Assembly (NCBI GenBank): GCA_902826815.1
Contig: CADEGF010000041.1
Location: 1 to 64,000, forward strand
From: an uncultured Mycobacteriaceae bacterium
GTDB lineage: Bacteria; Actinomycetota; Actinomycetes; Mycobacteriales; Mycobacteriaceae
Direction of reading: 5' to 3'
DNA length: 64,000 nt
Positions within the stretch are counted from its first letter, which is position 1. Each line of letters begins with the position of its first letter. The notes beneath the pieces were generated by a model. That model was not told the DNA's origin. It was given only the letters and a program-made list of their open reading frames with translations, and searched no databases. This document shows, piece after piece, positions 1 to 64,000 of this stretch. A program made the translations under genes and the position numbers.

Positions 1-67
1 ACAGCTCGGCGGTCGCGTTGGCCTGCGCGGCGAAGTCATCAGCTGGCGGATACGCATACGGAAACAC
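1..67 (-). CDS. N-terminus of an acyl-CoA (acetyl-CoA) synthetase-like protein, partial
   Basis: Only the first 22 codons lie in the window; the gene continues off the left edge. Reading from a GTG at 67 gives a segment containing YPPADDFAAQANATAEL, which resembles the N-terminal start of AMP-forming acetyl-CoA synthetases and related acyl-CoA ligases (Pro-rich entry, then an F-x-A-x-A-N segment before a Tyr). These enzymes activate a carboxylic acid with ATP and CoA. No convincing Shine-Dalgarno sequence is seen before the GTG, and so little protein is visible that the call is tentative. The following cupin gene is on the same strand, 34 bases upstream, so the two could be co-transcribed. 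Confidence 0.42.
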   Translation of the reverse strand, partial: MFPYAYPPADDFAAQANATAEL

Positions 68-101
68 TCTGTGCGACTGTGGTGTCCGCGGGTCGTGGGG
101 A

Positions 102-458
102 CTAAGCGTCACGCGCATCGGTTTGGATGAAGAAGTGCAGAACCGGCTCAATGACCGTCCAAGTGGAACGAGTACCCTTTTTGAACGACGCCGTTTCGTT
201 GGGTCCTAGGTCCCACGATCGGCCATCCTCGAGTTCCACCCGCAATATGCCCTCGATCATCACGAATGTCTCATCGAGTCCGAATAAGTAGGGGAAGCTT
301 GACTTTTCGCACTGCCACATGCCAGCTTTGAGCACGCAGCCGTCATTGCCCTCGGTGCGAAGCCAAGACACCACGCCCGCCACGTCGCCCTCGGCTCCGA
401 CGAAGGGCCCGTAGGCCGATTCGTCCAGTATCGTTGCAGACCGGTAGGAAGTTTCCAC
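102..458 (-). CDS. DUF861-type small cupin protein
   Basis: This 118-residue protein has the single-cupin pattern of the DUF861 (cupin_3, EutQ-like) family: a G-x-D-E-T-F-V-M-I-E-G strand motif, a G-P-N-E-T turn and a K-G-T-R-S-T-W-x-V-x-E-P ending. Members are small beta-barrel proteins with varied or unknown small-molecule roles; some act in ureide or ethanolamine metabolism. The GTG at 458 is chosen because a GAGG motif sits about eight bases upstream; the open frame runs to 584, but the added N-terminal residues look non-coding. It is transcribed towards the partial acyl-CoA synthetase-like gene. Its substrate is unknown. Confidence 0.72.
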   Translation of the reverse strand: METSYRSATILDESAYGPFVGAEGDVAGVVSWLRTEGNDGCVLKAGMWQCEKSSFPYLFGLDETFVMIEGILRVELEDGRSWDLGPNETASFKKGTRSTWTVIEPVLHFFIQTDARDA

Positions 459-634
459 GTGGGTTACCTCATTTCTCAATAGCGTCCGAATAGACAGTGA
501 AATGCACTGCTGGAAAAGAGCGTTCGTCCCCTTGTTTCCTGGATCAACAGCTGACTTCGATTCTGCAGTTCGCCACGCGCTCAATCATCGGTACTTCTAC
601 GTATCTACTGGACGCGCTGCCTGACGCTTGGCTA

Positions 635-837
635 CTAACATCGGTGAGGCAGCGGCGGTATATCCGCACCGGTTCTGCTAACCGCCGCATGGGCAATGGC
701 GACGGGCCGGACACTGGCGACAACGCCACCGACGTCCGTGCCGCCGCCCGGCCCAAGATCGACGACCCAGTCGGCCTGCGCGATGACAGCGGGATTGTGC
801 TCGGCGATCGCGACCGTGCGATCCGGGTCGACCTGGG
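635..837 (-). pseudogene. Remnant of a UvrA-family ATPase (C-terminal fragment)
   Basis: The minus strand between the deacetylase stop and 635 reads VAIAEHNPAVIAQADWVVDL followed by GPGGG and, further on, SRTG. This closely matches the end of UvrA-type ABC ATPases (V-I-E-H-N, then A-D-W-V-I-D-L-G-P-G, then the short tail). Only about 65 codons remain and there is no start or ATPase core, so it is a decayed fragment. The frame stays open into the neighbouring deacetylase gene, but that part has no UvrA similarity. The rest of 459-634 shows no gene I can support. Confidence 0.68.
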
Positions 838-1704
838 TTAGAAGTCCGTCGGGTTCGGCCGCTCGACGGACCTCGGCGGCAGGCCGAGGCCGCGTACGTG
901 ATTTGCGATGGCTTCCAGACTGGTGACCCACACGTCGTCGTGCGAGCAGACGTATTCGATCAGTGAGTCGAGCGCCTGTGCCCGCGACGGCCGCCCGGAC
1001 AGGAATGGGTGGTTGGTCAGCACATAGGCCCCACCCTCGGCGCGCATGGCGTCGAACTCCAGTCGCCACATCTCGGTTGCCTTGGCGGGGCTTTCGATCA
1101 GCCCGCTGCCGCTGAACTCGGGCACATAGCAATACTGCTCCCAGTCGTCGAGCGCCCATTGGATCGGGATCTCCACCAGTGGACCGCCCTCGTCGACGTC
1201 GAGCTCGTAGGGGTGGTCGGTGTCCATCAGGCTGCTGTCGTAGAGGAATCCCCTGGCGCGCAGCAGTTTCGGCGAATGCCAGTTCAGCTCCCACATCGGC
1301 GCCCGATAGCCGACCGGACGCAATCCGGTCACCGACTCGAGCGCCGCCAACCCACGGTCGAGGATGTCGGCTTCCTGCTGCTCGGTCTTACCGCGCATCG
1401 GTTCGTGCAGGTATCCGTGGTGGGCGATCTCGTGGCCGCCTGCGACGATCGAGCGAACCACGTCGGGATAGCGCACGGCCGTGTAGCCGGGAACGAAGAA
1501 CGTCGACGTGAGATTGTGCCTGGCAAGGATTTTCAGCAGCCGGGGCACCCCCGTCAGCGGTCCATAGGCCTGGTGGCTGATCGCCGACATGCGGTCGGCG
1601 TGTGAGGGATCCACGCCGAGCATCGCCGACTCCGCGTCCACGTCGAACGAGAACGACGCCGCGCATCGCGCATCGTTCGGCCACGGAACCGGTGGCACGC
1701 TCAT
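838..1704 (-). CDS. Polysaccharide deacetylase / PuuE-like allantoinase family protein
   Basis: This 288-residue protein has the NodB-homology fold signatures: F-D-V-D near residues 20-23 (catalytic Asp pair), [10 protein letters not shown] at 91-100 giving the His-x3-His metal site, and R-A-P at 134-136. The family hydrolyses N-acetyl or related C-N bonds in polysaccharides, but cytosolic members such as PuuE act on allantoin. No signal peptide is visible, so a cytoplasmic small-molecule role fits better than cell-wall work. The start overlaps the agmatinase-family stop by four bases (ATGA), making it the last gene of a five-gene operon of permease, two SDRs, ureohydrolase and this protein. 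Its true substrate is an inference from context. Confidence 0.82.
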
Positions 1705-2669
1705 GCGCGGCTGCGCGCGCGGCCGAGCAACGCAAGAAATTCGTACGCCAGGAAAGCGGCCGCGATCCCGGTCAACTCGGCATGGTCATATGCAGGCGCA
1801 ACTTCGACGATGTCCGCCCCGACGAGGTTGAGCCCGTCGAACCCGCGCACCAACTCGAGCAGTTCGCGACTGGTGAGACCGCCGATCTCCGGAGTTCCCG
1901 TGCCAGGGGCGTGCGCCGGGTCGAGCACGTCGATGTCGATCGACACGTACAGCGGATGGTCACCGATCTTGTCTCTCAATTGCCCGACCACGTCTGCGAC
2001 GGTACGTGTTTGGAACTCGCGGCAGTGCACGACGGTGAAACCGAGTTCGGCATCCGACGAGAGGTCGTCGGGCGAGTACAGCGCTCCGCGGATCCCGACA
2101 TGGGCACTGTAACCGGATATGAAGAGGCCCTCCTCTGCGGCCCGCCGGAACGGGGTGCCGTGGGTCAGTGGAGCGTCGAAGTAGGTGTCCCACGTGTCGA
2201 GGTGCGCGTCGAAGTGCACCAGCGCCACCGGCCCGTGAATTTTGTTGTGCGCGCGCAGCAACGGGTAGGCGATCGTGTGGTCTCCGCCGATCGTGATGAG
2301 CCGTGCGCCGTCGGCGATCAGTGCACTCGCCTGCTCCTCGATCTGAATCATCGCCTTGGCGATGTCGAACGGCGTGCACGCGATATCGCCGGCGTCGACG
2401 ACCTGCTGGGTGGCGAACGGCATCACCTCCATCTGCGGATGGTATGGCCGCAGCACCCGCGAGCACTGCCGGACATGAGTCGGTCCGAACCGCGCACCAG
2501 GTCGATAGCTGACACCGGTGTCGAACGGAATCCCGACGACGGCGACGTCGTATGTCGGGACGTCGCCGATCCGCGGCAGCCGCGCGAACGTGGAGAAGCC
2601 CGCGTAGCGCGGCACCACGGTCCCGTCGACCGGCTGCACCGGTTCGGATCGTTGCGTCATGTCCGGCAT
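1701..2669 (-). CDS. Agmatinase/ureohydrolase family enzyme
   Basis: This 322-residue protein carries all binuclear manganese motifs of the arginase/agmatinase family: G-G-D-H-T at 128-132, D-A-H-L-D-T-W-D at 154-161 and D-I-D-V-L-D at 245-250. These enzymes hydrolyse a guanidino group to urea plus an amine. Agmatine, guanidinobutyrate or another guanidino acid are all possible; sequence alone does not settle it. The ATG at 2669 is preceded eight bases away by GGAGGG and overlaps the upstream SDR by 13 bases. An internal ATG at 2660 is less well placed. It sits in an operon with an APC permease, two SDRs and a deacetylase-like protein. Confidence 0.9.
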
Positions 2670-3418
2670 CGTGTTGTCCCTCCGTTGATTTGCATGGTCT
2701 GGCCGACGAAGGCGCGCACGTCATCCCGGGCCAGCAACGAGACCGCCGCCGCAATGTCATCGGGTTTTCCAATCCGGCGAAGCGGTATTCCGCGCGCGTA
2801 CTCCTCGTGCATCTCGGTCAGCGTGAGACCCGCGTCTTCGGCGTCGACCTGCAACTGCGGGGTGTCGATGATGCCCGGCGCGATGGCGTTGACCGTGATG
2901 TTCTCGGGCGCCAGCTCGCGGCCGAGCGATTTCGTGAGCGCGATCAAGCCGGCTTTGGATGCGGCGTACGCGCCCGCATTGGGCCAACCGGTGACGCCCC
3001 ATTCCGATGCGATGACGACGATGTTGCCGCCAACCCGTCGGCGCATGCCTGCCAGCACGGCCTGCACCAGGTAGACGGTGCCCGACAAGTTGGTGTCGAC
3101 GATTCGCCACCAGTCGTCCTCGGGATGGTCGACGAACGGCCCCATGGTCATGTAGGCGTGGTTGCAGACCAGGATGTCCACCGCCCCGTGGGTGCGCTCG
3201 ATCTCGGCGACCATCGCCGCGACGGCGGCGGGATCGGAAACGTCTGCCGCGGCGGGAAATCCGCCCGTCGCGGTGACCACCGCGTCCATTCGATGGTCAC
3301 GGACGGGGCCGTTGACGCCGACCGTCGCGCCCTCGGCGGCCAGGCGTTGAGCGATTGCCGCACCGATCCCCTGGGTGGCGCCGCTGACCAATGCGATGCG
3401 ATCGGAATGTCGTGCCAT
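2657..3418 (-). CDS. Short-chain dehydrogenase/reductase (SDR)
   Basis: This is a 253-residue classical SDR. It has the nucleotide-binding G-A-T-Q-G-I-G motif near the N-terminus, an N-H-A segment, the catalytic Ser in A-S-E-W-G, and Y-A-A-S-K with catalytic Tyr and Lys. Such enzymes oxidise or reduce alcohol/carbonyl groups with NAD(P). It follows another SDR with a single base between stop and start, and its own end overlaps the agmatinase-family gene. The two SDRs plus a ureohydrolase suggest successive steps on a hydroxylated, nitrogen-containing substrate, but the reaction is not known. Confidence 0.87.
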
Positions 3419-3419
3419 G

Positions 3420-4103
3420 TCAGATCACGGCTCCGCTGTTCGGCGACAGCACTTCACCGGTGCAGAATCCGGCGTCGTCACTCACGAGGTAACGCACCAC
3501 CTCTGCGATCTCCTCGGGCCTGGCGAGCCTGCGCGCGGGCAGCGTCGCCAGGTATTCCGGCGCACGCCACGGCGAATCGGTCGCAAGCAGCGGAGTGTCT
3601 GTCGGGCCTGGAGCGACGGCATTGACTCGGACTCCATGCGCGGCAACCTCTGCGGCGAGGCTGCGCACCAGCCCGATGATGGCGCCCTTGGCGGCTGCGT
3701 AGTGCGCCTCGCAGTCACCGCCACCGACGGCCAGCTCCGACGTGATGGCGACGACGCATCCGCGACGGCGCTCGATCATCGACGGCAGAGCGGCGCGGGT
3801 GACATTGCGCAGACCGCCGAGGTGCACGCGCAGCATGCGGTGGAGTTGTTCTCCCGTGATGTCTGCGATGGGCGCGGACTCATAGTGGCCGGCCGCGCTG
3901 ACCACCGCGTCTATCGGTCCGAGGTCGTCGACCACCCGGTGGATGGCTCCGGCGACGGCGGACGGGTCGGCGACGTCGGCGACATAGGGTGCGGTGTCGT
4001 TGCGGTCAAGTCCCGCAACGGTATAGCCGTCCTGTTCGAGGGCAGCGGCGATGGCCGCGCCGATGCCGGAGGACGATCCGGTGACGACGGCGACGCGGGT
4101 CAC
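3420..4103 (-). CDS. Short-chain dehydrogenase/reductase (SDR), second of the operon
   Basis: This 227-residue SDR starts at a GTG that overlaps the upstream permease stop (GTGA). It shows G-S-S-S-G-I-G for cofactor binding, the catalytic Ser in T-S-E-L and Y-A-A-A-K, then N-A-V-A-P-G-P-T-D-T-P. An Asp at the end of the second strand (G-L-D-R-N) suggests NAD preference. The reading frame stays open upstream for almost 2.9 kb through the permease and the opposite-strand regulator, but that is a GC-rich artefact and not one protein. The partner SDR directly downstream may act on the same compound. Confidence 0.86.
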   Translation of the reverse strand: MTRVAVVTGSSSGIGAAIAAALEQDGYTVAGLDRNDTAPYVADVADPSAVAGAIHRVVDDLGPIDAVVSAAGHYESAPIADITGEQLHRMLRVHLGGLRNVTRAALPSMIERRRGCVVAITSELAVGGGDCEAHYAAAKGAIIGLVRSLAAEVAAHGVRVNAVAPGPTDTPLLATDSPWRAPEYLATLPARRLARPEEIAEVVRYLVSDDAGFCTGEVLSPNSGAVI

Positions 4104-5560
4104 TTCGGCGGCGGGCTTCCGGCGAGGCGTTCGGCGATCGGCGCCTGGATGTTGCGGCGCACCGACAGGTAGATCGCCATCCCGATCAATCCGAGCACCA
4201 CGGTGGTGAGCACACTTGCCCAACTGATGAACCAGGGCACGTCGGGCGAAGTGCGCGGCCACGCGACGTTGATCGTCTCGAAGATGATCCACAGCGACGC
4301 CAGGTAGGTGATCGGTGCGCCCCACCGGCCGAGGTTGAACGGGCCCGGTTTCCACTTGCCGGTCAGTCGCGCGAGCGCGGCCCCGATCACGGGGACGCCG
4401 AACGCGATGTAGAAGCCGATGATGTTGAAGTTGACCAGGATGCTGTAGAACTGCGTGCCCGCGATGACGACGAACACGATCGCCACGACCGCCGTCAACG
4501 CGATCGCATTGACGGGCAGGCGTTCCGAACCGGCAAGTCCGCCGAGCACCTTCGAGCCGGGCAGGCTGCGATCGCGGGCCGCGCCCCAGATACACCGGGA
4601 CACCGCGGCCTGAACCGCCAGGAAGCTCGACACGAAACCGATCACGAACATCGCCAGCAGCGGTTTGGTCACGCCTGCGCCGAGATGTACGGCGAGGGTG
4701 TCGGCAACGACGTCCCCCGACTGCGCGGCGATCACGCCTGGAAGGTCGGGGATCGAAAGGATAAGCGCCGCAGCGGAGAACATCACCACAAGCCCGACGA
4801 GCAACAGCGCAAAGATGATCGCCTTCGGCACGTTGCGTTCCGGGTCTTCCACTTCTTCGGCCACCGACCCGGCCGCCTCGAAGCCGAGGAATGACCACCC
4901 GACGTATGCGATGGCCAGCAGCATCGGACCCGATGCCCAGGATGCCGCATCGGGGATGCCCGCGCTGGTGAAGAGCACCGAGAACGGGTTCTCGCGGTAG
5001 AACAGCAGCAGCACGATGCCGAGGCCGAGCGAGCCGATGACCTCGCAGGTGATGCTGATAGCGACCATGATCTTGAGAACTTTGCGGCCCACCATGTTCA
5101 CTGCGGTCCCGGCGAGGATGATCGCGATCGCGATGGAGGCGATCTGCAGGCGGTTGGGTTCGCTGACACCGAAGATGTTGAGCAGGAAACCGCCCGCCGC
5201 GTAGGACAGCGTGCCGAGCGCAAGCGTCAGTCCCCACATGTACGCCCATGCGGCCACCCAGCCCCACGTTGTCCCCTGCACGTGCCGCGACCACTGGTAG
5301 ACGCTGCCCGCGTAGGGCCACCGAGACGCCAACTCCCCGAACACGGCCGCCACCATCAGCTGGCCGATGAGCACGATCGGGAACGCCCAGAAGAACTTCG
5401 GTCCCGCTGCGAACAGGCCGAGCGTGAAGATGGCGTAGACCGCGGCGATCGGCGACACGTCGGCGAATGCCAGCGACAGTGCAGAGCGGAAACTGAAGCC
5501 CTTCTGCAATCGCTCCGGAGTTCCTCCTGGCACTGTGGTCGTGTCGATCGATTCGGCCAT
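4100..5560 (-). CDS. APC-superfamily amino acid/amine permease
   Basis: This 486-residue hydrophobic protein has about twelve predicted membrane spans and typical APC-family features: the F-R-S-A-L-S-L-A-F-A-D-V-S-P-I first helix, the G-W-V-A-A-W-A-Y region and a G-F-E-A-A-G-S-V-A-E-E-V motif. It probably imports the nitrogenous substrate of the operon. The ATG at 5560 is chosen because GGGAG lies just upstream; an ATG at 5587 is possible. It is the first gene of the operon reading down to 838 and is divergent from a PucR regulator 121 bases away, which probably controls it. Substrate (amine, amino acid or ureide) is not identifiable. Confidence 0.85.
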   Translation of the reverse strand: MAESIDTTTVPGGTPERLQKGFSFRSALSLAFADVSPIAAVYAIFTLGLFAAGPKFFWAFPIVLIGQLMVAAVFGELASRWPYAGSVYQWSRHVQGTTWGWVAAWAYMWGLTLALGTLSYAAGGFLLNIFGVSEPNRLQIASIAIAIILAGTAVNMVGRKVLKIMVAISITCEVIGSLGLGIVLLLFYRENPFSVLFTSAGIPDAASWASGPMLLAIAYVGWSFLGFEAAGSVAEEVEDPERNVPKAIIFALLLVGLVVMFSAAALILSIPDLPGVIAAQSGDVVADTLAVHLGAGVTKPLLAMFVIGFVSSFLAVQAAVSRCIWGAARDRSLPGSKVLGGLAGSERLPVNAIALTAVVAIVFVVIAGTQFYSILVNFNIIGFYIAFGVPVIGAALARLTGKWKPGPFNLGRWGAPITYLASLWIIFETINVAWPRTSPDVPWFISWASVLTTVVLGLIGMAIYLSVRRNIQAPIAERLAGSPPPK

Positions 5561-5640
5561 GTCGGCTCCCGTCGCTGGAGGTTTCATCCGCCGCAACTGT
5601 GCTTCCGGATACCGTCCGAACGGAATACGCCAATCGTCTG

Positions 5641-5658
5641 AACTTCTGCGAAAACTTC
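5641..5658. promoter_or_regulatory. Candidate operator: direct repeat AACTTC-N6-AACTTC
   Basis: Two identical AACTTC hexamers, 12 bases apart start to start, lie in the 121-base gap between the divergent permease operon and PucR gene. Spacing of about one helical turn is common for regulator sites. No matching pair is present at the other PucR promoter, so assignment to PucR is only a guess. Confidence 0.25.
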
Positions 5659-5681
5659 GTACGATCATCTAGGTTCGAACT

Positions 5682-7178
5682 GTGGCCCAACCCACGGTGC
5701 GCGATCTGCTGGACACACCGCATCTCCGGCTCACGCTGAAGGGCGGCGCCGAGGGCCTGGACAGGCCGGTGACCTGGGCGCAGACCTCCGACCTCGAGGA
5801 ACCCTGGTCCTATCTGGCAGGCGGCGAGCTGCTGATGAAGAACGGGCAGACGTTGCCGGAATCGGCGGACGATCAAACCACTCTGATCCGCGGGGTCGCC
5901 GAGAACGGGATGTGCGGCATGGTGATCGGAATGGACGCCGCCACTCCCGAGCTGACCACGGGGGCGGTGACGGCGGCCGACCGCCTCGGCTTCCCGATCA
6001 TGGTGGTGCCCTACTCGGTGGGCTTCGCGACGATCGGTCGCGCTGTCGCCGACGCGGCGGGCAGTGGCCGCGTCGCGGTGACCGAACGGGTCTACAACGT
6101 GATCCGCCAATCGGTGTCGAATTCTGGGCCCGCCAACGTGCTTGCTCAGTTGGAGCGCGATCTGGCCTGCCGAATCGCGGTGCTCGACGCGTCCACCGGC
6201 GCGGTCGCGCTTGAGGCCTCCGAGCCGGCTCCAGTGGACCTGCGCCGGGTCATCACGTCCGAGATCTCGGGCAGGCGGGGTGCGATCCCCGGTGTGCTTC
6301 ATGTGACGGCGGGCTCCGACCGCGCACTCGTCGTCGAGGTCCCCGACGAGGAGCCGACCGTGTTGGCCACCTATGCGTTTCGCGGTCCAAGCACGGACAT
6401 GGTTCACCTGCAGCACCTGGCTTCTGCGGTCGCGGTGTTGCTGGCACAGCAGAACGCGCGCCGGGAACACGAACGGCGCATCGGCGCCGAGGTGATGGGC
6501 CAGTTGTGCGACGGCAGGATGAGCGACCGCGAAGGCGAAAGAGAACTCGGCGAGCGCGGCCTGAACACCGCGACGTGCTGCGTGGTGGCGGTCGACGGGG
6601 TCTCTGCAGCGAGCGAGCGACAACTCCACCTCGGTCTCGGCAGGCGTTCGGTGCCACACCTGCTGTTGCGCCGTGCGTCCCTGCTGTACGCGCTGATGCC
6701 TGTCACCGACCGGGCGCTCGACGTGCTCAGCCAGCGTCTGGGCGGCCAGGCAACGCTGGGCATCAGCGAGCCGCTGTCGCGCCCATCCCGCGCACCCAAC
6801 GCGGTCCGCGAGGCGACGTGGGCGGTGCGCGTCGCCGTCACCACGTCGAGCAAGACTGCGCGGTTCGCGGACGCGACCATGTTCTCCGTGCTGCGCGATC
6901 CGGAGGAGGCGCGCGTCGTCGTCGACCGGGTGCTGGGTCGGCTCATCGCCTACGACACAACGCATTCCAGCGATATGATCACCACTCTTGACACCTATCT
7001 ACGATGCGAACGGTCCTGGCTGCAGGCGGCAGGGGAACTCGGCATCCATCGGCAGACCGTGGTGTACCGCATCCAGCGAATCGAGGAGATCACCGGAAGG
7101 CGGATCGCCGACACGGCCACCCTCGCCGAGTTCTGGCTGGCATTACGCGCGAGAGACCTGTTGGCCGTCCCGAGTTGA
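5682..7178 (+). CDS. PucR-family transcriptional regulator (module 1)
   Basis: This 498-residue protein begins with a PucR-type N-terminal ligand-sensing domain (V-R-D-L-L-D-T-P-H-L-R-L, then G-E-L-L-M-K-N-G) and ends with a PucR C-terminal helix-turn-helix (A-A-G-E-L-G-I-H-R-Q-T-V-V-Y-R-I). Family members respond to purine-degradation or amine-type signals and usually control adjacent catabolic genes. The GTG at 5682 begins the domain directly. It is divergent from the permease operon and its 3' end overlaps the converging creatininase gene by 36 bases. Its length equals that of the second PucR at 11190, pointing to two copies of one regulatory module. Confidence 0.88.
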   Translation: MAQPTVRDLLDTPHLRLTLKGGAEGLDRPVTWAQTSDLEEPWSYLAGGELLMKNGQTLPESADDQTTLIRGVAENGMCGMVIGMDAATPELTTGAVTAADRLGFPIMVVPYSVGFATIGRAVADAAGSGRVAVTERVYNVIRQSVSNSGPANVLAQLERDLACRIAVLDASTGAVALEASEPAPVDLRRVITSEISGRRGAIPGVLHVTAGSDRALVVEVPDEEPTVLATYAFRGPSTDMVHLQHLASAVAVLLAQQNARREHERRIGAEVMGQLCDGRMSDREGERELGERGLNTATCCVVAVDGVSAASERQLHLGLGRRSVPHLLLRRASLLYALMPVTDRALDVLSQRLGGQATLGISEPLSRPSRAPNAVREATWAVRVAVTTSSKTARFADATMFSVLRDPEEARVVVDRVLGRLIAYDTTHSSDMITTLDTYLRCERSWLQAAGELGIHRQTVVYRIQRIEEITGRRIADTATLAEFWLALRARDLLAVPS

Positions 7179-7949
7179 GCCTCGTTGCGAGAACTCGTCG
7201 TCGACGATGGCGACCACGCGTTCCACCAACCACTCGTTGATCAGCTTGCCCACCTCGGCGCTTGCGCCCATCGGCGAGGATAGCGAACCGCTCGCCGTCG
7301 ACATCCGGGTGTCGATCGGCACGACATCGTGGTTGACCACGCGTTCGGGTTCGTCGTGCGCCATCCGATGGGTGCGCACGGCCGACGGCTGGTGATACAT
7401 CCACAGCGACGTCTCGATCACCGCGGCGTGTTCGAGGGCCAGCCCGGGGAAGCCGTCGGGCCAGATCGCCTTCTTTCGTTCCCGGGTGAACTCGGGAAAG
7501 ACGTCTTCGACGATCACGATCTTCAGTTCCGGATTATGTTCGGACACAAGGAAAGCCGGCTCGTAGATGAACCCGCTGTTCTCGTAGTGCCAGTTGTAGA
7601 GCACGATGTTGCGGAATCCGCCCCGCTTGAGCTCGCTGAGGACGTCTTCGAGCACGCTCATGAACGTGGTCGCGCGTAGCGAGACCGTGCCGGGAAAGTG
7701 CTGCCCGCCGCCGCTGCCCGGTCGACTGCGATAGCCGAAGGGCAGGAACGGCCCGACGACGAGGTCGCGGAGGCGGGCCGCATCGCACAACACCCGCTCC
7801 GGCAGCACCCAGTCGGTGCACACCGGCAGGTGGCGGCCGTGCTGCTCGGTGGCGCCGATGGGGATGACCACGGGAATGCCTGCTCGTGCCGCAGCCGAGA
7901 TCTCTTCCCACGTCATGTTCTGGTAGCGCGGATCGGTGTCGGTGCTCAT
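7143..7949 (-). CDS. Creatininase-family amidohydrolase
   Basis: This 268-residue protein has the metal and active-site pattern of creatinine amidohydrolases: T-E-Q-H-G (Glu35, His37), Asp46 and N-W-H-Y-E-N (His121, Glu123), the same spacing as in the Pseudomonas enzyme. The family opens cyclic amides such as creatinine and related lactams or formamides, and also contains cofactor-biosynthesis members. The ATG at 7949 overlaps the preceding permease stop (ATGA), so it is the last gene of the operon starting at 11083. Its 3' end overlaps the converging PucR gene by 36 bases. Together with the ureohydrolase in the sister operon it points to breakdown of guanidino or lactam nitrogen compounds. 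Confidence 0.86.
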   Translation of the reverse strand: MSTDTDPRYQNMTWEEISAAARAGIPVVIPIGATEQHGRHLPVCTDWVLPERVLCDAARLRDLVVGPFLPFGYRSRPGSGGGQHFPGTVSLRATTFMSVLEDVLSELKRGGFRNIVLYNWHYENSGFIYEPAFLVSEHNPELKIVIVEDVFPEFTRERKKAIWPDGFPGLALEHAAVIETSLWMYHQPSAVRTHRMAHDEPERVVNHDVVPIDTRMSTASGSLSSPMGASAEVGKLINEWLVERVVAIVDDEFSQRGSTRDGQQVSRA

Positions 7950-9361
7950 ACCGGGATCTCCTCCGCAGAGCCTGACGGCGCAGGCCGCGGCGACCACTTC
8001 TTGGAGCCCGCCCATGCCGCAAGGGCGAGCGCGATCAGCACCAGCTCGCCGACCAGATACTGGGTCTCCTGGGTGGCAAGCGCAATGCCGGTGAACACGA
8101 TCACCACCAGCGGCGGTATCGGATACAACGGCATCTTGAATGGCCTTGTCTCGTCGGGCATCGACCGGCGGCTCCAGAAGGCGGCAAGGCCGATGCAGAA
8201 GTACACCGCCGCGATGACCGTTCCCGAGAAGATGATCAGGAAGTTCAGCGCGGAGGTGAACACCAACACCGCGGCGGGGATGGCCAGGCACAGGATGCCC
8301 ACTGCGGGGACGCGGAACCTGTTGATGGAACCGATGACTCGGTTGACCGATGCGGGCCACATGTGGTCGCGGCCGGTGGTGTAGACACCGCGCCCGAAGT
8401 ACATCAGCAGCGAGAGCATCGCGTTGAACAGCGCGACGGACACTCCGATGTCGACGATGATGCGGGCGTTGTCGCCCAGCGATGCCTGCACCGAGTAGAC
8501 CACGGGAGACGTATCGCTGAAGAATTCTTTCAGGTCGGGGGCGGCGACGATGGCCGAGATCAGCGGGACCATGATCAGCACGCAGGCCAGCACCGCGGAG
8601 ATGATGACGGCCTTGGCGATATTGCGCTCGCCGCCCTTGAGTTCCTCGGAAAAACCCAGTGACGCGTCGTAGCCGTTGATGACGTTGAAGGCCGGCGCCA
8701 GCGTCGCGAGCATCACCGCGAAGCCGACAGCGACCAGTTCCCCGTTGTTCAGGACGGTGGGATGGAAGGTCACCTCGGCCAGGTTCTGATGAGGATGCGC
8801 CAAGGCCGCAACGGTCACGATGCCCAGCACGGTGCACTCGACGATCACCATCGCGCCGGTGGCCCATGCACCGACCTCGACCTTGAACAGCCCGATGCCG
8901 GTGGCGAGGGCCAGTAACACGATCGCCAGCACTGTGTCGGGTAAGCCGATACCCGGGATGAGGTCCTTGAGGAAGCCGACCATGCCAAGCGCGATGCTGG
9001 CCGGGATGACGATGCCCTGGATCAGGTAGTTGAACATCGTGATCCAGGAGAACGGCCCCGGAAGTACCTTGCGGACAAGCGAATACATGCCGCCCGCGAT
9101 CGGGAACATGCTTGCCAGCTCCCCGAGGCACAGGGAGATGAGCACCACTACGACCGACAGGATCAGGCCTGCGCCGATCGAGAACGTGCCGCCGATGAGA
9201 AACACTCCGGCCGACAGGAACAGCACCGCCATCGCCGGTGAGACGTCGGCCATGGCCAGCCCGACGACCTCGGGAATGTTCAGTCGCCGAACCAGCTGCT
9301 GGGAGTAGCCCAGTTGTTCGAGCCGGGACTGCGAGGGCGGCGCATCTTTCGCTTCGGTCAT
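7946..9361 (-). CDS. APC-superfamily amino acid/amine permease
   Basis: This 471-residue protein has about twelve membrane spans and the APC-family N-terminal signature (V-V-G-L-A-M-A-D-V-S-P-A-M-A-V) followed by a G-E-L-A-S-M-F-P-I-A-G-G-M-Y helix. It is the second such carrier in the locus, only distantly like the one at 4100, so the two may import different compounds. The ATG at 9361 has GGAGAG upstream and overlaps the preceding SDR stop (ATGA); 19 additional in-frame residues back to 9418 look non-coding. It is followed by the creatininase-family gene with another ATGA overlap. Confidence 0.85.
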   Translation of the reverse strand: MTEAKDAPPSQSRLEQLGYSQQLVRRLNIPEVVGLAMADVSPAMAVLFLSAGVFLIGGTFSIGAGLILSVVVVLISLCLGELASMFPIAGGMYSLVRKVLPGPFSWITMFNYLIQGIVIPASIALGMVGFLKDLIPGIGLPDTVLAIVLLALATGIGLFKVEVGAWATGAMVIVECTVLGIVTVAALAHPHQNLAEVTFHPTVLNNGELVAVGFAVMLATLAPAFNVINGYDASLGFSEELKGGERNIAKAVIISAVLACVLIMVPLISAIVAAPDLKEFFSDTSPVVYSVQASLGDNARIIVDIGVSVALFNAMLSLLMYFGRGVYTTGRDHMWPASVNRVIGSINRFRVPAVGILCLAIPAAVLVFTSALNFLIIFSGTVIAAVYFCIGLAAFWSRRSMPDETRPFKMPLYPIPPLVVIVFTGIALATQETQYLVGELVLIALALAAWAGSKKWSPRPAPSGSAEEIPV

Positions 9362-10176
9362 GAGCACTCTCCGGTCGTGGTGGGGGTAGCGATACCGATG
9401 GATCCGGCGGCCACACACGATGTGCGACCTCCGTCGGCGATCAGGTGTGTGCCGGTGATGTAGCCGGCACGGTCCGACAGCAGGAACACGACGGCTTCGG
9501 CAATCTCGGACGGCTCGGCGATCCGCGCCATGGCGACGCTGGCCGCGTTGTCCGCCAGTTCGGCTTCCGGGTCAACCGCGCCGTCGAACTCAGCGAGGAA
9601 CATCGGTGTCCTCGTGGTTCCCGGGCAGACGGCGTTCACGCGAATGCCCCACGACGCCAACTCGGCTGCCGCGCTTCGCGTCATCGCCACGATGGCACCC
9701 TTGGTCGCCGTGTACGCGACATAACCCGCCTGCCCGATGATCGCCAGTTCCGATCCGGTGTTGACGACAGCGCCCGCGCGGCGGGCCTGCATTACGCGCG
9801 CCGCCTCTCGCAGGACGAAGAACGAGCCGGCGAGGTTCACATCCACCAGCCGTCGGAAGACGTCGTCGGTCGTGTCGGCGAGCGGGCTCACGATCGAGAT
9901 GCCGGCGTTGTTGTGCACCGCATCGATCGGCCCCAGTTCGGATTCGACCCGTTCGAACGCGTTGCGCACCGCAGCCGAATCGGAGACGTCGGCGCCGACC
10001 GTCATCACCTTGCCGCCGTGGGCGCGGACCCTCTCCGCGGCGGACTCGAGGTCGTCGTCGGGCCGAGACAGCAGCGCGACGTCGGCGCCGTTTCGCGCGA
10101 GCGCTTCGGCGCTGGCCAGTCCGATACCCGATGCGGCACCGGTCACAAGGGCGATGCACCCCGCCATCTCAGGCAT
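9358..10176 (-). CDS. Short-chain dehydrogenase/reductase (SDR)
   Basis: This 272-residue classical SDR has G-A-A-S-G-I-G, N-N-A-G, a catalytic Ser in T-G-S-E-L and Y-T-A-T-K, followed by N-A-V-C-P-G-T-T-R-T-P. The tail after G-G-R-T-S-C is unusually long, ending about 20 residues beyond the normal stop of the fold. It overlaps the upstream epimerase by eight bases and the downstream permease by four. It probably oxidises an alcohol in the same pathway as the creatininase-family enzyme. Confidence 0.87.
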   Translation of the reverse strand: MPEMAGCIALVTGAASGIGLASAEALARNGADVALLSRPDDDLESAAERVRAHGGKVMTVGADVSDSAAVRNAFERVESELGPIDAVHNNAGISIVSPLADTTDDVFRRLVDVNLAGSFFVLREAARVMQARRAGAVVNTGSELAIIGQAGYVAYTATKGAIVAMTRSAAAELASWGIRVNAVCPGTTRTPMFLAEFDGAVDPEAELADNAASVAMARIAEPSEIAEAVVFLLSDRAGYITGTHLIADGGRTSCVAAGSIGIATPTTTGECS

Positions 10177-11083
10177 GCTGGTCCCGCAGCCAGTCGATCT
10201 GGTTGACGAAGCCCGACTCGAGCGTCCATGCGGGCGCGTAACCGAGGTCCCGTTTCGTCGCGGTCAGGTCGTAGGGCCCCTGGCTGTCCCAGTTCGGCAG
10301 CAGACCAGGGCCGATCTCGTAGCGGCTGCCACGAATGAGCCCCTCGAGCAGTCGAGCGGTCTCGGTGACGGTGACCTGCCCGCCGCCCGACACGTTGTAG
10401 ACCGGCTGCGACAGCCTCGTCGTGGTGGACGCCAACCGCGCCGCGGTGGCCACATCCCCGACGTGGACGAATTGGAACGGGTGGTCGCCGCCGGACTCCA
10501 AAACGAATGTCTCGCCCCGTATTCCGGCGCGGATCATATCGCCGAGCAGGCTCGGCATCCACAATCCGGGTCCGTATACCTCTGTGACGCGCAGCGAGAC
10601 GATCTCCATGTCGTAGAGCGAGTTGTAGACGTTCCCGAACAACTCGCCCGCGACCTTCGTCACTCCGTAAGGCGTTGTGGGGTTGGGCTTGATGTCCTCC
10701 GTCACCGCTGTGCCGGTCGGCACGGTGCCGACCGCGCATTCGGACGAGAAGTTGACGATCCGGCCGACACCGGTGACGCGTGCGGCCTCGTACACCGCGA
10801 GCGTGCCCTCCGCGTTGGCCTTGAAGGTGGTCCACGGAAGTTCGATGGAAACGCCGGGATGACTCTGGCCCGCGGTGTGGATAATGCGGTCGACGCTGTA
10901 GCGGCGCATCGTGTCGGTCAGGCGCGGGATGTCGAACAGCTCGCCCTGGACAGCGGTCAGGCCGTCGCGGTCGTCGACGGAGAAGTCGCGGTTGTAGCTG
11001 ACGACCTTGCCGCCTTCGCCGAGCAGTTGATCGACCAGATGGCGCCCGACGTAACCGCGGCCGCCGGTGACGAGAGTGGTCAT
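10169..11083 (-). CDS. NAD-dependent epimerase/dehydratase (extended SDR)
   Basis: This 304-residue protein has the extended-SDR signatures T-G-G-R-G-Y-V-G-R-H at the N-terminus, catalytic Ser in N-F-S-S-E and Y-G-V-T-K. Family members change sugar-nucleotides or other polyol-type substrates and some are lactone-forming dehydrogenases. The ATG at 11083 has AGGAG about seven bases upstream. It is the first gene of the four-gene operon ending with the creatininase-family enzyme and is divergent from a PucR regulator 106 bases away. A sugar-like or hydroxylated substrate is suggested, but not proven. Confidence 0.84.
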   Translation of the reverse strand: MTTLVTGGRGYVGRHLVDQLLGEGGKVVSYNRDFSVDDRDGLTAVQGELFDIPRLTDTMRRYSVDRIIHTAGQSHPGVSIELPWTTFKANAEGTLAVYEAARVTGVGRIVNFSSECAVGTVPTGTAVTEDIKPNPTTPYGVTKVAGELFGNVYNSLYDMEIVSLRVTEVYGPGLWMPSLLGDMIRAGIRGETFVLESGGDHPFQFVHVGDVATAARLASTTTRLSQPVYNVSGGGQVTVTETARLLEGLIRGSRYEIGPGLLPNWDSQGPYDLTATKRDLGYAPAWTLESGFVNQIDWLRDQHA

Positions 11084-11128
11084 ATATTCGCTCCTGAGAG
11101 TCGGGTCGACTAAGAATGCAACCGCTCA

Positions 11129-11141
11129 TTGCCTGCGGCAA
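11129..11141. promoter_or_regulatory. Candidate PucR-region operator (TTGCC-TGC-GGCAA)
   Basis: A perfect 5-base inverted repeat with a 3-base centre lies between the divergent epimerase operon and the second PucR gene. A second inverted pair, CATTGC (11127-11132) and GCAATG (11147-11152), overlaps it. Position fits an autoregulatory or operon-controlling site; nothing more supports it. Confidence 0.3.
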
Positions 11142-11189
11142 CGGACGCAATGTCAGGTTTTTCAGGCCAAATGTGGGTCAGAATGTCCT

Positions 11190-12686
11190 ATGACTTTGGT
11201 GCTGCGTCAGGTCCTCGAACATCCGCTGCTGCGGCGCGCGCAACCGTCGGTTCTCAGCGGCCACGATCACCTCGACCATGCCGTCCGATGGGTACACAGC
11301 GCCGACCTGTACGACATCGCGCCGCTGTTGCGCGGCGACGAGATGCTTCTGACCAACGGCGTCGGCCTGGTCGGCGTCGACGAAACCGCCCGTCGGCTGT
11401 ATGTGCGGAGGATCGCCGAAAGCGGGGTTGCCGGACTGTGTTTCGAGGTCGGCAGGACATTCGCCGAAGTGCCTCCGGAGATGGTCTCCGAAGCCGTCGA
11501 CGTGGGTCTGCCCATCATCGAACTGCAGCCCGTCCTTCGGTTCACCGAGGTGGCCGAGGCGGTGAACAGCGAGCTCATCGACAGGTCGGTGGCCCGGCTG
11601 CGCCATGCCGACGAGATCTCCCGTGCGCTGTCCGAGGCGCTGGCCCGCGGCGCCTCACTGACCGAACTGATCGAACGGGTCGCCGCCACCCTCGGCACGT
11701 GGGCGCGGCTCAGCGACTACGCGGGCAGGGTCGTCGTCGTCGCAGGTCAGCCCGAGGGTGGCCCGCGCGCCGAGGCGCCCGTCCTTGTCGAGGGCACGGC
11801 GTGGGGGCGATTGGCTGCAGGCACAGCCGGGATCCCGACCGTTCTCGTCGAAGCGGTGATGGATCGGGCGCCGACAGTGCTCGGTCTCTGCCTGATACGT
11901 GAGCAGAAGGACGTCGCGGGTGGTCTGCGCGCACAGCAGGTCCTGCTTCACCATCTGGTGGCCAACGAACCCACGGACCGGCCGGTGCTGGAAGCCCGGC
12001 TGCGCGCCGCCGGTGTCGCCACGTCGGATCACCGGTACGCCTGCATCGCGGTGGATCCGTCTCGCGTCGAGTCGGCGGCACACGTCGCCGACACGATCGT
12101 GCGCCGGGTGGGTAGCGGAGTGTTCGGACTCGTCGACGGTGTCCTGTGCGCCGTGCTGGCCGGGCCTGCCGACAACGCGTCCGCCAACCTCGCGCGCGTC
12201 GTGCGCGACACCGCGCTTGCCGAAGTCTGGCCGCAGTCGCGGCTGTGCGCGGTGGTCAGCCGCACGACGCGCGACGTTGCCGACCTCCCACGGGCCATGT
12301 CGGAAACGCGGGCCACGCTCGACCTCGGCGAGGACCTGCACATGAACGAGGCGGTGATCGGTGTTCAGGCGCTGGCACTCGAGCGCCTGCTCGCCGCGCA
12401 CGGGAAACCTGAAGCCATGCGACAGTTCGTCGATGATCAGATAGGTGCCCTCACGAGAGCCGATTCCGCCAAGCACAGCCAGCTTTCACACACCCTCGAA
12501 GTTCTCGCGGCATGCGGAGGCAGCAAGGCCGAAGCGGCGAAGCGCCTTCACGTGCGGCGTCAGTCGCTTTACTACCGAATCGACCAGATATCCAAGCTGC
12601 TCGACGTCGACATGGACGATCCGAAGCAGCTGACCACCCTCGCGGTGGCGATCAGCGCCGAGCGGCTGGTGTACGCAGGCAAGTGA
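11190..12686 (+). CDS. PucR-family transcriptional regulator (module 2)
   Basis: This 498-residue regulator has the PucR N-terminal domain (L-R-Q-V-L-E-H-P-L-L, then G-D-E-M-L-L-T-N-G) and a C-terminal PucR helix-turn-helix (A-A-K-R-L-H-V-R-R-Q-S-L-Y-Y-R-I). The ATG at 11190 begins the conserved domain; the frame is open further up to 11067, but those residues have no domain similarity. It is divergent from the epimerase-SDR-permease-creatininase operon and probably controls it. Its stop directly abuts the stop of the converging zinc-peptidase gene with no spacer, so no classical terminator fits between them. Confidence 0.88.
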   Translation: MTLVLRQVLEHPLLRRAQPSVLSGHDHLDHAVRWVHSADLYDIAPLLRGDEMLLTNGVGLVGVDETARRLYVRRIAESGVAGLCFEVGRTFAEVPPEMVSEAVDVGLPIIELQPVLRFTEVAEAVNSELIDRSVARLRHADEISRALSEALARGASLTELIERVAATLGTWARLSDYAGRVVVVAGQPEGGPRAEAPVLVEGTAWGRLAAGTAGIPTVLVEAVMDRAPTVLGLCLIREQKDVAGGLRAQQVLLHHLVANEPTDRPVLEARLRAAGVATSDHRYACIAVDPSRVESAAHVADTIVRRVGSGVFGLVDGVLCAVLAGPADNASANLARVVRDTALAEVWPQSRLCAVVSRTTRDVADLPRAMSETRATLDLGEDLHMNEAVIGVQALALERLLAAHGKPEAMRQFVDDQIGALTRADSAKHSQLSHTLEVLAACGGSKAEAAKRLHVRRQSLYYRIDQISKLLDVDMDDPKQLTTLAVAISAERLVYAGK

Positions 12687-13712
12687 TCAGCCAGTCGTCT
12701 CCTCGACGACGGTGTGGATGAACCGCATCTTCTTCAGCACCGCCGCGGGAAGCACGAAGGGGTACAGGTCATCCTTGCCCATCGACCGATTGATCATGTT
12801 CAGCGCCCATGACAGCGGTAGCCACATATCGATGATCTGATCGAAACCACTGGGGCCAAGCACCTTCCGCTCGAACGTCGCTGCGGCCGGTGCGATGCTG
12901 AATGCCGCGGCGGTGTCGAGTGTGTCGCGGATATGTAGGTAGTGCGCGAACGTCTCGGCCCAGTCCTCGGCGGGATGCATGGTGGCGTAGGACGAAACGA
13001 AGTTCTTCTTCCAGCCGGGCGGAGCGCCCTCGCTGTAGTGCCGGTCCAGCGCCGCTTGATAGTCGGCGTCGGGATCGCCGAAGAGTTCACCAAACGTCTT
13101 CTTGTCCTTGGCTATCGGATCGACGAGGCGAAAGTAGTAATAGTGGCCGATTTCGTGACGGAAGTGTCCGAGCAATGTGCGGTAGGGCTCGTCCATCGAG
13201 ATGCGAAGCCGCTCGCGGTGAACGTCGTCGCCCTCGGCCAGGTCCAGGGTGATCACGCCGTTGACATGACCGGTGAAGACCGTCTCGTTCCCACTGGAGA
13301 GCAGGTCGAAGGCCAGCCCGAAGTCCGGGTCCTCGGCGCGACCGATGATGGGCATCTTGAGTTCAGAAAGCTCGGCGATGAGCCTGCGCTTGGCCCGTTC
13401 GGCATCCGCGAACGCCGCCAGCGCCTTGGTGTCGTCGTCGTCGGGTCTGGTTCGGGTCAGCGCACAAGAGGCGCACAGCCGTCTCACCGGCGCCTTCTCG
13501 ACGAGCCAGTTGCATTCGGCGAGATGAAGATTGGCGCACAGCTCATAGGAATCCGCGTCGACGAAACCGGGTTGAGCGCCCTCCTCCCCCGACGCGATCA
13601 CCATCAACGCCATATCCGGCAGTGAGAAACCAAGGGGACTTTTGCACGACAGGCATACCGAGTTCTCGAACGCCAGATGCTGACCGCATTTGGGGCAGAT
13701 GAAGTCACGCAT
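12687..13712 (-). CDS. Zinc-ribbon metallopeptidase-like protein (Rv2568c-like)
   Basis: This 341-residue protein starts with a zinc ribbon made of C-P-K-C (7-10) and C-L-S-C (20-23). Further on it has a second Cys cluster and H-E-I-G-H at 186-190, the HExxH signature of zinc peptidases, followed by a W-A-E-T-F-A-H segment that may supply the third ligand region. The family is described as putative zinc-binding peptidase, without a known substrate. Its size matches what I recall for M. tuberculosis Rv2568c. It overlaps the transglutaminase-like gene by eight bases and ends an operon with that gene and the ATP-grasp/alpha-E fusion. Confidence 0.82.
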   Translation of the reverse strand: MRDFICPKCGQHLAFENSVCLSCKSPLGFSLPDMALMVIASGEEGAQPGFVDADSYELCANLHLAECNWLVEKAPVRRLCASCALTRTRPDDDDTKALAAFADAERAKRRLIAELSELKMPIIGRAEDPDFGLAFDLLSSGNETVFTGHVNGVITLDLAEGDDVHRERLRISMDEPYRTLLGHFRHEIGHYYYFRLVDPIAKDKKTFGELFGDPDADYQAALDRHYSEGAPPGWKKNFVSSYATMHPAEDWAETFAHYLHIRDTLDTAAAFSIAPAAATFERKVLGPSGFDQIIDMWLPLSWALNMINRSMGKDDLYPFVLPAAVLKKMRFIHTVVEETTG

Positions 13713-14604
13713 GTGCCACCTCCCCTTCGAACGGCACCACGTCGACCGACACGTCGATGACGCTGCTCTTGGAATCCGTGTAGATGATCCCCCGCAGCGG
13801 CGGCACATCGGCGTAGTCCCTGCCCCGACCCACGACGATGTAACGCTCGTCCACCATCTGGTCATTGGTCGGGTCGAGCCCAAGCCAGTGGTTCTGCGGT
13901 GTCCACACCGACGCCCAGGCATGGGTGGCGTCGATACCGACCATCCGTTCCTTCCCCGGCGGCGGATCGGTGGCCAGGTAGCCGGAAACATAGCTTGCCG
14001 CAAGGCCATTGGCCCGCAGGCAGGCGATTGCCAGGCGGGCGAAGTCCTGGCAGACGCCTTCCCCGGCGCTGAGCACATCGTTGACTCGGGTGGACACCGT
14101 CGTCGATCCGGACCGGTAGGTGAAGTCCCGATAGATCCGTGACGTGAGATCCCGCAGCGCTTCGATCAACGGACAACCTGGTGCGAAGCTCGGTGCGGCG
14201 TAGTCCCGCACATCGTCGGAGATCTCCGGAGGTTGGAGGTCAAGGGTGAACTCGGCCGCCAGCGCGCCGTCCGGGCCGACGGGGCGCGCGATTTCCCATG
14301 GCGCAAGGGCGGATCCCGCACCGTACAGATCGGGCGGCGGCGGGTCGACCTCGACAACGGATTCGCTGATGACCGACAGCACGCGATGGCGTTCGGTCAC
14401 GTGGAAGTACGAGCTCACGTTGCCGTATGCGTCCCTACTCGTGGAACTGTCCGTCGGTTCGGGGTCGATGTGCAGCGCATGGGAGATGCGTCGCTGCCGG
14501 TCTGAGTCGCACGGTGTCAGGAAACCGCGACCGTAGGAGCTCGTCACGAAATCGGAGTACCCGTATGTCGTGCTGTGAGACACCCGATACGCGCGGGTGC
14601 TCAT
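13705..14604 (-). CDS. Transglutaminase-like cysteine protein (Rv2569c-like)
   Basis: This 299-residue protein has an N-terminal beta region typical of bacterial transglutaminase-like proteins and the papain-fold triad: Cys in G-E-G-V-C-Q-D-F-A, His in D-A-T-H-A-W-A and Asp in W-L-G-L-D-P-T-N-D. Such proteins cleave or form amide bonds. The ATG at 14604 is supported by GGGAG just upstream and overlaps the ATP-grasp/alpha-E stop (ATGA). The three-gene set is a known conserved association predicted to make or modify a peptide, but its product is unknown. No signal peptide is visible, so the protein is probably cytoplasmic. Confidence 0.87.
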   Translation of the reverse strand: MSTRAYRVSHSTTYGYSDFVTSSYGRGFLTPCDSDRQRRISHALHIDPEPTDSSTSRDAYGNVSSYFHVTERHRVLSVISESVVEVDPPPPDLYGAGSALAPWEIARPVGPDGALAAEFTLDLQPPEISDDVRDYAAPSFAPGCPLIEALRDLTSRIYRDFTYRSGSTTVSTRVNDVLSAGEGVCQDFARLAIACLRANGLAASYVSGYLATDPPPGKERMVGIDATHAWASVWTPQNHWLGLDPTNDQMVDERYIVVGRGRDYADVPPLRGIIYTDSKSSVIDVSVDVVPFEGEVAHA

Positions 14605-17186
14605 GGCATCTCCCTGCGCTCGGCGGGTCCCCACAGCGGCTGCATGCCGCCGGGAAGCGACAGATGGGTCGCGGTGATCACGCCCGCCAGCTCACGCAGA
14701 TCGAGATGCAGCGCGTCGAGCAGATCGGCGAGCTGGCGACGGCTGCCGTCTGCGGCGACGTCCTCGAGGCCGGCCGGGTTGATTCTGCGCAGCCTGGCGC
14801 CGATCTCGTCGACCATCCGCTCCGGCCGTGCGGAGCCGAGTGTCTTGAGATCGGCGCGCAACCGCTCGAACTGGTACACGAGCGACCGCGGGTTCTCGGC
14901 ATCCAGCAGCACCAGATCCGCGACAGCGGAGATGTTCACCGCGCCGAGATTGCGTCGGCGGTAGATGACCGAGGACTCGCAGGCCACCAACGTCGACTCG
15001 GTGACGGTCTGCTCGGCGCCGGGGGTGCGGGCCGTCGTCAGCGTCGCGCTCAGCAGTGCCGTCAGGGCGAGGCCCCGCTCGATGCGCTTGCCGATATCCA
15101 TCATCGTCCAGCCGACGTCCTGCACCATCGACTCGGCGGCCAGCCCCGAAAGCGCGAGCATCCCGGCAAGCGTTTCCCGGTGTGCCGAAACCAGATACGC
15201 CTCACCCTCGGTATGCGATTCGGGCAGCGCCCGGCCGCGGTGCAACACTGCGCGCTCGACGGCTGCCAGCACCATCCAGGTGTCATTGGACATCTGGTCG
15301 CGCACCGCTCGCGCCGCCAATCCGAGTCGCTCGACGGATTGGGCCAGCGCACCTGGGCGGCGCCTGTCGGCGGTCAGCGACCACATCGTCGTCGGCGCAG
15401 TCGCGATCATCTCGTGGGAGTCGCCGTCGGCACCGGTGCCGGTTCCGGTGACCCGACCCAGTGCGGCAAGCAGCACCGGTACGCACTCGCTGCCCTCCAT
15501 GTCCTGCCGGTAGCGGAACTCGTGATACCGCTCGCGCGTGACGGTCAGCAGCCGCGCGGTGTTCTCGGCACGTTCTGCGTAGCGCCCCATCCAGAACAGG
15601 TCCGACAACACGCGCGGAGAACTCACCGCGCGGGTCGCACTCGGTGTCGCCGCAGGCAACTCGACCGGAGAGGTCAGGATCCGCTCTGCCGTCACCCGCG
15701 CCGGGCTGCGGACCCAGATATCCTTTGCGGCAACTGTTTTCATGCCGTATGCGGCATCACCCGCCGCCAGCAGATAACCGAGGCCGCCGATCATGGGCGC
15801 GTAACCACCACGTTGGGCCACCGTGAACAACCGCATTCCCACGCTGGCGGCGGACAACCCGCCCGGTTGTACGTCGCTGGGGGCTGACGAGAACTGCGGC
15901 AACTCCTGACCGACCCACTGCCACGGCTCGGCCTCGATGCGGACACCGAGTTCCTTGCGCTGCCGGGCGGTCAGCGTAGGGCCGACGATCGTGTTGCCGC
16001 CGACGGCCGATTTGATCAACAGGGATCCCAGCCTGGTCAACAGGTGTGAACGCTCGGTGTTGATTCCGCCCCAGTACACCGGAGCGGTCTCCAGCAACGG
16101 CGCCTCGCCGAGCAATGCCTCGGACAGCTCGGGCAGAAAGCGAAGCAGCCCAGGGCTTTCCAGGATGCCACTGCCGAGCGTGTTGACCACCGTCACCGCT
16201 CCCCTTCGCAGCACTTCGACGAGCCCGACCACGCCAAGCCGCGAATCCGCCCGAAGGTCAAGGGGATCGGCGTATTCGGCGTCCACCCGCCTCAGCACCA
16301 CATCGACACGCTTGAGGGTGCCGAGCGACCGCATCCACAGCTTGCCGTCGCGCACCACCAGGTCGGCGCTCTCCACCAGCGGGAAACCCAGCACGCTCGC
16401 GATGTATGCGTGGTCGAAGGCGGTTTGGGCGTGGATACCCGGGCTGAGCACCACCACCACCGGCTCCTCGGCCGCTTCTGGCGCGGCGTCGATGAGGGCC
16501 AGCCGCAGCGCCTGCGCCCACGGTGAGGCGGGCCGCGGGCCGATCCGCTCGTAGAGATCGGGGACGGCGCGCGCGACGACCCGGCGGTCGGCCAGTGCGT
16601 ACCCTGCGCCCGACGGCGCCTGCGTCCAGTCGGCGTTCACCTGGAACACACCGTCGGCCGACCGGCTGATATCGCACGCGTGCATGAACAGCTGATGCTT
16701 GCCCGGCACCTCGATCCCGCGCGCGGCCCGGATATAGCCGGGATGGGCGAACAGAAGCTGCGGCGGAAACACGCCCGCGGTCACCGACCGGCGCTCGCCG
16801 TACAAGTCGGCCAGCACCGCGTCCAGCAGTCGCGTGCGTTGCACCAGACCGGATTCCAGAACATCCCAGTCGGTCGCCGAGATCACCAGCGGCAGCGCGT
16901 CGAGATGCCAGCCAACCGATTCGGAACCGACGTAGGTGATGCCGTCGTTGTCGACGAGATTGCTGACGACGGCCCGCAGCCGTTCGAGCCCGTCCCTGCC
17001 GCGCTCGCCAACACCTTCGGCCAGCTCGAGCCAGGACGGCCGGACACTGCCTGCCGCGTCGACGAATTCGTCGTATCCGGTGATCGCGCTGCCGCGCGGA
17101 TCGAACAATGCCCGCTGCGCCCGCGCGGTTCGGTAGCCGGCCAGCAGGTTGTCGATGTCGTGCGGATCAGCCGCGGTGAGTGCCAT
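14601..17186 (-). CDS. Circularly permuted ATP-grasp / alpha-E fusion protein (Rv2567-like)
   Basis: This 861-residue protein joins two domains that are separate genes in many bacteria. The N-terminal 520 or so residues resemble circularly permuted ATP-grasp proteins (DUF404/DUF407), with the H-A-C-D-I-S-R-S-A-D-G region, V-V-V-L-S-P-G and a later N-T-L-G-S-G-I-L-E-S-P motif. The C-terminal part, from about V-L-S-D-L-F-W-M-G-R-Y-A-E-R-A-E-N, is the all-helical alpha-E domain. ATP-grasp enzymes form amide bonds using acyl-phosphates, so a peptide ligase is likely. Length and fusion agree with the mycobacterial Rv2567 type. It heads the operon with the transglutaminase-like and zinc-peptidase genes. 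Confidence 0.88.
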   Translation of the reverse strand: MALTAADPHDIDNLLAGYRTARAQRALFDPRGSAITGYDEFVDAAGSVRPSWLELAEGVGERGRDGLERLRAVVSNLVDNDGITYVGSESVGWHLDALPLVISATDWDVLESGLVQRTRLLDAVLADLYGERRSVTAGVFPPQLLFAHPGYIRAARGIEVPGKHQLFMHACDISRSADGVFQVNADWTQAPSGAGYALADRRVVARAVPDLYERIGPRPASPWAQALRLALIDAAPEAAEEPVVVVLSPGIHAQTAFDHAYIASVLGFPLVESADLVVRDGKLWMRSLGTLKRVDVVLRRVDAEYADPLDLRADSRLGVVGLVEVLRRGAVTVVNTLGSGILESPGLLRFLPELSEALLGEAPLLETAPVYWGGINTERSHLLTRLGSLLIKSAVGGNTIVGPTLTARQRKELGVRIEAEPWQWVGQELPQFSSAPSDVQPGGLSAASVGMRLFTVAQRGGYAPMIGGLGYLLAAGDAAYGMKTVAAKDIWVRSPARVTAERILTSPVELPAATPSATRAVSSPRVLSDLFWMGRYAERAENTARLLTVTRERYHEFRYRQDMEGSECVPVLLAALGRVTGTGTGADGDSHEMIATAPTTMWSLTADRRRPGALAQSVERLGLAARAVRDQMSNDTWMVLAAVERAVLHRGRALPESHTEGEAYLVSAHRETLAGMLALSGLAAESMVQDVGWTMMDIGKRIERGLALTALLSATLTTARTPGAEQTVTESTLVACESSVIYRRRNLGAVNISAVADLVLLDAENPRSLVYQFERLRADLKTLGSARPERMVDEIGARLRRINPAGLEDVAADGSRRQLADLLDALHLDLRELAGVITATHLSLPGGMQPLWGPAERREMP

Positions 17187-17215
17187 CAGGAAAGAACGCT
17201 ACTCACCGGGTCAGC

Positions 17216-17405
17216 TCACCAGATGCCAAGGTTGACCGCCAGTTGCGCGGTCGACTTGGCAGCGATGTCCCAATCCCCGACGGTCGCGGCGACGACTGCG
17301 AAACCTGCGGCGGGCACCGTCATTACGGAGATAAGAACCCCCACCAACGCGGATGACGACGTGATCGCGCAGTTCGGCCGGTGAGGTGACCCGCAAGTGC
17401 AGCAT
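17216..17405 (-). pseudogene. Internally deleted remnant of a DUF389 (TIGR00341-type) membrane protein gene
   Basis: On the minus strand an ATG at 17405 reads MLHLRVTSPAELRDHVV, the characteristic N-terminus of this family. Within about 45 bases the coding signal jumps to another frame, which reads SALVGVLISVMTVPAAGFAV and then A-Q-L-A-V-N-L-G-I-W before a stop at 17216. In intact proteins these two parts are separated by several hundred residues. The gene therefore lost its middle and is out of frame; the last helix is also cut short. Intact members are polytopic membrane proteins of unknown function. Confidence 0.72.
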
Positions 17406-17422
17406 TTCGGCACACTAGTGGC

Positions 17423-17953
17423 ATGAGGCGAATCCGCAAGGCCTGGGGTGAGTTGGTCGGGCCCGAGGCGACCGCGGTCGACACCACCATCGCACTGTCT
17501 GCCGGCGCCCTGGGTGCCGTGATCGCGCCGACGCCGATCCTGCGCCTGGCCGCAGCGGACTTGTGGGGCGGCGTGTGGGCGAACAACACCAGGGCATGCG
17601 CACGCTGGTACGCGCGGCCGGGTCAGGCCGATGTCGACTACATCAAGTTCGCGGCCATGCACGTCCATCCCGGCGTGCTGGCGTTCGCGGACCGCAACGA
17701 GCAGCGACGGATTCCGGGATGGCTGTGGGCGTCGGCCCACTACGGCTACCTGATGGCATCGACGGTGGCCATCCGCCGTCTGCCCCGCAGGCGGCGGATC
17801 CTCGGGGCGACGCTGACCGCAGGCGGTGTCGCGCTCGACGCGGCGCTCGGGCGGTCGCGGGCGGCGCCGTGGTTCGCGCCGGTGTTCTACAGCAAGCTGC
17901 TGTTGGGCCACGCATCGTCGGCACTGTGGCCGGACTCCGTCCTGCGCGGCTGA
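17423..17953 (+). CDS. Uncharacterised protein with small hydrophobic segments
   Basis: This 176-residue protein is not one I can assign. It has a hydrophobic stretch near residues 22-45 (T-I-A-L-S-A-G-A-L-G-A-V-I-A-P), a basic R-R-L-P-R-R-R-R patch near 118-126 and a second weakly hydrophobic part after it, so it may be membrane-associated. Codon use and GC3 look like those of neighbouring genes, which supports it being real. The ATG at 17423 is 18 bases from the start of the divergent DUF389 remnant. A lipoprotein gene follows on the same strand after 97 bases. Confidence 0.6.
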   Translation: MRRIRKAWGELVGPEATAVDTTIALSAGALGAVIAPTPILRLAAADLWGGVWANNTRACARWYARPGQADVDYIKFAAMHVHPGVLAFADRNEQRRIPGWLWASAHYGYLMASTVAIRRLPRRRRILGATLTAGGVALDAALGRSRAAPWFAPVFYSKLLLGHASSALWPDSVLRG

Positions 17954-18050
17954 TCGACCAGGCAATTTGGTACGACTCCGCCTTCGTCGACCGTCGCTGC
18001 TCTACTGTCACCTGTGTTGCCGAGTTAGTCGTAGAGGGGGATTCATACTC

Positions 18051-18470
18051 ATGAAGCGCCGGTTTCCTGCCGCAGTCGCTCTCTTGGTAGCCGCAGGCGT
18101 GGCGGCCTGCTCCCCGCCGCCTGCCGCACTGGGCAGCCACGACGCCAAGGTGATCATCAACGGCGAGGCAACCAACGCGCTGCAACCGGTCACCTGTTAT
18201 CAGACCGGCGACAGCTGGACGATCGAGACGCTGGACAAGGAGCCTGGCTTCACGGCAACGATCAAGCTGGGCGACACCGTCACCGCCCAAGCGGTCGACA
18301 TCCGCGATCTCGGCAACTTCACCGGCACCTACTGGGAGGACAACCTCGGCAAGGCCTCGGCCAAGGTGAGCCAGAACAAGTACACCGTCAGCGGTGAGGC
18401 TCAAGGGGCGTTCGCCGACAAGCCGAATCAGAGCACCACGACGCAATTCGAAATCACCACTGACTGCTGA
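18051..18470 (+). CDS. LpqH-family (19 kDa antigen-like) lipoprotein
   Basis: This 139-residue protein has a basic start (M-K-R-R), a hydrophobic core and a lipobox G-V-A-A-C, so the mature protein should be acylated at Cys20 and anchored at the cell surface. The mature part (V-I-I-N-G near the start, T-V-T-A-Q-A, then T-V-S-G-E-A and a C-terminal Cys) fits the mycobacterial 19 kDa antigen family. Two Cys residues in the mature chain may form a disulfide, as in LpqH. The ATG at 18051 follows a GAGGGGG ribosome binding site. Family members are TLR2 ligands; a physiological role is not known. Confidence 0.85.
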   Translation: MKRRFPAAVALLVAAGVAACSPPPAALGSHDAKVIINGEATNALQPVTCYQTGDSWTIETLDKEPGFTATIKLGDTVTAQAVDIRDLGNFTGTYWEDNLGKASAKVSQNKYTVSGEAQGAFADKPNQSTTTQFEITTDC

Positions 18471-18544
18471 GCGTGGCCTCCTGGACGGACGTGGCACGCA
18501 TCGTCGCCGAAGACACTGGTGAAGGCGTTCCTGCCGGATAAGGG

Positions 18545-19015
18545 TTAGCGTCCGCCGACGCGCACTGCCAGCTCATCGGCGGGCACCTCGTGCCCCTTCG
18601 CGCAGCGGATCTCAACGCTCGCCTCCGCGCCGCAGCCCCGATGCGCGAGGCGCAACGGCGAGCGGGTCGGCAGATGCTTGCGACCCCACTCGAACATCGC
18701 CCACACCACCGGCATGAACTCGACACCCGACGGTGTCAGCACGTACTCCTCGCGGGCGCGCTGGCCGGGCTCGCGGTAGGGCCGTCGAGTCAGCAGCCCC
18801 GCCTCGACCAGCTCGTTGAGCCGGGCGGACGCCGCGGCCCTCGTGATGCCGACCCGCGTGCAGAAATCGTCGAACCTGGTGGTGCCGTAGTACGCCTCCC
18901 GCAGGATCAGCATCGCCGATTTCGTGCCGAGCAGCGCCATGGTCTTCTCGACCGGGCATTCGCCCACCGCTGACCATGCGTCTCGATCGGCAAGCCTGCC
19001 TTGCAGAACTGCCAT
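18545..19015 (-). CDS. HxlR-family transcriptional regulator
   Basis: This roughly 156-residue protein has the HxlR winged-helix pattern: C-P-V-E-K-T-M-A-L-L-G-T-K, then F-D-D-F-C-T-R-V-G-I-T-R-A-A-A-S-A-R-L-N-E-L-V-E-A-G-L-L and a wing Y-x-L-T-P-S-G. A C-terminal extension after residue 128 carries C-G-A-E and C-A-K-G-H, a small Cys-bearing add-on that could bind metal or sense thiols. I chose the ATG at 19015; a GTG at 19024 is equally possible. It is divergent from a thiolase gene, and a perfect inverted repeat lies in the gap, so it probably controls both. Confidence 0.83.
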   Translation of the reverse strand: MAVLQGRLADRDAWSAVGECPVEKTMALLGTKSAMLILREAYYGTTRFDDFCTRVGITRAAASARLNELVEAGLLTRRPYREPGQRAREEYVLTPSGVEFMPVVWAMFEWGRKHLPTRSPLRLAHRGCGAEASVEIRCAKGHEVPADELAVRVGGR

Positions 19016-19046
19016 GGAATTCACCCCGCTTCTGAGTTGTTCTAAG

Positions 19047-19063
19047 TATACCCAGGTGGTATA
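19047..19063. promoter_or_regulatory. Candidate HxlR operator TATACC-CAGGT-GGTATA
   Basis: A perfect 6-base inverted repeat with a 5-base centre lies between the divergent HxlR regulator and thiolase genes. HxlR proteins commonly bind GTATAC-type palindromes, and this site contains both halves in slightly altered form. It is 31 bases from the regulator start and 47 from the thiolase start. Confidence 0.55.
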
Positions 19064-19110
19064 GCTGAGTTCAGGAAGAAGTACTCAGCATGGAGTCGCA
19101 GGAGGCAGAA

Positions 19111-20292
19111 ATGGCCGGTTACATCGGTCGGGACGCAGTCATCGTCGGGGCGGTTCGCACCCCCATCGGGAAGGGCAAGGCGGGCGGTGCGCTGCACGAC
19201 GTTCTGCCGGTCGACCTGCTCGGCCACAGCCTGTCCGAACTCGTGGCCCGCACGGGCATCGACCCGGCGCAGATCGATGACGTGATCGCGGGCGCTGTCA
19301 CGCAGGTCGGCGACCAGGCCGTCAACATCGCCCGTAATGCGTTGCTTGGTGCCGGCTTCCCGGAGTCCGTTCCTGGGACGACGGTCGACCGCCAGTGCGG
19401 AAGCAGCCAGCAGGCGATCAGCTTCGCCGCCCAGGGCGTTATCTCCGGCGCATACGACATCGTGGTGGCGGCGGGTGTCGAGTCGATGGGACGGGTACCG
19501 ATGGGCTCCAGCGTGCTGCCCGGTAGTGACCCGTTCGGCGCGATGGCGCAGCGCTACGCCGACGGCCTTGTGCCGCAGGGCATCAGCGCGGAACTCATCG
19601 CAGCCAAATGGAGCTTCTCCCGTCAACAGCTCGACGAGTTCTCGGCGGGTAGTCACGAAAAGGCCGCTGCGGCAACGAAAGAAGGCCGCTTCGAGAACGA
19701 GCTGGCGCCCATCGCCGGACTCGCGACCGACGAGATCATCCGACCCGGAACGACGGTCGAGACGCTGGCTGGCCTGAAGCCTGCGTTTTACAACCCGGCG
19801 TACGAGGCGCGGTTCCCGCAGATCACGTGGGAGATCACCGCGGGCAACTCGTCGCCGCTATCGGATGGCAGCGCCGCGGTGCTCATCACGACCTCCGAGG
19901 TGGCCAACCGGCTCGGCCTGCGTCCGCTCGCCCGCATCCACACGGCGACCGTCGTCGGCTCGGATCCGCTGTACATGCTGACCGGCGTCATCCCGGCCAC
20001 CGAGAAGGTGCTCCAGCGTGCCGGTCTCACGATCGCCGACATCGACCTGTTCGAAGTCAACGAGGCGTTCGCCCCTGTGGTGCTCGCGTGGGCGCAGGAC
20101 ACCGCCGCCGATCTGGCGAAGACGAACGTCAACGGCGGTGCGATCGCGATCGGGCACCCGCTCGGCGCCAGCGGCGCGCGGATCATGACGACGATGGTCA
20201 ATGCGCTGGAGCAGCGCGGCGGTCGCTACGCACTGCAGACGATGTGTGAAGCCGGTGGCATGGCCAACGCCACCATCATCGAGAGGGTGTAG
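19111..20292 (+). CDS. Acetyl-CoA acetyltransferase (thiolase family)
   Basis: This 393-residue thiolase has the nucleophile in V-D-R-Q-C-G-S-S-Q-Q-A, the G-H-P-L-G-A-S-G-A-R motif with catalytic His, and the C-terminal M-C-E-A-G-G-M-A-N-A with the second active Cys. It cleaves beta-ketoacyl-CoA to acetyl-CoA and a shortened acyl-CoA, or runs the reverse condensation. The ATG at 19111 is preferred over 19090 because AGGAGG sits five bases upstream. It is divergent from an HxlR regulator, which may induce it in response to a carbon source. Its fatty acid or steroid substrate is unknown. Confidence 0.92.
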   Translation: MAGYIGRDAVIVGAVRTPIGKGKAGGALHDVLPVDLLGHSLSELVARTGIDPAQIDDVIAGAVTQVGDQAVNIARNALLGAGFPESVPGTTVDRQCGSSQQAISFAAQGVISGAYDIVVAAGVESMGRVPMGSSVLPGSDPFGAMAQRYADGLVPQGISAELIAAKWSFSRQQLDEFSAGSHEKAAAATKEGRFENELAPIAGLATDEIIRPGTTVETLAGLKPAFYNPAYEARFPQITWEITAGNSSPLSDGSAAVLITTSEVANRLGLRPLARIHTATVVGSDPLYMLTGVIPATEKVLQRAGLTIADIDLFEVNEAFAPVVLAWAQDTAADLAKTNVNGGAIAIGHPLGASGARIMTTMVNALEQRGGRYALQTMCEAGGMANATIIERV

Positions 20293-20304
20293 TTCCCGCC
20301 TCGC

Positions 20305-20355
20305 GATTGCACTCAGGGTCGTGGTCCTGTGCCTTCCACGACCCTGAGTGCAATC
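20305..20355. terminator. Perfect 20-base inverted repeat between convergent genes
   Basis: Arms at 20305-20324 (starting GATTGCACTCAGG) and 20336-20355 are exact reverse complements with an 11-base loop. It lies between the thiolase stop and the stop of the converging Ddn-like gene, so it could end transcription from both sides. There is no long U tract, so it may equally be a protein-binding or repetitive palindrome. Confidence 0.6.
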
Positions 20356-20356
20356 T

Positions 20357-20788
20357 TCAGGCCTTCTGCAGCTCGAACAGCGGGATGACGCGCGACGTCT
20401 TGGACTGGTATTCGCCGAAGCCCGGCGCCGCGGCGACGACCTTGTCGAAGATCTCGTCGCGCTCGGCGGGCGAAAGCTCGCGACTGGTGACGTCGTAGGC
20501 GTCGACGCCCACCTCGATGTGCGCCCGCGGGTTGGCCCGCAGGTTGTGCACCCAGTCGGGGTTCGTGTCGGCACCCGCCTTGGAGCCGATGATGATCAGC
20601 TTTCCGTCGATGGTGAAGAACGCCAGCGGCGCCAGGCGCTGCTGACCGGACTTGGCGCCGGTCGTGGTGAGCAGCAACAGGTCGGCGCCTGCGAACTGAC
20701 CGCTCACCTTGCCGCCGTTGGCGCGGAACTCTTCGATGATGTTCTTGTTGAACGCGCTTACGGCATCGGCGTCAAAAGTGTCAGTCAT
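20357..20788 (-). CDS. Deazaflavin (F420)-dependent nitroreductase-family protein (Ddn-like)
   Basis: This 143-residue protein matches the small F420-dependent oxidoreductases of actinobacteria: [11 protein letters not shown], then [13 protein letters not shown] and [12 protein letters not shown]. It would use reduced F420 to reduce small aromatic or quinone-type substrates. The ATG at 20788 overlaps the aspS stop (ATGA), so it is translationally coupled to aspS. The physiological substrate is unknown. Confidence 0.87.
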
Positions 20789-22560
20789 TTGTTTTCCAGC
20801 TTCTGAGGCTTCGCATCTATTCCCGATTCCTTGCGCTGCTGCGCCGTGATCGGGGCGGGCGCACCCGTCAGCGGGTCGACGCCGCCGCCGGACTTCGGGA
20901 ACGCGATCACCTCGCGAATCGACTCGTAGCCACCGAGCAGCGAGACGATGCGATCCCACCCGAACGCGATTCCGCCGTGCGGCGGCGCACCGAAAGCGAA
21001 GGCGTCCAACAGGAATCCGAACTTCTCTTGCGCCTCGTCGTGGCCGATGCCCATCATCGCGAACACCCGCTCCTGGATGTCGCGGTTGTGGATACGGATC
21101 GAGCCGCCGCCGATCTCGTTGCCGTTGAGGACGATGTCGTATGCGTTCGCCAGCGCAGTGCCCGGATCGGTGTCGAACGTCGACTCGGACTCCGGCTTGG
21201 GTGCGGTGAACGCGTGGTGCACCGCGGTCCATGCGCCGGACCCGACGGCCACGTCGCCGGACGCGGTCGCATCGTCAGCGGGCTCGAACAGCGGCCAGTC
21301 CACGATCCAGACGAACTCCCACGCCGCCGGATCGATCATCTCGAGGCGAGTGGCGATCTCGATGCGCGTCGCACCGAGCAAGGCGCGGGCCGACTTCGCC
21401 GTACCCGCAGCGAAGAAGATGCAGTCCCCAGGTGAGGCGCCGACGTGGGCGGCAACCCCGTCGCGTTCGGCGTCGGTGAGGTTCTTGGCGACCGGACCGC
21501 CAAGAGTGCCGTCCTCGGCGACAAGAACGTAGGCGAGACCCTTGTGGCCGCGCTGCTTGGCGAACTCCTGCCAGCCGTCGAGCGTGCGCCGTGGCTGCGA
21601 CGCACCGCCCGGCATCACCACCGCGCCCACATGGGCGGCCTGGAAGACGCGGAACGGGGTTTCGGCGAAATACTCTGTGCAGTCGACGAGTTCGACACCG
21701 AACCGCAGATCGGGCTTGTCGGAGCCGAACCGCCGCATCGCCTCCTCGTAGGTCATCCGCGGGATGGGCGTCGGCAGCTGGTAGCCGATGAGCGCCCAGA
21801 TCGCCTTGAGGACCTCCTCGGAAACAGCCATCACGTCGTCGGCGTCGACGAAGCTCATCTCCATGTCGAGTTGGGTGAACTCCGGCTGTCGGTCGGCGCG
21901 GAAGTCCTCATCGCGATAGCAGCGCGCGATCTGGTAGTAGCGCTCCATACCGGCAACCATGAGCAGCTGCTTGAACAGCTGCGGGCTCTGCGGCAGCGCG
22001 TAAAACGAGCCTGGCTGCAGCCGGGCGGGCACCAGGAAGTCGCGAGCGCCCTCCGGCGTCGACCGCGTCATCGTCGGCGTCTCGATCTCGATGAAGTCGT
22101 GGCTCGCCAGCACACCGCGTGCGGCGGCATTGACCTTGGACCGCAACCGGATCGCGTTGCCAGGGCCCTCACGGCGCAGATCGAGGTAGCGGTATTTCAG
22201 CCGCGCTTCCTCGCCCGCGGTCTCGTCGAGCTGGAACGGCAGCGGCGCGCTCTCCCCCAACACAGTCAGCGACGTGGCGTTGACCTCGATATCGCCCGTG
22301 GGGATGTCCGGGTTCGCGTTACCGTCGGGCCGGATCTCGACGACGCCCTCGACGGCGACGCAGAACTCGGCGCGGAGCCGGTGCGCGGCCTCGAGCACGC
22401 CCGCGTCGCGGAACACCACCTGCGACACCCCTGAGGCGTCGCGCAGGTCGATGAAGATGACGCCTCCGTGGTCGCGGCGGCGGGCAACCCAACCGGCCAA
22501 GGTCACGGTCTGACCGGCATCGGTGGCCCGTAACGAACCGGCGGCATGGCTGCGCAGCAC
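20785..22560 (-). CDS. aspS: Aspartyl-tRNA synthetase
   Basis: This 591-residue protein charges tRNA with aspartate. It has the N-terminal OB-fold anticodon-binding domain, class II motif 2 ([17 protein letters not shown]), the bacterial GAD insertion in the middle, and motif 3 (G-I-A-F-G-W-D-R-I). Length is normal for the bacterial type. Mycobacteria lack asparaginyl-tRNA synthetase, so the enzyme is probably non-discriminating and also charges tRNA-Asn for the amidotransferase route. A GTG at 22560 is preceded by AGGGAG. The downstream Ddn-like gene is coupled by ATGA. Confidence 0.97.
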
Positions 22561-22637
22561 TAATTACTCCCTGGGAATGGCCTGACGAGAGGACCGCCAC
22601 AGTCTAATGGGGGCCTTTCCGCCGGTAGCTTGGCGTT

Positions 22638-23552
22638 GTGGGAACCAGCATCGCAGTAGTCGGCCCTGGGGCGATCGGTTCGACCATGGCGGCACTGCTG
22701 CACGCTGCGGGTCATCGAATCGTGCTGTGCGGTCACACGCCGCGCAACCAGATCGAGGTCAGGCCCGACGCCTCGGTTTCTTTTCGCTCCTCACGTGCGC
22801 GGGATCCGATCGTCGTGCCGGGACCCGTCCTGACCGACCCCGCCGATATCGAAGGTCCCGTCGAGGTCGTCCTGCTGGCGGTCAAGGACACCCAGAACCA
22901 GAATGCATCGGGCTGGCTGGCCCGGCTGTGCGACGGGCGCACGGTGGTCTGTGCCCTGCAGAACGGCGTCGAACAAGTCGAGCGCGTCGGCCCGTTGTGC
23001 CCCTCCTCGGCGGTGGTGCCCGCCGTCGTGTGGTTCTCCGCGACACCGCATCCCGACGGCTGGGTTCGGCTGCGCACAGGTGTCCGCCTGGTGCTGCCGG
23101 AGTCCGAGGGCGCGCACAAGCTTGCGGATCTGTTGGACGGCACCGATGCGACCGTCGAACTCGACCCCGACTTCATCACCGCGGCCTGGCGCAAGTTGTT
23201 GGTGAACGCGTTGGCCGATCTGATGGTGCTGACCGGACGCCGCTCTGGCATGTTCCGCCGCGATGACGTCGCCGCGCTGTCCAGCCGGTATCTGGCCGAA
23301 TGCCTTGCCGTCGCCCGCGCCGAGGGCGCGAACCTCGGCGATGAGATAGTCGACGAGATCGTCGGCATGTTCGCGAAGGCGCCCGAGGACATGACGACCT
23401 CGATGCTGACCGATCGCGAGGCGCACCGGCGGTTGGAATGGGATATCCGCAACGGCGTGATCTCGCGCAAGGGCGCGAAGCACGGGCTGGCGACGCCGAT
23501 CAGCGACGGCCTTGTCGCCCTATTGGCCGCTGCGAGCGACGGACCCGGCTAG
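22638..23552 (+). CDS. 2-dehydropantoate 2-reductase (PanE/ApbA) family protein
   Basis: This 304-residue protein begins with the Rossmann motif V-G-P-G-A-I-G-S-T, then shows K-D-T-Q-N-Q-N, the N-G-V-E segment and the C-terminal W-R-K-L-L-V-N-A helix with the catalytic Lys. The family reduces ketopantoate with NADPH for pantothenate and CoA, but several mycobacterial members may act on other 2-oxoacids. It is divergent from aspS, as recalled for Rv2573 in M. tuberculosis. The GTG at 22638 starts the fold immediately. A carboxylesterase converges on it from the other side. Confidence 0.87.
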   Translation: MGTSIAVVGPGAIGSTMAALLHAAGHRIVLCGHTPRNQIEVRPDASVSFRSSRARDPIVVPGPVLTDPADIEGPVEVVLLAVKDTQNQNASGWLARLCDGRTVVCALQNGVEQVERVGPLCPSSAVVPAVVWFSATPHPDGWVRLRTGVRLVLPESEGAHKLADLLDGTDATVELDPDFITAAWRKLLVNALADLMVLTGRRSGMFRRDDVAALSSRYLAECLAVARAEGANLGDEIVDEIVGMFAKAPEDMTTSMLTDREAHRRLEWDIRNGVISRKGAKHGLATPISDGLVALLAAASDGPG

Positions 23553-23565
23553 AACATGCAGCGAC

Positions 23566-25071
23566 CTAGTAGAGGCCTGCCCACGCTTCGCGGCGGCCGC
23601 CGTCGGGGTCGGAGACCACCTTGTCGCGGGACGACTCGATGATCCGGGTCAGCCGTTGCCCGGCGTCGTAGATCGGCCAGTCCTGACCGCTTGACCACTC
23701 GATCTCGCCCGTCTGCCAACCCTTGGCCGAGAAGTCCAGCCACGCCCTCTGCATGCGCCTGCCAACCGACGGCGCAAGACGCCGACCCAGCGGATGCATC
23801 TTGCGGCCGAGGAACGAGCCGTAGCTGTGCTGGACGTGCACGATCTCGCTGCCGTGGGTCGCGCCGAGACCGAGCAACCGCAGGCTGAAGCCGAAGTGGT
23901 CGAACCGGTACATGTGCGTGGGTGCATGTGCGCAATAGGCGTCAGCGAAAGCCCACGTCGGAGCGCCGAACATGACGTCGGAGCCGAATGCCACCAGCTC
24001 GCGGCGCCGCGGGTAGCCGGGGTAGGCGGCCAGCAGCCGATCCCTCGCGTCGGGTGCTGCCCTGTCGATGTACGTGTTGATCGATGCGGTCGTCGTCGGC
24101 AGCATCGGCGGCTTGGTCCAGGCGAACATCGACGCTTCGTGGCTGTTCGTGCCGATGATCAGCGGGATCTTGGTCACAGAGCCCGCACGTGCCGCCTCGA
24201 GCGGGTGCTTCGGCAGCAGGTCGACGCCGTAGGTCAGCCCGTAGGCAAGCGTCGGCGTGGTCGCGACGCTCTTGAGCTGGAGCCGGCCGGCGGCACGGCG
24301 CAGCTGTCGTTGCGGCAGCGCCTTGGCCTCGTCGGCGGTCACACCGAGCCGCTGCAGGAATTCATGAGCCCGCTTGGCCCGCAGCTCGCGGTCGGCGATC
24401 AGTGGCAGCGCGGGACTCTGCGCGATCGCGCGGCTGAAGAGCCCTTCTGCGGCCGGACTGGCCAACAGCGCGAGCACCGAGGTGCCCCCTGCCGATTCAC
24501 CGAAGACGGTCACCCGGTCGGGGTCGCCGCCGAACGACGCGATGTTCTGCTTGACCCAACGCAGCGCGGCCAACTGATCCCGCAGCGCCAGGTTGTCATC
24601 GAACCCGTCGCCGAGGTCGCTGAGTTCGAACCCGCCGAAAACGCCTATCCGATAGGTGATGTTGACGACGACGACGTTCCCGTTGGCCGCCAGCCGCGAT
24701 CCGTTGTATAGCTGAAACTGGCCCGCCCCGAAGACGAATGCCCCGCCGGGGATCCAGACCATCACTGGCAGGGCGGCCGACGTGTCGGGCGACCACACGG
24801 TCAGCGTCAGACACGCCTCGTCGCGGACCTTCGGATCGTCGCGGCCGCCGCCGACGAACGACTTGCTCTGCGGGGGCAGCGGCCCGTGCTCGACGGCGTC
24901 GCGGGTCCCCGACCACGGCTGAAGCGGGGCCGGCGCCAGGAACCGCCGTTCCCCGATCGGCTGCTCGGCATACGGGACACCGCGCCAGACTCCGACCCCA
25001 CCCTCGGTCGTGCCCCGCAGATCGCCCGAAACCGTGTGCACGACGGTGGAATGTCCGGCAACAACTGCCAC
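23566..25071 (-). CDS. Type-B carboxylesterase / para-nitrobenzyl esterase family
   Basis: This protein of about 501 residues has the alpha/beta-hydrolase signature F-G-E-S-A-G-G with the nucleophile Ser, a Glu in N-S-H-E-A-S-M-F and a His in A-T-H-G-S-E, matching the family triad. It also has W-R-G-V-P-Y-A and P-V-M-V-W-I-P-G-G-A-F. It hydrolyses carboxylic esters, probably in the cytoplasm since no signal peptide is visible. The start is uncertain: GTG at 25071 is used, GTG at 25041 is possible; neither has a clear ribosome binding site. A metallopeptidase starts divergently at 25102, leaving a very short shared promoter region. Confidence 0.87.
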   Translation of the reverse strand: MAVVAGHSTVVHTVSGDLRGTTEGGVGVWRGVPYAEQPIGERRFLAPAPLQPWSGTRDAVEHGPLPPQSKSFVGGGRDDPKVRDEACLTLTVWSPDTSAALPVMVWIPGGAFVFGAGQFQLYNGSRLAANGNVVVVNITYRIGVFGGFELSDLGDGFDDNLALRDQLAALRWVKQNIASFGGDPDRVTVFGESAGGTSVLALLASPAAEGLFSRAIAQSPALPLIADRELRAKRAHEFLQRLGVTADEAKALPQRQLRRAAGRLQLKSVATTPTLAYGLTYGVDLLPKHPLEAARAGSVTKIPLIIGTNSHEASMFAWTKPPMLPTTTASINTYIDRAAPDARDRLLAAYPGYPRRRELVAFGSDVMFGAPTWAFADAYCAHAPTHMYRFDHFGFSLRLLGLGATHGSEIVHVQHSYGSFLGRKMHPLGRRLAPSVGRRMQRAWLDFSAKGWQTGEIEWSSGQDWPIYDAGQRLTRIIESSRDKVVSDPDGGRREAWAGLY

Positions 25072-25101
25072 ACCCGAATCGTAGTGTGCAAAGCTGATCG
25101 C

Positions 25102-25995
25102 ATGACCTTCAGCGAGGGTATGCAGATCGACACCAGCACCACGTCGAGCAGCGGAGGCGGCCGCGGGCCCGGCCGCGGAATGGCGATCGGCGGCGGCTTC
25201 GGCGGTCTGCTCATCGTGGTGGTGGCGTTGCTTCTCGGGGTGAATCCCAGCTCGGTGATCCCGCAGGCGGACAGCCCGTATGCCGACCAGGGATACGACG
25301 CCCCCGGCTTCGATCTCAGCCAGTGCAAGACCGGCGAAGACGCCAACACCGTTGTGCAGTGCCGGGTGGTGGCCACGGGCAACTCGGTCGACGCGGTGTG
25401 GGAGCAGTTGCTGCGCGGCTATACCCGGCCGCGGGTACAGCTGTTCAGCGGCCAGACCAACACCGGCTGTGGGCCTGCGACAAGCGATGTGGGGCCGTTC
25501 TACTGCCCCGCCGACCAGACGGCGTACTTCGACACCGACTTCTTCGACGTGCTGAAAAACCAATTCGGTTCCAGCGGAGGCCCATTCGCTCAGGAGTATG
25601 TCGTCGCTCACGAGTTCGGCCATCACGTGCAGGACCTGCAGGGCACGCTCGGCCGCGCGCAGCAGGGCGCTCAGGGTGCCTCAGGTGGCGGTGTGCGCAC
25701 CGAACTGCAGGCCGACTGCTATGCGGGTGTCTGGGCACACTACGCGGCGATCACCAAGCAGGAGGGCACCGACGTCACGTTCCTCGAGCCGTTGAGCGAC
25801 AAGGACATTGCCGACGCGCTGTCGGCTGCAGCGTCCGTCGGCGACGATCGAATCCAGGAACAGGCCACGGGACGGGTAAACCCCGAGTCGTGGACGCACG
25901 GATCATCCGAGCAACGACAGAAGTGGTTCACGATCGGATACCAGAGCGGCGATCCGAACAAGTGCGACACCTTCGCAACGGGTGACCTTGGGTAG
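25102..25995 (+). CDS. YpfJ-family membrane zinc metallopeptidase (Rv2575-like)
   Basis: This 297-residue protein has a glycine-rich N-terminus, one membrane helix near residues 30-48 and an extracytoplasmic domain. The zinc motif H-E-F-G-H-H begins at residue 170, followed by Q-D-L and a downstream E-L-Q-A-D-C-Y-A-G-V-W that provides the third ligand Asp/Glu. Four Cys suggest disulfides. The PF04228 family is conserved but its substrate is unknown. Position after aspS and the PanE-like gene fits Rv2575, annotated as a glycine-rich membrane protein. The next gene overlaps its end by 14 bases. Confidence 0.87.
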   Translation: MTFSEGMQIDTSTTSSSGGGRGPGRGMAIGGGFGGLLIVVVALLLGVNPSSVIPQADSPYADQGYDAPGFDLSQCKTGEDANTVVQCRVVATGNSVDAVWEQLLRGYTRPRVQLFSGQTNTGCGPATSDVGPFYCPADQTAYFDTDFFDVLKNQFGSSGGPFAQEYVVAHEFGHHVQDLQGTLGRAQQGAQGASGGGVRTELQADCYAGVWAHYAAITKQEGTDVTFLEPLSDKDIADALSAAASVGDDRIQEQATGRVNPESWTHGSSEQRQKWFTIGYQSGDPNKCDTFATGDLG

Positions 25996-27622
25996 GCGCA
26001 CCACCGCAGTCGATGCTGTAGCCGAACGCTGTCTCGAGACTTTCGCCGCGCTCGACCCCTGCGCGGCAACCGAAATGGGGATCGTCGGCTTCGACGACGA
26101 CATCACCGACTACTCCCCCGATGGCGTAACGGCACGTGCCGACGCCGCGCGTGCCACGTTGCGCGAATTGAACGGCGTCACGACGGACGACGATGTCGAT
26201 GTCGTCACCCTGGCCGCGATGCGCGAGAGGCTTGGCATCCAGGTCGAGCTGCATGACGCAGGCCTCGACGTCGGCGAACTGAATGTGATCGCGTCGCCGC
26301 TGCAGTCGATGCGCGATGTGTTCGACCTGATGCCGACCGACACCGATGACGACTGGCGGACGGTCAGCCTGCGGATGTCGCGGGTGCCTGAGCGCGTCGC
26401 GGGATACGCGGCTTCGCTTCGCGCGGCGGTTGCGGCAGGCCACCCGCCAGCGGTTCGGCAGGTGGCGCGCGGAATCGAGCAGGCGGCGACGATCCAGCAG
26501 TTGTTTCTCGACGTGGTCGCCGACGGCGCACCAGGCAACGATGCGTTGCACGCCGAACTTCAGGACCACGCGTCCGCCGCGGCGGACGCGTACAGCGAGC
26601 TCGCGGCTGCGCTACGCGACGACGTCGGCCCGCATGCCCGCGGCGAGGACGCATTCGGCCGCGACGCCTACCGGCTGTTCTCGCGGGTGTATCTCGGCGC
26701 GGCGATCGATCTCGACGAGACCTACGAGTGGGGTCTGCGCCGACTGGAAGCCATTGTGGCCGAACAGGAGTCGATCGCCCATCGGCTGTATCCCGAATCG
26801 TCGGTTGTCGAGGCGCTGACTCGGCTGGACGAGGAGCCGCGCTACGTCGTCGAGGGCACCGACTCCTTGCAAGCGTGGATGCAGGAACTGTCCGACCGCG
26901 TGGTGGATGCGCTCGCGGACACGCATTTCGAGATCGCCGATCCGCTGCGCAATCTGGAGTGTCGAATCGCACCGACTCAGACCGGGGGGATCTACTACAC
27001 CGGCCCGTCGGAGGACCTCAGCAGGCCTGGCCGGATGTGGTGGTCGGTGCCTCCTGGCGTCGATACGTTCCACACCTGGCAGGAGACCACAACCGTCTTC
27101 CACGAGGGCGTTCCCGGTCATCATTTGCAGATCGGCCGGGCAGTGGTGCTGGCCGACCGGCTCAACCGGTGGCGTCGACTTGGCTGCTGGGTGTCCGGAC
27201 ACGGGGAGGGCTGGGCGCTGTACGCCGAACGGCTGATGGCCGAACTCGGCTGGCTCGACGACGCAGGCAACCGCATGGGAATGCTTGATGCGCAACGGTT
27301 CCGCGCCGCGCGCGTGGTGATCGACATCGGCGTGCACTGCGGTATGACCGCTCCTGACGGAGGCACATGGGATGCCGACAGGGCGTGGGTGTTCCTTCAG
27401 TCGCACAGCGCGATGAAGGAGGCCAACCTGCGGTTCGAGTTGGACCGCTATCTGGGCTGGCCCGGCCAGGCCCCGTCCTACGCGGTCGGACAACGGATCT
27501 GGCAGCAGCTGCGCGACGAGATCGTGGGCGGTGGAGTGCCTTTGAAGGAATTCCACCGCCGCGCACTGGATCTCGGCGGCCTGCCGCTCGATGTTCTCAA
27601 GTCGGCGTTATCCGACCGCTGA
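25982..27622 (+). CDS. DUF885 family metallopeptidase-like protein
   Basis: This 546-residue protein fits the DUF885 family, a group distantly related to gluzincin peptidases. It has H-E-G-V-P-G-H-H-L-Q near residue 374, a G-E-G-W-A-L-Y-A-E motif downstream that supplies a metal-binding Glu, and a closing P-G-Q-A-P-S-Y-A-V-G. No signal peptide is visible. Family members are presumed zinc peptidases of unknown substrate. The GTG at 25982 overlaps the YpfJ-like gene by 14 bases, so the two are co-transcribed and may be functionally linked. Confidence 0.85.
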   Translation: MTLGRRTTAVDAVAERCLETFAALDPCAATEMGIVGFDDDITDYSPDGVTARADAARATLRELNGVTTDDDVDVVTLAAMRERLGIQVELHDAGLDVGELNVIASPLQSMRDVFDLMPTDTDDDWRTVSLRMSRVPERVAGYAASLRAAVAAGHPPAVRQVARGIEQAATIQQLFLDVVADGAPGNDALHAELQDHASAAADAYSELAAALRDDVGPHARGEDAFGRDAYRLFSRVYLGAAIDLDETYEWGLRRLEAIVAEQESIAHRLYPESSVVEALTRLDEEPRYVVEGTDSLQAWMQELSDRVVDALADTHFEIADPLRNLECRIAPTQTGGIYYTGPSEDLSRPGRMWWSVPPGVDTFHTWQETTTVFHEGVPGHHLQIGRAVVLADRLNRWRRLGCWVSGHGEGWALYAERLMAELGWLDDAGNRMGMLDAQRFRAARVVIDIGVHCGMTAPDGGTWDADRAWVFLQSHSAMKEANLRFELDRYLGWPGQAPSYAVGQRIWQQLRDEIVGGGVPLKEFHRRALDLGGLPLDVLKSALSDR

Positions 27623-27631
27623 GCCCTGTGG

Positions 27632-28075
27632 TCACCGAGCGACCTGCGAGAACCCGGCTTTCATCATTCCCAGGTGCTTGTGGACCGGGTTCTTCAACAC
27701 ATACGCATGCGACTTGGGCTCCGGCGTCTGGACGTTCGCCAGCGACTCGACCGTGTTCAGCGCGACCTCTTTGACCTCTGCGGCCTTGATGTCGCCCTTG
27801 AGCTCGTGCGCTTCCTGCGTGGCGGGGCTGTCCGGTTGTGCCGCCTGCTGTTGCATCTGCAGGTCGATCGGCTTGGCTGACGCGCCGTGCTCCTCTTTCT
27901 GCTCCGCGATGTACTCCTTGGACAGCGCCATTCCGGATGCGCGCGAGTTGACGCCGGGGACGACGCTCGAGGCGTGAGCGACGGCCGACATTTCCACTGC
28001 ACTTGTCACGATGCCTGCGGCGACGAGGGGCGCGGCGACCAAGGCGATGAGACCACGCGATGCGGTTGTGTTCAT
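27632..28075 (-). CDS. Uncharacterised exported protein
   Basis: This 147-residue protein starts with a good Sec signal peptide (hydrophobic residues 8-22, likely cut after A-H-A-S near residue 36). The mature part is hydrophilic and rich in Gln, Glu and Lys, with Q-M-Q-Q-Q-A-A-Q in the middle and no Cys, so it is probably extended or helical. AGGAG lies eight bases before the ATG. It converges on the DUF885 gene, with nine bases between stops. I do not recognise the family. Confidence 0.68.
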   Translation of the reverse strand: MNTTASRGLIALVAAPLVAAGIVTSAVEMSAVAHASSVVPGVNSRASGMALSKEYIAEQKEEHGASAKPIDLQMQQQAAQPDSPATQEAHELKGDIKAAEVKEVALNTVESLANVQTPEPKSHAYVLKNPVHKHLGMMKAGFSQVAR

Positions 28076-28302
28076 TGTGAATTCTCCTGTGTAGCTCCTG
28101 CGTGGTTGGTGACAGGAATGAAGCTAAGGGCCAGGAGACGCGCTGACGCGCTTGTGCGCACAACCCGCATAACCGCTATTCATCGACTTTTGCGCGTTTT
28201 GATCAGACGGCGACGAGAGTTTTGAATTGCATTTACCAGCAGGGGAATTCGCTGACAGCGAAGCGCATGGGATGGCCCGCCGCATCGTCTTAAGGTTCCG
28301 GG

Positions 28303-28487
28303 GTGCCCGGTTCGGGCGCCGAGATCGCAACCGCTGTCAGCGGTATCGACCGAATCGTGTTGACGCACGCCCACGTCGACCACATCGGATCTGCCGCCGA
28401 ACTTCGTAACTGAAGGACGGCGACGTGCTGGACTTCGGCGGCGCCGGTGACCGCCTTCGCGAGGTGGCTGCCACACTGACGGCATGA
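28303..28487 (+). pseudogene. Remnant of a metallo-beta-lactamase-fold hydrolase
   Basis: A reading frame from 28303 gives V-P-G-S-G-A-E and later I-D-R-I-V-L-T-H-A-H-V-D-H-I-G-S-A-A-E-L, the unmistakable HxHxDH zinc motif of this fold, then a stop at 28411. One frame over, from 28410, the text L-K-D-G-D-V-L-D-F-G-G resumes a later part of the same fold and ends at 28487. The start, middle and end of a normal gene are missing, so this is a deleted, frameshifted remnant. The rest of 28076-28302 holds only the upstream region of the exported protein and short GCGC-type hairpins. Confidence 0.72.
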
Positions 28488-29002
28488 TCGAGCCGGACAG
28501 CAAGGACTGGACCTGGGTCATCTCGCAGAAGTGCCCGGAGTGTGGATTCGACGGGTCAACGGTGAGCCACACCGAGGTGGCCGACCGCATCCTGGCCGAT
28601 GCGGACCAATGGCCGCGGCGCCTGCGCGCCGACGGCGCGACCGCCCGCCCACGTCCCACGGTATGGTCCGCGCTCGAGTACGGCTGCCACGTCCGCGACG
28701 TGCACCGGATCTTCAACGAGCGCGTCGGGCTCATGCTCGGCGAGGACGACCCACGATTCCCCAACTGGGATCAGGACGCGACGGCGATCGAGGATGACTA
28801 CGGCTCGCAGGACCCGACGGTCGTGACGGCCGAACTCGTCGACGCGGCGAGCACGGTGGCCGACACTTACGAGCATGTTCCGCCCGACGCGTGGTCACGG
28901 CGCGGGTTTCGCAGCAACGGCAGCGAGTTCACCGTCGCATCGATCGCGGTCTATCACTTGCACGACATCGTTCACCACGCGCACGATGTCGACCATGGCT
29001 GA
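28484..29002 (+). CDS. DinB-like / DUF664-type four-helix protein
   Basis: This 172-residue protein has the helical His pattern of the DinB superfamily: C-H-V-R-D-V-H in the middle and H-L-H-D-I-V-H-H-A-H-D near the end, which would form a metal site. An N-terminal C-P-E-C-G-F-D segment is typical of the actinobacterial subgroup. DinB-like proteins include thiol-dependent transferases and isomerases (mycothiol-linked in actinobacteria), so a thiol-transfer role is possible. It overlaps the SDR gene that follows. No convincing ribosome binding site is seen. Confidence 0.75.
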   Translation: MIEPDSKDWTWVISQKCPECGFDGSTVSHTEVADRILADADQWPRRLRADGATARPRPTVWSALEYGCHVRDVHRIFNERVGLMLGEDDPRFPNWDQDATAIEDDYGSQDPTVVTAELVDAASTVADTYEHVPPDAWSRRGFRSNGSEFTVASIAVYHLHDIVHHAHDVDHG

Positions 29003-29819
29003 AAACACACCGCTGGCAGGCAAGGTCGCCTACGTGACAGGTGCGGCCCGCGGGCAGGGACGCTCTCATTGCGTGCGGCTGGCCCGCGCTGGCGCCGATA
29101 TCATCGCCATCGACGCGTGCGGTCCGGTTGCCGAACACAACGGCTACCCGCCCGCAGAACCGGCCGATCTCGCCGAGACGGTGAACCTCGTCGAAGGCGA
29201 AGGCCGCAAGATTCGCGCCGAGGAGGTCGACATCCGCGACCTCGCCTCACAACAGCGTGTGGTGGCCGACGCGATCGAGCAGTTCGGCCGCCTCGATATC
29301 GTGGTCGCCAACGCCGGTGTGCTCAATTGGGGCCGGCTGTGGGAGATTTCGGCGCAGCAGTGGCAGGACGTCATCGACGTCAACCTGACCGGTTTGTGGA
29401 ACACGGTGAAGGCCGTAGTGCCGCCGATGATCGACGCGGGCAACGGCGGTTCGATCATCACGATCAGTTCGGCAGCAGGTGTCAAGGCGGTCCCCGGCTG
29501 CGGGCACTACTGCGCGAGCAAGTTCGGCGTCGTCGGGCTGACCAACTCACTCGCGGTTGAGTTGGGCGAGTTCGGGATTCGGGTCAACTCAGTTCACCCG
29601 TACGGCACAGACACTCCGATGGGCAACGATGCCTCGATGTGGCAGATGTTCGCCGACCACCCGAACTTCATCCACAGCTTCTCGCCAGGCGCACTGCCCA
29701 CCGATTCGCTTGCCGCACCCGAGCTGGTATCCGACATCGTGGTGTGGTTGGCCAGCGATGCGTCGTCGCTGGTGACCGCGGCCCAAATCCCTGCGGAGAA
29801 GGGCTATCTCAAGATCTAA
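28995..29819 (+). CDS. Mycofactocin-type SDR dehydrogenase
   Basis: This 274-residue SDR has G-A-A-R-G-Q-G-R-S-H at the cofactor site, the long insertion after A-I-D-A-C (E-H-N-G-Y-P-P-A), N-A-G, the catalytic Ser in I-S-S-A-A-G and Y-C-A-S-K. These traits mark the TIGR03971 group, whose tightly bound NAD is thought to be recycled by the peptide redox cofactor mycofactocin. It would oxidise an alcohol such as a steroid or terpene alcohol. The start overlaps the DinB-like gene; ATG at 28986 is an alternative. The 3' end overlaps a converging gene by 11 bases. Confidence 0.86.
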   Translation: MAENTPLAGKVAYVTGAARGQGRSHCVRLARAGADIIAIDACGPVAEHNGYPPAEPADLAETVNLVEGEGRKIRAEEVDIRDLASQQRVVADAIEQFGRLDIVVANAGVLNWGRLWEISAQQWQDVIDVNLTGLWNTVKAVVPPMIDAGNGGSIITISSAAGVKAVPGCGHYCASKFGVVGLTNSLAVELGEFGIRVNSVHPYGTDTPMGNDASMWQMFADHPNFIHSFSPGALPTDSLAAPELVSDIVVWLASDASSLVTAAQIPAEKGYLKI

Positions 29820-30387
29820 CGGCCATCGGCATGAGCTCGGTCACGCCGCAGCGGTAGAGCGCCTCGGTCGCCTCCACCGGTTCGGCGGTAACATCCGCGG
29901 CCATCAGTGCCTGTGCCTTGAACGCGCGTGCCGCCGCACTCAGGCGGTAGGAGACGGGGCTGACATTCTCGTCCAGGTTTGCGGTGTCACCCCACATCGC
30001 CACCTCCGCGCTGCGGCGATCCGACGCGGAAACGAACCGCCGCACCCGGCGATCGGCAGCGTAGACATCGGCGGCCACGGCCAGCGTGGCCGCCCGGTCG
30101 GGGTCATCGGTAATCGCCTCGAGTTCCCCGCTCAGGTCATAGACGTCGGCGCCGAGGATGCGCAGCGCCCGCTCACCGGTCCTGTCGGCGACCAGAACAT
30201 TGACCTGCCAGCCCGCCATCCTGCGGTCGTAAAGCCAGCCGCCCGTCGATGCGACGACGTCGGCGACGCTGGTCGAGACCACGGTCATCTCATGCCGCAG
30301 CACCGTGCTCGCACGCGCGCGGGACTTCGTCGCCGAAGCAGCTTTGCGACCGTCGCGAGTGATCGTGTGGAAGGTCTGCGGCGACAT
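29809..30387 (-). CDS. Uncharacterised actinobacterial protein
   Basis: This protein of about 192 residues has no domain I recognise. Its first 35 residues are basic (R-K-A-A-S-A-T-K-S-R-A-R), followed by a soluble alpha/beta-looking region with G-G-W-L-Y-D-R, Q-V-N-V-L-V-A-D and V-Y-D-L-S-G-E, and an Ala-rich helix near the end. The start is uncertain: ATG 30387 is used, with GTG 30429 and ATG 30288 possible. None has a strong ribosome binding site. It converges on the mycofactocin-type SDR. Confidence 0.55.
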   Translation of the reverse strand: MSPQTFHTITRDGRKAASATKSRARASTVLRHEMTVVSTSVADVVASTGGWLYDRRMAGWQVNVLVADRTGERALRILGADVYDLSGELEAITDDPDRAATLAVAADVYAADRRVRRFVSASDRRSAEVAMWGDTANLDENVSPVSYRLSAAARAFKAQALMAADVTAEPVEATEALYRCGVTELMPMAVRS

Positions 30388-30499
30388 AGCGGGTCCAATC
30401 TCGGCGAGCGGGTGTCCGGGCAGCGGCACACCCAGCGTGACACTTCTCGCTGAATATGTAAAGGTTGGTTTTTGCCGCCGTTCGTCGCGCGCGAACTCG

Positions 30500-31384
30500 C
30501 TACAGCCGCGACTGCTCCTTGATCGCGGTGTCCGTCGTGCGAAGCGGACGGATCAGCGCATCCTGGGTGAACGAAGCGATCAGCTCGCCCTCTTCGGTGT
30601 GCACCGCACCGCGAACATAGGACATGCCTGCGCCGACCTGCGTGCTCTCGTGCGTGTACAGAATCCAGCCGCTCCACCTGACCGGCTCGTGGAAGCTGAC
30701 CGACACCGTCATCGGCGCGGTCGACACCGTGAGATGCGCCTGGCTGGTGCCGATCCCAACGTGTGCCCGCATGGTCGTCGAAATCCCAAGGTGGCCGGTG
30801 AAATACGCGACCAATGCCTTGGCCAGATCGTCACGGTCGGGAATCGGGTCGTAGTGCAGCCACGCATAGAGCTCGGGCGGGCCCACCTCGTCGGGGCTGT
30901 TCACGTCGACGACGTCGACCAACCGCAGCTGGCGGCCGTCCATCGGCATCTCAGAGACGTTCGCATCGGCAGGTGCCGCGACATCAGGGCGGGGAAGGTG
31001 GTGTCGGATCACATCACCGGTTGGCACGTCGGCAAGCAGCGTCGCCGTTATGCAGCGCTTACCGTTCTGCGTCGCCGATATCACCGCGGTCGCCGTCGAA
31101 CGGCCTTCGCCGACGACGTCGATCTCGATTTCGACAGGGCCAGCGCCGACCATCACCGCACGCGCGAAGACCGAGTAAACCGAACGCACCGACTTCTCAG
31201 GAAACCGCTTCGCAGCCGCAACGATCATCTGCGCGAGCACCTGGGTGCCCTCTACGACCTGCCTCTCATCATCACCCGCAGGGCCTGTCTGTGCGATGAA
31301 GCGGTTATCCCCATCGGGCTTCACGTCGAAGAGGTCGAGGAGTGCCTGCACCGTCCACCGCGCGTGCGCTGAGTCAGTCGTCAT
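30500..31384 (-). CDS. Acyl-CoA thioesterase, TesB-like double hotdog
   Basis: This 294-residue protein has the length and pattern of TesB-type thioesterases: an N-terminal hotdog with G-T-Q-V-L-A-Q-M-I-V-A-A and a repeated C-terminal hotdog with A-W-L-H-Y and a late W-I-L-Y-T-H-E-S. It would hydrolyse acyl-CoA to free acid and CoA. The ATG at 31384 begins the fold, although no Shine-Dalgarno sequence is seen. It is divergent from a TetR regulator 48 bases away, and a perfect palindrome sits between them. It is likely repressed by that regulator together with the downstream catabolic genes. Confidence 0.8.
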   Translation of the reverse strand: MTTDSAHARWTVQALLDLFDVKPDGDNRFIAQTGPAGDDERQVVEGTQVLAQMIVAAAKRFPEKSVRSVYSVFARAVMVGAGPVEIEIDVVGEGRSTATAVISATQNGKRCITATLLADVPTGDVIRHHLPRPDVAAPADANVSEMPMDGRQLRLVDVVDVNSPDEVGPPELYAWLHYDPIPDRDDLAKALVAYFTGHLGISTTMRAHVGIGTSQAHLTVSTAPMTVSVSFHEPVRWSGWILYTHESTQVGAGMSYVRGAVHTEEGELIASFTQDALIRPLRTTDTAIKEQSRL

Positions 31385-31417
31385 GGGAGGGAACAGTAAC
31401 CGAGCACCGGCAAAACC

Positions 31418-31432
31418 GGTAACGTCGTTACC
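31418..31432. promoter_or_regulatory. TetR operator candidate 1 (GGTAACG-T-CGTTACC)
   Basis: A perfect 15-base palindrome touches the TetR start codon and lies in the 48-base gap to the divergent thioesterase. A site of almost identical core occurs upstream of the amidohydrolase at 32118, which makes a regulator-specific motif likely. Confidence 0.72.
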
Positions 31433-32068
31433 ATGGCGAAGCCCAGCGCTCGAGTGCCCCAGACTGCAGGCGTGGAAGCAGAATCGCGAGAGCGTCGCTT
31501 CATGCGATCTGCGCTGGCGATCCTCGGCGAAACGGGCCGCACCGACTTCACCGTGCTCGAGGTCGTTGAGCGTTCGAAGACCTCGCTTCGATCGTTCTAC
31601 CAACACTTCTCGACAAAGGACGAGCTGCTGCTCGCGCTGATCGACAAGATCATGTCCGAGTCGACGCGGGTGTGGCGCAAGGACACCGACGGGCTCCCGC
31701 CATTCGCAGCGCTCCGGGAGCTGATCGACCGGATGTGCACGCCTGCTGAGACAACAACCCAGGACAAGGTCAACCGTGGCCTTACCTACTACAACGACCA
31801 TCTGGCAGAGGCGTTGCCCCGCGAGTACGCGAGGGTGCTCTCCCCCGTGCACGAGTTGATCAAGGACATCATCAACCGCGGCATCGCCGACGGCTCGTTC
31901 CGCAAGGACATCGACGTCGACGCCACCGCCGCGCTGATCATGCAGACCGCACTCGGAGCCATGCGCTTGCAGGTTCTCGGTGCGGAACTGAGCGGCGTAC
32001 CCGTCGGAGCCGACCACATATTCACGTTCTGCGTCGGAGCCCTCGGCGCGGCGGACAACATCGCCTGA
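31433..32068 (+). CDS. TetR-family transcriptional regulator
   Basis: This 211-residue regulator has the TetR DNA-binding helix-turn-helix in its first third (A-L-A-I-L-G-E, then F-T-V-L-E-V-V-E-R-S-K-T-S-L-R-S-F-Y-Q-H-F) with F-Y-x-H-F typical of the recognition helix, and a helical ligand-binding C-terminal half. It lies between a thioesterase and a set of catabolic genes that both carry matching palindromes, so it probably represses itself, the thioesterase and the amidohydrolase/acyl-CoA dehydrogenase unit. The inducer is likely an acyl-CoA intermediate, by analogy with similar regulators. Confidence 0.88.
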   Translation: MAKPSARVPQTAGVEAESRERRFMRSALAILGETGRTDFTVLEVVERSKTSLRSFYQHFSTKDELLLALIDKIMSESTRVWRKDTDGLPPFAALRELIDRMCTPAETTTQDKVNRGLTYYNDHLAEALPREYARVLSPVHELIKDIINRGIADGSFRKDIDVDATAALIMQTALGAMRLQVLGAELSGVPVGADHIFTFCVGALGAADNIA

Positions 32069-32117
32069 CCTGGCGAGAAACAGCTTCTCAAGGGGTGGTG
32101 TTTACGCTGGTCCGGAC

Positions 32118-32136
32118 GTGGTAATGTCATTACCAC
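32118..32136. promoter_or_regulatory. TetR operator candidate 2 (GTGGTAATG-T-CATTACCAC)
   Basis: A perfect 19-base palindrome lies 32 bases before the amidohydrolase start. Its core GGTAATG-T-CATTACC differs from the site at 31418 by one base per half (C to T and its mirror), giving a shared consensus GGTAAYG-T-CRTTACC. Confidence 0.72.
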
Positions 32137-32167
32137 AGCAGCCCGACAGACTCTCAGGAGGCGCAAG

Positions 32168-33391
32168 ATGGCCGCCCGCCAACTCCCCTATCCGGTGTTC
32201 GACGCCGACAACCACTTCTACGAGCCCAAAGAGGCACTCACCCAGTTCCTTCCTGAGCACCGCAAGGGCGTCATCGATTACATCGACGTCCGCGGCCGCA
32301 CCAAGATCATGGTGCGCAACGTGGTAAGCGACTACATCCCGAACCCGACGTTCGAAGTGGTCGCAAGGCCAGGCGCACAGGAGGAGTACTTCCGGCACGG
32401 CAGCGGCGGCAAGAGCTTCCGCGAGGTGATGGGAAAGCCGATGAAGGCGATCCCTGCGTTCCGCGACCCCGCAGCACGTCTCGAGGCCCTGGACAGCCTC
32501 GGCCTTGATTACACGCTGATGTTCCCGACGCTTGCCAGCCTCGTCGAGGAACGTCTCAAGGATGACCCCGACCTGATCCTCGACATCGTTCATGCGCTGA
32601 ACGAATGGATGTATGAGACATGGCAGTTCAACTACGAGAACCGCATCTTCTCAACGCCGGTCATCAATCTGGCCAACGTGGACCGCGCGCTTGAAGAACT
32701 GGCGTGGTGTCTTGAGCGGGGCGCCAAGACCGTACTGGTGCGGCCAGCACCGGTGCCTGGCATGCGCGGCACCCGGTCGTTCGGCACGGAAGAGTTCGAC
32801 CCGTTCTGGCAGGCCTGCATCACGGCCGGTATCCCGGTGTCGATGCATGCTTCCGACAGCGGATACTCGCAATACCTCAACGACTGGGAGCCCGGCGACG
32901 AGTTCAAACCGTTCGCCCCGACCGCATTCCGGATGGTCGCGATGGGCAAGCGGCCCATCGAGGACACCATGGCCGCGCTTGTCTGTCACGGTGCGCTGAC
33001 CCGCAACCCGGAACTGCGCATCCTCTCGATCGAGAACGGTGCGGACTGGGTTCCCTACCTGTTCAAGCAGTTCAAGAACGTCTACTCGAAGATGCCGCAG
33101 GGGTTCCTCGAGGATCCGATCGAGGCCTTCCGGCGCTGTGTCTACGTCGCGCCGTTCTGGGAGGACGACTTCGCCCAGATGGCCGAACTGTGCGGCGTCG
33201 ACCGCGTCATCTTCGGCTCCGACTGGCCCCACCCCGAAGGCCTGGCCGAGCCGACCAAGCTGATCGACGACCTGCATGGCCTCGACGCGGAGGGCCAACG
33301 AAAGATTATGGGCGGCAACATGATCGACCTCTTCAAGATCCCGAACGAGATCGTGCACAAGCCGGACGTGCCTGCACTCGTCCTCACCTGA
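32168..33391 (+). CDS. Amidohydrolase-2 family metal-dependent hydrolase
   Basis: This 407-residue protein fits the amidohydrolase-2 TIM-barrel family: F-D-A-D-N-H-F-Y at the N-terminus for the first metal site, later S-M-H-A-S-D, and G-S-D-W-P-H-P-E-G near the C-terminus. Related mycobacterial proteins hydrolyse or decarboxylate ring-derived intermediates, often next to acyl-CoA dehydrogenases. An AGGAGG site precedes the ATG. Two acyl-CoA dehydrogenase genes follow with four and minus one bases between them, so it is one operon behind the TetR-type palindrome. Confidence 0.87.
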   Translation: MAARQLPYPVFDADNHFYEPKEALTQFLPEHRKGVIDYIDVRGRTKIMVRNVVSDYIPNPTFEVVARPGAQEEYFRHGSGGKSFREVMGKPMKAIPAFRDPAARLEALDSLGLDYTLMFPTLASLVEERLKDDPDLILDIVHALNEWMYETWQFNYENRIFSTPVINLANVDRALEELAWCLERGAKTVLVRPAPVPGMRGTRSFGTEEFDPFWQACITAGIPVSMHASDSGYSQYLNDWEPGDEFKPFAPTAFRMVAMGKRPIEDTMAALVCHGALTRNPELRILSIENGADWVPYLFKQFKNVYSKMPQGFLEDPIEAFRRCVYVAPFWEDDFAQMAELCGVDRVIFGSDWPHPEGLAEPTKLIDDLHGLDAEGQRKIMGGNMIDLFKIPNEIVHKPDVPALVLT

Positions 33392-33395
33392 CCCC

Positions 33396-34550
33396 GTGAC
33401 CGACGAGACGAATCCCGAGGTAGCACTCTTCGCCTCGACGACACAGTCGTTCCTGGAGAAGGAAGCGTCGCTGCACCGGCTGCGCGAACTTCACGAAGCC
33501 GGTATCTCGTTCGACGCCGACTGGTGGCGGCGGGCCGCTGAACTCGGCTGGACCAGCCTGCTGGTACCGGAAGAGTTCGGCGGCGGCTCGGTGTCGGGCA
33601 ACGGCGTGCGCGACTTGGCACTGGTGGCCGAGCTGGCAGGCAGGACCGTCGCGCCGGGTCCGTTGCATCCGGTGAGCACCGTGCTCGCTGGCCTCGTCGA
33701 GGCACCCGAAAACCACGCGGAGACAATCGAATCGCTTGTCAGCGGCCAGACCGTGGCCTCGTGGGCGGTGTACGAGCCCGGTCGGTCATGGGCGCCGCTC
33801 GAGCCCGGCGTAACGGGCACGCCCACCGCCACCGGATTCCGCCTCGACGGCGTCAAGGATCGTGTCGAAGCGGGCGCCGACAGCGCGGTGCTGCTTGTGG
33901 TCGCGGCCAGTGAGGGCGCGGTGCGCCAGTTCCTGGTTCGTACGGACGCGGCGGGCGTGCGGGTCGATGCGCAGAGGTCGGTCGACCTCGTGAAGAACTA
34001 TGCCCGTGTGCATTTCGACGGTGTCGAGATCGGCACATCGGCAGCCGTCGGCACACCCGGGCAGACCCTGGAGTTGGTCTCCCGGCAGAGCCAGATCGCG
34101 CAGATATTGCAGTGCGCCGAGGTCGTCGGCATCCTCGACGCCGTGCTCAAATTCACCATCCAATGGGGTTTCGACCGACACTCCTTCGGCCGTCCGATCG
34201 GGTCGTACCAGGTGCTCAAACACAAGTACGCCGATCTGAAGATCTGGTTCGAAGCGTGCAAGGCGGCCACCAACGCCGCCGTCGCGGCGGTGGCAGGCCG
34301 CACCCCCGACGCCGAGATGGCCGTCAGTGTTGCGAAATCCTATGTGGGCGAATACGCCCCAGGCATGCTGCAGGACTGCATCCAATTGCACGGCGGTATC
34401 GGTGTGACATGGGAACACGACCTGCACCTGTACCTGCGACGGGTCATGCTTGACCGCTCCATGTTCGGCACTCCGGAAGACCACAACCTGCGCGTCTACG
34501 CGCTGACGGAAGAGGGCCCACGCGCAAGCTGGGGACGGGAGTCCGCCTGA
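33396..34550 (+). CDS. Acyl-CoA dehydrogenase, catalytic-type subunit
   Basis: This 384-residue protein has the acyl-CoA dehydrogenase fold: an N-terminal helical domain (L-L-V-P-E-E-F-G-G), a flavin-binding middle and a C-terminal helical domain with Q-L-H-G-G-I-G-V-T-W-E-H-D-L-H-L-Y, where the Glu sits at the usual catalytic-base position. The ADP/FAD region (F-G-R-P-I-G-S-Y-Q-V-L-K-H-K) is typical. The GTG at 33396 follows the amidohydrolase stop by four bases. A second, different dehydrogenase overlaps its end, which fits the alpha2-beta2 FadE heteromers of mycobacteria that act on branched or steroid-type acyl-CoA. Confidence 0.88.
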   Translation: MTDETNPEVALFASTTQSFLEKEASLHRLRELHEAGISFDADWWRRAAELGWTSLLVPEEFGGGSVSGNGVRDLALVAELAGRTVAPGPLHPVSTVLAGLVEAPENHAETIESLVSGQTVASWAVYEPGRSWAPLEPGVTGTPTATGFRLDGVKDRVEAGADSAVLLVVAASEGAVRQFLVRTDAAGVRVDAQRSVDLVKNYARVHFDGVEIGTSAAVGTPGQTLELVSRQSQIAQILQCAEVVGILDAVLKFTIQWGFDRHSFGRPIGSYQVLKHKYADLKIWFEACKAATNAAVAAVAGRTPDAEMAVSVAKSYVGEYAPGMLQDCIQLHGGIGVTWEHDLHLYLRRVMLDRSMFGTPEDHNLRVYALTEEGPRASWGRESA

Positions 34551-35776
34551 TGACCGAGACGGTCGCCGAATTCTCGGCACGGGCCAAGGCGTGGCTGGCG
34601 GAGAACATGCCCCGCATCGACCCAGCCGATCCACCGTTGGCGGATCGTGGCGAGGAAGGGCCGTGGCAACGCGCGCGTGAGCTTCAGAAGAAACTCTACG
34701 ACGGCGGCTTCGCGGGCATCTGCTTCCCGCGTGAATACGGCGGGCTTGGTCTGCCCATCGAGTACCAGCGCGCGTTCGACGACGTGTCGCACAGCTACGA
34801 ACTGCCGATCATCCTGAACACGCCAACGTTCACCATCTGCGCCGCAACCATCCTCGACACCGGCAGCGAAGACCAGAAGAAGCAACACATCTCGGGCGCG
34901 CTGCGCGGTGACGAGGTGCTGGTGCAGCTGCTGTCGGAGCCCAGCGGCGGATCCGACCTGGCCGGTGTGATCACCCGTGCCGACCGCAAAGGCGACAGAT
35001 GGGTGATCAACGGCGCGAAGACTTGGAGCACAAGCGCTTTCGCCGCTGACTATGGGTTGATGCTGGCCAGAACGAACTGGGACGTGCCCAAGCACGAGGG
35101 CCTGACGATGTTTCTTGTCCCGATCGACAGCCCGGGCATCACATTGCGCCGCATCAAACAGGTCAACGGTTCCGTCGAGTTCTGCGAGGAGTTCTTCGAC
35201 AACCTCGAACTCGGCGACGACGCCGTCGTCGGCGAGGTCAACGAGGGCTGGCACGTCGCCTCCCGGCAGCTCTATCACGAACGGCGCGCCGTCGGCGGCG
35301 GCTCGGAATTCGCCAGCGGCATCGGTGCCGAGGGCAAGACCGACGTACCGATCGACTGGGTCGCGCTCCTGGAGGCGACCGGCCAAGCCGACTCTGAACG
35401 GGCCCGCGAGCGGGCGGGAAGGGCGATCGTTCACAAAGCGGTGCAGGAGTGCCTGATCGACCACGTCTACCACGGAGTGCTCGACGGTTCACTGCCGCCC
35501 GCGGCGGGCTCGATCATCCGGATCACCCACGCCGAGACACATCAGGTCGGCTTCGATACCGCGGTTGCTCTCACCGGCGATGCTGGCGTCATCGACGGCG
35601 ACGAAGATCTGATCCGGTTTGGCGAGCGCTACCTGTCGCGGCAGACGGCCGCGCTCGGCGGCGGCACCACCGAGATCGCCCGCAACATCATCGGCGAGCG
35701 CGTGCTCGGCTTCCCCCGCGAGCACGCTGCCGACCGCGGCGTGCCGTTCAAAGAGGTCAAGCGCAACAAGGGCTGA
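34550..35776 (+). CDS. Acyl-CoA dehydrogenase, second subunit
   Basis: This 408-residue protein is a second acyl-CoA dehydrogenase with F-P-R-E-Y-G-G-L-G-L-P, S-E-P-S-G-G-S-D-L-A and C-terminal A-L-G-G-G-T-T-E-I-A-R-N-I-I-G-E-R. Its overall form is the longer, FAD-binding partner type, and I see no Glu in the usual catalytic-base site. It starts on the stop codon of the upstream gene (TGATG), which strongly suggests co-translation and a heteromeric enzyme. It would remove hydrogen from the alpha-beta bond of an acyl-CoA. The final gene of the TetR-linked operon is probably this one, since the next gene is on the other strand. Confidence 0.88.
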   Translation: MTETVAEFSARAKAWLAENMPRIDPADPPLADRGEEGPWQRARELQKKLYDGGFAGICFPREYGGLGLPIEYQRAFDDVSHSYELPIILNTPTFTICAATILDTGSEDQKKQHISGALRGDEVLVQLLSEPSGGSDLAGVITRADRKGDRWVINGAKTWSTSAFAADYGLMLARTNWDVPKHEGLTMFLVPIDSPGITLRRIKQVNGSVEFCEEFFDNLELGDDAVVGEVNEGWHVASRQLYHERRAVGGGSEFASGIGAEGKTDVPIDWVALLEATGQADSERARERAGRAIVHKAVQECLIDHVYHGVLDGSLPPAAGSIIRITHAETHQVGFDTAVALTGDAGVIDGDEDLIRFGERYLSRQTAALGGGTTEIARNIIGERVLGFPREHAADRGVPFKEVKRNKG

Positions 35777-35777
35777 T

Positions 35778-36611
35778 CTACAGATACATCCGCAGGTGTT
35801 CGGCCATGCCCTTCCGAAACGCCCGCATCGCAGGCGCTTTCGGTTTGATGCCGTCGGCTCCGTGGTACATGCCGGGTACCGCCACCGGTTCACACGGCAC
35901 CCCGTGCGCCCTGAGGCGTTCGGCGTACGCCACGCCCTCGTCATAGAGGATGTCGAGTTCGCCGACTCCCAGCCACGTGGGCGGCAGGCCCGACAGATCG
36001 GTGCGCCGTGCGGGCGCCGCATATTCGGGCGCCCCTGACTCCTGCGGCTCGCGACCCAGATACGCGGTCCACGCCCACCGACTCGACTCCGGCGTCCACA
36101 TGAACCGGCCACGGTCACCGTGGTCGTCGCGCAACGCCGTGCGGTCATCGATCATCGGGTAGACGAGCACCTGCGCGCGCAATCCGATGCCTTCATCGCT
36201 GCTGCGTTGCGCGACCGCCGCGGACAGCCCTCTCCCGGCACTCGACCCAGCCACAGCGATTCGGTCCTGGTCAATGCCCAGTCCGTCGGCGTTGTCACGC
36301 ATCCACGTCAAGGTCGCCATGCAGTCGTCCAGCGCAGCGGGGAACGGATGCTCGGGCGCCAGCCGGTAATCCGGTGCGACGACGACCGCATCGAGTTCCC
36401 TTGCCAGACGGCCTGACTCGAAAGCCTCGAACTGCGGGGAGCCGACGACCATACCGCCGCCATGCAGATGCAACACCGCAGGCCTTCGCTCGGCTCCGCC
36501 CGTAGGCGTCGTGACCAGGACGCGTACCGCGGGCCCGCAGTCGACGTATCGTTGCACCGCCGTCACCCCACGGCCCGGTTTGGTGCCCACCCTCATCCCC
36601 AGACGGCCCAT
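35778..36611 (-). CDS. HSL-family alpha/beta-hydrolase (esterase/lipase)
   Basis: This protein has the hormone-sensitive-lipase family marks: H-G-G-G oxyanion motif, P-D-Y-R-L-A-P-E-H-P-F-P-A, nucleophile in G-S-S-A-G, and downstream Asp in L-D-I-L-Y-D and His in M-Y-H-G-A-D. In most relatives the nucleophile motif is GDSAGG, so the first Ser and the later Arg here are deviations. It would hydrolyse acyl esters. The ATG at 36611 gives 277 residues; a TTG at 36677 would add 22 residues that still look family-like, but lacks a ribosome site. It converges on the acyl-CoA dehydrogenase operon, one base between stops. Confidence 0.82.
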   Translation of the reverse strand: MGRLGMRVGTKPGRGVTAVQRYVDCGPAVRVLVTTPTGGAERRPAVLHLHGGGMVVGSPQFEAFESGRLARELDAVVVAPDYRLAPEHPFPAALDDCMATLTWMRDNADGLGIDQDRIAVAGSSAGRGLSAAVAQRSSDEGIGLRAQVLVYPMIDDRTALRDDHGDRGRFMWTPESSRWAWTAYLGREPQESGAPEYAAPARRTDLSGLPPTWLGVGELDILYDEGVAYAERLRAHGVPCEPVAVPGMYHGADGIKPKAPAMRAFRKGMAEHLRMYL

Positions 36612-36639
36612 CCACAGCGACCGTTCGCTCAACGCGCGC

Positions 36640-37110
36640 GACGATCGTGGCGGCCAGGAACAACAAATCGGCGCCAATTTTTGTCGGCGTCAAGCGAAAT
36701 GATTTCACACCCTCACGATTCCTCTCGGGCGAACTCGCAAACGCGCACCACCTTTAGCTGCACATGAAGGCCATCCATGGATTCACCGATCAAGACTTGT
36801 CTGCCGAGACAGCATCCCTGCGCGTCACCGACAGCACGAAAAGGTTTCACGCGACGTATACGAGTTGAATCCCGCGATGCTGACAGCACTTTCGCTGTCG
36901 CGAAGCATCAGCAAATAAGGTTTCGGAGAGTGGCCGATGCATATCTGCTGCTCGGGGGATGAAAAGTATTTGCTGACGCAACAATAGTTGATAAGCTTTG
37001 GCCCGCATGACGCCGTAGCAATGTCGTACACCTGCTTGCAGCAAATCGCCAAGCATGCTCTTTCGCTCCACGATTGCTGGTATCGCTGCGCAGGGCATTA
37101 CCGCCTAGGG
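36640..37110. other. AT-richer intergenic region with a hairpin
   Basis: The stretch between the esterase and the gene at 37118 is noticeably lower in GC than its surroundings and contains no supported gene; short open frames on either strand look random. One two-part hairpin stands out at 36876-36909 (GATGCT-GACAGC, loop, GCTGTC, bulge, AGCATC). It could be a leader structure, a small RNA or a foreign remnant. No clear sigma-A promoter was seen by eye. Confidence 0.45.
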
Positions 37111-37117
37111 GGCGATT

Positions 37118-38242
37118 GTGACCGCGAGTGCTCTCGCGAATCAGCAAGCCATCGCGATGACACTCCAGCGATCCGGAACGACAGGCAGGCACCGCAAAAC
37201 CTCCAAGGCCACGGCGGGCTGGATCACTGCTGAGCACCGCAGACCGGTGCCTGCCCGGACCGCAGCCCGACACCGCAAGGCTCCTCACGCGGCGACGCGC
37301 AAGACCACTCCCCGGCACCGCAAAATGGGCTCCGGCGACGGCCAGCTCGTCTACGCCGAATTCAGTGCCGACCAAGGCACTTCGATTCGGGTCGTGCCAC
37401 GAATGGTCGCGGTTCCCAGCACAATTGCCGTTGGCATGCTCGCGGTATGCGGTGCCATCACTGGGGCCTTCACTGTGTCAATGCCTGATGCGGACCGTGC
37501 TAACGCCGGCGACCACGGCGACGTGCCATCCGCTTCTGTTCCTTCGTTGCCCCTTTTGACCGCTATGGCAACATCGTCTCCTGCCGCCGCGCCGCGTGCG
37601 AGTCGCGGTTCGCGCGAGCCACTTGTTGTCGCTGACTCCGCGGCCTGGCCGATCAGCGATCAGCGAGTAACCAGTGATGACAGCGGCAATGGCGCCGCCG
37701 GTGAGCCGGCCCGGGCGATCACGACCACCACGGCTTACGACCGTGGTCCTGAATTACGCGCATTCACTCCCCCGACACCACCAGACCCGTCGAGCGGTCA
37801 CGGTGGAGGCGGTGCTGGGCAGGCGTCGGCACCGCAGGCGCCGCCTGCGGGCGGTAGCACGCTGTTCGGTCTGCTCCGTCCGATCGGCCAGTTGGTCGGG
37901 CTGACCGCCGAGCGTGGCGAAGACAATGTAAACGGCGCGGCCGACGGGGTTGGCGTACCCAGCCCCGTCGGCGTCACACCGACGGGCGGCGGCAATGTAG
38001 ACCGGGAGCCGAAGTCCCCGAACGTCATTCGCAATGACTCCGCGTTGAGCGCCGGGAGCCACACTTCCCGCGGCAATCGAGCCGAACGTCGCCGCGAAGC
38101 TCGAAGTGCGGATGACGGCGGTGTCAGTGGGGGTTCGAACGTGGCCCGCAAGTCCAACGACACACGCGGTGCGGGTAACGGCGGTCGCGACGGCCAATCG
38201 GGCGGAGACGGCCACGACCGACGCAGTGGCGGCGATCGGTAG
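37118..38242 (+). CDS. Low-complexity, single-span membrane protein of unknown function
   Basis: This 374-residue protein has a basic N-terminal 70 residues rich in R-H-R-K repeats (T-G-R-H-R-K, A-R-H-R-K, P-R-H-R-K), one probable membrane helix near residues 97-118, and a long outer part rich in Pro, Gly, Ser and Ala. The last 60 residues turn strongly charged and Gly-rich (G-G-R-D-G-Q-S-G-G-D-G-H-D). The GTG at 37118 has AGGGGG seven bases upstream. No known domain is recognised. Composition suggests a disordered, surface-exposed protein. It is convergent with the radical SAM gene. Confidence 0.6.
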   Translation: MTASALANQQAIAMTLQRSGTTGRHRKTSKATAGWITAEHRRPVPARTAARHRKAPHAATRKTTPRHRKMGSGDGQLVYAEFSADQGTSIRVVPRMVAVPSTIAVGMLAVCGAITGAFTVSMPDADRANAGDHGDVPSASVPSLPLLTAMATSSPAAAPRASRGSREPLVVADSAAWPISDQRVTSDDSGNGAAGEPARAITTTTAYDRGPELRAFTPPTPPDPSSGHGGGGAGQASAPQAPPAGGSTLFGLLRPIGQLVGLTAERGEDNVNGAADGVGVPSPVGVTPTGGGNVDREPKSPNVIRNDSALSAGSHTSRGNRAERRREARSADDGGVSGGSNVARKSNDTRGAGNGGRDGQSGGDGHDRRSGGDR

Positions 38243-38275
38243 CAGTCCTTGGTACGCCGACGTCTGCTCGGAGCA

Positions 38276-39292
38276 TCAGAACAACGTCGGCTGCGAGCTC
38301 ACGGCCGCCGACGTCGACGGAGCGTGCACTGTTCGAAACGATCTCCGGTCCGGGGTCAGGCCATGTTTGGCAACCAGCGGAGTCACTCTGTTGCGCAACA
38401 TATCTCGGTATTCGGCAGGCAGATAGGCGCCCCGCCGGTACAAGTCCCGATACTCGGCCACCAGCTCGGGATGCGACCGCGCCAGCCACGACATGAACCA
38501 GCCTCTGGTCGAACCACGCAGATGGAGGCCGAAAACCGTAACGCTGCTTGCGCCCGCGTCGGCGATCTGGCCGAGCAGACCATCGAGATGCTCGACGGTG
38601 TCGGTGAGTTTCGGCAGCACAGGAGCGACCATGACGTGGCAGTCCAGTCCCGCATCGCGAACAGCCGCGATCAGGCCTAGTCGTGCCTGCGGCGTCGGCG
38701 TTCCCGGCTCGACCTCCTTGTGCAGCGCCGTGTCTCCCACCGCGAGAGACACGGCGACACTGACATCGACATGTTCGGCGGCTTCTACGATGAGCGCAAG
38801 ATCGCGGCGCAGCAGCGTGCCCTTGGTGAGGATGGAGAACGGCGTACCGGAGTCGGCCAGCGCCGAGATGATCCCCGGCATGAGCGCGTAGCGGCCTTCC
38901 GCGCGTTGATACGGATCGGTGTTCGTACCGAGTGCGACCATCTCGTGCCGCCACGACTTGCGGTGCAACTCCCGTCGCAGCACCTCGGCGACGTTGGTCT
39001 TCACGACGACCTGGGTGTCGAAGTCGGTGCCGCAGTCCATCTCGAGGTATTCGTGTGTCGGCCGCGCGAAGCAGTACCGGCAGGCGTGCGAACAGCCCCG
39101 GTAGCCGTTGACGGTGTAGTGGAACGGCAGCATCGAACTGTCCGGCACCTTGTTCAGCGCGGATTTGCAGAGAACCTCGTGAAACGTGATGCCCTCGAAC
39201 TGGGGTGTCTGCACGCTGCGGACGAAGCCGATTCGCTGCAGGCCCGGTAGTGCGCCGTCATCGACGCTGACGCTTTGCCCTTCCCACCGCAT
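38276..39292 (-). CDS. Radical SAM protein of the Rv2578c type
   Basis: This 338-residue protein has the radical SAM cluster ligands Cys67, Cys71 and Cys74 in G-C-S-H-A-C-R-Y-C, followed by T-N-T-D-P-Y-Q and repeated barrel segments. It belongs to the DNA-damage-linked photolyase/lyase-like group named after Rv2578c; the exact reaction is unknown. The ATG at 39292 is directly behind an exact LexA/SOS box at 39301-39316 and a TTGACA element, with almost no room for a leader, so the mRNA may be leaderless. Size agrees with the roughly 340-residue M. tuberculosis protein. Confidence 0.88.
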   Translation of the reverse strand: MRWEGQSVSVDDGALPGLQRIGFVRSVQTPQFEGITFHEVLCKSALNKVPDSSMLPFHYTVNGYRGCSHACRYCFARPTHEYLEMDCGTDFDTQVVVKTNVAEVLRRELHRKSWRHEMVALGTNTDPYQRAEGRYALMPGIISALADSGTPFSILTKGTLLRRDLALIVEAAEHVDVSVAVSLAVGDTALHKEVEPGTPTPQARLGLIAAVRDAGLDCHVMVAPVLPKLTDTVEHLDGLLGQIADAGASSVTVFGLHLRGSTRGWFMSWLARSHPELVAEYRDLYRRGAYLPAEYRDMLRNRVTPLVAKHGLTPDRRSFRTVHAPSTSAAVSSQPTLF

Positions 39293-39300
39293 AGCACAAT

Positions 39301-39316
39301 TCGAACTTACGTTCGA
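39301..39316. promoter_or_regulatory. LexA/SOS box TCGAAC-TTAC-GTTCGA
   Basis: The 16-base site matches the mycobacterial LexA consensus TCGAAC-N4-GTTCGA exactly. It is nine bases upstream of the radical SAM start. A TTGACA hexamer (39324-39329 on the minus strand) lies just beyond it, so LexA would cover the promoter. Confidence 0.9.
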
Positions 39317-39447
39317 ACTGATGTCAAGTGGCCCGAACATGCCGTGACCGGGGTGATCGGCGCCGTCACGGCCGTTAACCATGCACGCGTCGAGCCGTCG
39401 CTACCATTTTCGCGGAAGTGTAATTAATCAGTATTTTTAACTGACTA

Positions 39448-39476
39448 TTGGCAGTGTCTAGGTTTGCTTGTTAGAT
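39448..39476 (+). promoter_or_regulatory. Sigma-A type promoter TTGGCA-N17-TTAGAT
   Basis: A -35 like TTGGCA and a -10 like TTAGAT with the ideal 17-base spacing lie in an AT-rich stretch before the gene at 39558. The predicted start near 39483 gives a leader of about 75 bases. Confidence 0.5.
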
Positions 39477-39557
39477 TGCTAGATCTGCATCACTCTGCGT
39501 TTTATCGAGAAGGATTTCAGCCCGATTTCTTCCAGATCCGGCCTGATGGGAGACACG

Positions 39558-40298
39558 ATGACCGTCGTCGAACTGCCCCGTGCGTTCGCCTCGACCGACG
39601 TCGACGGCGCGTTGATGAGCTGGTGGGATCCCGATGCCGAATGCACGGTTGCGATCACCAGGCCGGCCGACAACGACGCCCTGTGGCAGGAGTACCTGGC
39701 CGGCGCCGCGCGCTCCTATCGCAGACACGGGATCGAGGCGGCCATCGACATCGAAGCGATCCGCCGATCCGCCGACACCACGCTTTTCTGGACGATGCTC
39801 GACGGCGGCGGGACGGTGATCGGCGGCATCCGCGCCATCGGTCCGCTGACATCACCCGATCAAACACATGCCGTGGTGGAGTGGGCCGGCCACCCGAGCC
39901 TGCCGTCGGTGCGCAAGATGATCTCCGACCGCCTCCCGTTCGGGGTGGTCGAGATGAAGTCTGCGTGGGTCACCGACGATCCCGATCGCAGCCGCAGGCT
40001 CACCGCGTCGCTGGCGCGCACCGGGTGTCAGGTGCTGGCCGCACTCGGAGTCCAGTTCGGCATGGCGACCGGCGCGCAACACGTGCTTGGACGCTGGCGG
40101 TCCTCGGGCGGCGTGGTCGCTCCGATACGCTCCACGTCCTATCCGGATGAGCGCTTCCGGACGAAATTGATGTGGTGGGACAGGCGGACCGTCGCCACCG
40201 TCGCCGCTCCAAGCCAGACCGCCAAGATCGTCACCGAGATGGCGGTTATCCGTAATCGTCTACACACTGCGAGCCGCCATGCGCCAGTTGGAGGTTGA
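39558..40298 (+). CDS. Uncharacterised protein, possible GNAT-like acyltransferase
   Basis: This 246-residue protein has a fold feel of GNAT-related acyl synthases (strand-helix pattern with T-V-I-G-G-I-R-A-I-G and a central V-V-E-W-A-G-H-P segment) but no decisive acetyl-CoA loop that I can identify, so the class is only a suggestion. The ATG at 39558 has GGGAG five bases upstream, preferred over ATG 39546. It ends four bases before the next gene, so the two form a transcription unit. I do not know its substrate. Confidence 0.65.
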   Translation: MTVVELPRAFASTDVDGALMSWWDPDAECTVAITRPADNDALWQEYLAGAARSYRRHGIEAAIDIEAIRRSADTTLFWTMLDGGGTVIGGIRAIGPLTSPDQTHAVVEWAGHPSLPSVRKMISDRLPFGVVEMKSAWVTDDPDRSRRLTASLARTGCQVLAALGVQFGMATGAQHVLGRWRSSGGVVAPIRSTSYPDERFRTKLMWWDRRTVATVAAPSQTAKIVTEMAVIRNRLHTASRHAPVGG

Positions 40299-40302
40299 AG
40301 CC

Positions 40303-41151
40303 ATGATCGCCGAAACACAGTGGGATCTCGAGGTCGACGTCGTCTGCCTCGGAGCCGAGGGTGGCGTGCTTGCCGCGGGACTCGTCGCTGCGAACGCGGG
40401 ATTCGATACCTACCTGGGTGTCACGGACGCCACGCACGGCGGCGGTGACCTGGCTGCACCGCTGGGCTACCGAGGCGGCGACGGACAGACGACCAGGCAC
40501 CTCGCGGGCTTCGACTACGCGTTCGGCGGCGGCGGCGGTAAAGCGCACAGCTTCTGGCCTGTACGCGCGGTCGAAGACGTCACTCCACCGCGCCCGCACC
40601 GCCGTGGCGCAATCGAGCCGTTCTTCGGTGCCGCACTCGAGCAGTGGGCATACCGCTGTGCCGCGGCACCCCACGGCCTCGTCTACGACCGGGTGAGCAG
40701 GCGGCAGATGACCGAGATGCGCAGCTCCCGCGGCGAGAAGGTGGAGGCGGCGATCGTCGGATCGGTCGATTTGAGCCCGGGCGTGCCGGCTTTGTCATTG
40801 AGCAGGTGGCTGCGCACGCAGGCGGCGGAAGCCGATCTGTCGCCCGATACCCAGGTGCGATTGACCAAACTGGTCTTCGGCGACGACGGCGTCGCGGGCG
40901 CCCTGATCGATACCCATGACGGCGTCCTCGCGGTGCGGGCCAGGGAAAACCTCATCATCGGGGTCGGCGAACCCGCAGGCAAGCGCACGCATCCGTTCGT
41001 CAGCGCGACCGATCCGGTGACCGTGAACGTCTGCCTGGTCAGCAAGGCGGCAAGCCGTTTCGGAGAACTCGAAATCGTCACCGCGACGGGCGACGACAAC
41101 CGCCTCTTGTTCGTCGACGCGGAGGAAGCCGAGCTTCAGCTGACGGGCTGA
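40303..41151 (+). CDS. Shortened FAD-binding oxidoreductase-like protein
   Basis: This 282-residue protein starts with a Rossmann-like V-D-V-V-C-L-G-A-E-G-G-V-L-A-A-G, as in fumarate reductase or 3-ketosteroid dehydrogenase flavoproteins, and keeps L-A-V-R-A-R-E-N-L-I-I-G in the later half. It is roughly half the usual length and the glycine motif is altered (G-A-E-G-G-V), so it may be a degenerate or reassigned flavoprotein. The ATG at 40303 has GGAGG eight bases before it. It forms a two-gene unit with the preceding acyltransferase-like gene. Confidence 0.62.
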   Translation: MIAETQWDLEVDVVCLGAEGGVLAAGLVAANAGFDTYLGVTDATHGGGDLAAPLGYRGGDGQTTRHLAGFDYAFGGGGGKAHSFWPVRAVEDVTPPRPHRRGAIEPFFGAALEQWAYRCAAAPHGLVYDRVSRRQMTEMRSSRGEKVEAAIVGSVDLSPGVPALSLSRWLRTQAAEADLSPDTQVRLTKLVFGDDGVAGALIDTHDGVLAVRARENLIIGVGEPAGKRTHPFVSATDPVTVNVCLVSKAASRFGELEIVTATGDDNRLLFVDAEEAELQLTG

Positions 41152-41152
41152 A

Positions 41153-41569
41153 TCACCAGCGGCCCAGCTTGCAGAACGCCGCAGATTCCTGGGTATCCGA
41201 CGCCGCAGACTGACCGTCGACGAATATCTCGCAACGTGGATGAGGGTTGGCCTGCATGCCGTGGCCGGCGCGGCCTGTCTGGATGAACGCCCACTGCGGA
41301 TCGGTGAGCGTTGTGGTGAACTCCCACGGCGTCGGAACTTCTTCCTTCTTCAGGAAGGCGTAGGGATCGGCGTTGTACGCCTCCATGCTCGGAGGTGCCG
41401 CCACCAGATAGCTGACCTCCATGGTCACGCCGGTGTCGGACGTGAGGACGTATTTGACGTTCGGAACGGGCGGCTCGGCGCTGGCCGTCGACTGGCTCAC
41501 CCCGACTGAAGCAGCCGCGAGCATGAGCGCCGCACCGACCCTGATTGTCGCTGTTCGCATGTTCGTCAT
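41153..41569 (-). CDS. Secreted MmpS-like domain protein
   Basis: This 138-residue protein has an N-terminal signal peptide ending near S-T-A-S-A-E and a mature beta-rich part. The pattern Y-V-L-T-S-D-T-G-V-T, P-W-E-F-T-T-T and C-E-I-F-V-D-G-Q-S resembles the periplasmic domain of MmpS proteins, which support MmpL transporters, but no membrane helix is kept and no mmpL is adjacent. Two Cys could pair. The start may be ATG 41569 or 41560; neither has a strong ribosome site. It converges on the flavoprotein-like gene, one base between stops. Confidence 0.65.
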   Translation of the reverse strand: MTNMRTATIRVGAALMLAAASVGVSQSTASAEPPVPNVKYVLTSDTGVTMEVSYLVAAPPSMEAYNADPYAFLKKEEVPTPWEFTTTLTDPQWAFIQTGRAGHGMQANPHPRCEIFVDGQSAASDTQESAAFCKLGRW

Positions 41570-41672
41570 ATCTGTCGAAGCTACCGGAGTGTTACACGAG
41601 TAAACGATGGAGCATCACCGGATAACGGTGGTTCGCGCACGCCCGCACCGGACGAGATGGCACGCTGCAGGC

Positions 41673-42218
41673 GTGAGCACGCCAGCGCAGCCCCAGGTCC
41701 TGGCCGATATGGGAGGACTGCTCGTCACCGACGACGGCAGGCGGGTACTCGTCATCGACCGCCGTACCAGCGCGCTGGCGACGTTCGCGTTCGTGCTCGG
41801 CGTCATCACCCTCGTCGTCGCCGGCTTCGGGCTTTTCGCGTTCTTCACGAGCATGCCGTCACGCACACTCGGCGTGATCTTCATTGCCGTCGGTCTCGTG
41901 TTCGCGCTGCTGACGTTCCTCGTCGTGCGAAAGATCCGCCAGCGCCGTAGCCAGCCGCTGAATCAGTGCCGGCCCATCGCCGTCATCGACCGCAAGCTCG
42001 GATTGTTCAGCTACCGCGGCGGAGCACTGGTTCAGCTGGATCAGGTGCGGTTCGCGCGCCGGTTCCAAATCGGTTCGAGCTCACCGAAACTGGTCGCCGT
42101 GACGCCCGGCGGAAACCTTGTGCTGAAGCGCGGCAATCCGTTCGACGGTGGGCTCGGCAATGTCGACGAGATCCTGACCGCCACCGCGCACAGCCACGCG
42201 CAAGGCGCGTCGAACTAA
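41673..42218 (+). CDS. Conserved two-span membrane protein
   Basis: This 181-residue protein has two membrane helices (about residues 36-58 and 66-86), a short basic loop K-I-R-Q-R-R and a C-terminal cytosolic domain with [12 protein letters not shown] and L-D-Q-V-R-F-A. The GTG at 41673 is the first start that begins the conserved part. It ends overlapping hisS on the other strand by four bases. I know no function for it. Confidence 0.66.
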
Positions 42219-43483
42219 CTACGGCCCAGCCGCGACAGCACGTCGGCAAGCACCGCGTCGGCCGCGACGTCGACCTGCTCGCCTGTTGACAGGTCCTTGA
42301 CGCCGATGGTGCCAGCCTCGACGTCGCGGTCCCCCGCCACCAGCGCGATCGACGCACCGGACCGGTCGGCGGCGCGCATCGCGCCCTTCACCCCGCGGTC
42401 GCCGTAGGCGAGGTCGACCCGCACGCCCGCGGCCCGTAGCCGGGCGGCCAGCGCCGCCAGCTGAGTCTTGGCCCGCTCGCCGAGGGGCACGCCGAACACC
42501 TCCACCCTGGCGACCTCCCCGATGGTCTTGCCCTCGGCCTTCAACGCCAGCAATGCGCGGTCGACACCAAGCCCGAACCCGATGCCCGACAGATCTTGAC
42601 CGCCGAGCCGGCTCATCAGCCCGTCGTAGCGACCGCCGCCGCCGATGCCCGACTGCGCGCCGAGGCCGTCGTGGACGAACTCGAACGTCGTCTTCGTGTA
42701 GTAGTCCAGCCCGCGCACCATCCGCGGGTTGATGACGTACGGCACCCCGATCGCATCGAGGTGCGTGAGCACGCTGTCGAAATGCTGCTTGGCCGAATCG
42801 GAGAGGTTGTCGAGCATCACAGGGGCGTCGGCTGTCATCTCCCGCACAGTGGGGCGCTTGTCGTCGAGCACCCGCAGCGGGTTGATCTCAGCGCGACGGC
42901 GGGTCTCATCGTCGAGATCAAGCTTGAACAGGAAGTCCTGCAACAGTTCCCGGTACTGCGGCCTGCACGTGTCATCGCCCAGCGAGGTGATCTCCAGCCG
43001 GAACCCGTCGAGCCCAAGCGATCGGAACCCCGCGTCGGCGATCGCGATCACCTCGGCGTCGAGCGCGGGATCGTCGACGCCGATCGCCTCGACCCCGACC
43101 TGCTGCAACTGTCGGTAGCGGCCCGCCTGCGGGCGCTCGTACCGGAAGAACGGTCCCGAATAGCAGAGCTTGACGGGCAGCGGACCGCGGTCGAGGCCGT
43201 GTTCGATCACCGCCCGGATGACGCCAGCGGTCCCCTCGGGCCGCAGCGTCACCGACCGGTCGCCGCGATCCGCGAAGGTGTACATCTCCTTGCTCACCAC
43301 ATCGGTGGACTCGCCGACCCCGCGGGCGAACAGCGCGGTGTCCTCGAAGATCGGCAGCTCGATATCGGCGTAGCCCGCGCGGCGCGCAGCGGTCAGCAGG
43401 CCGTCGCGAACCGCCACGAACTGCGCGGAGTCGGGCGGCAGGTAGTCGGGCACCCCTTTGGGCGCCTGGAATTGAGAAGTCAC
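42215..43483 (-). CDS. hisS: Histidyl-tRNA synthetase
   Basis: This 422-residue protein is a full-length bacterial HisRS. It has G-V-P-D-Y-L-P, class II motif 2 in [16 protein letters not shown], the HisA signature G-L-D-Y-Y-T-K-T and motif 3 in [10 protein letters not shown], and a C-terminal anticodon-binding domain. It charges tRNA-His. The GTG at 43483 overlaps the preceding hydrolase stop (GTGA). The order hydrolase-hisS is the same in M. tuberculosis. Confidence 0.97.
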
Positions 43484-44175
43484 AGAGTCAGGCCTTCGAG
43501 GAACGGGTTGGCGCGGCGTTCGAAGCCGATGGTGGACTTCTCGCCGTGTCCAGGTAGTACCACGGTGTCGTCGTCGAGCACCAGCAGTTTTGTCACGATC
43601 GAGCCGAGCAGGTCGCGGCCGCTGCCGCCGGGCAGGTCAGTGCGGCCCACCGACTGCCGGAACAGCGTGTCCCCGGTGAAGGCGATCTCGGAGTTGTCGC
43701 CTGGTACCCGAAACACCACCGAACCGCGGGTGTGCCCCGGTGTGTGGTCGACCGTCACCGTGATGTCGCCGGAGGCTCCCAGGTCGATCTTGTCACCGTC
43801 GCGGTCCAGGTCGACCACCTGCTTGGGTTCGCGGAACAGGGCGCCGAAGGCAGAGGTGGCGAAGCCCCCGATCAAACCCCGCCCGAACCCCTTGATCGGG
43901 TCGGACAGCATGAACCGGTCGTCGGGATGGATGTAGACAGGGCACCCGTAGGCGTCGGCGACCTTCTGTGCCGACCACATGTGATCGATGTGCCCGTGTG
44001 TCAGCAGCACGGCTGCGGGGGTGAGCCGGTTCTCGTCGAGAATCCGGCGTAGCGGACCCATCGCACGCTGGCCCGGGTCGACGACGATGGCGTCCGCCCC
44101 GGCCCGTTGCGCAAGCACGTAGCAGTTGCACGCCAACATGCCCGCCGGGAATCCGGTGATCAACACGGGGCCCAT
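43480..44175 (-). CDS. Glyoxalase II-like metallo-beta-lactamase-fold hydrolase (Rv2581c-like)
   Basis: This 231-residue protein has the two-zinc motif T-H-G-H-I-D-H-M, followed by [13 protein letters not shown] and P-G-H-G. These match hydroxyacylglutathione hydrolase-type proteins; mycobacteria use mycothiol, so the natural thioester substrate is unknown. The ATG at 44175 gives a protein of the size recalled for Rv2581c. It is coupled to hisS by GTGA and divergent from ppiB. Confidence 0.88.
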
Positions 44176-44273
44176 TTTCCCATCCCGGACCTCAGGCGGG
44201 CCTCTTGGCCTGTGCTCAGCTACTGCTGGCACACTCGTTGCGGATCGATGACCACACGAGGAGGACCACGGCG

Positions 44274-45149
44274 GTGCCGACCAACGAACAACGGCGGGCG
44301 ACAGCGAAGCGCAAACTCGAGCGACAACTGGAGCGACGGGCCGCGCAGGCACGCAGGCGTCGGCTGTACACGATCATCGCCTCCGCGGTAGCCGTAGTCG
44401 CCGTGGTCGCCGGGGTCGCGGCCTACTTCGTGACCCACAAGGACTCCGACAGCACGGCAACGGCGTCAACCACCCCGCCGTCGTCGGAGCCAGCAGAGTC
44501 CGTTCCGGCGGGCAATGGTCAGCTGCCGGAGTTCAAGGCGCCCGCCGATCTGGGCGCCGACTGCCAGTACCCGGCAGCGCAGGCGGCCAGCAAGCCGAAT
44601 AAGCCACCGCGCACCGGGAAGGTTCCGACCGACCCCGCACAGGTCAGCGTCAGCATGTCCACCGATCAGGGCAACATCGGTATCCAGCTCGACAACGCCA
44701 AGGCCCCGTGCACCGTCAACAGCTTCGCCAGCCTGGCCCAGCAGGACTATTTCAACGACACGCCGTGCCACCGGCTGACGACCAGCCCCGGCCTTTCGGT
44801 CCTGCAGTGCGGTGATCCGACCGGGTCCGGCAGCGGCGGACCCGGCTACGAGTTCGCCAACGAATACCCCACCAACCAGTTCCAGCCCGACGATCCGGCG
44901 CTGCAGAACCCGGTGACGTATCCGCGCGGCACGCTGGCGATGGCCAATGCGGGCCCCGGCACCAACGGCAGCCAGTTCTTCCTCGTCTACAAGGACTCGA
45001 TGCTGCCGCCTGGCTACACGGTGTTCGGCAAGATCGACGACACCGGGCTCGCAACGCTCGACAAGATCGCCGCGGCAGGCGTGGAAGGCGGCGGACAGGA
45101 CGGCAAGCCGGCCACCCCGGTCACGGTGAAGTCCATCGGTCTGGACTAA
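44274..45149 (+). CDS. ppiB: Membrane-anchored peptidyl-prolyl isomerase
   Basis: This 291-residue protein has a basic N-terminus, one membrane helix at about 34-54, a Ser/Thr/Pro linker and a cyclophilin-type domain with C-H-R-L-T, L-Q-C-G-D, F-A-N-E-Y and G-S-Q-F-F-L-V-Y. It catalyses cis-trans isomerisation of proline bonds in exported proteins. Two Cys within the domain may form a disulfide. The GTG at 44274 has GAGGAGG nearby. A paralogue follows on the same strand 17 bases after its stop. Confidence 0.92.
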   Translation: MPTNEQRRATAKRKLERQLERRAAQARRRRLYTIIASAVAVVAVVAGVAAYFVTHKDSDSTATASTTPPSSEPAESVPAGNGQLPEFKAPADLGADCQYPAAQAASKPNKPPRTGKVPTDPAQVSVSMSTDQGNIGIQLDNAKAPCTVNSFASLAQQDYFNDTPCHRLTTSPGLSVLQCGDPTGSGSGGPGYEFANEYPTNQFQPDDPALQNPVTYPRGTLAMANAGPGTNGSQFFLVYKDSMLPPGYTVFGKIDDTGLATLDKIAAAGVEGGGQDGKPATPVTVKSIGLD

Positions 45150-45166
45150 CGCCCGGTGGCCGACCG

Positions 45167-46153
45167 ATGAGCATGCCCCCGCCGCCGTACGGTGCGTATC
45201 CCCCGCCCCCGTACGACCCGTACGGCTATGCGCGGTCGCGTCCGACCAATGGCATGGCGATCGCGTCGCTGATCTGCGCGTTCGTCTTCGCGCCCCTCGG
45301 CATCGTCTTCGGTCACATCTCGCTGTCGCAGATCAAGCGCTCAGGCGAGGAGGGGCACGGGCTGGCCGTGGCCGGTCTGGTGATCAGCTACGTGATCACC
45401 GTGGGCACCATCCTCATGATGGTCGCCCTGGTCTGGTTCACCTTCGCCGTTGCGCGCCACCTCGACGACTCAGCGCGGTACTACCCCGACATCACCGCGG
45501 CGCCGATGACGCCGGGCACCGGGCTTCCGGAATTCGATCCACCGCCCAACCTCGGGGCCAACTGCGCGTATCCGACCACCACGGAGCCCGCCAGCAAGCC
45601 CACCAAGCCCCCGCGGTCGGGCCGGGTGCCGACCGACCCCGACGAGGTCAGCGCGAGCATGTCGACCAATCGCGGAGACATCGGCATTCAGCTCGACAAC
45701 GACAAGGCTCCGTGCACCGTGAACAGCTTCGCGAGCCTGGCCCAGCAGGGTTACTTCGACGGCACCACATGTCACAGGCTGACCACCGACGCAGCGCTCG
45801 GCGTGCTGCAGTGCGGGGACCCGTCGGGGACTGGAACGGGCGGCCCCGGCTACCGGTTCGCGAACGAGTACCCCACCAACCAGTACCGGCTTTCGGACCC
45901 CGCGCTGAAGACACCGGTGATGTATCCGCGCGGCACCCTCGCGATGGCCAACAACGGCTCGGGCACGAACGGCAGCCAGTTCTTCCTCGTCTACGCCGAC
46001 TCGATGATGCCGCCGACCTATACGGCGTTCGGCACCATCGACGCCACCGGACTGGCCACGCTCGACAAGATCGGGGCCGCGGGCGTCGATGGATCGGGCG
46101 ATGACGGCAAGCCTGCGTTGAGTGTGACGATCGACTCGGTCCGGCTGGACTGA
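45167..46153 (+). CDS. PPIase paralogue with N-terminal DUF4190-type membrane region
   Basis: This 328-residue protein has a Pro/Tyr-rich N-terminal tail (P-P-P-P-Y-G-A-Y), a two-helix segment like DUF4190 (M-A-I-A-S-L-I, G-H-I-S-L-S-Q-I-K-R, G-L-A-V-A-G-L-V-I-S-Y), then a cyclophilin domain very close to that of ppiB (same C-H-R-L-T and G-S-Q-F-F-L-V-Y). It seems to have arisen by tandem duplication of ppiB with a swapped N-terminal anchor. The DUF4190 region may localise it. M. tuberculosis has one ppiB at this place, so this copy is an extra. Confidence 0.88.
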   Translation: MSMPPPPYGAYPPPPYDPYGYARSRPTNGMAIASLICAFVFAPLGIVFGHISLSQIKRSGEEGHGLAVAGLVISYVITVGTILMMVALVWFTFAVARHLDDSARYYPDITAAPMTPGTGLPEFDPPPNLGANCAYPTTTEPASKPTKPPRSGRVPTDPDEVSASMSTNRGDIGIQLDNDKAPCTVNSFASLAQQGYFDGTTCHRLTTDAALGVLQCGDPSGTGTGGPGYRFANEYPTNQYRLSDPALKTPVMYPRGTLAMANNGSGTNGSQFFLVYADSMMPPTYTAFGTIDATGLATLDKIGAAGVDGSGDDGKPALSVTIDSVRLD

Positions 46154-46158
46154 CGTCG

Positions 46159-48516
46159 TCAGGCGGCGCTGGTGACGCGGTAGACGTCGTAGACGCCTTC
46201 CACGTTGCGAACCACGTTGAGCACGTGGCCCAGGTGCTTGGGGTCACCCATCTCAAAGGTGAAGCGGCTGATCGCAACCCGGTCGTTGGACGTCGTCACC
46301 GACGCGGACAGGATGTTGACCTTCTCGTCGGCCAGTACCCGCGTCACATCGGACAACAACCTGTGCCGGTCCAGCGCCTCGACCTGGATCGCGACCAGGA
46401 ACACCGACGACGGCGACGGCGCCCACTTCACGTCGATGATCCGTTCGGCCTGCTCCTGCAGCGATCCCGCGTTCGTACAGTCGGTCCTGTGCACGCTGAC
46501 CCCGCCGCCGCGCGTGACGAAGCCCATGATGTTGTCCCCCGGCACCGGGGTGCAGCACTTGGCCAGCTTCGTCAGCACCCCCGGCGCCCCAGGCACTGCG
46601 ACACCGACGTCATCGTTGGTGCGCTGGCGCACCGGCATCGTCGCGGGCGTGGAGCGCTCCGCCAGCTCGTCGGCCGCCTCGTCGTCACCGCCGAGTTGCG
46701 CCACCAGTCGCTGCACGACGTGTCTTGCCGACACATGCCCTTCGCCGACGGCGGTGTAGAGGGCCGACACGTCGGCGTAGCGCAACTCACGGGCGAGCGC
46801 CGCCATGGATTCGCCATTCATCAACCGCTGCAAGGGAAGACCGCCGCGACGTACCTCGCGGGCGATGGCGTCCTTACCGGATTCCAGCGCCTCCTCGCGC
46901 CGCTCCTTGGCGAACCACTGCCGGATCTTCGCCTTGGCCCGCGGTGACACCACGAACTGCTGCCAGTCCCGCGACGGCCCCGCATTGGCCGCCTTGGACG
47001 TGAAAACCTCGACGACTTCGCCGTTTTCGAGCCTGCGCTCCAACGCGACCAGGCGGCCGTTGACACGTGCACCGATGCAGCGGTGGCCAACTTCGGTGTG
47101 CACGGCGTACGCGAAGTCCACCGGCGTCGATCCGGTCGGCAGGGTGCGCACGTCGCCCTTGGGCGTGAATACGAAGATCTCCTGCACCGCAAGGTCGTAG
47201 CGCAGCGACTCCAAGAACTCGCCGGGGTCGGCGGCCTCCCGCTGCCAGTCGAGCAGTTGGCGCATCCAGGCCATCTCGTCGACCTCGGTGGCCGCGCTTC
47301 CCGCCGGTACCCCGTTGCGGCCCTTGGCTTCCTTGTACCGCCAGTGCGCCGCGATGCCGTACTCGGCGGTGTTGTGCATGTCGTTGGTGCGGATCTGGAT
47401 TTCCAGCGGCTTGCCCTCAGGCCCGACCACGGTGGTGTGCAGCGACTGGTACACCCCGTAGCGGGGCTGGGCGATGTAGTCCTTGAACCGGCCTGCCATC
47501 GGCTGCCACAGCGAATGCACCACGCCCACGGCGGCATAGCAGTCACGGATCTCGTCGCACTGAATACGGATGCCGACGAGGTCGTGGATGTCGTCGAAGT
47601 CGCGGCCCTTGACGATCATCTTCTGATAGATCGACCAGTAGTGCTTCGGCCTGCCCTCCACGGTGGCGGCGATCTTCGACTTCGCCAGCGTGGCGTTGAT
47701 CTCGGAGCGAACCTTCGCCAGGTAGGTATCGCGGGACGGCGCCCTGTCGGCCACCAGACGAACGATCTCCTCGTACTTCTTCGGGTGCAGGATGGCGAAC
47801 GCCAGATCTTCGAGTTCCCATTTCACGGTCGCCATACCCAGCCGATGAGCAAGCGGCGCAATGACTTCCAGCGTCTCGCGGGCTTTTCGGGCCTGCTTCT
47901 CCGGCGGCAGGAACCGCATGGTGCGCATGTTGTGCAGCCGGTCGGCGACCTTGATCACCAGCACCCGCGGATCGCGGGCCATCGCAATGATCATCTTGCG
48001 GATGGTCTCGCCCTCGGCCGCGGTGCCGAGCACTACCCGGTCAAGCTTGGTGACACCGTCGACCAGGTGCCCCACCTCGTCGCCGAATTCGGCGGTCAAC
48101 GCCTCCAGCGTGTAGCCGGTGTCCTCGACGGTGTCGTGCAGAAGAGCTGCTACCAGCGTCGTGGTGTCCATGCCGAGTTCGGCGAGGATGTTGGCCACCG
48201 CAAGGGGGTGGGTGATGTACGGGTCGCCGGAGCGGCGCATCTGGTCGGCGTGCCGTTGCTCGGCGACGTCGTAGGCGCGCTGCAGCAGCGCGAGGTCGGC
48301 CTTCGGGAAGAACTCGCGATGGACCGCGACGAGCGGTTCGAGAACGGGGTTGACGGCGCTGCGCTGAGAGGTCATCCGACGCGCGAGCCGGGCGCGCACC
48401 CGCCGGGAGGTGGACGTCTTCGCGATGTCCGGCGTGGGCATTGGCGCGGTCTCCGGACCGGCATCGTGAACAGGCGGTGATTGCACGGCTTGACCCGTGC
48501 CTTGCTCGTCAGCCAT
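46159..48516 (-). CDS. relA: Bifunctional (p)ppGpp synthetase/hydrolase
   Basis: This 785-residue protein has the N-terminal HD hydrolase domain ([18 protein letters not shown]), the RelA/SpoT synthetase region ([17 protein letters not shown]), a TGS domain (V-F-T-P-K-G-D) and a C-terminal ACT domain. It makes and degrades (p)ppGpp in the stringent response; mycobacteria have one main enzyme of this kind. The ATG at 48516 is preferred over the GTG at 48522 because GGGAGG lies five to six bases upstream. apt lies upstream on the same strand. Confidence 0.97.
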
Positions 48517-48585
48517 GTTCACCTCCCGGCCCTCTGCTCTTCGCGCAAGCGCTCATCGGCGCAGCCAGACTTCGAGGATATCGCC

Positions 48586-49110
48586 TCAGACCGTGTGAAG
48601 GCTGCTGACGGGTAGCGGTTCGAGCAGGTCGCGGCCTTTGAGGGCGGCCAATTCCAGCACGACCGCGGCGCTGATGACGTTGGCACCGGCGGTGGCGAGC
48701 AGGCGCGTCGTGGCCGCCAGGGTGCCGCCGGTGGCCAGTACGTCGTCGATGACGACGACGTTGCGCCCGGTCAGGTCGATTCCGTCGGCGGGGACTTCCA
48801 GCGTCGCCGTACCGTATTCCAGCTCGTAGGTCTCGCTGTATACCGGTGGCGGCAGCTTGCCTGCCTTGCGAACGGCGAGCACCCCGATACCGAGTTGGTT
48901 GGCCACCGCGCCACCGACCAGAAAGCCCCTTGCATCGATACCCGCGACCAGTTCGGCACCCTCGGCGAGTTCGGCAAGCGCCTCGGTGATGACGGCAAGC
49001 CCGCGCGGATCGGCGAACACCGGGGTCAGGTCCTTGAACTGGATGCCCGGCTCGGGAAAGTCAGCGACCTCACGCGTGAGCGCTTCGATGACGTCGGTGA
49101 TTTGGCTCAT
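48586..49110 (-). CDS. apt: Adenine phosphoribosyltransferase
   Basis: This 174-residue enzyme converts adenine and PRPP to AMP in purine salvage. The PRPP motif [13 protein letters not shown] is intact, as are I-D-A-R-G-F and [11 protein letters not shown] at the N-terminus. The ATG at 49110 overlaps the upstream lipoprotein stop (ATGA); ten in-frame residues before it are not family-like. The order lipoprotein-apt-relA is that of M. tuberculosis, and places salvage next to (p)ppGpp synthesis. Confidence 0.95.
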
Positions 49111-50747
49111 CGCTCCAGTACCCACCTGTCCATATTCCACCCCGCACCCCAGCGTGTCGGATTGCTGCTGACGGCATACGCCTTCTTCGACGTGATCAGC
49201 GAGCGCTGCTGTCGGTACAGCGGAAGCGTCGGGACATCGGCCCAGAGGACCGGTCCCGCCTCGCCGAGCAGGCGGGCCACCTCCTTCGGATCGGCGGACA
49301 CCGCGAGCGAATCGATGATGCCGTCGATCTGCGGATTCGAGTACCCCGACAAGTTGTTGCCGTTGCCGGTGTGCAGGTCGTAGGCGTCCAACGCCGACGA
49401 TCCGGTGGACCCGCTGCCGGTCGCTCCGCCGGTGCTGGCAAGCAGTACGTCGATCTCGTTGTTGCGCAACGTCATCGGCCCGGTGGTCTCTGAGGCGGAG
49501 TCCTGCACGGTGATGCCCGCGGGGGCGCAGGATTTCGCGATCGCCCCGACCGTGGCGGCCAGTCGCGCGTTGGGCGTCTGGTAGCCGATCCGCACCGCGA
49601 GCGGCTTATTGTCCAGTGCGTCACGCGCGGCGTCGGGGTTCGCGGCGACGAACTGTTCGGCCCCGACGGCTTCGCCACTGCCGACCGCTTCCTCGGTCAC
49701 CGGATTGAGCCGGGTGTTGGCGATCGGCACCTCGGCGTTGCGGGCGATCACATCGCGCGGCGTGCACAGCGCGAGCGCGCGACGGGCTGGCGGGGCGGCC
49801 AACGGGCCCTGCGCGGCGAAGATCAGCTGCTCGACCCCTGCCGACGGGCTGTCGGTCTGGGTGTAGTCCTCCGGCATGTTGAGCACACCCGACGAACCCG
49901 CTGCCACGTCGACGACGTCGACGGTGCCGTTGTTGAGGCGGTCCTGGACGTCGGCACCGCGCGGTCGGACGGTGATCTTGTTGGTGAGCGGTTTAGCGCC
50001 CCACCACTTGTCGTTCGCGACCAGCACCACCGCACCGTCGTCGCTGACCGAATCCAGCTTGTACGGACCCGACGACGGGAACCGTTTGACGTCGACGTCG
50101 GGTTTCAGGTCCCAGGTGGTGTTCCACGCCTGCGCGATGCGATCGATGGTCGGCCCGTCGTTGTTGACGATCGCGGTGGCCACATCGATGCCGAGCTCAT
50201 CGGACAGCACGTGGGCGGGCATCATCGAGGTGGCCGCGAACAGCTGCCCGAAGTCGACGAGTCCGCGGTCGGGGTTGAAGGACACCCTGGCCCGCTTCTG
50301 CCCCGGCGCGCAGTCGACGCTGGCGATGTCGCGGTAACCGGCCTGGTTCGCCGCCTCGAAGCCGGGGAAGCGGCCCGATTGCGAGGCCCAGGCGAGGACA
50401 AGATCGTCGCAGGTGATGGGTTTGCCGTCGGAGTACACCGCCTTGTCGCTGATCACATAGTCGAGCACCAGCGGTGCGCGGCCGACGACAGCGATGGTCC
50501 CGAAGTCGTGATCACCGACGAGCTGGCCGTCGGGGCCGTGGTAGTTGAACCCGGTCAGCACCCGCGCGAACGCCTGCGGACCCGCCGACGCCGCACCCGC
50601 GACGGTGTTGGTGTTGTAGGTCGTCAGGGCGCCGTCGACCGCGTAGGTGATTTCGTCAGCCGTGCTCTCCGAGCAGGCCGACAGGCCGACGGCGCAACCC
50701 AGCGCGACTGTCACCGCGGCGGCTATCCCCCGCAGGCGGGCCGTCAT
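49107..50747 (-). CDS. ABC-type solute-binding lipoprotein (Rv2585c-like)
   Basis: This 546-residue protein begins with a signal peptide and lipobox (G-L-S-A-C), so it is anchored outside the membrane at Cys25. The rest resembles family-5 extracellular solute-binding proteins for peptides or other large solutes, with [21 protein letters not shown] and a closing Y-R-Q-Q-R-S. No permease or ATPase genes are nearby, so partners are elsewhere or it has another role. It lies directly after secF (six bases) in the sec operon. Confidence 0.88.
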
Positions 50748-50753
50748 GTCGGA

Positions 50754-52028
50754 CTACTTCCGCCGGGTGTTCCGCTTACCCGCGGGCCTACCGGTCCTGC
50801 TGGCGGTCGGCCGGATCGGTCGCGCACCGGGCGCGGGCTTGTCCGCGACGGCGTGCTTGGCGGTCAGGGCCGCAGCGGAGGCGGCTGACACGGTCGCCTT
50901 CTCTGCGTCGTCGTCGTCGGAGTATGCGGTGTCGTCGACAACCGCGCGGGACTTCTCGCCGGTCGGTTTGCGGCGATTGAGCACCCGGCGCGTGTGGGTG
51001 CGGACCAGCTCCGTGCGTTCGCGCAGGCTCACCAGCAGCGGGGTGGCGAAGAAGATCGACGAGTACGTACCGACGATGACGCCGACGAGCTGTACCAGCG
51101 CCAGGTCCTTGAGGGTGCCGACGCCAAGCAGCCACACCGCGACCACCATCAGGGAGAGGATCGGCAGCACCGAGATCAGGCTGGTGTTGATCGACCGCAT
51201 GAACGTCTGGTTGATGGCCAGGTTGGCCTGCTCGGCGAAGGTTCGACGGGTGGTGTGCTGGAAGCCGTGGGTGTTCTCCTCGACCTTGTCGAACACAATG
51301 ACGGTGTCATACAGCGAGAAACCCAAGATGGTCAACAGGCCGATCACAGTGGCAGGGGTGACCTCGAAGCCGACCAACGAATACACACCGGCGGTGACGA
51401 CCAGGTCGAAAACCAGCGTCGCCATTGCGGCTATCGCCATATACCGCTCATAGCGGATGGCGATGTAGATGGAGGCCAGCACGAGGAAGACGACAAGAGC
51501 GAGGAGTGCCTTGTGGGTGATCTGGCCGCCCCAGGTCTCCGATACCGCCGAATCGCTGATCGCCTGCTTGCTCGGCTGGCCGTCAAGCCCCTTCGGCTGG
51601 AACGCGTCGAACAGCGCGTCGCGCAGTTTGGTCGTTTCGTCGTTGTTCAGCGCTTCTGACCGAATCTGAATGGTCGCCGACGGGCCGTTGCCGACCATCA
51701 CCACGGATTCGGTGTCCCTGCCAAGCGCCTGGCTGAACACCTCTTCGGCACGTTCGGTGGTGACGCCGGCTGCTGGCATCGACACCTTGGTGCCGCCCTC
51801 GAAGTCGATGCCGAACGTGAAGCCCCGAAACACCATGCTCGCAATGCAGACCGCGACGATCACACCGCTGATCGCGTACCAAAGCTTGCGCCGCCCGACG
51901 ACTTCGAAGGCACCGGTGCCCGTATAGAGCCTGACGAAGAAGCCGTGCCGAGGGGCGTCGGTCGAACTCTCCAGACCCGGCGCCTCAACGGCGCTCGATT
52001 CGGTCACGTCGGATGTGCGCTTGGCCAT
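50754..52028 (-). CDS. secF: Protein translocase subunit SecF
   Basis: This 424-residue protein has six membrane helices and SecF marks: F-G-I-D-F-E-G-G-T after the first helix, L-A-S-I-Y-I-A-I-R-Y, G-F-S-L-Y-D-T-V-I-V-F-D-K-V-E-E and T-S-L-I-S-V-L-P. It works with SecD to drive protein export using proton motive force. The C-terminal tail of about 90 residues after T-R-R-V-L-N is charged and Lys/Ala/Pro-rich, as is common in mycobacteria. It begins three bases after secD. Confidence 0.97.
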   Translation of the reverse strand: MAKRTSDVTESSAVEAPGLESSTDAPRHGFFVRLYTGTGAFEVVGRRKLWYAISGVIVAVCIASMVFRGFTFGIDFEGGTKVSMPAAGVTTERAEEVFSQALGRDTESVVMVGNGPSATIQIRSEALNNDETTKLRDALFDAFQPKGLDGQPSKQAISDSAVSETWGGQITHKALLALVVFLVLASIYIAIRYERYMAIAAMATLVFDLVVTAGVYSLVGFEVTPATVIGLLTILGFSLYDTVIVFDKVEENTHGFQHTTRRTFAEQANLAINQTFMRSINTSLISVLPILSLMVVAVWLLGVGTLKDLALVQLVGVIVGTYSSIFFATPLLVSLRERTELVRTHTRRVLNRRKPTGEKSRAVVDDTAYSDDDDAEKATVSAASAAALTAKHAVADKPAPGARPIRPTASRTGRPAGKRNTRRK

Positions 52029-52031
52029 CGA

Positions 52032-53801
52032 CTACCCCCGTCCAGTCGCATGTGTGGAAACCCGGCGCTCGCGTGCGACCTGCTGCACGGCGCCGAGGCC
52101 GTTGAACGCCGGCTTCGCCAGCGTCGTCGACTTCGAAGCCATGTACACCAGCGGCCACGTCACCAGGAACACCACCACCACGTCGAGGATGGTCGTCAGG
52201 CCAAGGGTGAAGGCGAAACCTTTCACCTGGCCGACCGCCAGGACGTAGAGCACCACCGCGGCAAGGAAAGTCACGGCATTGCCGGAAATGATCGTCTTGC
52301 GCGCCCGCGCCCAGCCTCGCGGAACGGCCGACCGGAACGAACGACCCTCGCGGATCTCGTCCTTGATGCGTTCGAAGAACACCACGAACGAGTCGGCGGT
52401 CATGCCGATACCGATGATCAGACCTGCGATACCGGCCAGGTCAAGCGTGTAGTTGATGTATCTGCCGAGCAACACCAATATCGCGAAAACCATTGCGCCC
52501 GAAGCAATCAGCGACAGGGCCGTCAGCAGCCCGAGTACGCGGTAGTACAGCAGCGAGTAAAGCAGCACCAACGCCAGACCGATAGCGCCCGCGATGAGGC
52601 CGGCCCGCAATGACGTCAACCCCAGTGTGGCCGAGACCGTTTCAGCTTCTGAACTTTCGAACGACAGCGGCAACGAGCCGTACTTGAGCACGTTGGCCAG
52701 TTCCTTGGCGCGCTCGGCGTTGAACTGTCCGGTGATCTGGGTGTTGCCGCCGGGGATCGCCTCCTCGATCTGAGGGGCGCTGACCACCTGCGAGTCGAGC
52801 GTGAACGCCGTCTGCGTGCCGACGTGAGATGCGGTGAAGTCCGCCCATACGTTGGCGGCGTCCGGCTTGAACTCGACCTGGACGATGTACTCGCCGCGCT
52901 GGGTGTCCATGCCCGAGCTGGCGTTCTTGATCTGCTCGCCGCTGATTATCGACTTGTCCAGCAGATACACCTGGGTGTGGTCTGTCGAGCAGGTCACAAG
53001 GGGCAGGTTCGGATCGTCATTGCCCGCAAGGACGTCGTCCTCGTTGCAGCGGGTGGCCTGGAACTGCAGCGCCAGAATCTGGATCTGCTGTTCGGTGCTC
53101 TGCCGCAGCGCCTTCTCATCGGCGATGCGCTGCGCGAGATCCTTCTCCTGCGGCTTGGGTCCAGGGCCCGGTGGCGCCGGGCTCGGCGGCGGAGCCTCCG
53201 GGTAGGGCCGCGGCTGCGGCGTCGGCGGCGCTTCTGGCGCGGGTTGCTCCTCGCCGGGTACGGCGCCTTGCTTTGCGGGCGCCTCAGGGACGCCACCGCC
53301 CTCCGCGGGTGCAGGCGGCGCCTCGGGCGGCAAGGGCTGACCCGCAGGGGCTCCCGGCTGGCCTGCCGGCGGCGCGCCTTGTGGCGGGCCCGCCTGCTCG
53401 CCGGGCTGCTGTGGCTGCTGGGCCGCGATCGAGTGGATGACCGGACGGATGTAGAGCCGCGCCGTCTGGCCCAGGTTGCGGGCCTCATTGCTGTCGTTAC
53501 CCGGCACGGTGATCACCAGGTTGTCGCCGTCGATGACCACCTCGGAGCCCGAGACGCCGAGTCCGTTCACGCGTGACGCGATGATCTGCTGGGCCTGGTT
53601 CAACGCATCCTGGGTGGGCCGAGACCCATCGGGCGTGCGGGCCGTCAGCGTGACCCTAGTGCCGCCCTGCAGGTCGATACCGAGCTTCGGCTCGGCCTTT
53701 TTGTCGCCGGTCAGAAAGACCAGGAGGTATACGCCCACCAGCAGCGCCAGGAAGAGTGCCAGGTAGCGCGCAGGGTGCACCGGCGCAGAAGGCGATGCCA
53801 C
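52032..53801 (-). CDS. secD: Protein translocase subunit SecD
   Basis: This 589-residue protein has an N-terminal helix, the P1 domain start [12 protein letters not shown] and a C-terminal six-helix part with [18 protein letters not shown] long Pro/Ala/Gln-rich linker (about residues 130-215) splits the first periplasmic domain; this insertion is typical of mycobacterial SecD but unusually repetitive. SecD and SecF together assist export. The GTG at 53801 is preceded by GAGGAG twelve bases away. yajC lies upstream. Confidence 0.96.
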
Positions 53802-53882
53802 GTTTCTTCTGTCTCCTCGAGGTTCAGGTCGTCAGCACCGCAAAGGGTACGTGCCGGAGCTGAGTCCCCGACTGTCAGTCCG

Positions 53883-54242
53883 TCAGTTCAGTCGGTTCTT
53901 GTCGCTGCTGTCCGTGATCTCGGTGATCTCGGTGGCCGTCGATTGGGCCTCACCGGCATCGTCGACATCGTCGTCGAAGTCATCATCGGCGACGATGCGA
54001 TCCCGCACGGCCAGCTTCATCCAGGTCGTCACCACGCCCGGCGCGATCTCGAGGTCCACCGTGTCGTCGGTGATGGCTGTGATCTCAGCCTGAAGGCCGG
54101 AGGTGGTGTGGACGCGGTCGCCGACGTTCAGCGAATTGTGCAGGTCGATGGTTTTCTGCATCGCCTTCTTCTGGCGGCGCGAAGCGAAGAACATAAACGC
54201 ACCCAAGATGATGAGCAGAGGTAGTAAGGCGACCAGATCCAT
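53883..54242 (-). CDS. yajC: Preprotein translocase subunit YajC
   Basis: This 119-residue protein has one N-terminal membrane helix (L-L-P-L-L-I-I-L-G-A-F-M-F-F), the R-R-Q-K-K-A-M-Q cytosolic motif and the small beta domain G-D-R-V-H-T-T-S-G-L-Q-A-E-I. It belongs to the SecDF-YajC complex. The tail is rich in Asp and Glu. It heads the yajC-secD-secF operon, divergent from gabT. Confidence 0.95.
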   Translation of the reverse strand: MDLVALLPLLIILGAFMFFASRRQKKAMQKTIDLHNSLNVGDRVHTTSGLQAEITAITDDTVDLEIAPGVVTTWMKLAVRDRIVADDDFDDDVDDAGEAQSTATEITEITDSSDKNRLN

Positions 54243-54402
54243 GGCGGCAACCGCTTTCGTGTTGTTCTTGTTGAGTACGGCCCCGGACCGTTGGCCGATC
54301 CTGGGAGCCTTCTAGGTGACCAGTGTGCCATTGCGCATGCTGATGACCCAGCGACCCCGTGTTCTGGGTGGCCAATGCGCCGACCGCGCGATTCCCTCGG
54401 AC

Positions 54403-54408
54403 TAGGCT
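54403..54408 (+). promoter_or_regulatory. -10 element of a probable leaderless gabT promoter
   Basis: TAGGCT sits 8 bases before the gabT GTG. The expected transcription start coincides with the start codon, and there is no ribosome binding site in front, so a leaderless mRNA is likely. Confidence 0.45.
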
Positions 54409-54416
54409 CACGCAAC

Positions 54417-55757
54417 GTGAGCACCCTGGAGCAGAGCCGCTATCTCGCCACCAGCATCCCCGGTCCGCGCTCGAAGGAGCTGATCGAGCGGAAGACCGCC
54501 GCCGTGTCCCGCGGCATCGGCAACACCATGCCGGTCTATACCGCCCGCGCCGGCGGCGGCATCGTCGAGGACGTCGACGGCAACCGCTTGATAGATCTCG
54601 GCTCCGGCATCGCCGTCACCACGATCGGCAATGCGTCACCGCGCGTCGTCGACGCGGTGCGCGCGCAGGTCGCCGACTTCACCCACACCTGCTTCATGAT
54701 CACGCCGTACGAGGAGTACGTCGCCGTCGCCGAAGCGCTCAACCGGCTCACGCCTGGGACCTACGAGAAGCGTTCGGCGCTGTTCAACTCGGGCTCCGAG
54801 GCGGTCGAGAACGCCATCAAGATTGCCAGGACCTACACCCGCAAGCAGGCGGTGGTGTCCTTCGACCACGCGTATCACGGCCGAACCAACCTGACGATGG
54901 CGCTGACCGCGAAGTCGATGCCATACAAGCACGGCTTCGGCCCGTTCGCGCCGGAGATCTACCGTGCGCCGCTGTCGTACCCGTTCCGCGATGCGGAGTT
55001 CGGCAAGGAGATGGCCACCGACGGCGAGCTGGCCGCCCGCCGCGCCATCAACGTCATCGACAAACAGGTCGGCGCAGACAACCTTGCCGCGGTCATCATC
55101 GAGCCGATCCAGGGCGAGGGCGGATTCATCGTGCCCGCAGAAGGCTTCCTTCCCGCGCTGCTGGACTGGTGCAAGAAGAACGACGTCGTGTTCATCGCCG
55201 ACGAGGTCCAGACCGGGTTCGCGCGCACCGGCGCGATGTTCGCCTGCGAGCACGAGGGAATCGTGCCCGACCTGATCGTCACCGCCAAGGGCATCGCCGA
55301 CGGTCTTCCGCTGTCTGCGGTGACGGGACGCGCCGAGATCATGGACGCCCCACATGTCAGCGGGCTCGGCGGGACCTACGGCGGCAACCCGGTGGCCTGC
55401 GCGGCCGCACTGGCCACCATCGAGACGATCGAGTCCGAAGGACTGGTGGCACGGGCCGCGGAGATCGAAAAGCTGATGAAGGACCGCCTGCACCGTATGC
55501 AGGCCGAGGACGATCGAATCGGCGACGTCCGCGGCCGCGGCGCGATGATCGCGATGGAACTGGTGAAGTCCGGAACGACGGAACCCAATGGCGAACTGAC
55601 CGGGAAACTGTCCGCGGGCTGCCACGCCGCGGGCGTGATCGTGTTGACCTGCGGCACCTACGGCAACGTTTTGCGTTTCCTACCGCCGCTGAGCATTTCC
55701 GACGACCTCCTCATCGAGGGTCTCGACGTGCTGGCGCTGGTGCTCGCCGACCTCTAA
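54417..55757 (+). CDS. gabT: 4-aminobutyrate aminotransferase
   Basis: This 446-residue class-III PLP aminotransferase moves the amino group of GABA to 2-oxoglutarate, giving succinic semialdehyde. It shows N-S-G-S-E-A-V-E-N-A, F-D-H-A-Y-H-G-R-T, E-P-I-Q-G-E-G-G-F, D-E-V-Q-T-G-F-A-R-T and the PLP Lys in T-A-K-G-I-A-D-G. The GTG at 54417 begins the conserved start V-S-T-L-E-Q-S-R; the longer frame back to 54291 is not supported. Location between yajC and car matches Rv2589. Confidence 0.94.
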   Translation: MSTLEQSRYLATSIPGPRSKELIERKTAAVSRGIGNTMPVYTARAGGGIVEDVDGNRLIDLGSGIAVTTIGNASPRVVDAVRAQVADFTHTCFMITPYEEYVAVAEALNRLTPGTYEKRSALFNSGSEAVENAIKIARTYTRKQAVVSFDHAYHGRTNLTMALTAKSMPYKHGFGPFAPEIYRAPLSYPFRDAEFGKEMATDGELAARRAINVIDKQVGADNLAAVIIEPIQGEGGFIVPAEGFLPALLDWCKKNDVVFIADEVQTGFARTGAMFACEHEGIVPDLIVTAKGIADGLPLSAVTGRAEIMDAPHVSGLGGTYGGNPVACAAALATIETIESEGLVARAAEIEKLMKDRLHRMQAEDDRIGDVRGRGAMIAMELVKSGTTEPNGELTGKLSAGCHAAGVIVLTCGTYGNVLRFLPPLSISDDLLIEGLDVLALVLADL

Positions 55758-55765
55758 CCTTTCCT

Positions 55766-55827
55766 CGCGAGCAGACGCAAAAGTCCCTATTTTGCAAGGT
55801 TTTTGGGTACTTTTGCGTCTGCTCGCG
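55766..55827. repeat. Perfect 19-base inverted repeat, GCAGACGCAAAA-type palindrome
   Basis: Arms at 55766-55784 and 55809-55827 are exact reverse complements around a 24-base T-rich loop that includes TTTTGCAAGG. It lies between the converging gabT and histidine kinase genes and may end transcription both ways. A lone copy of GCAGACGCAAAA occurs at 57218-57229, at the far end of the kinase gene, suggesting a recurrent element. Confidence 0.65.
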
Positions 55828-55842
55828 CGGAAGCCTGGGGGC

Positions 55843-57192
55843 CTAACTCGGTGGCGGCAGCCGCAGCAGCAGTCGGGCGCCGCCCATCGGGCTGGTCTCC
55901 AGGCTTGCCGTTCCGCCGTGGATCTCCGCCTGCTGAGCCACCAGGGCGAGACCGAGCCCTGAGCCCGAGCGCGCCGCAGTAGACCCGCGGGAGAATCGCT
56001 CGAAGACGTCGGCCCGCTCTTCCTCGGGCACGCCCGAACCGTTGTCGTCGACCGTGATCTCCACACCGTCGACGGAACTGATTGCAGCCAAACGGATCTC
56101 GGTGGCGCCGCCGTGTTTCACCGCGTTGGTGATCGCGTTGTCGATGACCAGTCGCAGGCCCGCGGGCATCCCCACCATGAGCACAGTGGTGGACGACGCC
56201 AGCGACACGTTCAGATCGGGATCGCTGCGCATCGCGTCGTGGGCGGCACGGTCGAGCAGGTCGGTGATATCGACAGGGACGAAGTCGTCGACCGTCGTCA
56301 ACTCGCCCTGGGCAAGCCGCTCCAACGCCCACAGCGTGGTCTCGATCCGACTCTGGGTGCGCATGACGTCGGCGATCACCTCTTTGCGCTGCTCGTCAGG
56401 AAGGTCGAGCGTCGAGAGCACCTCGAGGTTGGTGCGCATCGCGGTCAACGGCGTGCGCAGTTCATGGGAGGCCACCGCCGCGAAATCCCGTGCGGACTCC
56501 AGCGCGGCCTTGGTGCGCTGCTGTTCGTCGCCGATACGGGCGAGCATGCCCTCGACCGCCTCGGCGATCTCGACGGCCTCCTGCACGCCGCGCACCTTCA
56601 CCTCGTCGGGGTTGGACTGCGCGTTGATCACCCGTGCCTGCTGGGCGAGCACCCGGAACGGGTTGATCATGATCAGCCACAGCGCCGACGCGACCACCCC
56701 CGTGCTGACGATGACGCCACCGCAGATCAGCAGTACACGGCGGTGCAATTCGTCTATCAGCCTTTGTGTTTCGGCGAGTGGCGCGCCGATCGCGATCGAT
56801 GCCTTGCCCGCGGTGAAGGTGCGGACCCGGTACTCCACCCCGTCGATGGTGGTGCTCTTATAACCGTCTTCGAACTGCGGCAGGACGATGTTCTTCGGCA
56901 GCGAGACGGTGATGCCGTCGACTCGGGCGGTGCGGACGAGTTCGCTGCCAGGAGCGGGTTGGACTAGACCCAGGGTCTCGGAGTTGCGCAGCAGCGAGCT
57001 GATGTCGCCGAGACTGCTGACCGAATCGAGGCGACGGTCGAGTTGGCTGTACTGGTCGTTGGTCACGCCGAACCAGACCCATGCGCCGAGAATGATGACC
57101 AGACCTACCACCGACAGCGCGGCGACGATGACGATGATGCGCAGCGACATGACGCGCGCCAGCAGCCGGTAGAGCCACCTGATCAGACGCAC
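55843..57192 (-). CDS. PrrB-like sensor histidine kinase
   Basis: This 449-residue kinase has two membrane helices (about 16-41 and 153-177) around a 110-residue sensor domain, a HAMP-like linker, and the H-box A-S-H-E-L-R-T-P-L with the phosphorylated His at 243. N-, D-F- and G-boxes follow (D-N-A-I-T-N-A-V-K-H-G, D-N-G-S-G-V-P, G-S-G-L-G-L-A-L-V). The catalytic half is very close to mycobacterial PrrB, but the sensor part differs. No response regulator gene is adjacent, so its partner must be elsewhere (perhaps PrrA). The GTG at 57192 is the likely start. Confidence 0.9.
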   Translation of the reverse strand: MRLIRWLYRLLARVMSLRIIVIVAALSVVGLVIILGAWVWFGVTNDQYSQLDRRLDSVSSLGDISSLLRNSETLGLVQPAPGSELVRTARVDGITVSLPKNIVLPQFEDGYKSTTIDGVEYRVRTFTAGKASIAIGAPLAETQRLIDELHRRVLLICGGVIVSTGVVASALWLIMINPFRVLAQQARVINAQSNPDEVKVRGVQEAVEIAEAVEGMLARIGDEQQRTKAALESARDFAAVASHELRTPLTAMRTNLEVLSTLDLPDEQRKEVIADVMRTQSRIETTLWALERLAQGELTTVDDFVPVDITDLLDRAAHDAMRSDPDLNVSLASSTTVLMVGMPAGLRLVIDNAITNAVKHGGATEIRLAAISSVDGVEITVDDNGSGVPEEERADVFERFSRGSTAARSGSGLGLALVAQQAEIHGGTASLETSPMGGARLLLRLPPPS

Positions 57193-57217
57193 TAAGGCAC
57201 AGTGCCACCCCGCGTCA

Positions 57218-57229
57218 GCAGACGCAAAA
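57218..57229. repeat. Single copy of the GCAGACGCAAAA element
   Basis: The same 12 bases form part of the palindrome at 55766-55827. Here they stand alone between the kinase start and the next gene's stop, possibly a worn half of a similar element. Confidence 0.4.
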
Positions 57230-57231
57230 CC

Positions 57232-57861
57232 CTATCGGTGGGCGAGCCGGCCGCGACCGAACATTCCGCCAAGCGAGCGATGCCTGCGTTCGTGATCTTC
57301 TTCGGCGGGGTGGATCTCGGTCACGTCCTCGGACGCGGCCGGTTCGGTCGTGCCGATCGCCGAGCGCTGTGCGTGCCGGACGTCGCGGGCGCTTCGAACC
57401 GACAACCGCCCGAGCGCGATCGCACCGAGGAAGATGATCACCGCGCCGAGCCCGTAGAAGTAGGCCAGCTCCGTCACCACCGACTTGGTCTCGGTCGCGG
57501 CCACCGGAGCGCCTGCATCGCCGAGGCCGAGCGGCCCGGCAAGCGACCGCCCCACCACGAACCACGCGCCGGCGAGCACCGTCAGCCAGCCGCCGATCAT
57601 CGCGGTGAACCGGTTGCGGGAGCTCAGCAGCAGGAACCCGCCAACGGCCGTCGCCGCACCGGACAGCACCTCGAGCCAGCCGCGCGCAGCGGTCCACGCC
57701 CATTCCCGGTCCGGGCTGAACGCGAAGTCGAAGTAGGGGCCGACGAACGGGATGAGCGCGCCCCAGATGCCCAACAGGATCAGCAGAAAGCCACTTGCCG
57801 CACCGCGGCTGCGGGGCATCTGCAGCCTGCCGCCGCCTGCATCAACACGCGATTCACTCAT
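57232..57861 (-). CDS. Uncharacterised four-helix membrane protein
   Basis: This 209-residue protein has about four membrane helices between residues 20 and 160 (G-F-L-L-I-L-L-G-I-W-G, L-S-G-A-A-T-A-V-G-G-F-L-L-L, G-W-L-T-V-L-A-G-A-W-F-V-V-G, Y-F-Y-G-L-G-A-V-I-I-F-L-G) and a charged C-terminal tail. The W-A-W-T-A-A-R-G-W segment between helices recurs in related actinobacterial proteins. The ATG at 57861 has GAGG seven bases upstream, preferred over the longer frame to 57921. Function is unknown. It precedes the histidine kinase on the same strand, 39 bases apart. Confidence 0.72.
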   Translation of the reverse strand: MSESRVDAGGGRLQMPRSRGAASGFLLILLGIWGALIPFVGPYFDFAFSPDREWAWTAARGWLEVLSGAATAVGGFLLLSSRNRFTAMIGGWLTVLAGAWFVVGRSLAGPLGLGDAGAPVAATETKSVVTELAYFYGLGAVIIFLGAIALGRLSVRSARDVRHAQRSAIGTTEPAASEDVTEIHPAEEDHERRHRSLGGMFGRGRLAHR

Positions 57862-57944
57862 GGTTGGACCTCCTTGTGGTCTCGACGGGTGTACCCCGAC
57901 CCGCGCGCCTGTAACCGGCATCGGTCCGTCACTCGGGTGGCGAC

Positions 57945-58126
57945 ATGCAGCCCGACAGCACGCGCTTGCGGGAACTACTGGCCGATGCGTGGGAGCGCTT
58001 GGCGCGCACTGGTCGCATCAGACCGTCATCCGCTATCCAGTGGTCGGCGTCCCCGATCCGACCACGGTGGGGGAGGTGCTCGCCGGAAGGGTCGACGCCA
58101 TCAGCGTCTTGCCCGTGGTTCGATAA
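57945..58126 (+). pseudogene. Possible frameshifted small gene
   Basis: From the ATG at 57945 one frame reads M-Q-P-D-S-T-R-L-R-E-L-L-A-D-A-W-E-R-L-A, typical of real protein. About 70 bases later the coding-like text is in another frame: V-I-R-Y-P-V-V-G-V-P-D-P-T-T-V-G-E-V-L-A, ending at 58126. It looks like one small gene broken by an indel or a short deletion. I do not recognise the family. The rest of 57862-58168 shows no further gene. Confidence 0.4.
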
Positions 58127-58168
58127 TTGCTGCCTCCATAACCAGCAAACGTCCCTTAGAATCCATCA

Positions 58169-59260
58169 GTGGGCTGGATACGGCAGTGGTGGGCGCAACC
58201 CGACCATTACCGATGGTTGTCCGGCTATCTGGGATATCGGAATGTTCGCGGGTTCACGCGCCGCATGATCGCCACGGTCGTCGTTGCCCTCGGCGCCGTG
58301 CCGGTTTTGACGATGTGGACGCCCGTCGGCCCCGCAGCCCCATTGGGCCGGGTAATCAGCGTCGTCATCATCGTTTGCTGTTGCGCCATGGCGATCATGT
58401 GGCTCCGTGGCTGGCCGACCAGGCGACAATCGGTGTTCTTCGTGCTGCTCGCGAATGTCTGCATTGCGGCTTCCTGCTTTGTGTACCAATCCCCCGGCAT
58501 GTCGCTGCTTGGCTGTACGGCGTTCGCCGCACTCGCGGGCTACGTCGCCTTCTTCCACACCAGCCGCTACCTCGCGATCGTCCTCGTGACCGCCGCGGGA
58601 ACCTCGGTCTTCTGTGCGGTGGAGGTGGCGGTGGAAGGCCGCGTCCTCATTGCCTTGGCCAAATTGCTCATCGTCGCCGTCGGTGTGCTGGCGGTGCCGT
58701 TCTCGGTACACGTCCTCGTCCATCTACTCGGCGACGAAGCGCTCAAATCGCACACCGACCCGCTGACCGGGCTCCGTAATCGGCGCGGGTTCCACCGCTC
58801 GGCAGGGGAGCTCATCGACACCCCAGACAAAGCGGATGCACCGTTCCTGTCCCTGATCATGCTGGATCTGGACGGCTTCAAGCAGGTCAACGACACCAAA
58901 GGGCACGCATCCGGCGACCGCATCCTGGTCGCGGTCGCCGACAAGCTCCGGCACACCACCCGTGGGCGGACCGTTGTCGCACGGGTCGGCGGCGAGGAGT
59001 TCCTGATCGCCGAGATGACTCGGGCCGGGGAGGCGCACGCGATCGCCGAGCGATTGCGTCAGGAAGTCGCCACGATTCCGGGAGGCGCGACGGCAAGCGT
59101 CGGCGTGGCCAGCATCAAACGGGTCGACATCGCGGGTTCGGAGACCAGGACGCTCCTCGAACGTCTCGTCGCCGCCGCGGACGCCGCAATGTATGAAGCC
59201 AAGCGGGCGGGCGGCAACCAGACGCGACTGGCCGAGAGCACCGAGATTCACAGCGGATAG
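58169..59260 (+). CDS. Membrane-bound GGDEF diguanylate cyclase
   Basis: This 363-residue protein has about six membrane helices in its first 185 residues, then a GGDEF domain with D-P-L-T-G-L-R-N-R-R-G-F, L-D-L-D-G-F-K-Q-V-N-D and an intact active site G-G-E-E-F at 274-278. It should make cyclic di-GMP from two GTP. The usual inhibitory I-site (RxxD) five residues before the motif is absent (RGRT instead), so product feedback may be lost. There is no EAL domain. The membrane part probably senses an unknown signal. The GTG at 58169 starts the gene. Confidence 0.9.
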   Translation: MGWIRQWWAQPDHYRWLSGYLGYRNVRGFTRRMIATVVVALGAVPVLTMWTPVGPAAPLGRVISVVIIVCCCAMAIMWLRGWPTRRQSVFFVLLANVCIAASCFVYQSPGMSLLGCTAFAALAGYVAFFHTSRYLAIVLVTAAGTSVFCAVEVAVEGRVLIALAKLLIVAVGVLAVPFSVHVLVHLLGDEALKSHTDPLTGLRNRRGFHRSAGELIDTPDKADAPFLSLIMLDLDGFKQVNDTKGHASGDRILVAVADKLRHTTRGRTVVARVGGEEFLIAEMTRAGEAHAIAERLRQEVATIPGGATASVGVASIKRVDIAGSETRTLLERLVAAADAAMYEAKRAGGNQTRLAESTEIHSG

Positions 59261-59281
59261 ACAGCTTCGCCGAGGAATAAA

Positions 59282-59310
59282 GTTAGCGTGGCTAACGTAG
59301 TTTTCGTTAG
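59282..59310. promoter_or_regulatory. Overlapping inverted repeats upstream of car (GTTAGC / CTAACG)
   Basis: Two perfect inverted repeats share a half: GTTAGC-GTG-GCTAAC at 59282-59296 and CTAACG-N7-CGTTAG at 59292-59310. They end 46 bases before the reductase start and probably bind a TetR- or similar type repressor; none is encoded next to it. Confidence 0.55.
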
Positions 59311-59355
59311 GCGCAGCGTCGCGTCACCATCCCCGCAATTCTTCGAGGTTTTTCG

Positions 59356-62300
59356 ATGTCGATTTACAACCACGACGAGCGACTCGAACGCCGCATCGCC
59401 GACCTGAATGCTTCCGATCCACAGTTCGCCGCCGCCGTCCCCGACGCTACGGTCTCCGCCGCCATCGGGCGGCCGGGCCTCGGGCTTCCCGAGCTGGTCC
59501 AAACCGTCTTCGCCGGCTACGCCGACCGGCCCGCGCTCGGTGCGCGCGCAGTCGAGTTCAGCACCGACCCCGGCACCGGCCGCACCACGGCAGACCTGCT
59601 CCCCCGCTACGACACCATCACCTATCGCGAGCTCTCCGAGCGCGTGCATTCAATCACCAACGCGTTGGCAGGCGATCCGGTCCGCCAGGGTGACCGCGTT
59701 GCCCTGCTCGGCTTCACCAGCGTCGACTACACGTCGGTCGATCTGGCGTTGATCGGGCTTGGCGCAGTCTCGGTGCCGCTGCAGACCAGCGCTCCGGCCG
59801 CACAGCTTCTGCCCATCGTGGCCGAGACCGAGCCGACCGCGATGGCCGCAAGCGTCAACTATCTCGACGACGCCGTCGAGCTGATTCTGGCGGGGCCGCA
59901 GCCGGCCCGGCTCATCGTGTTCGACTACCGGTCGCGGATCGACGACCACCGCGACGCTGTCGCAGCCGCGAAATCCCGCCTGGCACGAGCCAAGAGCTCG
60001 ACGACGGTCGAGGTACTCGGTGAGGTCATCGCGCGGGGTGCGAAACTGCCTGCCGCGCAGCCTGTCTCCACCGACGATACCGACCCGCTGAGCCTTTTGG
60101 TCTACACGTCCGGCAGCACCGGCGCCCCGAAAGGCGCGATGTACACCGAGAGCATGGTCACCGAATCATGGCGCCGGTCGGCGATGGGGCGCTGGGGCGA
60201 CACCGGCGTACACCCGTCGATCAGCCTCAACTTCATGCCGATGAGCCACGTGATGGGGCGCGGTCTGCTCTATGCCACGCTCGGTGTCGGCGGGACGGCG
60301 TATTTCGCTGCGCGCAGCGACCTTTCGACCTTCCTCGAGGACCTCTCGCTGGTGCGACCGACCCAGCTGAACTTCGTGCCGAGGGTCTGGGACATGATCT
60401 TCGCCGAGGTCCAGCCCGATCTGGACCGCAGGCCCGACGACCGGGCCGCGGTGCTGGCCGAGGCCCGCCAACACCTTCTCGGTGGTCGCTACGTCCATGC
60501 GTTGACGGGTTCGGCGCCGATCTCGCCGGAGATGTCGGCGTTCGTCGAGGACCTTCTCGATCTGCACCTGATCGACGGCTACGGCTCGACGGAGGCAGGC
60601 GCCATCCTGGTCGACGGTCGCCTGGAGCGCCCGCCGGTGCTCGACTACAAGCTCGTCGACGTGCCCGACCTCGGCTACTTCAGGACCGATCGCCCGCACC
60701 CGCGCGGCGAACTGCTTGTGAAGACCGAGGGCATGTTCCCCGGCTACTACAAGCGCCCCGAGGTGACCGCAGAGATGTTCGACGCCGAAGGCTTTTACCG
60801 CAGCGGCGATATCTTCGCCGAGACCGGCCCCGACCAGTTGGTGTATCTGGACCGCCGCAACAACGTTCTCAAGCTGTCGCAGGGAGAGTTCGTCACCGTT
60901 TCCAAGCTCGAGGCCGTATTTGGCGACAGCCCGCTGGTCCGACAGATCTACGTCTACGGCAACAGCGCCCGCTCGTACCTACTGGCCGTGGTGGTGCCGA
61001 CGGACGACGCGCTGGCGCGCTACGACGCGCCGGGCCTCAAAAGCGCCATCGGCGAATCACTTCAGGATGTCGCGAAGGCAGCGGGACTGCAGTCCTACGA
61101 GGTCCCACGTGACGTTCTCATCGAGACAACGCCCTTCACACTCGAGAACGGCTTGCTGACCGGCATCCGCAAACTGGCCCGGCCGAAGCTCAAGGATCGC
61201 TATGGCGACAGCCTCGAACAGCTCTACTCCGAGCTGGCCGAGGGTCAGGCCGACGAATTGCGGGCATTGCGGCAAAGCGGCGCCGAGGGACCCGTGTTGC
61301 CGACGGTCATCCGCGCGGCCGGTGCCCTGCTCGGTGCCGCGGCTGCCGATGTCGAGGCCGGTGCGCAGTTCACCGATCTCGGTGGTGACTCATTGTCCGC
61401 CTTGACGTTTGCGAATCTGCTGCACGAGATCTTCGAGATCGAAGTGCCGGTCGGCGTGATTGTCAGCCCGGCCAACGACCTGGCCGCGCTGGCCGACTAC
61501 ATCGAGGCCGAACGTCGACCCGGCGCCAGGCGGCCGACGTTCGCGTCGGTGCACGGCCGGGGTGCCGCCGAGGCACACGCAAGTGATCTGACGCTGGACA
61601 AGTTCATCGACGCACAGACACTCGCCGAGGCTGGATCGTTGCCGGGTCCGAGCGCCGAGGTACGCACGGTTTTGCTCACCGGTGCCACCGGATTCCTCGG
61701 CCGCTACCTTGCGCTGGAATGGCTGCAGCGGATGGATCTTGTTGGTGGCACGGTGATCTGCCTGGTTCGCGCGAAGGACAACGACGCCGCCCGCGAACGG
61801 CTCGACGCCGTCTTCGACAGCGGCGATCCCGAGTTGCTGCGGCTCTACCGCCGGCTGTCCGCCGAACACCTCGAGGTGATCGCAGGCGATAAGGGCGAGC
61901 CCAATCTCGGACTCGCTCCCGACACGTGGCAGCGGCTCGCCGATACCGTCGACCTGATCGTCGACCCGGCCGCTCTGGTCAATCACGTGCTGCCGTACGA
62001 GCAGCTGTTCGGGCCCAATGCGCTCGGCACTGCGGAGCTCATCCGCATCGCGCTCACCACGAGGATCAAGCCGTTCGCCTACGTGTCCACCATCGGTGTC
62101 GGGGTGGGCATCGAAGCGGGCGCGTTCACCGAGGATGCGGACGTCCGCGTCATCAGCGCCACCCGCACGGTCGACGACAGCTACGCCAACGGCTACTCGA
62201 ACAGCAAGTGGGCGGGCGAGGTGCTGCTGCGCGAAGCGCATGACCTGTGCGGCCTGCCGGTGTCGGTGTTCCGCTGCGACATGATCCTCGCCGACACCAC

Positions 62301-62853
62301 CTACGCCGGTCAGCTCAACCTTCCGGACATGTTCACCCGGATGATGCTGAGCCTGGTCGCCACCGGCATCGCGCCTGCGTCGTTCTACGAGGTCGACGCC
62401 GACGGGAACCGGCAGAGGGCGCACTACGACGGCCTTCCGGTGGAGTTCATCGCCGAGGCGATCTCCACCCTCGGCGCGGACGTCGTCGACGGGTTCGAGA
62501 CCTACCACGTGATGAACCCCTACGACGACGGCCTCGGACTCGACGAGTACGTCGACTGGCTGATCGCCGCGGGCTACTCGATTCAGCGCGTCGGTAACTA
62601 TGCCGGGTGGCTGGCACGGTTCGAAACGGCGATCCGTGCGTTGCCGGAACGACAGCGACAGGCGTCGCTGCTGCCCCTGCTGCACAACTACCAGAGGCCG
62701 GAGAAGCCGATTCGCGGGTCGGTTGCCCCCACCGACCGGTTCCGCGCCGCTGTCCGGAGCGCCAAAGTCGGTCGCGACAAGGACATTCCGCATGTAACGC
62801 CGGATGTCATCGTCAAGTACGCCACCGATCTGGAGTTACTCGGGCTGCTGTAG
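59356..62853 (+). CDS. car: Carboxylic acid reductase (FadD9-type)
   Basis: This 1165-residue enzyme reduces carboxylic acids to aldehydes using ATP and NADPH. The adenylation domain has [11 protein letters not shown] at about 249-259; the carrier domain has D-L-G-G-D-S-L-S with the pantetheine Ser near 679; the reductase domain starts with [10 protein letters not shown] near 772 and has Y-S-N-S-K near 947. It needs a phosphopantetheinyl transferase encoded elsewhere. Position next to gabT and ruvB matches fadD9 in M. tuberculosis. A weak GAGG precedes the ATG. Confidence 0.96.
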
Positions 62854-62855
62854 AA

Positions 62856-63242
62856 CTATGTCGCCACTGCTACCGCAAGGAGCACGACCGCGATCAGCGG
62901 GAAGGCTCCTTGCGTGACGGCGGCGCGCGCCTTGTCGGGTGATGACGCCAACAGCACCACCGCCGCCGCGAGCATCGACCCGACGCCTGCGAACACGAGC
63001 GCGGCGCCGACCTCCTTGTGCCCCAGACACATCGCGACGATGCCGATGCCGGTCACGATCGCCAGGAACAGGTTGTAGAAGCCCTGGTTGAACGCCAGCA
63101 CCTTGGTGGTCTCGGACTCCTCGGCCGTGGTACCGAACGTCGCGCGGGTGCGCGGCGACGTCCAGGTCAGCGATTCCATCACGAAGATGTACACGTGCAG
63201 CAGAGCGGCGAGCGCCGCGAAGACCAAACCGGCAGTGAGCAT
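62856..63242 (-). CDS. DUF1304 family membrane protein
   Basis: This 128-residue protein has four membrane helices and the DUF1304 pattern: L-L-H-V-Y-I-F-V-M-E-S-L-T-W, N-Q-G-F-Y-N-L-F-L-A and V-T-Q-G-A-F-P. Function is unknown. The ATG at 63242 has AGGAGG five bases upstream and lies just inside the end of ruvB, so it is probably co-transcribed with the ruvCAB operon. It converges on car with two bases between the stops. Confidence 0.85.
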   Translation of the reverse strand: MLTAGLVFAALAALLHVYIFVMESLTWTSPRTRATFGTTAEESETTKVLAFNQGFYNLFLAIVTGIGIVAMCLGHKEVGAALVFAGVGSMLAAAVVLLASSPDKARAAVTQGAFPLIAVVLLAVAVAT

Positions 63243-63250
63243 TGCGCCTC

Positions 63251-64000
63251 CTATTCGAACAGGCCTTGCTGCCCCAATCCCGATACGCCGGCCGGCGGGG
63301 TCATCCCGAGGTGGGTCCACGCCTTGGCGGTGGCGACGCGGCCGCGCGGTGTGCGGGCGAGCATCCCGGCGCGCACCAGGAACGGTTCGCACACCTCCTC
63401 GACCGTCGTGGCTTCCTCGCCGACTGCGACCGCAAGCGTGGAGACGCCGACAGGCCCTCCGCCGAAACTACGGGTGAGCGCGGACAGGACGGCGCGGTCG
63501 AGCCGATCGAGGCCGAGTTCGTCGACGTCGTAGACCTCGAGCGCGTACTTCGCGATGTCACAGGTGATCACGCCGTCGGCGCGCACCTCGGCGTAGTCAC
63601 GAACCCGGCGCAGCAGCCGGTTGGCGATTCGCGGCGTTCCGCGGGACCGGCGGGCGATCTCGGTGCCTGCCTCCGAACCCAGCTCGATACCCAGGATGCC
63701 TGCCGAACGCGTCAAGACCCGCTCCAGCTCGGCCGGTTCGTAGAAATCCATGTGGGCGGTGAAGCCGAACCGGTCACGCAACGGGCCCGTCAGCGCACCC
63801 GACCGGGTGGTGGCGCCGACGAGGGTGAAGGGTGCCACCTCGAGCGGAATCGACGTTGCACCAGGGCCTTTCCCGACGACGACGTCGACCCGGAAGTCCT
63901 CCATCGCCAGATACAGCATTTCCTCGGCGGGCCGCGCGATGCGGTGGATCTCGTCGATGAACAACACGTCGTGCTCTACCAGGTTTGACAGCATCGCGGC
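63251..64000 (-). CDS. ruvB: Holliday junction ATP-dependent helicase RuvB, C-terminal part
   Basis: The visible 250 residues cover Walker B (V-L-F-I-D-E-I-H-R), sensor 1 (L-V-G-A-T-T-R-S-G), the arginine-finger region (L-R-D-R-F-G-F) and the winged-helix C-terminus ([17 protein letters not shown]). RuvB powers branch migration of Holliday junctions with RuvA. The gene start and Walker A lie beyond the right edge. It ends nine bases before the DUF1304 start. Confidence 0.97.

Follow-up and report, generated by a model that had tools for sequence, protein, structure and literature searches.

Two PucR-linked operons adjacent in a Mycobacterium are separately conserved gene sets and candidate modules for the breakdown of guanidino compounds

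The window, a stretch of 64,000 nucleotides from an uncultured Mycobacteriaceae bacterium, was found to contain eleven open reading frames in the region 838..12686, arranged as two divergent PucR-linked operons, A and B (Table 1). The two operons are two separately conserved gene sets which are adjacent in this Mycobacterium. Each unit is tentatively read, at close to even confidence, as a PucR-linked catabolic module in which a small guanidino compound would be oxidised, opened at its ring and split into urea and an amino acid.

Unit A was found to contain an APC permease, two short-chain dehydrogenases (SDRs), a ureohydrolase and a PuuE/imidase-like hydrolase, and unit B an extended SDR, a second SDR, an APC permease and a creatininase-family hydrolase. 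The Pfam domain matches upheld the permeases, SDRs, ureohydrolase, deacetylase-fold protein and creatininase described in a sequence-only reading of this DNA; the genes are real, but that reading had counted ten where eleven are present. The coordinates of A5 are those of the longest ORF and its true start may be further downstream. The junctions of unit A were a 4 bp overlap of A5 and A4 (GTG at 4103), a 1 bp gap between A4 and A3, a 13 bp overlap of A3 and A2 and a 4 bp overlap of A2 and A1, followed by overlaps of 8 bp (B4/B3), 4 bp (B3/B2, ATG at 9361) and 4 bp (B2/B1) in unit B, all depending on the start codons which we picked. The overlap claimed for nearly every junction was thus present at six of the seven same-strand junctions. 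The 3' ends of the PucR-A and creatininase genes share 36 bp.

Table 1. Genes of units A and B, with positions in the window and domain scores
Gene	Description	Position	Strand	Match
A1	hydrolase, PuuE/HpPgdA/imidase branch, polysaccharide-deacetylase fold	838..1704	-	PF01522 64.8 bits
A2	ureohydrolase, guanidino-acid type	1701..2669	-	PF00491 312.7 bits
A3	short-chain dehydrogenase, S-E-W-G active-site type	2657..3418	-	PF13561 190.9 bits
A4	short-chain dehydrogenase, S-E-L-A active-site type, GTG start	3420..4103	-	PF13561 161.1 bits
A5	APC-family permease, proposed importer	4100..5668	-	PF13520 154.1 bits
A6 (PucR-A)	PucR-family regulator, divergent from unit A	5682..7178	+	PF07905 86.3, PF13556 70.1 bits
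B1	creatininase-family hydrolase, altered pocket	7143..7949	-	PF02633 177.5 bits; TIGR04448 259.6
B2	APC-family permease (ATG at 9361, ORF open to 9418)	7946..9361	-	PF13520 112.5 bits
B3	short-chain dehydrogenase, S-E-L-A type	9358..10176	-	PF13561 204.1 bits
B4	extended SDR, epimerase/dehydratase fold, S-S-E-C motif	10169..11083	-	PF01370 155.8 bits
B5	PucR-family regulator, divergent from unit B	11190..12686	+	PF07905 104.8, PF13556 64.5 bits

The two operons are far beyond chance, since 25 further loci were found to contain a unit-A-type operon, with variations, and unit B was seen in two pure and three extended copies. Units A and B were rejected as mutual duplicates, the identity being 24-42% at most (24% for the permeases, 28% over 123 residues for the PucRs, 42% for A4/B3 and 34% for A3/B3). 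Both regulators contained the N-terminal PF07905 and C-terminal PF13556 domains, all over cut-off. Their identical length of 498 aa holds for B5 only if the ATG at 11190 is used, its longest ORF starting at 11067 and encoding 539 aa, and it carries little weight because the two proteins share so little identity. From its divergent placement, each PucR is the presumed controller of the neighbouring operon.

The B-type creatininase was found in 8 of the 118 same-genus genomes, and unit A was present in all eight (P 1e-6 for the 118 genomes and 7e-4 for the 45 genomes of at least 6 Mb, both uncorrected for phylogeny). The window genome alone contained A and B side by side; in the seven others A was found apart from B: the draft assemblies have the two on different contigs, and G086 has both on one 7.6 Mb contig, at 0.21 vs 6.71 Mb. 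With adjacency in one of eight genomes, a single ten-gene locus was rejected, and the view of the two operons as one locus or pathway is not supported. The result comes near the scattering of genes in relatives which had been named as refuting that view, though A stays intact, as do B or its variants, and the two co-occur in 8/8 genomes. The C creatininase, a type which is a cousin of that of B, showed no association with A (2/6 genomes, P 0.35, uncorrected for phylogeny).

In the proposed pathway, the APC permease would import the guanidino compound, and oxidation by the SDRs at the carbon of an alcohol or of a carbinolamine (cyclic hemiaminal) would yield a cyclic guanidine lactam. The lactam would be opened to a guanidino acid, either by the creatininase-family B1 or by A1 of the PuuE/imidase branch, and the acid split into urea and an amino acid by the ureohydrolase. 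The likely acid would be guanidinoacetate (ring form glycocyamidine) in the branch of the creatininase and the ureohydrolase clade U2, its glycine being burned via a dedicated glycine-cleavage/SHMT/serine-dehydratase operon, and 3-guanidinopropionate, giving beta-alanine, in unit A. Window B contains no ureohydrolase, which counts against the proposal; it would have to rely on A2 or on the U2 gene of contig 39. The order of the steps, the substrates and the direction of the SDR reactions are presumed, beside an observed gene content, conservation and set of linkages. A published precedent for the order of oxidation before opening is found in Aspergillus, where the SDR HxnW yields a cyclic imide which is opened by HxnM, a relative of HpPgdA/PuuE (PMC9304392).

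The best solved relatives of A2 were 3-guanidinopropionase (276 bits) and guanidinobutyrase (270 bits), and its arginase-family metal motifs GGDH, DAHLD and DIDVLDP were intact. The name agmatinase was not accepted on the NCBIfam models TIGR01230 and NF002564 alone, both of which A2 passes, since guanidino acids are the substrates of its two best solved relatives; it is proposed as a 3-guanidinopropionate amidinohydrolase (beta-alanine + urea). A class-III aminotransferase and a CoA-acylating semialdehyde dehydrogenase (MMSDH) were found in 2/26 unit-A-type loci (L214 and Rubrobacter L100), and an aminotransferase without MMSDH was found beside unit A in L093, hinting that unit A forms beta-alanine from 3-guanidinopropionate. 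Their rarity (aminotransferase in 3/26, MMSDH in 2/26) counts against the proposal.

The nine U2 ureohydrolases compared showed 80-97% mutual identity and 56-59% identity to A2. Of the 13 genomes which have a creatininase of type B or C, 12 contained U2, vs 15 of 118 overall (uncorrected for phylogeny), and U2 lay in or near the creatininase operons L060-L064 and L067-L070. In 6 of the 21 U2 loci read (L061, L063, L064, L111, L201, L207), U2 was the first gene of an operon with gcvP, gcvT, gcvH, glyA and sdaA, with a permease between in L201; the NCBIfam cut-offs were passed by GcvP (L061) and by GcvT, GcvH, SHMT, SdaA and Lpd (L064). The window genome contained two gcvP genes, one of them within the U2 operon as part of a second glycine set, gcvP-gcvT-gcvH-glyA-sdaA-lpd. 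The creatininase/U2 branch would probably yield glycine from guanidinoacetate. Against the proposal stand the 15/21 U2 loci where glycine-cleavage genes were not seen, the 7/21 where neither a creatininase nor an A1-like gene was present in the stretch read, and the missing association of A with C. So does human AGMAT, a guanidino-acid hydrolase which does not accept guanidinoacetate (PMC9772407). A minimal module of NCS1 permease, A1-like hydrolase and U2 without recognised SDRs was found in L204; L199 resembles it and was dropped as a U2 locus, its ureohydrolase showing 65% identity to U2 vs 62% to A2.

A1-like, U2, SDR and creatininase genes were found combined in one operon in L060 and L062; L060 is from Mycolicibacterium hodleri DSM 44183, a saprophytic relative whose genome contains unit A and an operon of B type. 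The A1-like protein (44%) is encoded in the same operon as the creatininase in L060, L062 and L066, so the two are not simply interchangeable. In three other families, loci L195-L197 combine a unit-A-like operon with U2, which blurs the split between the glycine and beta-alanine branches. These hybrid operons and U2-bearing A-type loci, together with the presence of A in every genome with B, make it unlikely that A and B are chance neighbours serving two unrelated pathways, A for an imide or ureide with an agmatinase as its ureohydrolase and B for a lactam, even though the units are separable and adjacent here only, their permeases, PucRs and hydrolases are dissimilar and A2 passes the agmatinase models.

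Glu follows the catalytic Ser in all four window SDRs and in just 2 of the 24 motif rows from 30 SDR loci of the same genome, both of which are creatininase-linked. Both SDRs of L097, a possible third module of this genome, were without the S-E motif, which counts against the proposal. A creatininase together with a pair of SDRs, of which one belongs to the S-D/E type, was also found in modules of proteobacteria (L117 in Rhodospirillaceae, L124 in Rhizobiales, L122 in Stutzerimonas and L103 in Salipiger). A single SDR clade across phyla was not established by the tree (three changes for the S-E/D type and two for the other, with long branches), and the proteobacterial modules may be convergent with the window type. 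The Stutzerimonas module contained a biuret-hydrolase-like protein at the place expected for the ureohydrolase, a further point against. It is conceivable, though less likely than not, that one so far undescribed cross-phylum module unites an SDR pair, lactam openers of the creatininase or imidase family (glycocyamidine and dihydroisocytosine hydrolases) and two ureohydrolase clades, a guanidinoacetase and a guanidinopropionase. There, one SDR of the pair would bear an acidic residue next to the catalytic serine, the pair would form the cyclic guanidine lactams from hemiaminals or guanidino alcohols, the guanidinoacetase would feed a private glycine-cleavage operon and the guanidinopropionase would feed beta-alanine use. 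Lombricine, the earthworm phosphagen, is one idea for a source of guanidinoethanol.

Oxygenase-type genes beside some of these modules suggest a different start, in which a pre-formed cyclic guanidine or urea would be hydroxylated, oxidised (ring CH2 to CHOH to C=O) and opened, the SDRs acting after an oxygenase and the alcohol not being the natural start. They comprise Rieske/VanA-type proteins in L070 (Pfam) and in L090 and L093 (by clustering with those of L070), an FMN monooxygenase neighbour in Salipiger (annotation), a fatty-acid-desaturase-family neighbour in Stutzerimonas and a GMC oxidoreductase in L061, L064, L065, L110 and L111. An oxygenase gene is, however, absent from window A and B and was recognised among the unit-A-type loci, with their flanking genes partly annotated, in L090 and L093 only, and this route is considered improbable.

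B1 scored 259.6 with the NCBIfam model TIGR04448, above the cut-off of 235, and its closest solved relatives were creatininase. It contained VFPEF and GLALEH where 1j2t contains YWDF and GWDIEH, so that E-H is retained and both gate tryptophans, which we take to be W154 and W174 of the solved enzyme, are missing. The gate sites are the substituted positions of the PDB chains 3a6h, 3a6g and 3a6e. Both tryptophans were absent in 10/10 aligned B/C creatininases, with the Pro and the Leu of the two B1 stretches invariant, and present in two relatives of 38-39% identity, of which that in L102 adjoins an M24 peptidase gene and that in L101 lies in an ABC-transporter/urease-accessory stretch. B1 is proposed as a cyclic guanidine lactam hydrolase, and creatinine, listed earlier among the nitrogen sources to be tried, is unlikely because B1 is without both tryptophans of true creatininase. 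Classical creatinine/creatine use, with B1 yielding creatine and the ureohydrolase replacing creatinase, is thus the least probable reading despite the family score: creatine breakdown would yield sarcosine, the linked operon serves glycine, and no role is left for the SDRs.

The PDB matches of A1 were 3rxz (419 bits), HpPgdA 3qbu (134) and PuuE 3cl6 (98), and those enzymes in the match list which act on GlcNAc, chitin and acetyl-xylan reached no more than 38 bits, placing A1 closer to the HpPgdA/PuuE branch than to classical sugar deacetylases. The D-x-D, two metal His and late His all line up with those of HpPgdA (residues from PMC3084791). A1 is proposed as a ring-opening amidohydrolase; allantoin, listed earlier among the nitrogen sources to be tried, is unlikely because A1 scores 93, far under the cut-off of 424.6 of the PuuE equivalog TIGR03212.

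The operons still appear to serve the breakdown of a nitrogen compound of guanidino or lactam type, as the sequence-only reading had it, and the comparison of loci points to guanidino acids ending as glycine or beta-alanine plus urea. Release of ammonia or urea had also been expected; a splitting-off of urea is proposed here, but nitrogen gain from it is doubtful, and urea may be excreted, since neither an intact urease gene nor a full-length urea carboxylase was found in the window genome.

The full gene set appears undescribed, as had been claimed, no paper on it having been found in the open-access PubMed Central literature. If true, the proposal would unite the creatininase, agmatinase, polysaccharide deacetylase and SDR families in one testable pathway in actinobacteria, with a related form in proteobacteria, correct misleading gene names in many genomes and supply candidates for the genes which break down guanidinoacetate and glycocyamidine; owing to the link with glycine cleavage, the key product can be tested directly. 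U2 would then be a sequence for guanidinoacetase activity (EC 3.5.3.2), to which, to our knowledge, none is assigned. In Mycobacterium smegmatis, one creatininase-family and one agmatinase gene are listed as induced under nitrogen limitation (PMC4617892); they could not be matched to units A or B.

Several known systems resemble parts of the module. Creatininase of Pseudomonas (1j2t) shares with B1 the fold family, the family model score and the conserved E-H, whereas the creatinine pathway differs from unit B in the gate tryptophans, in the SDRs and in the link to glycine rather than sarcosine genes. GpuA (3nip) and GbuA (3nio) of Pseudomonas aeruginosa are the closest solved structures of A2, with its metal motifs intact, whereas A2 shares its operon with two SDRs and a ring-opening hydrolase; we know of no such neighbours of the Pseudomonas Gpu/Gbu genes. 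A1 belongs to the small-substrate branch of PuuE (3cl6) and Helicobacter HpPgdA (3qbu), with aligned HpPgdA metal residues, but falls under the PuuE equivalog cut-off and has SDR and ureohydrolase neighbours. Vitamin B6 degradation, with a GMC oxidase, an SDR to the lactone and a lactonase, follows the logic proposed here, a hemiacetal being oxidised to a ring which is then opened; A3 and A4 match the NCBIfam pyridoxal 4-dehydrogenase model and a Stutzerimonas neighbour the 4-pyridoxolactonase model, all below cut-off, and the differences are a lactone vs a guanidine lactam and other substrates. In the nicotinate pathway of Aspergillus nidulans, HxnW forms an imide by oxidation of the C-OH beside the ring N, and HxnM opens the ring (PMC9304392); that system is fungal and its ring is a piperidine imide, with no guanidine and no ureohydrolase.

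The window was found to open contig 41 of a draft genome of 6.87 Mb. Unit A comes within 838 bases of the contig edge, the sequence further downstream of it being outside view. The gene content and operon layout described in the sequence-only reading stood on re-examination (see table). Six of the seven same-strand junctions in the two units overlapped by 4 to 13 bp and the remaining one was a 1 bp gap; the units make contact where the ends of A6 and B1 overlap tail to tail by 36 bp. The two halves as copies of one another were ruled out by sequence comparison. A EutQ-like cupin gene (PF05899, 41.7 bits) followed unit A on its downstream side, close to the contig edge.

Layout and coordinates of the features in the window and in related stretches (L-numbers)
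Feature	Location	Coordinates	Strand	Gene order or orientation
Unit A	window		minus	A5 APC permease, A4 SDR, A3 SDR, A2 ureohydrolase, A1 PuuE/imidase-like hydrolase
A6 PucR	window			divergent from unit A
Unit B	window		minus	B4 extended SDR, B3 SDR, B2 APC permease, B1 creatininase-family hydrolase
B5 PucR	window			divergent from unit B
EutQ-like cupin gene	window	105-584
Second creatininase/SDR set	own genome, contig 39 (L061)	2577-14050 and beyond
Possible third module	own genome, contig 9 (L097)	7927-13525		A1-like gene (40%), then two SDRs
Third ureohydrolase	own genome, contig 13 (L095)	8790-14375
Ureohydrolase in two pieces	genome G135 (L091)	9634-10538

B1, A1 and A2 were searched against 198 relatives and 40 stretches were then read; unit A was widespread among the genomes and unit B rarer. 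Presence sets were compiled by hand from these searches for 118 same-genus genomes including the own, A being scored present where A1-like and ureohydrolase genes were adjacent and a B-type creatininase being set at 70% or more. A was present in 24 and the B-type creatininase in 8 of the 118. All eight B genomes contained A (hypergeometric P 1e-6 over the 118 genomes, kinship ignored), as did 7 of 7 B genomes once the set was limited to the 45 genomes of at least 6 Mb (P 7e-4, kinship ignored). The creatininase of the cousin type C was without link to A, two of six C genomes containing A (P 0.35, 118 same-genus genomes, kinship ignored). In the seven other B genomes A and B were found on different contigs, where draft assemblies can mask adjacency, or far apart in G086, whose single 7.6 Mb contig contained the units at 0.21 and 6.71 Mb (~1.1 Mb apart if circular). 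In the 20 kb stretches round A and B in G065 and G034, no genes of the other unit were found except for an A1-like gene and U2, a second ureohydrolase clade, in the B operon of G034. The proposal that A and B form one PucR-controlled locus therefore fails; since they are separated in other B genomes and co-occur, they are related modules.

The best-supported mechanism for these modules, as read from sequence, would be oxidation to a lactam, followed by opening of the lactam ring and splitting off of urea; glycine and beta-alanine are the likely end products, and the substrates are predicted. Against this proposal count the absence from unit B in the window of a ureohydrolase of its own, and the presence in Stutzerimonas of a biuret-hydrolase-like protein at the expected ureohydrolase position. 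In the own genome no intact urease was found (best match 33 bits vs 680, plus a fragment of 25 bits interrupted by stops), and urea carboxylase was matched only in part, never at full length. Urea may therefore be released from the cell, with the amino acid as the possible gain.

The dehydrogenases A3, A4, B3 and B4 contained a glutamate directly after the catalytic serine. Among the best 30 of 134 SDR-matching loci of the own genome, 21 gave a motif (24 rows); glutamate followed the serine in two rows, both B3-type SDRs beside creatininases, and aspartate in none. In every module read, whether of type A, B or C or from proteobacteria, the A4/B3-type SDR contained S-E or S-D; the other flanking SDRs read and both L097 SDRs contained neither. 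The A3-type motif was variable (S-E-W-G, S-G-W-G, S-I-W-G or -S, S-I/V-S; two without a readable motif). The glutamate would, we infer, hold the cationic guanidinium. The SDR tree was compatible with the S-E/D type being one clade or several.

A1 was placed on the HpPgdA/PuuE branch; for HpPgdA, a small substrate is argued and inactivity on allantoin reported in PMC3084791. B1 was over the creatininase model cut-off, yet both gate tryptophans were lost, being retained in two relatives at 38-39%. L204 contained three consecutive genes, for an NCS1 permease, for an A1-like hydrolase and for U2, with no SDR recognised nearby; L199 resembled it, with PucR and a ureohydrolase not clearly U2, and in L211 and L212 NCS1 was accompanied by the A1-like gene, no ureohydrolase being matched. 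These sets suggest that an imported heterocycle can be converted by the A1-like hydrolase straight into the ureohydrolase substrate, a step that would fit the opening of a cyclic guanidine lactam.

The unit-A-type loci read numbered 26, variants included (the window, L073-L083, L087-L091, L093, L100, L195-L197, L208, L209, L213 and L214). The hydrolase gene was first in the operon and the ureohydrolase was U2 in L195-L197, the ureohydrolase gene was divergent in L209, and a distant SDR (32-34%) was present in place of A3 in L090 and L093. The Rubrobacter locus L100 contained the ureohydrolase gene first, with a GntR-type gene nearby instead of PucR. The permease match was split in two in L075 and L088, as was the ureohydrolase match in L091, where the two pieces overlap, from a frameshift or an assembly error. 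The neighbours of the possible third module in L097 were an AAT-family gene and, in divergent orientation, a hydantoinase/oxoprolinase A gene.

Pure B operons were found in the window, L059 and L108. Extended B operons (L060, L062, L066) were headed by an A1-like gene (44%), and two of the three closed with U2. L064, L065, L110 and L111 represent a third form, as do L061 and the truncated L063; all six stretches yielded no B2-type permease, and L061 and L063 no extended SDR. A GMC oxidoreductase and an NCS1 permease were present near these operons except for L063, where the contig stops at the SDR. In the C type (L067-L072) a creatininase at 57-60% was accompanied by two SDRs, and L114, also of this type, ends shortly past the first SDR. 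Some operons contained both an A1-like hydrolase and a creatininase, which counts against the proposed mechanism. The second set of the own genome (72-73% to B1/B3) was convergent with a U2 and glycine-cleavage operon. L112 (Actinacidiphila) and L113 (Pseudonocardia MAG) contained a 59% creatininase adjoining a TRZ/ATZ-type aminohydrolase, with an NCS1 permease in L112 and no SDR matching those of the window in either stretch. Stutzerimonas L122 contained an NMT1-type ABC transporter, a desaturase-family protein, two SDRs, EamA and a creatininase, together with biuret-hydrolase-like and 4-pyridoxolactonase-like genes, and L119 and L123 gave comparable gene matches; L122 represents a pathway related to, yet different from, the window modules.

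The ureohydrolase of unit A was 72-80% to A2 in the ten nearest loci, and the U2 clade (nine sequences) was 80-97% among themselves and 56-59% to A2. Twelve further same-genus ureohydrolases (55-62% to A2), some of the paralogs in the genus, included no U2, being 53-57% to the L060 copy. Of the 13 genomes carrying a creatininase of type B or C, 12 contained U2 (exception G065), against 15 of 118 overall (P 7e-13, kinship ignored). With at least 69% to the copy in L060 as the threshold, 21 U2 loci were read (L060-L064, L067-L070, L111, L195-L198, L201-L207); L109 (a repeat of L060), L199 (65%), and L200 and L210 (60-61%) were outside the count. A creatininase or A1-like gene was within the stretch at 14 of the 21 and in none of the stretches at the other seven (L198, L201-L203, L205-L207), the genomes of L205-L207 carrying a creatininase elsewhere. 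U2 was followed by gcvP, gcvT, gcvH, glyA and sdaA in six of the 21 (L061, L063, L064, L111, L201, L207), with a permease between in L201, lpd also at L061, L063, L064 and L207, and lipA, named from sequence, at L063, L064 and L207. L110 contained the whole glycine-cleavage operon, the U2 position being beyond the stretch end. GcvP of L061 scored 1292 bits against an NCBIfam cut-off of 859, and GcvT, GcvH, SHMT, L-serine ammonia-lyase and lipoamide dehydrogenase of L064 were all over theirs. The own genome contained a second gcvP on contig 3. Because a second glycine-cleavage set shares an operon with a guanidino-acid ureohydrolase, U2 likely releases glycine by splitting guanidinoacetate; the linkage is otherwise hard to explain. 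Beside the third ureohydrolase of the own genome (63% to A2; relatives at 71-77% in other genomes of the genus) were a ThDP enzyme and a divergent PucR-like gene, as well as a permease named from sequence as sodium-symporter-like.

Beta-alanine is classically handled by a class-III aminotransferase together with a CoA-acylating semialdehyde dehydrogenase. Such an aminotransferase, with a methylmalonate-semialdehyde dehydrogenase of the CoA-acylating kind (686 bits vs cut-off 448.5), adjoined unit A and its PucR in L214; the Rubrobacter plasmid contained the same two enzyme kinds and an alanine dehydrogenase ahead of the module, and L093 an aminotransferase of the L214 type (80%) ~7 kb from A1. 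A2 was marginally nearest to 3-guanidinopropionase (276 bits vs 270 for guanidinobutyrase). Unit A may thus yield beta-alanine, a weaker case than glycine from U2 because the support comes from 3 of the 26 loci. U2 was also present in the unit-A-like operons of three other families (L195-L197), and the split by product is therefore not strict.

Human AGMAT, a guanidino-acid hydrolase, is reported in PMC9772407 to be without action on guanidinoacetate, which counts against guanidinoacetate as a ureohydrolase substrate here. Oxidation by an SDR followed by ring opening by the HpPgdA/PuuE branch has a precedent in PMC9304392, and that system shares the SDR-then-opening order proposed for the modules of the window.
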